Virus record (IMG/VR): IMGVR_UViG_3300031565_000194
Location: 1 to 34,058 of that record
Strand: one strand, 5' to 3'
Length of the DNA: 34,058 bases
From: a virus
In this document: one piece after another, positions 1-34,058 of the stretch
Position numbering within the stretch: the first letter of the stretch is position 1
Layout of the letters: each line of letters opens with the position of its first letter
The notes under the pieces: model-generated
What the model saw: only the letters and a program-made list of their open reading frames with translations
Database searches by the model: none
Told to the model about the DNA's origin: nothing
Made by a program: the position numbers and the translations under genes

Positions 1-127
1 CAAACTTGATTTCTCTAAAATTGTGCCAGAATTGATAATTAAACCTATCATAAACCCGTTTACAGATAAACATAGAAAAAGAGTAACAAAAAAAGATATA
101 GAGAAATTGAAAAAATGGAATTCGGTC
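1..127. repeat. Terminal direct repeat, left copy
   Basis: Bases 1-127 are identical to 33932-34058. A 127-base exact overlap at both contig ends is what a de Bruijn assembler with k=127 leaves on a circular or circularly permuted molecule, so the true unit length is probably 33,931 bp. The overlap lies inside a coding region and carries no feature of its own. A real short terminal repeat cannot be fully excluded. Confidence 0.9.
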
Positions 128-430
128 TACGATTCGGTCTGCGCTTCGGTCGGGGCTTCGGTCAGGGCTTCGGTCGGGGCTTCGGTCGAGGATTCGGTCA
201 GGGCTTCGGTCTGGGATTCGGTCGGGGATTATATTTCTTCTTTTTTTAAGCTTACAGAATGGAAATATATCAAGCACAAAAAAGGCGAGAATCCTTTTCA
301 ATCCTGTATAGACCTCTGGGAATCTGGGCTTGTGCCGTCCTTTGACGGTAAGACTTGGCGATTACACGGGGAGAATGGAAAAGTATTATATGAACACACC
401 CATCTTGCAAGGATAAGAAATGATTTATAA
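1..430 (+). CDS. [A/D]SVx tandem-repeat phage protein, 3' part (gene crosses the junction)
   Basis: This is the C-terminal part of a 228-residue protein whose start is at 33675; the reading frame continues from base 2 once the 127-base overlap is collapsed. The GTG at 23 is not the real start. After a lysine-rich stretch come about nine tetrapeptides of the form [A/D/N]-S-V-x, encoded by exact 12-bp units at 121-223, then a tail rich in W and F ending at 430. The variable fourth residue is Y, C, G, R, G, E, R, W, G. From memory, similar repeat proteins with the same N- and C-terminal flanks recur in phages of unrelated hosts, but their function is unknown. The regular period suggests a solenoid or coiled surface; this is inference. 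The next gene overlaps its stop by a few bases. Confidence 0.8.
   Translation, partial: KLDFSKIVPELIIKPIINPFTDKHRKRVTKKDIEKLKKWNSVYDSVCASVGASVRASVGASVEDSVRASVWDSVGDYISSFFKLTEWKYIKHKKGENPFQSCIDLWESGLVPSFDGKTWRLHGENGKVLYEHTHLARIRNDL
121..223 (+). repeat. 12-bp in-frame tandem repeat, nine units
   Basis: The core TTCGGTC occurs at 121, 133, 145, 157, 169, 181, 193, 205 and 217, exactly 12 bp apart. Because 12 is a multiple of three, gain or loss of units keeps the frame. The bases between cores vary and set the fourth residue of each tetrapeptide. Confidence 0.95.
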
Positions 431-602
431 GATGTTCATCGAATGGAAATGTCCAGTTTGTGGACGCCAAAATCGGCGTAGACGATATGCATTTTCTTCC
501 ATTCTCTATTGCACTGAATGTCATTTTCCTGTTGATACATATGGTCGTGTGGAAGTTATTTGCAATCACAAATTAGCAAAGAAATGTAAGGAGAAGGTAT
601 GA
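420..602 (+). CDS. Small zinc-ribbon protein
   Basis: A 60-residue basic protein with two Cys pairs, CPVCG near residue 11 and CTEC near residue 31, the layout of a zinc ribbon. A run of four arginines follows the first pair, which fits nucleic-acid contact. The ATG at 420 has AAGGA six bases upstream and overlaps the stop of the repeat gene; a second ATG at 432 is possible. Its stop overlaps the next start (ATGA), so it belongs to the tightly packed early operon. The target and function are not known. Confidence 0.65.
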   Translation: MIYKMFIEWKCPVCGRQNRRRRYAFSSILYCTECHFPVDTYGRVEVICNHKLAKKCKEKV

Positions 603-856
603 AACGATTATTATTTGTAGTTGCTTTCCTGTTCTTGCTTGCTTGCACAATCTTAGACCATTTTTACTACCGTCCTCGAATGGGAATAGTCCAGGAAAAG
701 ATTTACATCTTTAATCCAGGGGATTCAAAAGAGTTCACCCGCTGGAAGCAGATAGTAGAGATACTCACAAGCGACCTATACAAGCAGGGGATTATATCGT
801 GGAATGCAGATAGTCTTTTGAAAGAATTAGACCGTGCAAGAATGGAGGGAAGATGA
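599..856 (+). CDS. Small lipoprotein-like membrane protein
   Basis: An 85-residue protein that begins MKRLLF, followed by a hydrophobic segment ending in L-L-A-C near residue 16, which matches a lipobox. The mature part is short and charged, with an aromatic patch (DHFYYRPR). The start overlaps the preceding stop as ATGA and has GAGAAGG upstream. If lipidated it would be anchored outside the cytoplasm; superinfection exclusion or a lysis accessory are possible roles, but nothing in the sequence decides this. Confidence 0.6.
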   Translation: MKRLLFVVAFLFLLACTILDHFYYRPRMGIVQEKIYIFNPGDSKEFTRWKQIVEILTSDLYKQGIISWNADSLLKELDRARMEGR

Positions 857-1179
857 AATCAATAATACCCAAAATGAGTAAGACGGAACGGATGGTGTGG
901 ATAAGGGCGTGCGAGCATTTGTTGAGGTGGTATAAAACAGTCGGATGGCATTTATTTGGTTGTCCTTTTTGTCCAGTGGCAATAAGGTATAGGAAAGAAA
1001 AAGAAAGAGTCTGCTCTCATTGTGTATGGGTATGGTTTACAGGGTATGAATGCCAGGAGTATACTGAAAATAAAAAATATAAATATTCTATTGAATACTT
1101 ACGAAATTCCAGACATCCCTGCTGGACACGCAACCGAATTCGACAACTTACACGTTGGATTGAGATGTTAGAGAAATGA
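853..1179 (+). CDS. Cys- and Trp-rich small protein
   Basis: A 108-residue basic protein not recognised as a known family. It contains CPFCP near residue 37, CSHC near residue 54, and further Cys residues near 67 and 90, so it probably binds zinc. It is unusually rich in tryptophan (about eight). It overlaps both neighbours by four bases (ATGA), so translation is likely coupled. A DNA- or RNA-binding role is a guess from the charge and the zinc motif. Confidence 0.6.
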   Translation: MKSIIPKMSKTERMVWIRACEHLLRWYKTVGWHLFGCPFCPVAIRYRKEKERVCSHCVWVWFTGYECQEYTENKKYKYSIEYLRNSRHPCWTRNRIRQLTRWIEMLEK

Positions 1180-1553
1180 AGACTGAAATAAAACCGTTGA
1201 CTTCACTTCAAGTTATCAGAAAACACTGTCTTCTTGATTGTAAGGGAGCAGGAGAAGGTAGTATGAAAGCAGTGCGAAACTGTCTCAAATTAACCTGTGC
1301 CCTGTATACCCGTAGACTCGGTCACAACGAGAAAGCAGGTCAAGACAAAGGTAGGTATGCCTCGGAGCGAGAAAGAGACGCCACGGGCAAATTTGAACAC
1401 AAAAAACCCATAAAAGATGGAGAAAAAAAACAGGCACTGGCCAGCGATAAAAGCCAAATTATAGAGGTTTCGGAAAGCGTAATAGTTTCAAAGAAACAAT
1501 GGGAGAAAATTCAAGAAAGATTGGAGGAGAAACATGACAATAGTAATTTCTGA
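1176..1553 (+). CDS. Phage small protein with conserved Cys cluster
   Basis: A 125-residue protein. Residues 10-50 follow a pattern that I recall from many phages: IRKHCLLDC, then AVRNC, then a further Cys followed by LYTRRLG. The remainder is highly charged and probably disordered. The family is usually found among recombination and replication genes and has no assigned function. Here it lies directly before the RusA-like resolvase, whose start lies 20 bases inside it. The four cysteines suggest metal binding. Confidence 0.65.
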   Translation: MKTEIKPLTSLQVIRKHCLLDCKGAGEGSMKAVRNCLKLTCALYTRRLGHNEKAGQDKGRYASERERDATGKFEHKKPIKDGEKKQALASDKSQIIEVSESVIVSKKQWEKIQERLEEKHDNSNF

Positions 1554-1893
1554 TGTGCCACCATCGCAAAACAAATGGGATAGGCTCAATTATGCCAGGA
1601 AGGGAAGGTTTGTCAAGAAGTCAATTAAGAACAAATGGCTAAAGTACTATCACAATTATGGCATGCTATGGAGGGCACAACATCAGGGATATGCCAGGAA
1701 GGTTGGAATTACTTTTTGTTTCAACAACAAGATTCGGCATGATAAAGACAACTATGCTTTTTTTAAGCCTCTTCTGGATGGTCTTGTGCGGGAAGGAATA
1801 ATAAAGGACGATAACACCAAGGAGATTAAGACAAGTTATAAGATTGTTCTGGGGGCAAAGAGAAGGGAGACCATCATAGAGTTGGAAGAATGA
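1534..1893 (+). CDS. rusA: RusA-family Holliday junction resolvase
   Basis: A 119-residue protein, the usual size for RusA endodeoxyribonucleases, which cut Holliday junctions symmetrically. The hallmark block is present: RHDKDNY at 68-74, LLDGL at 80-84 and IIKDD at 89-93. D70, D72 and the aspartates at 92-93 correspond to the acidic catalytic residues described for the family. GGAGGAGAAAC precedes the ATG. Its stop overlaps the start of the ParB-domain gene. It would resolve or debranch recombined phage DNA before packaging. Confidence 0.88.
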   Translation: MTIVISDVPPSQNKWDRLNYARKGRFVKKSIKNKWLKYYHNYGMLWRAQHQGYARKVGITFCFNNKIRHDKDNYAFFKPLLDGLVREGIIKDDNTKEIKTSYKIVLGAKRRETIIELEE

Positions 1894-3434
1894 GCATGTC
1901 AAACCCAAAACCAAAAAGGAGGAGTGAAGTGAAACAAGTAGACAGCATTAAGCTTTCCGAGATTATGTTTAAGTCGGAAAGGACCAGTAAGGGTGATATT
2001 AAAGCCCTTGCAGAGAATATCAAAACATATGGTGTGCAGCATCCGCTGCTGATCACCGGGAGCGGAAATGGTGATCACCCATATGAGATCATCGATGGGC
2101 GTCGCCGGTTTGAAGCTTTGAAGCTTCTGGGTGCAGAAAAGGCACCATGCCTCGTACTCACAAGAGCAGAGGCAAATGAGGATCTCTCTTTGATCCTCAA
2201 TACATACCGGCTAAACCTCAATCCTGTGGAGCTCTATAATATGGCTGCACGCTATGTCAAAGATGAGCTTAAAGGGGATCCATTGGCTTTACCTCCGGAA
2301 AGAATCAAGGAGGTGGCCACTAAACTCAATCTTGATATAAATGCAACATGCAGGATTCTCAATATCGGACGGCTTGACAAAGATACAATGGAGCTGCTTG
2401 CTGCAGGCAAAATCCCTTTAGGCCTTGCCCTGTTGAGCCTTCGAATACCGGAAATAAAATCCCGGCAAAGATTCTGTAAACGATGTGCCAAGGAAAGACC
2501 ATCCATTAGGGAGGCAGTTAGTTGGCTTAAATTCGGAGAAAAAGAAAAAGCGTGTCGAGACCTTGACAATGCAATATTCGATACAAAGGAATGCAAATCA
2601 TGCAGACATAGGGGACAGCGGGATAAATCCTTATTCGAATATGATGGCAAAGAGGAGGAGAAGTACTGCTGGAATGTCAACTGCTACAATAAAAAGGAAA
2701 ATGAAGTATGGAATGCAGCATTCAAGGAAGTTAGAAAGAAACTGGGGCTCAGCAGAATATCCAAATCCAATAATTGGTTTGATTCTGTCGAGTTTAATAA
2801 GGTCATACCGGAGGATCCTGAGAAATGTAAGAAATGCAAGAAGGTAAAGCTCTTGAGCATGCATGGAGAAGGATTCATTGTGAAATGTCCTGTTGAATGT
2901 TCAAATATTAAGAAGGCAAAAAGAAGTGATAGAAAGCAAAAGAAAGACCCCAGTAAATTTACGAAGAAAGACAAGGTCCAAATCCTCGAGGAGCGATTCG
3001 CCCTGGCTGCCCGGAAAGCGATGGTCGAAGATATCCTGCTCATAAAAAAGGGGGGGGATTATACCACAAATGATATTTCCTTTGCCAAAGGGAAAACTCC
3101 AAAGGATTACAAAAGGATCCTATTCTTTGTTGGTTGTTTTGACCATAGGAATCCCTTCCCTGCTTTTTATGTTCGTAGCGACTATAGCGGAGAAAACGAA
3201 AAAGCAACGGAGTTAGTCAAATCGTTGGACCTAAAGAAGGTAGCAAAGGAAAATATCCCAGAAGCAGCTCGCTATCTTTCAACTTACGACATGTCTGGTA
3301 CTACTCCTGAGCAAATCGATATGGCCATATCTCTGCTGTACGGTGAGGAGAACTGGTGCAAAACGCACTATGCATCGATTGAAACCAAACTCTCGAAGCG
3401 CAGCAAAGGATTTCTCAAGGATGTGAAGCCCTAG
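1890..3434 (+). CDS. ParB/RepB-domain protein with Cys-rich C-terminal region
   Basis: A 514-residue protein. Residues 15-100 form a ParB-like domain with GVQHPLL at 48-54 and IIDGRRRFEAL at 67-77, the site that binds CTP or acts as a nuclease in different family members. A helical DNA-binding region probably follows to about residue 190. Residues 195-330 carry at least four Cys pairs (FCKRC, CKSC, YCWNVNC, CKKC), suggesting zinc modules that ParB partition proteins lack. No ParA gene is present. It could be a partition factor, a transcription regulator or a nuclease. Confidence 0.75.
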   Translation: MSMSNPKPKRRSEVKQVDSIKLSEIMFKSERTSKGDIKALAENIKTYGVQHPLLITGSGNGDHPYEIIDGRRRFEALKLLGAEKAPCLVLTRAEANEDLSLILNTYRLNLNPVELYNMAARYVKDELKGDPLALPPERIKEVATKLNLDINATCRILNIGRLDKDTMELLAAGKIPLGLALLSLRIPEIKSRQRFCKRCAKERPSIREAVSWLKFGEKEKACRDLDNAIFDTKECKSCRHRGQRDKSLFEYDGKEEEKYCWNVNCYNKKENEVWNAAFKEVRKKLGLSRISKSNNWFDSVEFNKVIPEDPEKCKKCKKVKLLSMHGEGFIVKCPVECSNIKKAKRSDRKQKKDPSKFTKKDKVQILEERFALAARKAMVEDILLIKKGGDYTTNDISFAKGKTPKDYKRILFFVGCFDHRNPFPAFYVRSDYSGENEKATELVKSLDLKKVAKENIPEAARYLSTYDMSGTTPEQIDMAISLLYGEENWCKTHYASIETKLSKRSKGFLKDVKP

Positions 3435-3456
3435 AAACCATCTTGGACATAATTAT

Positions 3457-3765
3457 ATGACCAACAGCAACGAGTATCCTGAAAATTGGAAAGAGATTGC
3501 AACAAGAATTAAAGAAAAGGCAGGTTGGAAATGTGAACGGTGCGGGCATAAGCACGAGGTTGAGACAGGTTATGTTCTCACCGTTCATCATCTTGTGCCT
3601 GAGAAGAGTCTGTGCGAAGACTGGAATCTTGCTGCGTTGTGTCAGCGATGCCATTTGAAAATGCAACATATAGATATGTTCCAGGGGCTTTTGGACTTTT
3701 ATGAATTTTCGGATTGGTTCAAACCGCATCTTGAGGGCTTCTTAAATTGGTTGAGTAATGGTTAA
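3457..3765 (+). CDS. HNH endonuclease
   Basis: A 102-residue HNH nuclease with C26-x2-C29, the HH pair at 44-45 followed by LVPE, DWNLAALC at 55-62 with the conserved Asn, and CQRCH at 62-66. All core metal and catalytic positions are present. It is free-standing with no flanking intron sign. HNH proteins close to terminase genes often assist cleavage during DNA packaging, but here it is about 1.8 kb upstream of the small terminase, so a role in recombination or as a homing nuclease is equally possible. Confidence 0.85.
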   Translation: MTNSNEYPENWKEIATRIKEKAGWKCERCGHKHEVETGYVLTVHHLVPEKSLCEDWNLAALCQRCHLKMQHIDMFQGLLDFYEFSDWFKPHLEGFLNWLSNG

Positions 3766-3791
3766 AGGATTAAAAAAAGGAGGTAAGAAGA

Positions 3792-4031
3792 ATGCCAAAC
3801 CTAATAGCTGATATTGAATTGCAGTGTCCCTGCTGCAAGAAATGGATCAACGTGAAGGTGTACAAGGAAAAGATTAAAGAAGCAGAATTTGAGTTTCCCT
3901 TTGAGGTGAAGGCAATACAACAAGGATTGTTCGATAAACAAGAGGCGCAGAACGGCGAGGCTCAGGTTATTGAAGATAAAACGCAAAAGGCAATCGAACA
4001 CGAAGAAAAACAGGAGGTGAAAAATGTTTGA
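3792..4031 (+). CDS. Small acidic protein with a Cys cluster
   Basis: A 79-residue protein with a strong AAAGGAGG site upstream. It has CPCCKKW near residue 12 and no second Cys pair, so a full zinc ribbon is incomplete unless it dimerises. The C-terminal half is rich in E, K and Q and probably disordered or helical. It overlaps the next gene by eight bases. I do not recognise it. Confidence 0.55.
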   Translation: MPNLIADIELQCPCCKKWINVKVYKEKIKEAEFEFPFEVKAIQQGLFDKQEAQNGEAQVIEDKTQKAIEHEEKQEVKNV

Positions 4032-4482
4032 TGCAGTGGAAGTAATAGCAAAATGCCCAAAGGGTTGTGATAAACAGTTGATAAAATGTTCTCCAAGTCT
4101 TTATATTTGTCCACAGTGTAAAACTGCTTATGTGTTCGCTCAAGGCAGAGGTGGTTCAAAAGAAAGAAAAGGTTTCTTCCGGAAAACATCAGCGGAGAAT
4201 GTAGCAAAATGCAAAGAGATATTGAAATCTGGGAATTGGAAACCTTTAATAATTCTTAATAAAAATGAGCAAGCAAAGGAATCGATGGAGTTAACAGAAA
4301 AAACCCTTGTAAAGTATTTCTTGATTGACTATGAAGTATCTCGTCTAATTAAAGTTTTTGAATCAAAGGGGCAGTTAGAGAAATATTTCGATGACTACCC
4401 AAGGCAGTTCAATAGTTGTCGCATCTTCAAAGCGATAGAAATGCCATTCGAGATTGTTAGGAAACTGGAAATCAAAGGTTAA
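4024..4482 (+). CDS. Zinc-finger protein of unknown function
   Basis: A 152-residue protein. The N-terminal 45 residues hold CPKGC, then a lone Cys, then CPQC, arranged like a treble-clef or ribbon metal site. A basic stretch (GRGGSKERKG) follows, and the last 90 residues look alpha-helical. The start at 4024 has CAGGAGGTG upstream and overlaps the preceding gene. It is the last clear coding gene before a structured non-coding stretch. Regulation of the following small gene or of late transcription is conceivable but unproven. Confidence 0.6.
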   Translation: MFDAVEVIAKCPKGCDKQLIKCSPSLYICPQCKTAYVFAQGRGGSKERKGFFRKTSAENVAKCKEILKSGNWKPLIILNKNEQAKESMELTEKTLVKYFLIDYEVSRLIKVFESKGQLEKYFDDYPRQFNSCRIFKAIEMPFEIVRKLEIKG

Positions 4483-4572
4483 CAAAGGAGGTGATTGATA
4501 TTTTAACAACCATAATCACAAGGAGGCGTTTATGCGGGGTTAAACCAAAGACTCCTGTAAAACCAACAAAAG

Positions 4573-4664
4573 AGGGGACAGGAAAATCAGCTATATATTG
4601 ATATTTCAATCTTCACAAAGAGGCGAGACGAAAGTAACCAATTCTGTCCCCTTGTCTCGCTTTT
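4573..4664 (+). ncRNA. Candidate pseudoknot or attenuator RNA
   Basis: Two interleaved stems can form in the roughly 210-bp gap before 4692. AGGGGACAG (4573-4581) pairs perfectly with CTGTCCCCT (4644-4652). GCGAGAC (4623-4629) pairs with GTCTCGC (4654-4660), extends by wobble pairs, and is followed by TTTT. The 5' half of the second stem lies inside the loop of the first and its 3' half lies outside, which defines an H-type pseudoknot or two competing folds. The second stem plus the T run could act as a weak terminator. Whether it is an attenuator, a regulatory leader or a DNA-level signal is open. Confidence 0.45.
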
Positions 4665-4691
4665 ACGAGAATAACAGAAAGAGGAGTCTAA

Positions 4692-4925
4692 TTGAATAAA
4701 TGGCTCAAGGACTGTAAGAGTTGTAATATGTCCGCAGATGATTTCCTGACTATGGTGCTCAACTATGCAAGAAACGATGAACTGAAGGCTAAGTTATTCA
4801 GTTACATCTATTTGAGGGAACGAGCGGAGAACCCGAAGAAGCCCGTTGCGGAAATTCAAAAGCAGATGTGTCTGAAGTTTCAGGTGAGTCTCAAAACGCT
4901 CGAGAAATATATTTATTGGAAATAA
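4692..4925 (+). CDS. Small helix-turn-helix-like protein
   Basis: A 77-residue protein with a TTG start preceded by GAGGAG. The first half is helical with two Cys. The last 30 residues (VAEIQKQMCLKFQVSLKTLEKYI) look like a helix-turn-helix in which residues near 66-75 form the recognition helix. It is the last gene before the intrinsic terminator at 4964. It may be a regulator of the early-to-late switch; this is inference from position only. Confidence 0.6.
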   Translation: MNKWLKDCKSCNMSADDFLTMVLNYARNDELKAKLFSYIYLRERAENPKKPVAEIQKQMCLKFQVSLKTLEKYIYWK

Positions 4926-4963
4926 CCAAAAACTAAATCCTCTAATTTTATAAATAGTGTAAT

Positions 4964-4986
4964 GCAAGGCTTTCAGCCTTGCTTTT
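4964..4986 (+). terminator. Intrinsic terminator ending the early block
   Basis: GCAAGGCT (4964-4971), loop TTC, AGCCTTGC (4975-4982), then TTTT. The stem is a perfect 8 bp with a three-base loop. It lies 39 bases after the stop of the last early gene, so it probably ends early transcription. Confidence 0.88.
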
Positions 4987-5054
4987 CCATTTCTAAAAGT
5001 AGACCGTAATAAAATAGGTTTAATTTTACAACTTATCTATTCATATTGTTACTA

Positions 5055-5186
5055 ATGATTATAGAAGACAAAGACATAGATAGAAAGATTGCGGAAGCGA
5101 TAGCAAGAGAATACAACGAAGACCCCGAAGAAATAGAAAAGGAAATTGAGTCTTGCAATCAATTACATTTGAGGGAGAATGTTTAA
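5055..5186 (+). CDS. Possible small acidic protein or gene remnant
   Basis: A 43-residue open frame (MIIEDKDIDRKIAEAIAREY...) with protein-like composition, rich in D, E and K. It has no clear ribosome site. It lies on the strand opposite the abnormal C-terminus of the DUF523-like gene, and that C-terminus reads as low-quality L/F-rich sequence, as expected for the antisense of a real coding region. It may therefore be the surviving end of an older + strand gene cut by the insertion of the DUF523-like gene. Confidence 0.3.
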   Translation: MIIEDKDIDRKIAEAIAREYNEDPEEIEKEIESCNQLHLRENV

Positions 5187-5478
5187 GACCATAAAATTTA
5201 TTTATTCCTTGTTCTCTTGCTATTTTGAGAAAATCTTTTGCTCCTTTCATATATTCTTGTGTGAAATCTTTTTGTCCCTTAAAAGACAGAACTTTTCCGT
5301 TTTTCACAAAACAACCAGGGCGAGGAGTGGGCAATCCTCCCATAACTTCTGGGCAAATAGGAACAAGAATATACTTTTGAGCAAGCTGACGAGCTTTTTT
5401 CTTGAAAACCGTTGGTTTCCCGTGATACCTGCAGGGAACTCCAAGACAACATTCAGAAATCAAAATCTTTTCTTTCAT
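5059..5478 (-). CDS. DUF523-like protein with aberrant C-terminus (moron)
   Basis: The only convincing - strand gene, 139 residues from the ATG at 5478. The start ILISECCLGVPCRYHGKP and the block VPICPEVMGGLPTPRPG match DUF523, as does GINKFYGLKHSPS. At that point the family normally continues as S-P-S-C-G with a glycine-rich tail, whereas here it reads SPSNVIDC and then hydrophobic sequence antisense to another frame. The C-terminal part looks replaced or truncated. It has its own promoter with the ATG at the predicted transcription start, so it is likely leaderless. Typical of a moron gene; the biochemical role of DUF523 is not established. Confidence 0.7.
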   Translation of the reverse strand: MKEKILISECCLGVPCRYHGKPTVFKKKARQLAQKYILVPICPEVMGGLPTPRPGCFVKNGKVLSFKGQKDFTQEYMKGAKDFLKIAREQGINKFYGLKHSPSNVIDCKTQFPFLFLRGLRCILLLSLPQSFYLCLCLL

Positions 5479-5485
5479 AACTCTA

Positions 5486-5514
5486 AATATAATACATTTT
5501 TTTCTATTTGTCAA
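5486..5514 (-). promoter_or_regulatory. Sigma70-type promoter of the DUF523-like gene
   Basis: Read on the - strand: TTGACA (5514-5509), a 17-base spacer and TATATT (5491-5486). The start codon at 5478 lies seven bases past the -10 box, so the mRNA would have almost no leader; there is no Shine-Dalgarno. The same boxes and spacing occur at 27989 and 28510. Confidence 0.85.
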
Positions 5515-5578
5515 GAGGAAAATTTAAGTAAGTGTCTTTTTTTCCCGAACTTAAAGATTTATAAGAGGGTAATTAACA

Positions 5579-5980
5579 TTGGCTAAAAATAAGGGTGGAC
5601 GTCCAACGAAATTCAAAGAAGATATGATCCCTATGGTGGAGAAGCTTGCTGGACTGGGATTGACCGAAAGGGAGATAGCGGAATTCTTCGGCATCTGTCA
5701 GGAAACTTTAATGAACTATAAGAAACAACATGAGAGTTTTTTGGAAGCAATAAAAAAGGGCAAGTTGAAGGCTGAAATATCTATGACTCGTTCGCTTTTC
5801 ACAAGCGGGACCCAAAGTGGAAATGTAACCGCTATGATTTTCTGGCTCTGTAATAGGGTACCAGCAAAGTGGAAACACGTCAGCAAGATTCTGATAGCCT
5901 CAGGTGAAGAGGGAATAGCTGATATTAACAAGCAGGAAATTGAGGAGATGCATGAAAAGCTCAAGACAGCTTACAACTAG
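5579..5980 (+). CDS. terS: Terminase small subunit-like protein
   Basis: A 133-residue protein, TTG start, with GAGGG about ten bases upstream. The N-terminus GGRPTKFKE and the segment LGLTEREIAEFFGICQETL (about 29-47) form a helix-turn-helix typical of small terminases, which bind the packaging site and recruit the large subunit. FLEAIKKGKLKAE follows, also typical. It overlaps the large terminase gene by 29 bases, which supports the call. It opens the late block. No promoter is obvious in the roughly 100 bases upstream. Confidence 0.8.
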   Translation: MAKNKGGRPTKFKEDMIPMVEKLAGLGLTEREIAEFFGICQETLMNYKKQHESFLEAIKKGKLKAEISMTRSLFTSGTQSGNVTAMIFWLCNRVPAKWKHVSKILIASGEEGIADINKQEIEEMHEKLKTAYN

Positions 5981-7367
5981 AGAAAAGGAAATCGACATTA
6001 AGTATAAGGGCTACAATAGTCTTTTCTACTTTGCTGAGCAGATCCTCGGTTATGATCGGCTCACACCTCAGAACGAGGAATGGTGCTGGGAGTTAGAGAA
6101 GAAGCCCAAAAAGCTGCTGCATCTCGCACCCAGGAAGACGTATAAGACTACGATTGGGACCAAGGCGTATCCTATGTGGAGGCTCGAGCAAGACCCGAAT
6201 CTCAGAATCCTTATCATCAACGAGACGGAATACAATGCCAAGAAATTCCTCAGAGAGATCAAAGGACATTATGAGCGTAATAAGAAATTCAGGCACTTTT
6301 ACGGGGATAGAGTGAGCAGCGATAAATGGGGAGAGAGAGAGATTACTATAAGCTCCAGGACAAGGAATTATTCCGAAGCAAGTATAACAGCAATGGGTTT
6401 TGGTTCTACTCTGACAAGTGCTCATTATGACATAATTATCATTGACGATCCCTGTGGTATGGATGACAGAGAGAGCGCACTCAAGAGGGAGAAGAAAAAG
6501 CAATGCTTCAGGGAGATTCCCAGCATTTGCGACCAGAATGCGGAGATCCATGTCAGAGGAACTCGCTGGCATTACGATGACCTGTATGCCGATATCGAAG
6601 GCAACCTCAATCCGGAACTAGCAGCAGAGGGTAAAGAGAATTACTTCGTTATCAACCAATCAGCATTGAACGAAAACGGAGAATCAAACTTCCCTGAGAA
6701 CTTCACCAAAGATGACCTCAAAGCCATTGAAATTGAGGTTGGCGTTGTTCTGTTTGCTTCGAATTATTTGAATCAACCACTTGCAGAAGGATCTCAGCTG
6801 ATCAAGCTCATGGACCTGCAGTATTACAATCATCTCAAATTTGAGCAGGAATATCTAAAAACAAACAAGCACGTTGATTTCTACGGCTTTATCGACCCTT
6901 CCCTTGGAAAGACGGGGAGCGATTATGTGGCCATTGTCATAGGAGCTGTGCCAAAGGATGGATATATCAGGATCCCGGAAGCAAAGGTGGTATTAATTCC
7001 CCCAAGTCAACAGGTTAGGCTTATCCTGGACTTGCAGAAGAAGTACAAATTTAAGAAGTTCGGCATTGAAGACAACCTTTTCCGGGGCTTGCTGAAGAAA
7101 GAGGTCGAAGACCTGGCAGCACAGGAGAAAACTTATATCAGATTAACACCGGTCACACAAACAAAGAACAAGAAGGTTAGAATCGAATCCGCAGAGCCAC
7201 AGATTAAGCGCTATGTCCGGTTTCGAGATGATTGGAAGACAGCATATCCAATACTGATAAATCAGCTGATACATTACCCTGTAGGAGCGAACGATGACGG
7301 ACCGGATGCCCTAGAAGGACTCCTGAGCCTGATCAAGACGGAAACCGTGCAGATATATATAATATAG
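5952..7367 (+). CDS. terL: Terminase large subunit
   Basis: 471 residues from the ATG at 5952, chosen because TGAGGAG sits just before it. It is the packaging motor ATPase and nuclease. LAPRKTYKTT (58-67) is the Walker A region, with tyrosine in place of the usual glycine before K65. DIIIIDDP (160-167) is Walker B and RGTRWHYDDLY (202-212) is a motif shared by this terminase type. The nuclease domain shows GFIDPSLG with D315, IEDN with E373 and the terminal NDDGPDALE with aspartates near 448-452. Length and order are normal for the family. Confidence 0.95.
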   Translation: MKSSRQLTTREKEIDIKYKGYNSLFYFAEQILGYDRLTPQNEEWCWELEKKPKKLLHLAPRKTYKTTIGTKAYPMWRLEQDPNLRILIINETEYNAKKFLREIKGHYERNKKFRHFYGDRVSSDKWGEREITISSRTRNYSEASITAMGFGSTLTSAHYDIIIIDDPCGMDDRESALKREKKKQCFREIPSICDQNAEIHVRGTRWHYDDLYADIEGNLNPELAAEGKENYFVINQSALNENGESNFPENFTKDDLKAIEIEVGVVLFASNYLNQPLAEGSQLIKLMDLQYYNHLKFEQEYLKTNKHVDFYGFIDPSLGKTGSDYVAIVIGAVPKDGYIRIPEAKVVLIPPSQQVRLILDLQKKYKFKKFGIEDNLFRGLLKKEVEDLAAQEKTYIRLTPVTQTKNKKVRIESAEPQIKRYVRFRDDWKTAYPILINQLIHYPVGANDDGPDALEGLLSLIKTETVQIYII

Positions 7368-7375
7368 GAGCGATT

Positions 7376-9403
7376 GTGTTTGATATCATAAAATCGAAAA
7401 TGAAAGAGGGATTGAGGAATTTTATCTTTCCCGGTATGGATAGCAAAGGTACATCTTCGGGCGTTTTTAGTTTTCAAGAGATCATCGATATGGACAGGTA
7501 TGGAGAGGTAAAGGCAGGTAATTATGGGAGCATGGTGAAAGCTAACATTGGCCTTGTCTATCGCTGTATTAATATCCTTGCTTTCGATGTGGCGAGTGTG
7601 CCCTTTTATGTATACAAAAAGGTTGGGAAAGAGAAAAAACTGGTCGCGGAGCATCCATTTTACAAACTTATTGAGAATCCTAATCCATACATGCTGGGTT
7701 GGGAATTGAAGTGGTTCCTGCAGGGTTTTCTTGACGGAACCGGGAATTCATATCTTTATACTCCAAAGACGCTTCTCAAGAGACCATTTCAGTTACATAT
7801 TCTTCCGACTCAAAATGTGAATAAGCGAACCGATAAGGGCAGGTTCTTATACGATTATTTCAATGGTGCAGAATCTATGACCTTCACGCAAGAAGAGATA
7901 ATCCATTTCAAATATCCTAATATTGCGAATATCAACATTGGCATGGGTCCAATAGAGGCTGCACGAATGGGAATCAACAAAGACCTATTCATGGATATGT
8001 TCCACTTAAGCCTTTTTGCCAATCGAGCTCGTCCTGATGGAATCTTATCAACAGAGATGGATCTTCAGCCGGATGAAATCAAAGCGATCTCAAAACAATG
8101 GAATAAGGCACACAGAGGTGTCGGGAAGACCGCGCGGACAGCTGTCTTGCCTAAGGGATTGAAGTACGATGCAATTACTATCGCTCCGAAGGACCTTGAA
8201 TATGTGACCGGTCAGACAATGAACGCTGAACGGATCCTTGGCATCTTCGGAGTGCCAAAGGATAAGCTCAATATGACAGACACCGTAAACCTGGCAAATG
8301 CTGATGCTATGGAAAGAAGCTATTACAAAACCACTATTGCACCTCGACTAAAACAACGGGATGCTTACATGACTCAGATCGTCAAAATGTATGATCCGAG
8401 ACTCATTATTGAATCGGAAAACGTGATTCCCGAGGATAAAGCACACAATCTCAAGCAGGAGGCTCAAGACTTAAAGCATGGCGTTATCGTTATCAATGAA
8501 GCACGTGACAGGAGAGGAATGGATTCCGTACCCTGGGGAGATAAGCCGATTCTGCCATTCAATATGATGCCGCTCGAGTCCGTATCACCCAAAAAGGAGA
8601 ATGAGAAAGTCTGGATGGTTGGTAAGGAGTTCAAACCGAGCGAAGCGCTGACATGGCAAGCCTTCAAAAAACAGTGGAAGGAGCAGTATTGGAAAGGCTA
8701 TGTCCGGAGGACAGAAGCCGAGGAAAAGCTGTATATCTTCAAATTAAGCGACTATTTCGAAGATCAGAAGAAGCAGGTTCTCAAAAATCTAAGGAAATAT
8801 GGAAAAGCATACAAGAAAGTCAGTCTATTCCTTTTCTCCCTGTTTGAGTGGAATGAGAAGATCACTGAACTTATGGAGCCTTTGGCAAAAGCATCAATCC
8901 AGAATGGGGCAGAGACCCTTATCGAAGATTTTGGGCTCGGGATTGCATTCGATATATCATCCCCATTTATTTCAGGATTCTTTAGAGGTAGGGAAAAATT
9001 AATCAAGAATATTAACATAACCACATTTAATAAGCTCAAAGAGTCACTAGAAGAAGGACTTGCTAACGGTGAAACTATTAACGATTTAAGTGTAAGGGTA
9101 GAAAGCATATTTGCAGAGGCAAAGGGGCCAAGGAGTAGGCTCATTGCGAGAACCGAGGTGAACACAGCTAACAATTTTGGTCATATGGAGGCTATGAGAC
9201 AGGCAAATGTTGAAAAAAAAGAGTGGATTACTGCAGGTGATGGTGTTCCTCCAACAAGAGAAACGCATATGCAAAATGAGGAAGAAGGTTGCATTGGATT
9301 AAATGACACATTTTCCGGAACAGGGGAACAATATCCGAGTGAACCTGATTGCAGATGTGCGGTAATCCCCTGTATGGAAGAATTGAAAGGGAGGTTTGTA
9401 TGA
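7376..9403 (+). CDS. Portal protein fused to a MuF/SPP1 gp7-like domain
   Basis: 675 residues, GTG start with TAGGAG five bases upstream. Residues 1-400 form an HK97-type portal (NIGLVYRCINILAFDVASVPF near 58, GTGNSYLYTP near 122, and the NMTDTVNLANADA region near 300). After a linker, residues 480-670 match the MuF C-terminal domain: RLIARTEVNTANNFG near 587 and DCRCAVIPC near the end. Normally these are two separate genes, portal then minor head protein. The fusion would place the MuF domain on each of the twelve portal subunits. The stop overlaps the next start as ATGA. Confidence 0.93.
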   Translation: MFDIIKSKMKEGLRNFIFPGMDSKGTSSGVFSFQEIIDMDRYGEVKAGNYGSMVKANIGLVYRCINILAFDVASVPFYVYKKVGKEKKLVAEHPFYKLIENPNPYMLGWELKWFLQGFLDGTGNSYLYTPKTLLKRPFQLHILPTQNVNKRTDKGRFLYDYFNGAESMTFTQEEIIHFKYPNIANINIGMGPIEAARMGINKDLFMDMFHLSLFANRARPDGILSTEMDLQPDEIKAISKQWNKAHRGVGKTARTAVLPKGLKYDAITIAPKDLEYVTGQTMNAERILGIFGVPKDKLNMTDTVNLANADAMERSYYKTTIAPRLKQRDAYMTQIVKMYDPRLIIESENVIPEDKAHNLKQEAQDLKHGVIVINEARDRRGMDSVPWGDKPILPFNMMPLESVSPKKENEKVWMVGKEFKPSEALTWQAFKKQWKEQYWKGYVRRTEAEEKLYIFKLSDYFEDQKKQVLKNLRKYGKAYKKVSLFLFSLFEWNEKITELMEPLAKASIQNGAETLIEDFGLGIAFDISSPFISGFFRGREKLIKNINITTFNKLKESLEEGLANGETINDLSVRVESIFAEAKGPRSRLIARTEVNTANNFGHMEAMRQANVEKKEWITAGDGVPPTRETHMQNEEEGCIGLNDTFSGTGEQYPSEPDCRCAVIPCMEELKGRFV

Positions 9404-9855
9404 GAAAGTCGTTATATTTATTTTTTGCATGTATTTTGGTCGCGCTGGTACTGGCATCTCTGACCACGGGAAAAACATCTTTCAAGCGAAGGATCCTAAT
9501 TGCATCCTTCAGTTCGGATAGCGACACGGTTTGGATCAGCAGAAGAGCCGATAATTGGCAGGATAGTATTATTGAGATCGCAGGTTGTGAACAAGGAGTA
9601 CAGGCTGAATTCTGGGGCTGCTTTTATGGTGATAGCGGAAAATTCCTGTTGACATGGTATTATGGTCATGATCCGAACAACCTATTGGGACCGGAAACAT
9701 TACTTGATACTTCTCTCGCTGCAGCCGAGACATTGCATGCTGTTTATACCATCACAAATTGGAAATACAGCTGGGGATCTCTGCAGTTGGGCGATAGCAT
9801 TGATAAGACTGCAGGGGATAGCGTGAAATCCAAGCTAACCGAATTCGAGCAATAA
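9400..9855 (+). CDS. Signal-peptide protein in the head module
   Basis: 151 residues; start ATGA-overlapping with the portal gene and preceded by GGGAGG. Residues 4-21 are a hydrophobic segment (YLFFACILVALVLASL) followed by TTG, as in a secretory signal or a membrane anchor. The mature part is rich in W, D, S and T (SDTVWISRR, WYYGHD, NWKYSW) and looks beta-sheet-like. A head-module protein with a signal peptide is unexpected. It could be a secreted phage product or a decoration protein with a membrane-targeting N-terminus. No family recognised. Confidence 0.7.
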   Translation: MRKSLYLFFACILVALVLASLTTGKTSFKRRILIASFSSDSDTVWISRRADNWQDSIIEIAGCEQGVQAEFWGCFYGDSGKFLLTWYYGHDPNNLLGPETLLDTSLAAAETLHAVYTITNWKYSWGSLQLGDSIDKTAGDSVKSKLTEFEQ

Positions 9856-9864
9856 GGAGGAAAT

Positions 9865-11037
9865 GTGAATCCAGAAGAGAGAAAAAAGCTATTTGAAAAG
9901 TACCTTGCATGGCGTGAATTGAAGCAGGGACTCAAGGACCTCCCCCCATATCTTGCCAAAGAGCTTATGGAATTCAAATACTTCGATGGAAAGGCCTGTA
10001 AAATTATAGATACGGATGATGAAGATCGAACAATTACCTTTAGGATATCTGATGAGACACTTGACCGGTACAAGGAAGTGATGAAGGTAAAGGGCTGCCA
10101 GATTGAAAACTTCCGTGCAAATCCAGTTGTTTTGTGGGCACATAACCGGATGCAGGAGCTTCCCCCAATTGGCAATGCTCGATGGATCAAGATTGAGAAG
10201 AATGAAATAATATCCCAGGCTGAGTTTGCACCGACAGATTTCGCTATGAGTATCTATATGCTTTACAAGAAAAAGTTTATGCATGGCGTTTCCGTGGGTT
10301 TCATCACGCTCTCATATACCGACACTTATGATGACGATAGCACACCAGCGAATGGGATTATTGAGAAATGGGACTTGCTTGAATATTCACCGGTTCCCGT
10401 ACCGGCCAATCCAAATGCCCTGGTGACTGCTTATAAGAGCGGAAGTATTGTTGTCCCCGAAATGATATGGAATGATTTTGAGGAATGGAAAGGTCAAAAG
10501 ACCGAGTTCTGCAAAAACTATTTCGCAAAATCATTTCCTAAGCCGGTTTGTGACGAAGACAAATGTGACGTCATTTATACTGCACATGTAGAAGATGAGG
10601 CAAAGCATAACGAACCAGAGGGTAAACCAGAACCACAAGTAGAGCCTGAAGGAGAACCCGTGGTGGCAGAAGAAGTTCCTGAGAACGAAAAAGACAAAGG
10701 AGGGATTCTGATTCGACTAAAAGACCTTGTTGAGATACTGGGAGAAGAAAAGGCACAGAAGGTCATTGCCGGAGAATTGGATTTTCTTAAAGCATTGGAA
10801 TTAATACCACCAAAGGATAAGCAAACAAAAGAAACTGATGAAGTAGACATTGAGGAGGAAAAGGAAGAGGAAATCGAAGTACAGGAGGATGATTCTCAGA
10901 CTCCGGAGAACTCAGATGAAGGTGACCTTTTGATTTCAGAGGAGGATATTGATAAAGTCATATCCACTCTGAGAGAGGAATTAAAGAAAGACTTCATTGG
11001 AGAGTTTAGGAAAAGCGTCTTGGGAATTGTCGATTAA
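9865..11037 (+). CDS. HK97-type prohead protease (S78) with an acidic scaffold-like tail
   Basis: 390 residues, GTG start after AAGGAGG. The protease domain covers about 40-190: VVLWAHN with H93, HGVSVGF with S143 and LLEYSPVPVPANPNA at 171-185 with E173, the expected His-Ser-acid arrangement. The remaining 200 residues are very rich in E, K and P with a helical end, which suggests that the scaffold function is built into the same polypeptide and is removed during head maturation. It directly precedes the major capsid gene, as usual. Confidence 0.9.
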   Translation: MNPEERKKLFEKYLAWRELKQGLKDLPPYLAKELMEFKYFDGKACKIIDTDDEDRTITFRISDETLDRYKEVMKVKGCQIENFRANPVVLWAHNRMQELPPIGNARWIKIEKNEIISQAEFAPTDFAMSIYMLYKKKFMHGVSVGFITLSYTDTYDDDSTPANGIIEKWDLLEYSPVPVPANPNALVTAYKSGSIVVPEMIWNDFEEWKGQKTEFCKNYFAKSFPKPVCDEDKCDVIYTAHVEDEAKHNEPEGKPEPQVEPEGEPVVAEEVPENEKDKGGILIRLKDLVEILGEEKAQKVIAGELDFLKALELIPPKDKQTKETDEVDIEEEKEEEIEVQEDDSQTPENSDEGDLLISEEDIDKVISTLREELKKDFIGEFRKSVLGIVD

Positions 11038-11061
11038 TAGCAACTTAAACAAGGAGAAAAC

Positions 11062-12267
11062 ATGAAAATGGAGGAAGTTGTTGAGAGGGTAAAAGGTGCT
11101 CTTGGGGAGGACTATTTCAAGAGTGTTTTTGAGACTCCAGAGATGAAGAAACTGTTCGAAGCCCATGAGAGACTAAAAGATGTAAAGCCGGAAACTCTTA
11201 TTGAGAAGAAGGTTGAACTTGCTCAATCAGCACGCTTTTTAAGAGCACTTGCAAGAGGAGACCAGAAAACGCTAAAGGAAATCACCGATGAGGAGAGGAA
11301 AAAGTATTTCTCATGGCTATATGGTTTCAGTGGAAGTGATGTTGATCAGAAAGCTCTCACCACCTATCTCAATGAGACAACCGGCAGCGAAGGGGCATAC
11401 TTGACGCCTTTGGAGTATTACCAAAAGATGTTTGAAATCAAGACCTCATATGGTCTTGTTAGGGAAGAGTGCCTCACAATTCCTTTGACCACAAAGGAAA
11501 TGAAAATCAACAAATACATCACCGAGCCGACAACGTCCTGGATAGGTGAAAAGGTGAAAAAACCTGCAACCAAGCCAGTATTTGATCAGACAGAGCTGAA
11601 ACCCGAGAAGCAGGTTTGTATCATTCCTTTCACCGAAGAGGTTCTTGCTGATGCAACTCCACCTCTCGTTCAGTTCCTGATTAGCATAACAGCAAAGGCA
11701 TTCAAGAAGGGTGAGGATTATGCTTTTGTTAATGGTGCTGGAACCGACGTTTGCGGTGGAGTGGGAGTAGGCGTTCTTAACAATGCGAGCGTGAAGAAAA
11801 TCGTCATGGGAGAGGGCAAGACCAGTTTTGCTGATGTTGATTTCGATGAGCTTCTGAGAATGGCTGACGCTGTAGATGGTGACATGGACGAGGGCTCGAA
11901 GTTTTTCTTCAATAGAAACATCCTGCACAAGCTCATGATGAAGAAGGACAAAAACGAGCGATACCAATGGTTACCATCAATGGGAAAAGAAGGTCCCTCT
12001 ATCTGGGGTTATCCCTATAGGAAGTCTTCTCTGTTCCCGGGAAACGCCAATGATGGTGCCAATAAGCCTTTCATGGCTTTCGGTAACTTGAAGGAATGCG
12101 TGGCACTCGGAGACCGGCAGTCAATGGCCATCAAGCTGCTCACGGAAGCAACCATTGATGATACCAACCTCGCTGAGTATGACCTTCAAGCTTTGAGATT
12201 CGTATCCAGGGAGGATATTAAGATCATCCTCGCAGGAGGGATCTCCGTACTGTGGACTCACGCGTAA
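11062..12267 (+). CDS. HK97-fold major capsid protein
   Basis: 401 residues, ATG after AAGGAG. Residues 1-95 are helical and charged, like the delta domain cleaved by the prohead protease. The fold core follows: GAYLTPLEYYQKM near 110, then the E-loop and spine regions, KKGEDYAFVNGAG near 215, WGYPYRKS near 320 and AFGNLKECVALGDRQ near 340. Codon choice is even and the gene is well supported by position after the protease. A G+C-rich hairpin lies after the following gene (12809). Confidence 0.93.
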   Translation: MKMEEVVERVKGALGEDYFKSVFETPEMKKLFEAHERLKDVKPETLIEKKVELAQSARFLRALARGDQKTLKEITDEERKKYFSWLYGFSGSDVDQKALTTYLNETTGSEGAYLTPLEYYQKMFEIKTSYGLVREECLTIPLTTKEMKINKYITEPTTSWIGEKVKKPATKPVFDQTELKPEKQVCIIPFTEEVLADATPPLVQFLISITAKAFKKGEDYAFVNGAGTDVCGGVGVGVLNNASVKKIVMGEGKTSFADVDFDELLRMADAVDGDMDEGSKFFFNRNILHKLMMKKDKNERYQWLPSMGKEGPSIWGYPYRKSSLFPGNANDGANKPFMAFGNLKECVALGDRQSMAIKLLTEATIDDTNLAEYDLQALRFVSREDIKIILAGGISVLWTHA

Positions 12268-12325
12268 AACTAAGGAAAGAAAGGAGGTTTTTGTTAAAAT
12301 CTTAAATTCAAACAAGGAGGATATT

Positions 12326-12781
12326 GTGAAAAGGATTTTTCCCTTGCTCTTCGTCTTTGCATTCTTAGCACTATTTAGTGTCGAGATGGAGGCAACAGAT
12401 TATACACATGCGCAGCTCCTGAGCACTGACACGCTCTCTGCTACTGCAGCTTGCACACTCTATACCAGCGACTTCGCCTGGTTCAAGGACAGCACTGTTT
12501 GGCAACTCGGATTCTCATCAAACCAGGCAAACGATAGCACAGATCTTGCTATCAACGCTTACTGGGGAGTCGATTCAACATTAGGGCCCTGGACAGATGC
12601 ACAAGCCGTTGCAGCAAATCACATAATTGATGATTGGATTATGACACCATATTCAGCAGAAACCATAAGTAAATGGTTTGAATGGTGCAAGATAATCATT
12701 ACTGGCAATACAGGTTTGAACGGAGCAAGCACTATTGTAAAAACTTATATACTCTATAGGAAATACTGGAAAAAGGAATAA
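12326..12781 (+). CDS. Second signal-peptide protein after the capsid gene
   Basis: 151 residues, GTG start after AAGGAGG. MKRIFPLLFVFAFLALFSVEMEA is a good signal peptide, with cleavage likely after EMEA (residue 23). The mature part is acidic, with many D-S-T steps and aromatic residues (DSTVWQLGF, AYWGVDSTLGPW). It has the same length and general make-up as the product of 9400-9855, but I cannot align them confidently. Its position right after the capsid gene is where decoration or head-fibre genes sit. Function not known. Confidence 0.7.
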   Translation: MKRIFPLLFVFAFLALFSVEMEATDYTHAQLLSTDTLSATAACTLYTSDFAWFKDSTVWQLGFSSNQANDSTDLAINAYWGVDSTLGPWTDAQAVAANHIIDDWIMTPYSAETISKWFEWCKIIITGNTGLNGASTIVKTYILYRKYWKKE

Positions 12782-12808
12782 CTAAACTCCGTCCAGAGAA
12801 TAGAATGG

Positions 12809-12831
12809 GGGAGGGGTGCAATTCCCCTCCC
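12809..12831 (+). terminator. G+C-rich hairpin after the capsid cassette
   Basis: GGGAGGGG (12809-12816), loop TGCAATT, CCCCTCCC (12824-12831), followed by TTAAATTG. The stem is a perfect 8 bp but the T run is short, so it is probably a partial terminator or an mRNA 3' end stabiliser that lets capsid mRNA outnumber downstream mRNA. Confidence 0.6.
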
Positions 12832-12860
12832 TTAAATTGTAACATTAACCGGAGGAAAGT

Positions 12861-13295
12861 ATGAAATTTGGAAAGCAAAAAAGGAAACAAGAGAAACCTC
12901 CCGAGAAGGAACAACCGAAACCAGAGGAGCCCAAGGAGAAAGAAGACGAATTGAAGGCTGATGCTGAGGCTGCGGCAGTTTCGGAGCCCCAGCAGGAAGA
13001 GCAGAAGCCTGAGGAGAAACCAGAAGAGATCAAGGAAGAGGAGCATAAAAGCCTTATTCGGGTAAAATTGCAGAGATCCCTCTATTTTCCCATCAATGGA
13101 CGCCCCTGTGACGTTTCCTGCAGCAAGGATGAGATTGTCAGGGTTTCTAGGTCGGTCTTTGAGGAACATGAAGAGGATATAGAGGAGCTGGAACCGGGAC
13201 CAACCACGAGGGAGATACAGGAGGAGAAGGCTGGGAAGGGAAGCCTCAAGGAGAACACTATCAGTTCAAAAGATTTCGGCGGGAAGAAGGAGTAA
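12861..13295 (+). CDS. Highly charged head-region protein
   Basis: 144 residues, ATG after GGAGGAAAGT. Residues 1-60 are almost only K, E, P, Q and A and must be disordered. Residues 62-110 (SLIRVKLQRSLYFPINGRPCDVSCSKDEIVRV) form a compact region with predicted strands, and the end is charged again. It sits between the capsid and the connector gene, a slot often used for head-tail joining or head-completion proteins. I do not recognise the family. Confidence 0.6.
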   Translation: MKFGKQKRKQEKPPEKEQPKPEEPKEKEDELKADAEAAAVSEPQQEEQKPEEKPEEIKEEEHKSLIRVKLQRSLYFPINGRPCDVSCSKDEIVRVSRSVFEEHEEDIEELEPGPTTREIQEEKAGKGSLKENTISSKDFGGKKE

Positions 13296-13298
13296 TTT

Positions 13299-14096
13299 AT
13301 GGCTCTGATATCATTGCAACAGCTTAAGGATTTTATTCACATAAATGAGAATGACGTGGATACACTTCTTCAGGACATTATTGATGGAGAGTTGGCAGCA
13401 GTTGAGAGAATGATCAATCAACCGCTTGAGCAGACTATAGAAACGGAATACCATGATGGGGAGGATGACAATACACTTATTCTTAAATATGGTCTCGTAA
13501 AAGACATTACAAGCGTCAAAATCGATCGTGATGGTGATGGCATATTTGAAGATGAGTTATCTGAGCATGAAGACTATGAGTGGTATGACAACGGGCAGAT
13601 TGTACTCAAATCTGACTATTTCCCAGAAGGATTAAAGAACATCCAAGTCCAGTATAAGCATGGATGTTCATTCTCCACAGTAAACGCTACAAATCTTCCC
13701 ACTGACCAGGGATTTCCTGTTTTCAAGGATCGACCATCCTTTGTAGCAGGAGGTGACTATTCCGGACTGACCGGTGTTGCACTGAATACCGGACCAAATG
13801 GAACAGGGGATACAAAGACTGAAGGGATTGACTATGCGAACATGGAGTATACTGGTCAGGTGGTTGCCCTGGAAGCGGGAACCATAAGCAATGGAGATAT
13901 ATTATATGTGGAATCCGGAACATATACACAGTATTCAAACGTGCCAAAAGGACTCAGACTCGCGCTTCTAAAGCAAATGGCCAATACCTTTCACGCCACG
14001 TATGTTGTGACTGAAGCTGAAGGTGAAACAAGACGTTTCTCTCAGAAGAGCATCGATGCGGTATTGAATAAGTACACAAAGGTGACATTAGCATGA
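13299..14096 (+). CDS. Head-tail connector (gp6-like) with an inserted beta domain
   Basis: 265 residues. The N-terminus (LISLQQLKDFIHINENDVDTLLQDIIDGELAAVERMI) is the helical start of gp6-like connector proteins, which form a ring under the portal. Residues 55-115 follow the family pattern (YGLVKDITSVKI, FPEGLKNIQVQYKHG). Residues 125-205 are a glycine-rich beta segment not expected in the family, before the usual C-terminal helix begins at PKGLRLALLKQMANTFHATY. The insert may be a surface domain. GAAGAAGGAG precedes the ATG. Confidence 0.8.
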   Translation: MALISLQQLKDFIHINENDVDTLLQDIIDGELAAVERMINQPLEQTIETEYHDGEDDNTLILKYGLVKDITSVKIDRDGDGIFEDELSEHEDYEWYDNGQIVLKSDYFPEGLKNIQVQYKHGCSFSTVNATNLPTDQGFPVFKDRPSFVAGGDYSGLTGVALNTGPNGTGDTKTEGIDYANMEYTGQVVALEAGTISNGDILYVESGTYTQYSNVPKGLRLALLKQMANTFHATYVVTEAEGETRRFSQKSIDAVLNKYTKVTLA

Positions 14097-14575
14097 AAGC
14101 AGTTTTTAAGCTTGTTGGAACTCAGAAATTTTTGTCGAATGTCAAGAAAATTCAAAAGAAAGTTCCTGACGCATCACGCATGGGAATGTTGATGGCAACC
14201 GAATTGCTTAGAGGGTACATCGTCAAGTACAAACTCTCAGGTCAAAGACTCAAGGTACGAACCGGACGGTTACGTACAAGTATCGAGAAGGAAGTGAGTG
14301 GAAAAGGATTAGATATTGTTGGACGTGTTGGTTCAAATCTCAAATATGCAAGAATACATGAACTGGGTGGTCCAACAGAAGATATAACAATCGTTCCTGT
14401 AAGAGCGAAAGCACTTCACTTCTTCATCGGTGGTCAGGAAATCTTTTGCAGAGCTGTTCATATGCCTGCTTTTGCTATTAAACCAAAGTATTATATCAAG
14501 CAAAGTATGAGAGAAACTGCAAAACGCTTAACTCGTATTATGGGAAACAAAATCTTTATGGAGTTAAAGAAATGA
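14093..14575 (+). CDS. HK97 gp10-like head-tail joining protein
   Basis: 160 residues. The arrangement of an N-terminal helix, KVRTGRLRTSIEKEV near 56-70, and GSNLKYARIHELGG near 82-95 is the signature of the HK97 gp10 family, which joins head to tail or acts as a tail-neck protein. It overlaps the connector gene before it and the next gene after it by four bases each, so translation is coupled. Length is within the family range. Confidence 0.85.
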   Translation: MKAVFKLVGTQKFLSNVKKIQKKVPDASRMGMLMATELLRGYIVKYKLSGQRLKVRTGRLRTSIEKEVSGKGLDIVGRVGSNLKYARIHELGGPTEDITIVPVRAKALHFFIGGQEIFCRAVHMPAFAIKPKYYIKQSMRETAKRLTRIMGNKIFMELKK

Positions 14576-15066
14576 CGAAGGACGATGTGTTCCTTGAAAT
14601 GTATAACCGATTTAATGATACTATAAGCTCCACTTCAGACCTTCGAAAGGTATACAAGGAATTTGTTGAGTTCGAAACTGTGCCTATTAACTTCAATGCG
14701 GTGATCATGCTTGAACCAGATATCAGCGAACCTATCAAGAAAGCTTATGATGGCAAGGGTTTGAGTGGAAGTAATTGCACCTTTGAGAGCTTTAACTGTG
14801 TAATTCTTGTCCTGTTTAGACAGTTTGCAAAGCAGAGTGGAGTACTGGGAATCACAGGGAGAAAAGGAACTCTTAAATGGGAAAGATTTATTAAAGACAC
14901 TCTAACGACATCCCCGTACCATATGGGTGGTAAATGTCGAAAAGTGGAATTTGGTAACACCGCATATATGAGAAACATTCCAGGATTAGGGAAGGTTAAG
15001 CATACGATCCGTTTTGTGCAGATAGAAGTCTCATTTATCGGGTTTTACTCAACCACAGAGAGATAG
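14572..15066 (+). CDS. Putative tail terminator / tail completion protein
   Basis: 164 residues. No motif decides the call; the assignment rests on gene order (directly between the gp10-like gene and the tail-tube gene), where the tail terminator lies in lambdoid and HK97-like phages. The size fits. The second half has strands alternating with helices (CVILVLFRQF, VKHTIRFVQIEVSFIGFY), as expected for that fold. The start overlaps the preceding stop (ATGA). Confidence 0.6.
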   Translation: MTKDDVFLEMYNRFNDTISSTSDLRKVYKEFVEFETVPINFNAVIMLEPDISEPIKKAYDGKGLSGSNCTFESFNCVILVLFRQFAKQSGVLGITGRKGTLKWERFIKDTLTTSPYHMGGKCRKVEFGNTAYMRNIPGLGKVKHTIRFVQIEVSFIGFYSTTER

Positions 15067-15075
15067 GAGGTAAGC

Positions 15076-15240
15076 ATGCGAGATGAAAAAGATGTTGAAA
15101 AATTGGGAAAGAAGCGTCTTGAGATACTCAAGAAACTCAGCAAAATCAAAGCTGAGTATTCAGCTGTTTGCAAGCAAATTGAAGCACTGAATAAAAATGA
15201 CAGAAATTTAACACACTATGAAACAAAGGAGGTGAATTAA
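15076..15240 (+). CDS. Small coiled-coil protein
   Basis: 54 residues, ATG at 15076 after ATAGGAGG. It reads MRDEKDVEKLGKKRLEILKK and continues with heptad-like leucine and isoleucine spacing to residue 40, so it is probably a single coiled coil. Its stop abuts the next ATG, and its own end carries the ribosome site of the tail-tube gene (AAAGGAGG). It may be a small chaperone or only a translational coupler. Confidence 0.6.
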   Translation: MRDEKDVEKLGKKRLEILKKLSKIKAEYSAVCKQIEALNKNDRNLTHYETKEVN

Positions 15241-16032
15241 ATGAGTCAACTTGACGAGCTGTTTAGGGAAGTATTCACAGGTGATTTATATTATGACCCT
15301 GCAAGAGAATCATATCCAGGATATAGACTTCTTGGAAATGTTGAGATGATATCCTGGGGTGATGATGTCAGAACCTATCCAACGCATAACATGAAATATG
15401 GACAGGATGATGATGTCAAGCAGTTCAGAATAGCACGCACAATGAAAGTGCGTACAGACAGGGTTCACTATCAGAATTCGGAACTTGCAAGAGGCGAGAG
15501 CGCAATAGATGAGAATGCAGGTGTCTCAGCAGAAGTGCTTGATGAAATAGTTTCAATGGATCTTGCTCACACTGATAAGCTTGGATGGCATGCGCTTGTG
15601 CACGGTGGTGGAGCAAAAGCACCAAATACAGTTGTGATATGCTGGTCTGCTGCAGCAAAGAGCGGAACACAATCTATCGAGGGAACTGATTTCTACTTTG
15701 ATTATGCTCTTGGAAGAGCTGCAAGGATTGATGGTGGCAATATCTCCGATGGACAGGATATGTATTTCAGCTATAAATACACCACTCAGGATTATAAGGT
15801 CATTAAGCATTCTCAGAATAAAATCAACACCAAAGGAAAGTTCAAATACGTGCACACGATGGCCGACGGAACCAATGAGTTTATTGTTGAAATACCTTTA
15901 GGTTATGTTTCTGAAGTTGCAGAGGTTTCGGATTCAGAAGATCCTCGCACCCTGGAATTAACAATCCTGTCGCTCAGAAAAGAATCAGAGACTGGTCAGG
16001 AGCACGGCACAACGAAATTTGGTCAATCATAA
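15241..16032 (+). CDS. Putative major tail (tube) protein
   Basis: 263 residues, ATG preceded by AAAGGAGG. Mostly beta strands, with a segment at 140-170 (TNTVVICWSAAAKSG then GTDFYFDYALGRAARI) of the kind seen in tail-tube proteins that stack as hexameric rings. The strongest support is context: it lies after the tail terminator and immediately before the frameshifted chaperone gene and the tape measure. Sequence identity to a named family is not obvious. Confidence 0.7.
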   Translation: MSQLDELFREVFTGDLYYDPARESYPGYRLLGNVEMISWGDDVRTYPTHNMKYGQDDDVKQFRIARTMKVRTDRVHYQNSELARGESAIDENAGVSAEVLDEIVSMDLAHTDKLGWHALVHGGGAKAPNTVVICWSAAAKSGTQSIEGTDFYFDYALGRAARIDGGNISDGQDMYFSYKYTTQDYKVIKHSQNKINTKGKFKYVHTMADGTNEFIVEIPLGYVSEVAEVSDSEDPRTLELTILSLRKESETGQEHGTTKFGQS

Positions 16033-16044
16033 AAGGAGGGGTAA

Positions 16045-16464
16045 ATGACGCACAGAGATAGCACGCTTGTTGCTCAAAAATTCCTTTATCCCTCCATTAG
16101 TAAGGTCGCAAGCGCATACGGCAAGTTCATAGCTCATCTACATCTTGCTGGAGAGTTTACTGAGATTGATGCTGCAAAGATTACAGAAAAAGCTATTGAG
16201 CAAGCATATGAAAACATTCTCGATAAGGCTGAGGATATCTTTGGAGCGCTTGGAGACAGCATTATGGCAATCGTTCCTGCAGGTCTTAGGCTTGACCCTG
16301 AAAAACCAGAGGATAAGGTAAAACTTGATACCCTGGATGCTGATATGTGCCTTGACCTTCATGCAGCGATTTTGGAGGTGAATAAAGGTTTTTTCGTGAA
16401 ACTTTTGCGATCGGTTCTCGACAGCATTACAAGTCTATCTACAAAACGACGGAAACAGACATAG
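16045..16464 (+). CDS. Tail assembly chaperone, short (zero-frame) product
   Basis: 139 residues, ATG after AAAAGGAGGGG. Helical protein lying between tube and tape measure genes, the place of lambda gpG. Near its end the zero-frame codons GGT TTT TTC (16387-16395) contain T TTT TTC, a standard -1 slippery heptamer. Ribosomes that slip make a longer protein ending at 16670; those that do not stop at 16464. Both products normally coat the tape measure during tail assembly. Confidence 0.85.
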   Translation: MTHRDSTLVAQKFLYPSISKVASAYGKFIAHLHLAGEFTEIDAAKITEKAIEQAYENILDKAEDIFGALGDSIMAIVPAGLRLDPEKPEDKVKLDTLDADMCLDLHAAILEVNKGFFVKLLRSVLDSITSLSTKRRKQT

Positions 16465-16670
16465 AACTAATATTCATCAAGGAGGGAATATCAAGAGCAG
16501 ACCTGATGAAAATGGCGTGGGACGAATACTATGACCTTGGTGAAAGCATAATGAAACGTTCCCGAATCGTAAAAGGAAAACCACAACGTAGAGATGTGAC
16601 TCCGTATGGTGAGAAGGTTCTTCTTGCGTCGAGACAGAAGAACATACATAAAACACATAAAAGGAAATAA
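16045..16670 (+). CDS. Tail assembly chaperone, long -1 frameshift product
   Basis: Reading moves back one base after the TTC at 16393-16395 and continues with CGT at 16395 (RETFAIGSRQ...) for 91 codons without a stop to TAA at 16668-16670. The fusion is about 208 residues: 117 from the zero frame plus 91. The extension holds ADLMKMAWDEYYDLGESIMKR and a basic end, and the open frame has no start of its own near its 5' end, as expected for a GT-type extension. The stop overlaps the tape-measure start (TAATG). Confidence 0.83.
16389..16395 (+). promoter_or_regulatory. -1 ribosomal slippery site
   Basis: The heptamer T TTT TTC in X XXY YYZ phasing with the zero frame. No strong pseudoknot is evident just after it from reading alone. 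Confidence 0.85.
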
Positions 16671-18556
16671 TGAATCTTGGTGAAATATATGCTGAGCTGA
16701 AACTAAAAGCGGGGCAGTTTCATAAAGAGCTTGGTAAGACTCGTGGCTCCGTTGAAAAACAAGCGAAACTCATTGGAAAAGCATTCCTGGGAGTGACTGC
16801 TGCAATAGCTGGTATTACTTATGCTATGATAAGGGTAACCAAGAGTCTTGTTACTGCTTACAGTCAACAGGAGTCAGCTGAGAAGAAGCTTGAGGCTGCA
16901 TTGAAGGCAACAGGGAATCAGGTCGGCATAACAAAAGACCAGATGCTTGAAATGGCAGCACAACTGCAAGACCTGACTATGTATGGTGACGAGACCGTCA
17001 TTAGTGCTCAATCGTTGATGGTAACATTCAAAAACATTGGTAGGGAAGTTTTCCCGGATGCGATAAAAGCTGCAATGGATATGAGTACAATGTTTGGTCA
17101 AACTCTACAGCAATCAGTGATTCAACTCGGTAAAGCTCTTAACGCTCCCACAAAAGGATTGGGGAGATTGGCATTAGTCGGTATTGATTTCAGTGAAAAA
17201 CAAAAGAAAATGGTCAAAGGCTTTGAGGATGCTAACAATATAATGGGTGCTCAGAAAATTATTCTTGATGAAATCAAAGGTGAGTTCGGTGGAGTTTCTG
17301 AGGCTGCAGCTAACACCACAGAGGGTGCACTCACACAGCTTAAGAATATGTTTGGCGACATTAAAGAGGATTTAGGAGAAAAGGTTGCTCCGACAATCTC
17401 GATGGCAGCAAGACTTCTTAAGACAGCTTTCCAGGAAGTGCTTAAGAGCCTTGATATTTTGTTGCCATCGCTTAATGCTATGGGTGAAAGCACTGACAAA
17501 GCTAATGAGGCAGGTTTACGTTTCGCTACCTTTACAACAAGAGCTATGTTCAAAATTAGGAAAGCAGTGGACAGGGTGAAAATTGTTTTCTGGACTTTAG
17601 CAGGAGTTTTCTCAAAAGTAATTTTTGGGATTATTAAAGGTTTAACATCACTTGAAGAAGTTTGGTATCAGACGGCTATTAAGATAGCAGAAGTAACAGA
17701 CAAGGTATTTCGCACAAATTATGCCGAATCGCTTAAAGCGGGACACAAGCATCTTGTTAACATAACACAAGATTTTAAGGATTTTGCTGATTTAGCACTT
17801 GCGAGAGCTGATGAGTTAGCTGGTGGATTGACAGGTATTACAAACGCTGAGCAACAAGCTGTGGATAGGATAATAGCTGAATACCAAAAGCTTATCGAGA
17901 CTAAAGTAGAAGCACTTGGTGCTCCTCCCGCTCCTGTTGCTCCATCCGGTGGTGGTGGAGGTGGTGCAGGTGCAGGTGCTGCACTTCCATATGGAGCAGA
18001 GGAGGTTGATGTTTTTACACAATCATTAGAAGAAACAACGGACAAGATGAAAAGCTTAGACCAGGCTATGCAAAGTTTTGGTTCTTCAACTGCATCGTGG
18101 TTCAAACAAGGGAAAGTATCAGGTGAAGATTTCCGTAATGAATTGATTAAGATTGCTGCTCAGTTGGTGCTTATGAATATTTTGAAAGGTGCCACAGGTG
18201 CTGGGTTTTTCAGTGGTTTTGCAAATAGTTTACTTAGCTTTGGTTCTGGAGGTGTGGTTGCTCCTCCTCCTTTTGCAGCAAACGGCCTTGTAGTTGATAG
18301 TCCAATGATCACAAAGTCAGGTGCAGTCGTAGGTGATAGAAGAGCAACTAACCCAGAGGTGATCCTTAATAAGCAGGAAATGGCTGACATGGTGTATGGG
18401 CTTTCTCATCCAGAGGTACATATATTTGCTACGAACATTAATGCTGAAACTCAAATCAAAACGTGGGTCAAAATGTCTGCAAGTGCAAAGCAGTTACTCG
18501 GGCGTTTCCTTGACGAAGAAGTTTTGCCTGAAAGGAACAGGCTAAAAGGTATATAA
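16670..18556 (+). CDS. Tail length tape measure protein
   Basis: 628 residues, short for the family. The N-terminus (MNLGEIYAELKLKAGQFHKEL) and the repeated helices with periodic A and K match lambda gpH-type tape measures. Residues about 45-65, 300-330 and 505-540 are hydrophobic. A linker of P, A and G (about 420-445, with six glycines in a row) separates the coil from a C-terminal part carrying VVGDRRATNPEVILNKQEM. By the usual rule of about 1.5 angstrom per residue the tail would be near 90-100 nm. Its start overlaps the chaperone stop. Confidence 0.9.
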   Translation: MNLGEIYAELKLKAGQFHKELGKTRGSVEKQAKLIGKAFLGVTAAIAGITYAMIRVTKSLVTAYSQQESAEKKLEAALKATGNQVGITKDQMLEMAAQLQDLTMYGDETVISAQSLMVTFKNIGREVFPDAIKAAMDMSTMFGQTLQQSVIQLGKALNAPTKGLGRLALVGIDFSEKQKKMVKGFEDANNIMGAQKIILDEIKGEFGGVSEAAANTTEGALTQLKNMFGDIKEDLGEKVAPTISMAARLLKTAFQEVLKSLDILLPSLNAMGESTDKANEAGLRFATFTTRAMFKIRKAVDRVKIVFWTLAGVFSKVIFGIIKGLTSLEEVWYQTAIKIAEVTDKVFRTNYAESLKAGHKHLVNITQDFKDFADLALARADELAGGLTGITNAEQQAVDRIIAEYQKLIETKVEALGAPPAPVAPSGGGGGGAGAGAALPYGAEEVDVFTQSLEETTDKMKSLDQAMQSFGSSTASWFKQGKVSGEDFRNELIKIAAQLVLMNILKGATGAGFFSGFANSLLSFGSGGVVAPPPFAANGLVVDSPMITKSGAVVGDRRATNPEVILNKQEMADMVYGLSHPEVHIFATNINAETQIKTWVKMSASAKQLLGRFLDEEVLPERNRLKGI

Positions 18557-21237
18557 TGAAAACTATATCAACGACAGCAAAGCGATTACTTTCAAAAGGA
18601 ACTGTCAAGAAGATGTGGAACAAGGCGTATCTTGAGGAAATATCAACGGATGCCTTGACAGAAATAACAGCGTTAATAAAGGATGTTGGTAGAGGTGAAT
18701 CGCATATAGAGAGTTCATTCAATGTATTTTCTCCAAGCACGGTGAGTATTACCGTTTGGAATCGAGAAAAGCAAGCTATTAAGTTTCTTGCGAATGATGA
18801 GGCAAGTGGACTATTCGACAAACTTTATAACGCTACGGCACAGGGTTACAGAATTGTACTAAAGAAAGGTGTGGAGGGTGCAGTTGATGAATTAGTAATG
18901 TTTGACGGACAAGTTGACATAGGAAGTATCAAACATCCTGACCGCGAAACCGTGGTATTTACAGCAACAGGATGGTTAGCAGATGCAGGAGAATATGATG
19001 CGGGTGTAGTTTCTGATCCTGAGAACCCTCCTCTCCATAACATAACAGGGTTAGACTTATCAAATCCTGTTGGTGATTTAGGAGGGAAAGACCTTCAAGT
19101 TGGAGCAGTTGAAGCCGCAACAGCTGAACATAACGAAAGAAAATTTTTAAGTTACTGTGGAGGAGAAAAGCAATATATCCCAATAACTTCACCGACATAT
19201 TTATATCTAACTCTATACGAACCGAATAATAGAGGGCATATAGACGTTAGAGTTACCGCTTCTCTTGTGAATGAAGATAAAAAAGATTATTTTTCTGTGC
19301 GAGAATACGAAGGTGCGCTAATTGCTTGCGGTTGGTATGAACATCGAAGTATCAAAGAAATGGTAAACCACCTGCTCGATGCTTGGTGGGGTGAAGGAGT
19401 TGGCACAAGAGATATTCAGGTTGACGAAACTCCCGGAGGAACTCCTCAAAAACAATTTGTTTATTTTGCTCCGTTCATTGATTCAGGAAATAAGGAACCT
19501 ATAAACATTACAGCAAGCAGGGTTATTGACTATAATGACACGACAAAAAAGATTAAAATGCTTGTGGCTGTTGAGTGGAAAAAAGAGAGTAATAATAAAA
19601 TATATCTTGTAGAATTTGACTTGGTAGAGCAAACAAGAACGGTACAACATATTGTTAGTGGAGCAAGTAATTCAATATGGAGAGTTGCAAAGTTTATAAA
19701 TTGGAGAGGTGACTATTACGCTGTTGCAGGAAGCAGACACACAGGGGCAATGGAAGAGGACGAATGGTGGGCTGAGGCTTTTTGGAAACTGGATTTAGTA
19801 AATTATAACACAAGTCATATTGTTTACATTCCAAGTCAGGCTACGCTACCAAGTCACTGGTTTAATCTTTATAGCATCTCGGCTCCAGATGAAGGGGCTT
19901 CGGCGCATACCTGTTATGCACTTCAGCAGTTAGCATTTGCAGGAATAGCATACACTATAGAACTCGACATTTTTGACATCGATACAAAAGAGTGGCATTA
20001 TGTTTCTATTGCGAAGGACAATGCCTATGCCTATCAAAGAGCTACATACGGAATAAGAGGAACTTCTACTCCAGGATATTATTTTGCTTATAAATTACAA
20101 GATGGAAGTCACAATATTATCCAAACGATGAGTTATGTTAATGGCATAACTTTAAGTTCAGGCGTTAGCAGTCAGGAATTTCTTTGGACATCTAAAATTG
20201 GAACAGTCGTAACCGATTTTTATTGGCATAAAAGGTCGGACCCAGTCCACTCCAAAACATTTTTTAGAGCTTATGATGATACAAATGGAACAAAGGCAAA
20301 GTGGATAAGAAGTTTCCCTCCCGAGAATGTTCCGAATGGTGATGAAATACGATATATGGGTGGCAATGAATTACAAGACGCTCATTATACTGCTTGGAAA
20401 GTAGAAGCTGGTCACACTTGGAAAATACAATCTTGGGAGGCATATTTCGGTGGTGGTGGTAATGTTCAGAATGAAGATGGTTTAATGTTGGCTTATTTTG
20501 GTGACATTGACTCGCCTCATATATTCAAGACAATACAGTTAAATGATTATTATTTCTGTGGTTTTGTTACCGACAAGAATTTGAGAATATATCCTTATGT
20601 GTATGTGCCTGCTGATGTGATTTACTCGACGATTAAAGAAGCTGATTTTACTAACTGGACAATCTGGAATGCATTAAAGTATATAGCAGAAGCATTCCTT
20701 TGTTATTTCTTCATTCCTGAATATCAAAACATTAGATTTTATAACCGCAACAGGTTCAACGGCACACTCACTATTAAGAATTATAGAAAACCTTTAGAGG
20801 ACGAGATTTATAAATACTTTTATGATGGCATTCATATAGAAAACTCAAAATACGGATTGAGTAAAAAACTCGGCAACTGTGGGAAGAAAGCGAGAGTTTT
20901 TCATATAGACAATAGGCTTATCTCCGAAGACAGTATAAGTTTGGTTGCTCAATGGTATTATAACTTTTTCTGCATCATTGGTCGAAAAAAACTATACCTG
21001 GTAATTGTTCCTTTTCTCTTCGAGGCTGAATGTATGGATAAGGCAATTTTGCAAGAATACGACCTTCACCAGAACTTACTGCATACTAAAAACACAATCG
21101 TATATGAGGCTTCATTTTCAATATGGAGAGGGAAGGAAGATACCAATGACATTATTTTACGGTGCTTAGAATATGAAGGTGGTGGAAATATCCACGAACT
21201 AAAACTGAGCAAAACAAGTAAGAGGCTGATAATATGA
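18556..21237 (+). CDS. Large tail tip / hub protein
   Basis: 893 residues, starting in the stop codon of the tape measure gene (TAATGA). The N-terminal 150 residues look like a distal-tail beta domain (LEEISTDALTEITALIKDVGRGES, then GYRIVLKKG, VMFDGQVDIG). A long middle part (220-640) is beta-rich with many W, Y and repeated sheets and may be a propeller or carbohydrate-facing domain. The end (690-890), with IWNALKYIAEAFLCYFFIP and a cluster of Y and N, resembles hub domains. It is probably the baseplate hub and may carry a host-contact module. Confidence 0.65.
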   Translation: MKTISTTAKRLLSKGTVKKMWNKAYLEEISTDALTEITALIKDVGRGESHIESSFNVFSPSTVSITVWNREKQAIKFLANDEASGLFDKLYNATAQGYRIVLKKGVEGAVDELVMFDGQVDIGSIKHPDRETVVFTATGWLADAGEYDAGVVSDPENPPLHNITGLDLSNPVGDLGGKDLQVGAVEAATAEHNERKFLSYCGGEKQYIPITSPTYLYLTLYEPNNRGHIDVRVTASLVNEDKKDYFSVREYEGALIACGWYEHRSIKEMVNHLLDAWWGEGVGTRDIQVDETPGGTPQKQFVYFAPFIDSGNKEPINITASRVIDYNDTTKKIKMLVAVEWKKESNNKIYLVEFDLVEQTRTVQHIVSGASNSIWRVAKFINWRGDYYAVAGSRHTGAMEEDEWWAEAFWKLDLVNYNTSHIVYIPSQATLPSHWFNLYSISAPDEGASAHTCYALQQLAFAGIAYTIELDIFDIDTKEWHYVSIAKDNAYAYQRATYGIRGTSTPGYYFAYKLQDGSHNIIQTMSYVNGITLSSGVSSQEFLWTSKIGTVVTDFYWHKRSDPVHSKTFFRAYDDTNGTKAKWIRSFPPENVPNGDEIRYMGGNELQDAHYTAWKVEAGHTWKIQSWEAYFGGGGNVQNEDGLMLAYFGDIDSPHIFKTIQLNDYYFCGFVTDKNLRIYPYVYVPADVIYSTIKEADFTNWTIWNALKYIAEAFLCYFFIPEYQNIRFYNRNRFNGTLTIKNYRKPLEDEIYKYFYDGIHIENSKYGLSKKLGNCGKKARVFHIDNRLISEDSISLVAQWYYNFFCIIGRKKLYLVIVPFLFEAECMDKAILQEYDLHQNLLHTKNTIVYEASFSIWRGKEDTNDIILRCLEYEGGGNIHELKLSKTSKRLII

Positions 21238-21908
21238 TAGGTGGAACTGGTTGGTCTAAAATTGTATTAAGATATGAGTTTCGGAGAACGCTGACATTTA
21301 CTTTAGACCCGGGATTTGTTGCTGGGGATATAGGAAAACCTGTTGAGGGTGAAACATCAGGAGACACGGGCACACTACTGAGTTATGACAATGTTGCGAA
21401 GACCTGTATTTTTGAGATGGACGATAGCGAAGACCTTTTTGATATATCCGAAGTTGTAAGTGTCACGGGAGGCACGGGCACAGGCACAACTACGGGGGCA
21501 AGTGTTCTTGTTGATTATGATAGTTTTACCTTTGCAGTCTATGAACAAAAGAACATAGATGGTAAGTTTACAAAGGTGCTTGATTCGCCTGATAAGGAAA
21601 TGGAGCTCGGGAACTTTGTTAGAGCTTTACAAGGACATAGGTTTTGGGCTTCACTCGATTTTAGAGCTGCAGATGATTCAACAAATATATCAGATTTGGG
21701 TTACTCGCTTCAAACGTTTCTTCGCAATATGCACAATTGGACGGACCTGGTCGAAGTGACTCCGCACTTAGACAAAGCAAGTCAAAAATATTTAGTGAAG
21801 ATACAAAACGAGTTTGATTTCGATTCACCGTTTGATAGAATGTATGGTTTAGAAGGGGTTGAAGTTTTTAGGGGTGATGAAATTCTTGACATAGATGTGG
21901 AGGAATAA
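21234..21908 (+). CDS. Minor tail/baseplate protein with a G-rich insert domain
   Basis: 224 residues. Residues 20-95 form a compact beta domain rich in G and T (GKPVEGETSGDTGTLLSYD, then SVTGGTGTGTTTGAS) of a kind inserted in several phage structural proteins. The rest is more like a tail subunit (NFVRALQGHRFWASLDFRA, SLQTFLRNMHNW). It overlaps the hub gene by four bases and abuts the next. Likely part of the baseplate; no family named. Confidence 0.6.
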   Translation: MIGGTGWSKIVLRYEFRRTLTFTLDPGFVAGDIGKPVEGETSGDTGTLLSYDNVAKTCIFEMDDSEDLFDISEVVSVTGGTGTGTTTGASVLVDYDSFTFAVYEQKNIDGKFTKVLDSPDKEMELGNFVRALQGHRFWASLDFRAADDSTNISDLGYSLQTFLRNMHNWTDLVEVTPHLDKASQKYLVKIQNEFDFDSPFDRMYGLEGVEVFRGDEILDIDVEE

Positions 21909-22417
21909 TGGCAAATGAAAAAACTATAATTGATGATTACGATGTTTTAGACCAGCACGGTGAGGCTCAGCCATCTCATACTGTTACTTGGTATCCGTGG
22001 AAGACGGTTGTGAATGGAACAAATGGGTCTGATATAGGTAATGGAAAATATCACGCTGTGATAAGTTCAGCAGATACAGGCAAGATTGCTCATTACTACG
22101 ACATATACATTGACGGAGTTATCAAGGAAGCTAAGAAATATATTGCACCTTGGAGATGGGTTATTGATTTAATAGTAACTACAAATCCACAGGCAGTAAC
22201 ATTTTCAGGTCAGACGGATGCTATACAAGGGGGAGACTTGCCTGTGAGTATTGCAAATGCAAGTCTTCAAATATTATATCCGAATTTGGGAAGAGCTTTT
22301 TTTATCACTTCGCCAACTGCCTCTGGCTTTACAATTACACCGTCCGAGTTTAGAGATGATAATGCAGACTTGCCTATAACGGTAAGAATACTTATAACAG
22401 TCGAGGAGGGTTCATAA
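21908..22417 (+). CDS. Baseplate-region protein of unknown function
   Basis: 169 residues, start in the stop of the preceding gene (AATAATGG). Two parts: an N-terminal beta segment with W-rich turns (HTVTWYPWKTVV, YDIYIDGV) and a C-terminal segment rich in T, S, A (NPQAVTFSGQTDAIQGGDLP). The start of the next gene overlaps its stop. The end sequence VRILITVEEGS suggests an Ig-like or beta-sandwich fold. Not recognised. Confidence 0.55.
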   Translation: MANEKTIIDDYDVLDQHGEAQPSHTVTWYPWKTVVNGTNGSDIGNGKYHAVISSADTGKIAHYYDIYIDGVIKEAKKYIAPWRWVIDLIVTTNPQAVTFSGQTDAIQGGDLPVSIANASLQILYPNLGRAFFITSPTASGFTITPSEFRDDNADLPITVRILITVEEGS

Positions 22418-23730
22418 TGAGAAAGTGGATTGGTTTTTTATTTATAGTTTTATCTTGTGTTCTTACAATGGGAACGACTGTAAACAACTTGCGAGTCAAT
22501 GGAGATAAGTCTAATAAGGCTTATATCATTATACGAAAAGGTGCAAGTGAGGATACTTTTATAATTATGGATACACTGGGACTAAGGGAATGGAAAGGAT
22601 TATTTCAAGGTGATAGTTTAACTGTGCTCAAACGAATATATGCAGTGGATGACAAAGGTGATACGACCTTTGTTTGGGCTGATACTGCAAGCGCAATATG
22701 GGTGAAGGATGCAACTTGGATTTCAGAATTTCAGGCGAACCTGTGGAAAACTTATGCACCGTCTTGTCCTGATAGTGAATTTACAGAGACTGGTTCAATT
22801 TCCTTTATAGGAAAAGCAGATACTGCAACAGGAAATCCAATAGTTATAATTGAAACTCCTATCAACTTGCAGGTGCAAGGTTCTTGGGTTGGAGATGGAA
22901 TATTACCAAATTATTGGCTCGGAGTTAAGCGAGGTGCAGCAGACGCATTTCTGAAATTTTATGGGAATGATAGCACAGGCTTATCTTTTTGGCTTGGGGG
23001 GAGTGCAGAAATATTAGACACAAGTACTATAAATTTGCCAAATGCAGGATTGAGAGTTCGCATAAATGCATTGAACAATAAAACTGTAGCCATACAAGGA
23101 TTTGTCAATAAGGTTGTGGGGTCAATAAATGACCGTGTAGGCATACAAGGTTATAGTTATGATTCTTCAGGAACTTATGATGTCATTGGTGTTGAAGGAA
23201 CAGCTGAAACTAAAACAGGGAAAGCTCAAAAACTTTATGGTGGGAAATTTTCAACCGAGGAAGCAGGAGGAAATCGAAATCACTATGGAGTTTTTGGCTG
23301 GGGGACGGCTAACAACGAAAGCCTTTGTTATGGTGTTTATGGGAAAGCGGAACAAAACGGTTCTGGAGGCGAGATTGGTGTTTGTGGTGAAGGTGATATA
23401 GGTGTATACTCAAAAGGAGATATAATTGGCACGACTTCAATAGGCACGAATACTTGCGACACGATAGCAAGTGCAGCGACTATAGTTTTGGGGGACTGTA
23501 ATAACTTTGTTATTACAGGAACAGCGGATATAGACAGTATAAGCATAGCAAGCACTTTTCCAAACTGGCTAATAGCACATATTCAGTTCACAGGGGCAGC
23601 AGCATTTTTCGGAGTTAAGGATGGCAAAAACCTAAAGATTGCGGGTAATTTTACCTATACCGCCGATGACATTCTTGTCATACAAAGACGGGGAGATATA
23701 TTCTATGAAGTATCAAGGAGTCTAAACTAA
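22417..23730 (+). CDS. Tail fibre / receptor-binding protein with a signal-like N-terminus
   Basis: 437 residues. Residues 1-18 (MRKWIGFLFIVLSCVL) are a signal or lipobox-like segment. The centre has repeats such as YGGKF, YGVFGWG, YGVYGKA and IGVYSKGD, of the G-V-Y-G type seen in phage fibres. The last 90 residues (TIASAATIVLGDCNNFVITGTADIDSI ... KDGKNLKIAGNFTYTADDILVIQRRGD) follow a C-terminal domain I know from tail-fibre proteins. A fibre with a signal peptide is odd; the segment may anchor an inner-membrane step or be a non-cleaved strand. Confidence 0.7.
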   Translation: MRKWIGFLFIVLSCVLTMGTTVNNLRVNGDKSNKAYIIIRKGASEDTFIIMDTLGLREWKGLFQGDSLTVLKRIYAVDDKGDTTFVWADTASAIWVKDATWISEFQANLWKTYAPSCPDSEFTETGSISFIGKADTATGNPIVIIETPINLQVQGSWVGDGILPNYWLGVKRGAADAFLKFYGNDSTGLSFWLGGSAEILDTSTINLPNAGLRVRINALNNKTVAIQGFVNKVVGSINDRVGIQGYSYDSSGTYDVIGVEGTAETKTGKAQKLYGGKFSTEEAGGNRNHYGVFGWGTANNESLCYGVYGKAEQNGSGGEIGVCGEGDIGVYSKGDIIGTTSIGTNTCDTIASAATIVLGDCNNFVITGTADIDSISIASTFPNWLIAHIQFTGAAAFFGVKDGKNLKIAGNFTYTADDILVIQRRGDIFYEVSRSLN

Positions 23731-25058
23731 TGTCATTGAAACTTTTGCAGAAATTAGCAAGTGATTTCACCCCGAATGCAGGTTCGAATATCAGTTTTGA
23801 TAGCGACCATCTGAAGTGTGATGATTATTTGGAGAGCGTTAGTGTTGGAGTGGGCACTCAACATATTTGTAGAAATTTGAATAATAATGAAATATATATG
23901 AGACCTGGTGGTGGAGCACCGTCTGCAATTTGGAAAATAGCAGAAGACCTGAGTGGTGCTTGGACACAAATTAATTTGAGTGATGGGGATGCTACTTGGT
24001 GTTGTGGGTTGGGTGCGGATGATGATGGAAATTTTTATAAAGTTTCTCATAATAGCGTTAATGTTAAAAAATATAACAATTTAGGGACTTGGCAATGGAC
24101 AAGTGCCTTTTCTGCTTATGGCGGGTGTATGTATTATGCAGGAACAAATCATGTGTATATTTGTGACAGACCCAATCACAGAGTAAGAGAGATAGATAAG
24201 AACGGGGCTGTTATTCATGACCATTTATTAACAGGAGATAATGCGAGTGCACAGTTACCGGAAGGTATTTGGGTTGATAGTTCTGGTATCTATATACTTA
24301 CTTTTTATGGTCTTATTACTTACGATTTAAGTTGGAATTATCAGAGTTGGGTAGCTTTAAGTAATACTGCATATTTTACGGAAAGGTGGAATTGGTATGG
24401 CTCTACACTATTAAAAAGAGATAGTGGAAGTTTTATTGCAAGTGCCGGGGCATATGCTTATGGAGGACTTGATGGAGGAGCATTTGAATTTGATGATACT
24501 GGAAAATTGCTCAAACCACTGATAGCATATGGGGTAAATGGAAATAAAGGAGAATCAAAGTTAGGGTCTTCAGCGGGTAGCAATATATGTTTTAATGCTA
24601 ACAGCGATGGGATGTATGCTGTAACACAAGGCAGTCTTACAGTTATATTGATGGATATTCGGGACTCTTCGGAACGCTACGCAACTATGGAATATGACTT
24701 CGGTTCTTCAGTGAATATCAAGAGACTGAATATCAACGCTTTATATGATAATAGAGATGAGTCTTGGAAGTCAATGCGACTGTGGTATCAATTAAACGCT
24801 GGCGGCTATAATGAGGTTGATTTGAAAAATCCTGTACTTGATATCAACGGACAGATTCTCGGTTTGAAAGTGGGAATGACAAGTTATGGATTTACTCGGA
24901 ACTGGCCGGAGTTATATAGTATTGATATTGTCTATGATGACGGACAAACTCCGGCTTACAAGAGCAATCTTGTGGCAAATCTTCAAACAAAAAGCACTCT
25001 CAATATAGGGGTGCAAAACAAGAACACGATAACTGTGAGGTTACGAAATGAGCCTTAA
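23730..25058 (+). CDS. Beta-propeller tail adhesin
   Basis: 442 residues, ATG overlapping the preceding stop. Residues 70-330 show repeated units like NHL/propeller blades: WCCGLGADDDGNFYKV, NHVYICDRPNHRVREIDKNGAVI and GIWVDSSGIYILTFYG. The remainder (330-442) is a beta domain with a W/Y-rich edge. Such propellers at the end of the late block are typically glycan-binding receptor proteins. The blade count cannot be set by eye. It overlaps the next gene by 11 bases. Confidence 0.7.
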   Translation: MSLKLLQKLASDFTPNAGSNISFDSDHLKCDDYLESVSVGVGTQHICRNLNNNEIYMRPGGGAPSAIWKIAEDLSGAWTQINLSDGDATWCCGLGADDDGNFYKVSHNSVNVKKYNNLGTWQWTSAFSAYGGCMYYAGTNHVYICDRPNHRVREIDKNGAVIHDHLLTGDNASAQLPEGIWVDSSGIYILTFYGLITYDLSWNYQSWVALSNTAYFTERWNWYGSTLLKRDSGSFIASAGAYAYGGLDGGAFEFDDTGKLLKPLIAYGVNGNKGESKLGSSAGSNICFNANSDGMYAVTQGSLTVILMDIRDSSERYATMEYDFGSSVNIKRLNINALYDNRDESWKSMRLWYQLNAGGYNEVDLKNPVLDINGQILGLKVGMTSYGFTRNWPELYSIDIVYDDGQTPAYKSNLVANLQTKSTLNIGVQNKNTITVRLRNEP

Positions 25059-25419
25059 TTTGAAACAAGGAAACAAGTGGGTAATAGAAGGACTTTGCAA
25101 GGACGCAGATGGCGTAACCATTACCAACCTTACGACTGCAACCGCGGTGCTTTTTCAACTCAAGGAGCATCGGTCTGATGTGGCCCCACTAATAGAGGAA
25201 ACGCTAAGTGGTGGTGGGATACAAGTTGACACTCCATCTCAGGGCTACATTACAATCACAGTATTACCCGCCAAAACCGTGCTTGCAGGTGGAAAATACT
25301 TCGCTGGGGTAGAGATTAGATGGGCGAGCAATAATGACCAGGAGGCATATCTTGAGGATGAAGGTGGAAATGCATTTGACAGTCTTTTTATTGCTGAACA
25401 AATAATAATCAAGAGTTAA
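25048..25419 (+). CDS. Baseplate-upper-protein-like beta domain
   Basis: 123 residues. The pattern (NLKQGNKWVIEGLCKDADGVTITNLTTATAVLFQLKEHRSD) matches small Ig-like domains such as the N-terminal part of baseplate upper proteins, with later strands YITITVLPAKTVLAGGKYFAGVEIRW. It probably joins an adhesin to the baseplate or decorates the tail. Start overlaps the propeller gene end. Confidence 0.6.
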   Translation: MSLNLKQGNKWVIEGLCKDADGVTITNLTTATAVLFQLKEHRSDVAPLIEETLSGGGIQVDTPSQGYITITVLPAKTVLAGGKYFAGVEIRWASNNDQEAYLEDEGGNAFDSLFIAEQIIIKS

Positions 25420-25430
25420 AGGAGGGTATT

Positions 25431-25658
25431 ATGGAGGAAGTGAAAAAAGAATGGTATGACAAACTGTTTGGTGGTCGAAAAAGTATGCACGGATTCTGGG
25501 TTTCCGCTTTGGGCTTTCTTGCTTATCTGGGTTTACCGGCATCGGCGAAGGCACAGAATATCTATTACTTGTTTGGCTTTCTGCTTATGAGTTTTGGCAT
25601 TCTTGGATGGTTTAATTACTCTGTGCATAAACTGAATGGAGGAAACGGGAATGGTTAA
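25431..25658 (+). CDS. Two-helix membrane protein, candidate holin
   Basis: 75 residues, ATG after AAAGGAGGG. Two hydrophobic segments (about 23-38 and 45-62) with a charged N-terminus and a short C-terminus (HKLNGGNGNG). The size, topology and position just ahead of the endolysin cassette make it the best single holin candidate, though five more tiny membrane proteins follow. Confidence 0.6.
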   Translation: MEEVKKEWYDKLFGGRKSMHGFWVSALGFLAYLGLPASAKAQNIYYLFGFLLMSFGILGWFNYSVHKLNGGNGNG

Positions 25659-25986
25659 AAACGGTAGACTTCGATTGACTATTATTAGTCTTTGTATTTC
25701 GGTTTTTATTGTCTTCGTTGGATGGGGCAGTTCTTTTGTTACCTTAAAGGTTAACAGGGGTAAAGCAGAACAGAAGGTTGCTGACACTATCGAAAATCAT
25801 ACAGCAAAAATCTGGCAAAATCAATACGAGATTAAGGAAACGAAGAAAACTGTGGATAGCAATACAGAAGAAAATAAGAGACTCGACAAAGAGCAGAGTC
25901 TCATAAAAAAAGATGTGGAGTACATTAAAAGCGATGTAATCGAAATAAAGGGTGATGTAAAACTTATACTGGAGAAGGTAAAATAA
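25651..25986 (+). CDS. Membrane-anchored coiled-coil protein
   Basis: 111 residues from the ATG at 25651 (GGAGG upstream), rather than 25636. One N-terminal transmembrane helix (about 9-30), then heptads from about 50 to 105 (ENKRLDKEQSLIKKDVEYIKS...). This is the layout of holin accessory proteins such as XhlA or of a spanin-like protein. It overlaps the preceding gene by eight bases. Confidence 0.65.
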   Translation: MVKNGRLRLTIISLCISVFIVFVGWGSSFVTLKVNRGKAEQKVADTIENHTAKIWQNQYEIKETKKTVDSNTEENKRLDKEQSLIKKDVEYIKSDVIEIKGDVKLILEKVK

Positions 25987-26079
25987 ATGGGATACTGGTC
26001 TATCGTTCTTCTGTGCATCCTTTTCGCAATATTAGTTATAAACCTTTGCTTGCTTGCAATAGGTTTAACTGTATTCTAA
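25987..26079 (+). CDS. Tiny transmembrane protein 1
   Basis: 30 residues: MGYWSIVLLCILFAILVINL and on to an F at the end. Nearly all hydrophobic, so a single membrane helix. The ATG starts directly after the stop of the preceding gene. No ribosome site stands out beyond GGAGAAGG 17-10 bases upstream. Probably a real mini-gene of the lysis cassette. Confidence 0.5.
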   Translation: MGYWSIVLLCILFAILVINLCLLAIGLTVF

Positions 26080-26080
26080 A

Positions 26081-26167
26081 ATGAAAGAGTGGATTGTTTT
26101 TCTTTGTTTTGTTTTCGCAATAATGCTTTTCTTTGTATCTTTGATTGTAATAGACCTGATTCATTAG
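26081..26167 (+). CDS. Tiny transmembrane protein 2
   Basis: 28 residues: MKEWIVFLCFVFAIMLFFVS and on, a single hydrophobic helix ending in DLIH. Start one base after the preceding stop. Similar in make-up to its neighbour but not a clear copy. Function unknown; perhaps a small holin or holin modulator. Confidence 0.45.
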   Translation: MKEWIVFLCFVFAIMLFFVSLIVIDLIH

Positions 26168-26177
26168 GAGGGAAACT

Positions 26178-26348
26178 GTGAGAAAATTCATTAAAAAAAC
26201 GGTGATAAGATTCAAGAACTTTTTCATATTTCTATATCTGGGACTTGTCGGTTTCGTTATTGTAATATATGCAATGCAACATAGACAAGTAGACCGTTTT
26301 ATTCATATTTTCGAAAAGTGGCTTTTTCGATTTGAAAAGGAGAACTAA
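26178..26348 (+). CDS. Tiny transmembrane protein 3
   Basis: 56 residues, GTG start after AGGAGG. Basic N-terminus (RKFIKKTVIRFKNF), one transmembrane helix (about 15-33) and an amphipathic tail with H, Q, R and W. Its basic start and the phrase GFVIVIYAMQ...RRH-like layout resemble the N-terminus of the spanin-like protein at 26976 (IIKKSVGKLKNFLI...GFLVILYAIQRRH), which suggests a duplicated membrane anchor. Confidence 0.55.
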   Translation: MRKFIKKTVIRFKNFFIFLYLGLVGFVIVIYAMQHRQVDRFIHIFEKWLFRFEKEN

Positions 26349-26443
26349 TGGGAAGCGGTGTAATTCTCTTCTGTGCATGGGGTTTATTTTATATACTTGC
26401 TGGGATTGTGCTTGTTATTAAGTTTATCATAAAGGAGGAATGA
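26348..26443 (+). CDS. Tiny transmembrane protein 4
   Basis: 31 residues, start overlapping the preceding stop (TAATG) and preceded by AAAAGGAG. One membrane helix and a KEE end that itself encodes the ribosome site of the amidase gene. The amidase ATG follows the stop directly. Confidence 0.5.
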   Translation: MGSGVILFCAWGLFYILAGIVLVIKFIIKEE

Positions 26444-26992
26444 ATGCGAATAGCAATAGGAGCGGGACATAACCCGCCAGACTATGGTCGAGTTAATGAG
26501 CAAAAACATCTTGCTGAATACATCGAGGCTTGCAAGATTGTTGCATTACTCAAGGACGCTCTGTGGCTTGACAGATTTGAGATAGTGGATTTCTGTGGAA
26601 GGTTGAAGGAGAAGGTCAACAAAATCAATAAGAGCAGGGCAGACCTTGCCCTTGAAATTCACTTGAATGGAAGCGATAACGTTAACGCTAAAGGTGCTGA
26701 ATTTCTCTATTATCCTTCTGATGGCTCGGAAGCACTTGCAAGAGCAATCGAGCACTCATTCCGAGATGTGCTTAGCATACCCGTTAGAGGCTCATTTGTA
26801 GGGAATTTACGGAGAGACACAAAGAACCCTATTTGTTATATCTTGCGCAAAACAAGATGCCCTTGTGTTATTGTGGAATCGCTGTTCATAACGAATCCAA
26901 AAGAAGCGGAAATGCTTGCTGATGGTATTATCCAGAGAAAGATAGCTTTGGCTATCGCTGTGGGGGTGAAAAATTATGTTAGAAATCATTAA
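26444..26992 (+). CDS. N-acetylmuramoyl-L-alanine amidase (Amidase_3) endolysin
   Basis: 182 residues. The fold and ligands are clear: IGAGHN with H9, E19 as a likely second zinc ligand, EIHLNG with H73, and the catalytic glutamate at E145 in VIVESLFITNP. It cuts the bond between muramic acid and the stem peptide. It has no separate cell-wall-binding domain and no signal peptide, so it needs a holin to reach the wall. AAAGGAGG precedes the ATG. The C-terminus overlaps the next gene by 17 bases. Confidence 0.92.
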   Translation: MRIAIGAGHNPPDYGRVNEQKHLAEYIEACKIVALLKDALWLDRFEIVDFCGRLKEKVNKINKSRADLALEIHLNGSDNVNAKGAEFLYYPSDGSEALARAIEHSFRDVLSIPVRGSFVGNLRRDTKNPICYILRKTRCPCVIVESLFITNPKEAEMLADGIIQRKIALAIAVGVKNYVRNH

Positions 26993-27680
26993 AAAATCGG
27001 TGGGTAAGCTCAAGAATTTCCTGATATTACTACTTTTGGGAGCCATTGGTTTTCTGGTAATTCTGTACGCGATCCAGCGCCGTCATGCGGAGAACCTCTC
27101 GACGGATCTCCTGATCGAGCAGAGCAAAAACGATTCACTGGTGCAGCTGAATGATACCCTGTACCGGAAAACGGTGCACATTGCCAAGGACCTCGAGACC
27201 TTCAGGGATTCCCTTTCGGTTATGAAAGGAGAGATCACACAGTGGCAGTCTCTCAGCTTAAAATACAAGAAGCTCTATTACAGTATACCGGCAACAGATT
27301 CCTTCCGGGGTGATACTACGTTTGTCTATTTCCGGGAGAAAAATTCCGGCGTGACAGTTTCCGGCTATACCAAGACACCACCTCCGGAGGCGCACATTGA
27401 GATTGAGCATGATCCTATCACAGTGAAGATGGGAGTCACCCAAGTAAAAAACAAACTCAAAACAGCCTGGGTGAAAAGCAGCAATCCAGCTGTAGAGATC
27501 ACGGATGTGGATATCATTATGCTGAATGCAAAGAAGCGAAGCATCCACGGATGGGGGATAGGCATAATGAAACCCTGGGGAGTGATAGCTGATATCAACC
27601 TCTGGAATCTGGAATTTGGTGGCGGTTTCAATGTAGAAAACAAGTCCTTATTTTATATCAAGAAGAACTTTCTTTTTTAA
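26976..27680 (+). CDS. Spanin-like membrane coiled-coil protein
   Basis: 234 residues. A transmembrane helix (about 15-33), a coiled coil (about 36-95) and a beta-rich C-terminal region (GDTTFVYFREKNSGVTVSGYTKTPPP and onward) ending in a W/G-rich portion. This order recalls single-protein spanin candidates and an uncharacterised membrane family of phages. It is noticeably richer in G and C than the AT-rich tiny genes around it, a sign of recent exchange. It is the last late gene. Confidence 0.6.
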   Translation: MLEIIKKSVGKLKNFLILLLLGAIGFLVILYAIQRRHAENLSTDLLIEQSKNDSLVQLNDTLYRKTVHIAKDLETFRDSLSVMKGEITQWQSLSLKYKKLYYSIPATDSFRGDTTFVYFREKNSGVTVSGYTKTPPPEAHIEIEHDPITVKMGVTQVKNKLKTAWVKSSNPAVEITDVDIIMLNAKKRSIHGWGIGIMKPWGVIADINLWNLEFGGGFNVENKSLFYIKKNFLF

Positions 27681-27988
27681 TTTTCACATCGTTCCAAAAA
27701 AACGCTTCTACCACCCATTACTGCCCTTTTTATTTATCCAGTTTTTATGGACTTTTTGATGTCAAATTTGCCCCGTGTGAGGTTTTCTCATATAGACAGG
27801 TATCTATACTTGCCTCAAGAGGAGTTCGCCCTGTGAGCGTTATTTTGACATTTTGAAGAAATTGACTTTTTCGGAAATTCTCTAACAGCCCCAGAAAAAA
27901 TAATTAAAAATATTTTTATTCCTAACTCTATATATATCAACACTTACAAACTATTTAGAAAAAAAATGAAAAAAAATGAAAAAAAGAC
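27681..27988. other. AT-rich intergenic control region, no gene seen
   Basis: About 300 bp between the end of the late block and the first early promoter. It contains short dyads (TGAG-GTTTT-CTCA near 27786; an imperfect AGGTA/TGCCT dyad at about 27798-27815), two TTGAC boxes near 27845 and 27862 without good -10 partners, then a strongly AT-rich stretch (27891-27988) with tandem AAAAAAAATG units. It could hold operators or a replication origin; nothing is decisive. No strong terminator is visible after 27680. Confidence 0.5.
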
Positions 27989-28017
27989 TTGACAAACTAC
28001 GAAAAATAGTATATATT
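27989..28017 (+). promoter_or_regulatory. Early promoter P1 (sigma70-type)
   Basis: TTGACA (27989-27994), 17 bases, TATATT (28012-28017). Context AAAAAGACTTGACAAA is shared with P2 at 28510. An ATG follows eight bases after the -10 box at 28026. Confidence 0.88.
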
Positions 28018-28049
28018 ATAGTAAGATGAAAAAGAAAAAAGGAGGAGAG

Positions 28050-28286
28050 ATGAGTCAACAAGAACTTAAAAAACAAGCGATGCTGTATTTTGAAAAGCAT
28101 CATATAGAATTAGAAAAATCTGTCGACCTGCAAAAGGTTGCAGATTATGTTACAGAGCATGTCGAAAATCTCATTGATATAATTTCAGCAGAGGATGAAT
28201 CAGACTTTCTTTATGAAATTTGGCAATTAGTGAAAAAAGTAACGGGCAGGGAAAACGAACAAGTGCTACATACCCGAAAATATTAA
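28050..28286 (+). CDS. Small helical early protein
   Basis: 78 residues from the ATG at 28050, which has GGAGGAG just upstream; an in-frame ATG at 28026 right at the predicted transcription start could give an eight-residue longer, leaderless form. Mostly helical and acidic in the middle (VADYVTEHVENLIDIISAEDESDF). It is the first gene from promoter P1. No family recognised; an early regulator or host-takeover protein is likely by position. Confidence 0.6.
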   Translation: MSQQELKKQAMLYFEKHHIELEKSVDLQKVADYVTEHVENLIDIISAEDESDFLYEIWQLVKKVTGRENEQVLHTRKY

Positions 28287-28327
28287 CAAGAAACCCGAAT
28301 CGCTATCGGAATGAAAAAGGGGAAATC

Positions 28328-28513
28328 ATGGAACAAAAAGAATTATTAACTCAAAGAGAATTCTGCGCACTGCTGAAAATTAGCAGACAGACCTTTCAAA
28401 ACTGGCTGGCACCGGGAAGTGATAACAAGCTCAAAGAGTGTGCATTCAAGATTGGACGAGAATGGAGAGTTGATATAGCAAAGTATTTTCGACTAATTCA
28501 AAAAAAGACTTGA
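28328..28513 (+). CDS. Small helix-turn-helix DNA-binding protein
   Basis: 61 residues from the ATG at 28328 (AAAGGGGAAATC upstream). LLTQREFCALLKISRQTFQNWLAPG is a helix-turn-helix of the AlpA/excisionase type, and FKIGREWRVDIAKYFR is the wing typical for it. The stop codon overlaps the -35 box of promoter P2 (28510), so it probably sits next to its own target. It may be the switch regulator for replication or for the antisense element. Confidence 0.75.
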   Translation: MEQKELLTQREFCALLKISRQTFQNWLAPGSDNKLKECAFKIGREWRVDIAKYFRLIQKKT

Positions 28514-28538
28514 CAAAACAGCTTTCCTGCGTTATATT
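28510..28538 (+). promoter_or_regulatory. Early promoter P2 (sigma70-type)
   Basis: TTGACA (28510-28515), 17 bases, TATATT (28533-28538). The flanks AAAAAAGACTTGACAAA and ATGAAAAAG nine bases after the -10 box match P1 closely, so P1 and P2 look duplicated. It would transcribe the replication genes and the sense strand of the element below. Confidence 0.85.
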
Positions 28539-28547
28539 AATATTAAT

Positions 28548-28700
28548 ATGAAAAAGCCACAGAGTAGCAACGGGTTTTTTAGCCCCGAAGAAAAATTGCG
28601 AAGCGGGATGGATTCAGGTTCAGATTTCAAACCTAACCGTTTGTACTCTGTGGCTACCCTGTTTGTATCCCGCTCGCGTTATTATAACCAGGGAAAATGA
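28548..28700 (+). CDS. Possible leaderless leader peptide
   Basis: A 50-codon open frame beginning three or so bases after the predicted P2 start, with no ribosome site. Its codons coincide completely with the paired arms of the antisense element, so much of its sequence is probably set by RNA structure. It may be only a by-product, or a translated leader whose reading affects folding upstream of the replisome organiser. Confidence 0.25.
   Translation: MKKPQSSNGFFSPEEKLRSGMDSGSDFKPNRLYSVATLFVSRSRYYNQGK
28551..28675 (-). ncRNA. Candidate antisense regulatory RNA with pseudoknot
   Basis: Transcribed from the promoter at 28681-28709, starting near 28675. The first bases AGCGGGAU (28674-28667) pair with AUCCCGCU (28609-28602). 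Within that loop AGCCACAGAGUA (28655-28644) pairs perfectly over 12 bp with UACUCUGUGGCU (28566-28555), followed by UUUUU (28555-28551), a terminator-like 3' end. The pairings interleave, giving a pseudoknot. Two local hairpins (AGGUU/AACCU at 28634-28616; CGGG/CCCG at 28587-28571) add to it. One pair at the first hairpin is G-U on this strand and C-A on the other, favouring the - strand as the functional RNA. It would be fully complementary to the P2 leader of the replisome-organiser mRNA. No known RNA class recognised. Confidence 0.6.
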
Positions 28701-28709
28701 AGCTATCAA
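28681..28709 (-). promoter_or_regulatory. Antisense promoter (sigma70-type)
   Basis: Read on the - strand: TTGATA (28709-28704), 17 bases, TATAAT (28686-28681). A perfect -10 and five of six -35 bases with ideal spacing. It faces P2, about 140 bp away. Confidence 0.75.
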
Positions 28710-28761
28710 AAAAAGAACCTTGTCTGTGTCAATATGGTTGATATGGACATTATAAGAAAGT

Positions 28762-29697
28762 TTGGAAGTGAAAAGTTATAGAGAAGACAATAGACCGTCT
28801 TTGCAATTCTATCCCGATGACTGGTTGAGTGAGCCAGGATTAAATATCTGTTCACTCGCTGCACAAGGATTGTGGATTAAAATGATTAGCATTATGTGGA
28901 AGGCAGATATAAGGGGTTGTTTGAAAGCAAATGGGAAGCAAATCAATAGCAAAGGGTTAGCAAAACTTAGTGGCGTATCAGAAGAAGAAATTAGCAAACT
29001 CCTAAAGGAGCTGGGGGATAATAATGTTTATTCAACCCTCGAAGATGGAACGATTTACTCTCGAAGATTATATCGAGAAGCATACAAGGAAAGAGAGCTA
29101 CGGGAAGCAAGAACGGAAGCTGGGCGACTTGGTGGTTTGGCAAAAGGCAAGCAAACGCCTAGCAAACTACATAGCAAAAAGGTAGCAAAACAGCCTTCTC
29201 CTTCTTCTACTCCTTCTCCTTCTCCTTCTCCTCCTTCTCCTTCAAAGACTAAAACCTTTAGTCTGAACTCTACCGAGTTCAAACTATCAAAACTTCTTTT
29301 TGATTTAATCAGAAAACGAAAACCTAACTTCAGAGAACCGGACTTTCAAAAATGGGCAGTGCATATTGATAAATTAATTAGAATAGACAAAAGGACCCCA
29401 GAACAGGTTGAAGTAGTAATTCACTGGTGCCAATCAGACACTTTTTGGAGAAATAACATCCTGTCAACACAAAAGCTCAGAGAACAGATAGACCAGCTTG
29501 AGCTTAAGATGCGTTCTCAAAAGGAGAGCGTCGAGGATAAGCTCAGGGAGAAGGCTAAAAATTGCTCACAATATGCGGGTCGGGGAGTTTGCATATATGA
29601 AGCGCAAGGAGTTATAGAGGAGTTTTGTAAGTATTGTTCACGATATATGGAAAAACAAAAAAAGGAAGGAGGTGAAAAAGGTGAAGGTCGGAGATGA
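28762..29697 (+). CDS. Replisome organiser / helicase-loader-like protein (YdaU/DUF1376-like)
   Basis: 311 residues. The N-terminal domain (FYPDDWLSEPGLNICSLAAQGLWIKMISIMW, LAKLSGVSEEEISKLLKEL, GTIYSRRL, RTEAGRLGGLAKGK) is the winged-helix replisome-organiser type of phages. A Pro/Ser linker (about 144-163) encoded by CCTTCT repeats follows. Then a helical domain (WAVHIDKLIRIDKRTPEQVEVVIHWC...FWRNNILSTQKLREQ) like DnaD-type loader regions, and four Cys near the end. The TTG at 28762 is a weak start; GTG at 28768 is possible. It likely binds the origin and recruits host helicase. Confidence 0.8.
   Translation: MEVKSYREDNRPSLQFYPDDWLSEPGLNICSLAAQGLWIKMISIMWKADIRGCLKANGKQINSKGLAKLSGVSEEEISKLLKELGDNNVYSTLEDGTIYSRRLYREAYKERELREARTEAGRLGGLAKGKQTPSKLHSKKVAKQPSPSSTPSPSPSPPSPSKTKTFSLNSTEFKLSKLLFDLIRKRKPNFREPDFQKWAVHIDKLIRIDKRTPEQVEVVIHWCQSDTFWRNNILSTQKLREQIDQLELKMRSQKESVEDKLREKAKNCSQYAGRGVCIYEAQGVIEEFCKYCSRYMEKQKKEGGEKGEGRR
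29194..29243 (+). repeat. CCTTCT microsatellite in the linker
   Basis: Repeats of CCTTCT and CTCCTT encode the Ser/Pro linker of the replisome organiser. Six-base unit changes stay in frame; three-base units also occur. Confidence 0.85.
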
Positions 29698-29893
29698 ATT
29701 CACGATTCCTAATGGGAATAGGCCGCACAAGTATAAAATAGCAAAACTTGACGAGCAGTTTGCGTGGTGCGAAATCAAGTTCGCTTGTGTTGCGAGACAA
29801 AGCTTTGGAATATTGGTCCCGATTGATCGATATAAATTGGGATTCTTTATTAGAAACCAAAGAGAAGGAGGTGAGAATAGTGAAAATCCTTAA
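29681..29893 (+). CDS. Small early protein
   Basis: 70 residues from the GTG at 29681, eight bases after GGAGG; GTG at 29672 would add three residues. Composition is beta-like (VGDEFTIPNGNRPHKYKIAKLDEQFAWCEIKFA), reminiscent of small SH3-like domains. It overlaps the start of the ATPase gene. Function unknown. Confidence 0.6.
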   Translation: MKVGDEFTIPNGNRPHKYKIAKLDEQFAWCEIKFACVARQSFGILVPIDRYKLGFFIRNQREGGENSENP

Positions 29894-31175
29894 ATTAACA
29901 GCCGAGAATATTCAGAAGATTAAAGCCGTTGAGATTACTCCAGATGGTAACACGGTGATCATCAGCGGAAAGAATGGCCAGGGTAAAACGAGCGTGCTTG
30001 ATTCAATATCATACGCCCTGGGCGGAAAGGCTTTGATTTCACAAAAACCGATCAGGAAAGGGCAAGAATCGGCAAGGGTGGAGGTAGATCTCGGGAAATA
30101 TATAGTCGAGCGTAACTGGACATCAAACAACCGGTCTTATCTAAAAGTGAGCAGCAAGGAAGGGGGTACATTTGCGGGACCCCAGAAACTGCTGGATAGT
30201 CTCATTGGAGACTTAAGTTTCGACCCGCTTGCTTTTGCCAGAGCTGAGAAAAAGCCACAGGTCGAGATATTGCTGCAAGCAGCAGATATCCAGATGGATA
30301 AAAAGACGCTCGAATCCGTCTCCGGAATGAAGATTGCTGAAGATGGAAATCCCATTGAGCTGATCGCCCAGGTCCATAAGGCCGTATTTGACGAGCGAAC
30401 AGCACTCAACCGGGAAGAGAAGAAACTGAGAGCACAGCGTGAAGCTATCAAGGTCCCCGAGGGAATGGAGAAAACCGCGCCTGTTTCTACTTCTGAGCTC
30501 TTTGAGGAGCGCAAGAAGATGGAAGAGCAGATTAGAGAAAATAACGCCACAAGAGAGCGGTTCCAATTCATTACAAAGCGGATTGGTGAGATTGAAATGC
30601 AGATGTCCGATCTCCAAAAGGAGCTGGACCAGCTTCTAAGAGAGGACACTGGAATGGATCAAAACCTAAAGGATCCGGATATCGCTGCAATCGACGAGAA
30701 GATTGCTCAAGTCGATGACACCAACCGTGTGGCGCAACTCGTGAAAGACAGGGAAGAAATCAAGGTCAGACTCAACAAGGCATCCAGGGAAGCGAGCCGA
30801 TTATCAGAGAACCTCGATGCTATCCTGGAGTACAAGAACGTGATGATAGGCAAGGCGAAGATGCCAATCGAGGGACTTGATTTCGAAGAGGGTGGTGTGA
30901 TATACAACGGGATTCCATTCGAGCAGGTCTCAGATTCGGAGAAGTTGAAGGTCTCAATGGCTATCGCCATGGCTTTGAATCCAAAGATTCGGGTCATCCG
31001 TATTACGGATGGATCGCTTCTGGATTCCGAGAATATGGAAATCATTCAGTCTATGGCCAAGAAAAAAGACTTTCAGGTCTGGATTGAAAAGGTGGACGAA
31101 ACCGGACAGGTGGGAATCTTCATCGAGGACGGGCAAGTGGTAACCAAGAAAAAGGAGAAGAAAGATGGCAAATAA
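29880..31175 (+). CDS. SMC/Rad50-like ATPase of phage recombination
   Basis: 431 residues from the GTG at 29880 (AAGGAGG upstream). Walker A is GKNGQGKTS at 30-38. A coiled-coil middle runs about 160-330. Near the C-terminus FEQVSDSEKLKVSMAIAMALNP acts as the signature region and VIRITDGSLLD as a Walker B-like strand in which the usual D-E is D-G, as I recall for phage members. Such ATPases lie with exonuclease and annealing proteins. The stop overlaps the nuclease start by 11 bases. Confidence 0.85.
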   Translation: MKILKLTAENIQKIKAVEITPDGNTVIISGKNGQGKTSVLDSISYALGGKALISQKPIRKGQESARVEVDLGKYIVERNWTSNNRSYLKVSSKEGGTFAGPQKLLDSLIGDLSFDPLAFARAEKKPQVEILLQAADIQMDKKTLESVSGMKIAEDGNPIELIAQVHKAVFDERTALNREEKKLRAQREAIKVPEGMEKTAPVSTSELFEERKKMEEQIRENNATRERFQFITKRIGEIEMQMSDLQKELDQLLREDTGMDQNLKDPDIAAIDEKIAQVDDTNRVAQLVKDREEIKVRLNKASREASRLSENLDAILEYKNVMIGKAKMPIEGLDFEEGGVIYNGIPFEQVSDSEKLKVSMAIAMALNPKIRVIRITDGSLLDSENMEIIQSMAKKKDFQVWIEKVDETGQVGIFIEDGQVVTKKKEKKDGK

Positions 31176-31827
31176 ATTCAAGGCGCATATAGTGTACAAG
31201 ACTTCTGACGGGCAACGTGCCCCCGGGGCTTCGACTATCACGGGGGTATTAAATAAAGGGGCTTTAATTCATTGGGCGTGGGACCTTGGAATACAAGGTA
31301 TAGATTACAAGAAATACAGAGACAATCTCGCAGATATTGGGACCTTGGCCCACTATATGATTCTTTGTCTTTGCAAAGGTGAAACTCCTGACACTTCCGA
31401 TTACAGTAATGCTCAAATCACCGCGGCTGAAAATTGTGTTAAGAAATTCAAATCTTGGCTTGCGGAAAACTCTGTTGAATTTCTCCTTGTAGAGCATCCA
31501 CTGGTAAGCGATAAGTATAGATTCGGGGGGATGTTCGATTCGCTGTGTAAGAGAAAGGACAATGGAAAGATTTTGCTTGTTGACTACAAAACAAGCAAAG
31601 CGATCTATGGAGAGCATTTTCTGCAGCTTGCCGGCTATCATCACCTTGTAGAGGAAAACACAGAGTATAAAATTGACCAGAACATCATCTTGCGAATTGG
31701 TAGGGATGACAACGAGGGGTTTGAAGTTAAAGTCAGGGACAACCTTGAAAAAGAATGGGAACTCTTCAAACACTGTGCTGAGATCTATCATTTGCAGAAG
31801 GAGCTCAAAAAAGCAGGGAGGTGGTAA
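31165..31827 (+). CDS. PD-(D/E)XK (RecB/Cas4-like) exonuclease
   Basis: 220 residues. Motif order: GTLAHY with H63, LLVEHPL with E110, RFGGMFDSL with D125, ILLVDYKTS with D140 and K142, and LQLAGYHH with Q154. This is the complete nuclease core. ATG preceded by AAGGAGAAGAAAG. It would resect DNA ends so that the next gene's product can anneal single strands. Confidence 0.9.
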   Translation: MANKFKAHIVYKTSDGQRAPGASTITGVLNKGALIHWAWDLGIQGIDYKKYRDNLADIGTLAHYMILCLCKGETPDTSDYSNAQITAAENCVKKFKSWLAENSVEFLLVEHPLVSDKYRFGGMFDSLCKRKDNGKILLVDYKTSKAIYGEHFLQLAGYHHLVEENTEYKIDQNIILRIGRDDNEGFEVKVRDNLEKEWELFKHCAEIYHLQKELKKAGRW

Positions 31828-31829
31828 AA

Positions 31830-32816
31830 ATGACAAACGAAAAACAAGATAATCTTCCCGTTGCTTCCAACAATGTTCCTGCTGTTGCTATTTTTGGTTC
31901 GCTCGACCCGGACGCTCTAATCAGAAAAGCAAGTGATTATGCAACAGCATTGGCGAAAGTTATAGAGGATAAGAAGCTCTATGCCGTTATAAAAGAGAAA
32001 AAACACACACAGGTGGAAGGCTGGACAACACTTGGGGCAATGTTGGGGGTTTTCCCTCATGTGATTTGGTCTAAAAGACTACCAGAGAAGGATGCTGATA
32101 TAGGCTTTGAGGCAAGAGTGTCAATTCAAACCCTTGATGGTAAAGAGATTGCTTCTGCAGAGATGCAATGTAGTACGAAAGAAAAAAACTGGCATGGTCG
32201 AGATGAATATGCGGTCAGGAGTATGGCACAAACAAGAGCAACATCTAAGGCATTTAGGCTTGGTCTTTCCTGGATTATGGTCTTAGCCGGTTATGAGGCA
32301 ACGCCACTTGAGGAAATAATTGGCAGTTCAGAATTTGCGAATAAAGATAAAAAATCTGGAAAATCAGGGAAGGGTCAACAGAACAAAACTTTCAAGTCCG
32401 GCCCAGAGGTGGAGAAGATTAAAAAGCTCCTTGAGGAACGAGAAGTCCCGGATACCATTCGCAAGCAGATTATGGATCAGCTGTCAAAACTTACCAAGAA
32501 TCAAGCCCAGGGATGGATTAAGAACCTTGAGAAGCGACCGAAGAAGAAAAGAACTCCACTACCAACTGTTGACAGTACAGCAGGTGAGAAGCAGCCAGAG
32601 AACAATGAGGAGTCACCTCAGGACGAGGATTCACAGCTAAGGGACGTGTTTATAGCGAAGTACATCGAGACCTGGTTGAAGAGCAAGGGCGTTGACCCCA
32701 AAACAAATGATAAGAATTTGACCGCAGTGGCTCGCAATATGGGGGAGAAGAAGGTTAGAAAGATGACAACAGAACAGGTGAAGGTGGCGCTTGCTGAGAT
32801 GGAAGAGGAACAATAA
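31830..32816 (+). CDS. Putative single-strand annealing recombination protein
   Basis: 328 residues from the ATG at 31830 (AGGGAGG upstream). Residues 10-150 hold the conserved part, including HTQVEGWTTLGAMLGVFPHVIW and RDEYAVRSMAQTRATSKAFRLGLSW and GYEATPLEE. Families with this layout sit beside phage exonucleases, and the Q-T-R-A-x-S-K-A helix is widespread. RecT or Rad52-type annealing is inferred, not proven. The C-terminal 130 residues are charged with a helical end. Confidence 0.65.
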   Translation: MTNEKQDNLPVASNNVPAVAIFGSLDPDALIRKASDYATALAKVIEDKKLYAVIKEKKHTQVEGWTTLGAMLGVFPHVIWSKRLPEKDADIGFEARVSIQTLDGKEIASAEMQCSTKEKNWHGRDEYAVRSMAQTRATSKAFRLGLSWIMVLAGYEATPLEEIIGSSEFANKDKKSGKSGKGQQNKTFKSGPEVEKIKKLLEEREVPDTIRKQIMDQLSKLTKNQAQGWIKNLEKRPKKKRTPLPTVDSTAGEKQPENNEESPQDEDSQLRDVFIAKYIETWLKSKGVDPKTNDKNLTAVARNMGEKKVRKMTTEQVKVALAEMEEEQ

Positions 32817-32981
32817 GTGAATAGGCTCGACTGTGGCGTTCTGGCGTCAGGTAAGGCGATTTTGCTATCCAGACTTGTTATCACTGATTGCGGTAGCGAT
32901 AATAGCGAAGTGGAGCAGAGTGCGGAATCCTGCCAGCCGAGCCTTCAAAGTAAGGGGGAATTGTGGATACTCTTAGAATAA
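32817..32981 (+). CDS. Possible small protein
   Basis: A 54-residue open frame (GTG start, GAGG about eight bases upstream) that begins three bases before the end of the preceding reading and overlaps the next gene by 19 bases. Composition is not strongly protein-like and codon use is unlike its neighbours. The stretch could instead be untranslated. Listed with low confidence. Confidence 0.3.
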   Translation: MNRLDCGVLASGKAILLSRLVITDCGSDNSEVEQSAESCQPSLQSKGELWILLE

Positions 32982-33130
32982 CAGTTTCAAAAGATGGAAA
33001 TGCATGGTGTGCTCTTGTAGGAAAAGATTTGCAAGAAGGGATTGCTGGATTCGGCGATACCCCCAAAGAAGCAATAGAAGCATTGTGTAATGAAAAGGAT
33101 TTTACAATACTCTGTGATGAGCAGCATTGA
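32963..33130 (+). CDS. Small HicB-like domain protein
   Basis: 55 residues, GTG start with GGGGG eight bases upstream. MDTLRITVSKDGNAWCALVG and GIAGFGDTPKEAIEAL is the beta-alpha pattern of HicB-like small proteins. It lacks the C-terminal DNA-binding part and no HicA toxin is adjacent, so a toxin-antitoxin role is not supported. Confidence 0.55.
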   Translation: MDTLRITVSKDGNAWCALVGKDLQEGIAGFGDTPKEAIEALCNEKDFTILCDEQH

Positions 33131-33476
33131 AACCGAGGTAGCGAAGAAATGCCCGAAGTGCGGCATCCTCGGAATGCGGAAAATCGAGGACACAGATTAT
33201 TATGTGTGTGATTTTTGTGGATGTCACGACAAGAGGTCACTGAGCGACGAAGAAATCGAGAGACTGAAAATCGAATTCGTAAACACACCTCAGAGACGGG
33301 CTATTTATAACATTTTAGAAGAATGGGGAGAACTCAGTAACCCGCAGTTAAAGCGGATTGCAGACAGCGAAGGTGTCACCTGCGGTGATGAAGTTGCGAG
33401 ACAAATGAGACCGCTCACTGTGACGTGGAAACCGCAAGGACAACGGTGCAAGTGGTGGAAATTAGCGTGGAGGTGA
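33117..33476 (+). CDS. Zinc-ribbon plus winged-helix protein
   Basis: 119 residues from the ATG at 33117; ATG at 33090 would add nine residues, and no ribosome site settles it. CPKCG and CDFCG (about 11-15 and 30-34) form a zinc ribbon. TPQRRAIYNILEEWGELSNPQLKRIADSEGVT looks like a winged-helix recognition part, and the end is basic and W-rich. It probably binds DNA. Confidence 0.6.
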   Translation: MSSIETEVAKKCPKCGILGMRKIEDTDYYVCDFCGCHDKRSLSDEEIERLKIEFVNTPQRRAIYNILEEWGELSNPQLKRIADSEGVTCGDEVARQMRPLTVTWKPQGQRCKWWKLAWR

Positions 33477-33477
33477 A

Positions 33478-33675
33478 ATGAGAAACCTTATTTACTGGAT
33501 AATTTTATGTTCAGGTTTTTTGTGTAGTTTATTCGTAATTCTGGGAATTACAACCTTTTCGTTTAGTCTGCAATTTGCGATACATTATTGGATAGGTTCA
33601 GGTATATGGCTTGTGATTAGCCTATTGCTATGTCTTGGATTGTGGATTCAGAAGAAATTTCACAAGGAGGACTGA
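33478..33675 (+). CDS. Two-helix membrane protein
   Basis: 65 residues, ATG after GGAGGTGAA. Two hydrophobic helices (about 3-25 and 35-57) with a basic end (QKKFHKED). The stop shares bases with the start of the repeat protein. Because it lies in the early block it is more likely an exclusion or host-membrane protein than the lysis holin. Confidence 0.6.
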   Translation: MRNLIYWIILCSGFLCSLFVILGITTFSFSLQFAIHYWIGSGIWLVISLLLCLGLWIQKKFHKED

Positions 33676-34058
33676 TGTGTCAATTTTTCAGTCTTAACTC
33701 GGATGGGGAGGCAAACTTATTTTATTTTGACAGTGAAATTCGTAAAAAGATTATGAGGGAGAAATTGGATTATGATACTGATTCTCATACCAGTATAGCA
33801 GACTATTTTGGGTTCAAGGGAGCAAAAGAAGATAAACTTAACAAATATGAATACAACCCTTTGACAAAGAAATTCAAAATAGACCAACTCAACAACAAAG
33901 ATGACAGCAAAGAAGTCGAACAAAAATGTCGCAAACTTGATTTCTCTAAAATTGTGCCAGAATTGATAATTAAACCTATCATAAACCCGTTTACAGATAA
34001 ACATAGAAAAAGAGTAACAAAAAAAGATATAGAGAAATTGAAAAAATGGAATTCGGTC
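33675..34058 (+). CDS. [A/D]SVx tandem-repeat phage protein, 5' part (continues at base 2)
   Basis: Start of the gene listed at 1-430; ATG overlaps the preceding stop and has AAGGAGG upstream. The N-terminus MCQFFSLNSDGEANLFYFD and SHTSIADYFGFKG is a conserved module I recall from repeat-bearing phage proteins, followed by NKYEYNPLTKKFKIDQ and a lysine-rich stretch. On the circle the gene is 687 bp for 228 residues, because 33932-34058 equals 1-127. Function unknown. Confidence 0.8.
   Translation, partial: MCQFFSLNSDGEANLFYFDSEIRKKIMREKLDYDTDSHTSIADYFGFKGAKEDKLNKYEYNPLTKKFKIDQLNNKDDSKEVEQKCRKLDFSKIVPELIIKPIINPFTDKHRKRVTKKDIEKLKKWNSV
33932..34058. repeat. Terminal direct repeat, right copy
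   Basis: Identical to bases 1-127; ends inside the first unit of the 12-bp repeat. Count this stretch once in the circular genome. Confidence 0.9.

Follow-up and report, generated by a model that had tools for sequence, protein, structure and literature searches.

In the plasmid pIP501, the 136-nt RNAIII attenuates transcription of repR, and CopR prevents convergent transcription (PMC4981023). In phage lambda, the promoter pO makes the OOP RNA just upstream of the O gene; OOP is antisense to cII, and pO tempers transcription from pR and matters for replication (PMC3985674). As cited in PMC10724649, ColIb-P9 and its relatives use RNAI together with a leader pseudoknot, and R1 uses CopA together with a leader peptide. 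A limited literature search turned up no account of a phage whose replisome organiser has an antisense RNA on its leader.

We analysed the complete 34,058-nt sequence of the virus record IMGVR_UViG_3300031565_000194, hereafter the window, with attention to the gap between an HTH_17 gene (end 28513) and rep, which encodes a DnaD-like replisome organiser. Two facing predicted promoters, P2 and P-, lie in this gap. Our best reading, in which we place about as much confidence as doubt, is that P- gives rise to a cis-encoded RNA of about 124 nt directed against the leader of the rep mRNA, with translation of Rep probably coupled to a short leader ORF. The features on which this reading draws are collected in Table 1.

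Table 1. Features in and around the gap upstream of rep (positions in the window; promoters, RNAs and structures are predicted)
Feature	Position	Strand	Remarks
Small HTH_17 (excisionase-like) DNA-binding protein gene, upstream neighbour	28328-28513	+	Pfam PF12728, E 2.3e-06; PHROG matches
Promoter P2	28510-28538	+	TTGACA-17-TATATT; 11/12 consensus bases; start ~28545; predicted promoter of rep mRNA
Terminator-like hairpin	28568-28551	-	GCTAC-TCT-GTGGC then TTTTT; found by terminator scan
Predicted antisense RNA, ~124 nt	28551-28674	-	P- start at the outer end of helix B, terminator-like site at that of helix A; folds
Helix A	28555-28566/28644-28655	- (within 28555-28655)	12 bp; 2x2 internal loop, then extension 28569-28573/28637-28641 (5 bp)
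Helix B	28602-28609/28667-28674	- (within 28602-28674)	8 bp; extension 28615-28618/28658-28661 (4 bp)
Hairpin between arms	28614-28636	-	9 of 9 bp on -, three of them G-U; 6 of 9 on +
Hairpin C	28657-28693	+	CCCUG 28657-28661/CAGGG 28689-28693; predicted to mask the SD of the leader ORF
Promoter P-	28709-28681	-	TTGATA-17-TATAAT; 11/12 consensus bases; start ~28674; predicted, convergent to P2
Possible leader ORF, 14 codons	28697-28741	+	MKLSKKEPCLCQYG; SD energy -5.1
Helix E	~28702-28710/28760-28768	+	Predicted to cover the Rep start codons
Hairpin D	28721-28749	+	13 bp on + (4 G-U), 9 of 13 on -
rep, DnaD-like replisome organiser/helicase loader	28762-29697 (TTG 28762 or GTG 28768)	+	PHROG 2514, E 1.6e-30, plus other replication families
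Two AGCAAA arrays inside rep, ~11-bp spacing	28926-29189	+	Likely origin iterons

Comparison with plasmid and phage counterparts

The pIP501 order copR-pII-RNAIII/pIII-repR (PMC4981023) is shared by the phage locus, with a small DNA-binding gene followed by a sense promoter, a long leader, a convergent antisense promoter and the initiator gene, and at 136 nt RNAIII is similar in size to the predicted phage RNA. The phage leader differs in having no visible sense-strand attenuator, and the terminator scan gave no plus-strand terminator-like site between 28546 and 28762. The initiator is DnaD-like, unlike the RepR/RepC-type initiators of pIP501 and pT181; the upstream protein belongs to HTH_17 and is at most a putative CopR counterpart; and the element is carried by a phage and not by a plasmid. 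A convergent antisense RNA to the initiator leader, as in pIP501 and pT181, is found here at the sequence level only, and since no sense-strand attenuator was found we have not filed the locus as a pIP501-type member. The earlier note had proposed plasmid-like antisense control of the replisome organiser. The convergent antisense layout on the rep leader fits that proposal, with pIP501 the best parallel, but no attenuator of the pIP501/pT181 type is seen on the sense strand, and the closer phage precedent, lambda pO/OOP, had not been named.

As with lambda pO and OOP, a short convergent RNA that ends at a terminator would lie immediately upstream of a phage initiator gene, and likely origin iterons occur inside that gene. 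The AGCAAA motif is found in rep at 28926, 28937, 28948 and 28959 and again at 29150, 29161, 29173 and 29184; four sites fall within 40 nt, compared with at most one or two in 60 Markov genomes. The arrays are a probable origin, placed as in lambda O. The predicted phage RNA ends at 28551, which leaves 37 nt before the upstream gene; because that gene is not reached, we do not regard the RNA as an OOP homologue. It would be antisense to the leader from a second sense promoter, P2, and not to the upstream regulator.

The position relative to initiator and iterons would equally suit a locus in which, as at lambda pO, the convergent promoter itself matters, tempering P2 transcription into the origin inside rep, with the RNA a by-product or directed at another target. 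Activity of lambda pO reduces the transcription from pR that passes pO and has an effect on replication, and the oop RNA leaves the stability of the O-P mRNA unaltered (PMC3985674). This explanation, which we consider unlikely though far from negligible, leaves the elaborate RNA folding and the strand-specific G-U pairs described below unaccounted for.

The phage locus also resembles ColIb-P9 and R1, as cited in PMC10724649, in its predicted antisense RNA to an initiator leader, its possible short leader ORF before the initiator and its alternative pairings. It differs from them in that pseudoknot and coupling are only predicted in the phage and in that the initiator is unrelated; no sequence relation was found.

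Promoters, ends and helices of the predicted minus-strand RNA

The facing promoters with 17-bp spacers described in the earlier note are present. Promoter-like sites as good as P2 and P- number six in the 34-kb record, counting both strands, compared with zero to two in each of 20 Markov genomes. Three of the six (P1, P2 and P-) lie in the rep region, two are inside coding sequence, and one is at 5514 on the minus strand. P1 and P2 are, judging by their sequences, a duplicated promoter. The same 18-bp stretch spans the -35 hexamer in both (27979-27996 and 28500-28517), and ATGAAAAAG sits 8-9 nt past the -10 hexamer in each.

Transcription from P- is predicted to start at about 28674, where helix B has its first base, and helix A runs directly into the U-run at 28555-28551. 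In our judgement this match between predicted ends and helix ends is the strongest argument for a discrete minus-strand RNA. The terminator scan bore out the end in UUUUU proposed in the earlier note; the start given there, about 28675 for an RNA of about 125 nt, is corrected to a most likely start of about 28674 and a length of about 124 nt. A 32-codon TTG frame with a hydrophobic end (28630-28532, minus strand) extends beyond the predicted terminator and was judged unlikely.

Helices A and B are interleaved, as the earlier note had claimed for its two long stems, and each has an extension. They are the only perfect interleaved pair of at least 11 plus at least 8 bp in the genome, and six Markov genomes together contained one such pair. 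Among 3,000 local dinucleotide shuffles, a stem of at least 12 bp occurred in four and an interleaved 12 plus 8 bp pair in none. The fold z-scores for the exact 124 nt are -2.95 on the minus strand and -2.38 on the plus strand, so that fold energy by itself is only moderately unusual. These moderate scores, together with the single copy of the element, would suit a minus strand that carries no functional RNA and owes its appearance to chance, but a promoter, a terminator-like site and rare interleaved helices all coincide here, and we find this explanation scarcely credible.

The frame that opens at 28548 could be a real leaderless gene of 50 amino acids, with the inverted repeats serving as protein sites or arising by chance. 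Its ATG lies 9 nt past the -10 hexamer of P2, and its stop overlaps the start of the leader ORF as ATGA. A comparable spacing is found elsewhere in the genome, where the promoter-like site at 5514 precedes a real gene of family PF04463 (5062-5478, minus strand), the 2-thiouracil desulfurase family formerly called DUF523, on an otherwise little-used strand. As the ATG of this gene is about 8 nt past the -10 hexamer, its mRNA may be leaderless. The 28548 frame, however, scores only 0.004 for codon use, where the 2nd percentile for windows taken from genuine phage genes is 0.038; it has neither an SD nor a family match; and the interleaved helices that it would leave to protein sites or chance were absent from all of the shuffles. 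We therefore disfavour this frame as very unlikely indeed, yet keep it as a rival because leaderless starts may occur in this phage, as the PF04463 gene suggests.

Helices A and B tell nothing about the strand, since both are pure Watson-Crick helices and form equally on the plus strand. Other pairs are strand-specific. The ninth pair of helix B is G-U on the minus strand only. The count in the earlier note, which gave one helix with such a pair, was too low, as minus-only G-U pairs are also found in the 28614-28636 hairpin and in the terminator hairpin, where one U-G pair, read from the sequence, would be C-A on the plus strand. Downstream of the antisense RNA the bias flips, with hairpin D at -13.5 kcal/mol on the plus strand and -3.8 on the minus strand. 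On these folding predictions, the bias toward the minus strand inside the RNA and toward the plus strand in hairpin D fits an antisense RNA on the former and an mRNA leader on the latter.

The best nested fold with helix A has an energy of -39.0 kcal/mol and that with helix B -37.1 kcal/mol, under an energy model that does not score pseudoknots. Because these nested folds are nearly equal in energy, we treat a pseudoknot as a possibility only; A and B may coexist, may alternate, or one alone may form. The interleaved topology allows the pseudoknot of the earlier note, but the alternative nested folds differ little in stability. Formation of the 28614-28636 hairpin excludes the 4-bp extension of helix B, and vice versa.

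In HDV-like ribozymes two helices interleave and each long loop carries a hairpin, an order that the phage element shares. The ends of the phage element would differ in being set by a promoter and a terminator and not by cleavage. No Rfam ribozyme model matched even at E 10, and we rejected this reading of the topology.

Sense leader and the start of Rep

The rep leader from P2 is predicted to be about 216-222 nt long. In this leader, hairpin C competes with the extension of helix B for CCUG 28658-28661, and it is followed by AAAA on the sense strand. The loop of hairpin D holds the start codon, ATG, of another short ORF that overlaps (28734-28781). The SD of Rep is weak, at -3.0 to -3.3, compared with -8 or lower for many genes of the same phage. 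When a ribosome is placed on the leader ORF, the predicted unpaired probability of the Rep TTG rises from 0.04-0.07 to 0.23-0.46. Coupling of Rep translation to the leader ORF is plausible on this basis; we infer that translation of the leader ORF probably opens helix E over the Rep start.

The antisense RNA made from P- would be complementary over its whole length to the 5' leader of the rep transcript from P2 (about 28545), and it would cover CCCUG 28657-28661, the strand that masks the SD of the leader ORF. With full antisense pairing, the predicted unpaired probability of this SD rises from 0.19 to 0.93 in one folding window and is unchanged (0.27, 0.28) in a longer one. Because release of the SD by pairing depends on the folding window, we claim no direction for a translational effect; to expect repression through interference between the promoters or through cleavage of the duplex is more conservative.

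Under the antisense reading, the locus would most likely lower or time the synthesis of the replisome organiser. It would do so by transcription against P2 and by RNA-RNA pairing, with cleavage of the duplex or an altered leader fold. The promoters, terminator-like site, helices, strand-specific G-U pairs and complementarity are read directly from the DNA; from them we infer that P2 and P- are both transcribed, that the two RNAs pair with each other, that the net effect is negative and that coupling through the leader ORF operates. In favour of this reading, strong convergent promoters flank the element, the predicted RNA ends agree with its helix ends, its interleaved helices have no match in the shuffles, the G-U pairs favour the expected strands, Rep has a weak SD and a predicted covered start, and the layout matches pIP501 and lambda. 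The only other intergenic minus-strand promoter of comparable quality, at 5514, also counts in favour, since it precedes a real gene. Against the reading stand the occurrence of the element in one genome, the lack of a visible sense-strand attenuator and the prospect that full pairing might free the SD of the leader ORF.

The structure could instead act mainly on the plus strand, as a rep leader that governs the leader ORF and Rep by switching between helix A plus hairpin C and helix B, or to a pseudoknot of A and B, with P- in a minor role. Helices A and B form equally well there, C and B compete for the same bases, and D is specific to that strand. Such a switch is nevertheless decidedly unlikely in our estimate, since P-, the minus-strand terminator and the minus-specific G-U pairs coincide with the ends and interior of the element.

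A more ambitious version of the antisense reading, possible but doubtful, is a phage with a plasmid-style copy-number circuit, in which an antisense RNA with a genuine pseudoknot, belonging to a class without known relatives, together with a switching sense leader coupled through the leader ORF, sets the amount of replisome organiser. If antisense control does operate here, the rate at which a phage initiator acts would be set by the type of antisense RNA mechanism known from plasmid copy number, and the control of phage and plasmid replication would be linked in a compact, testable locus. In lambda, by contrast, the RNA in this position is reported to target cII and not the O-P mRNA. It would then be worth seeking convergent promoters ahead of other phage initiators.

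Distribution of the element and genome setting

The element is known from one genome only. Blastn searches with it gave no homologue among phages and none among plasmids, apart from one chance Buchnera match. The arm pattern AGCCACAGAGTANNAACGG had no match in IMG/VR and three in genome contigs, none of which had the second arm. The element was not recovered from relatives reached through the HTH, downstream-gene, portal and terminase proteins. A near-identical record (G008) reaches no further than 31590-34058 and 1-18668; two related records (G009 and G010) had no match to the replication genes, and a lone, short match of 14 bp in G009 was taken as chance. No homologue was found in the upstream regions of 80 DnaD-like rep loci or in the whole records of 48 of them. 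Two single-sequence covariance models (R1 and R2) likewise gave no homologue in 607 kb and 34 records; models of this kind have little power for diverged relatives, and some of the other search routes need near-identity. The plus-strand covariance matches at the locus mirror its own inverted repeats. Convergent promoters showed no clear pattern as a general trait of the scanned related rep loci, 13 of which have a minus-strand site of at least 10/12 within 700 nt, in most cases at a long distance from the start.

No Rfam 15 family reached its gathering threshold in the window or the element, and matches of the element to mir-3547 and LPR10 were rejected as being at chance level. The compactness of the RNA, with a promoter and a terminator-like site of its own, would also suit a phage small RNA that acts in trans by binding to an RNA or protein of the host and is merely located in the gap. 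The lack of a match to known RNA families speaks against this, and full complementarity to the rep leader follows from position without any extra assumption; we consider a trans-acting RNA very unlikely.

The ends of the record are identical over 127 bp (1-127 and 33932-34058), and a second record, 3300031673_000574, crosses the junction between end and start, so that the genome is complete and circular, at about 33,931 bp. Recognised genes include those for terminase, portal, major head, tail tape measure, endolysin, replisome organiser, AAA ATPase and exonuclease, and a scan for tRNA and tmRNA genes found none. A 514-amino acid protein (1890-3434) has a ParB N-terminal domain; we noticed no ParA to go with it, so that a plasmid-like lifestyle is no more than speculation. 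Among phage records, the best match of the terminase (5940-7367) is to the ANMV-1 virus of an uncultured archaeon, at 36% identity.
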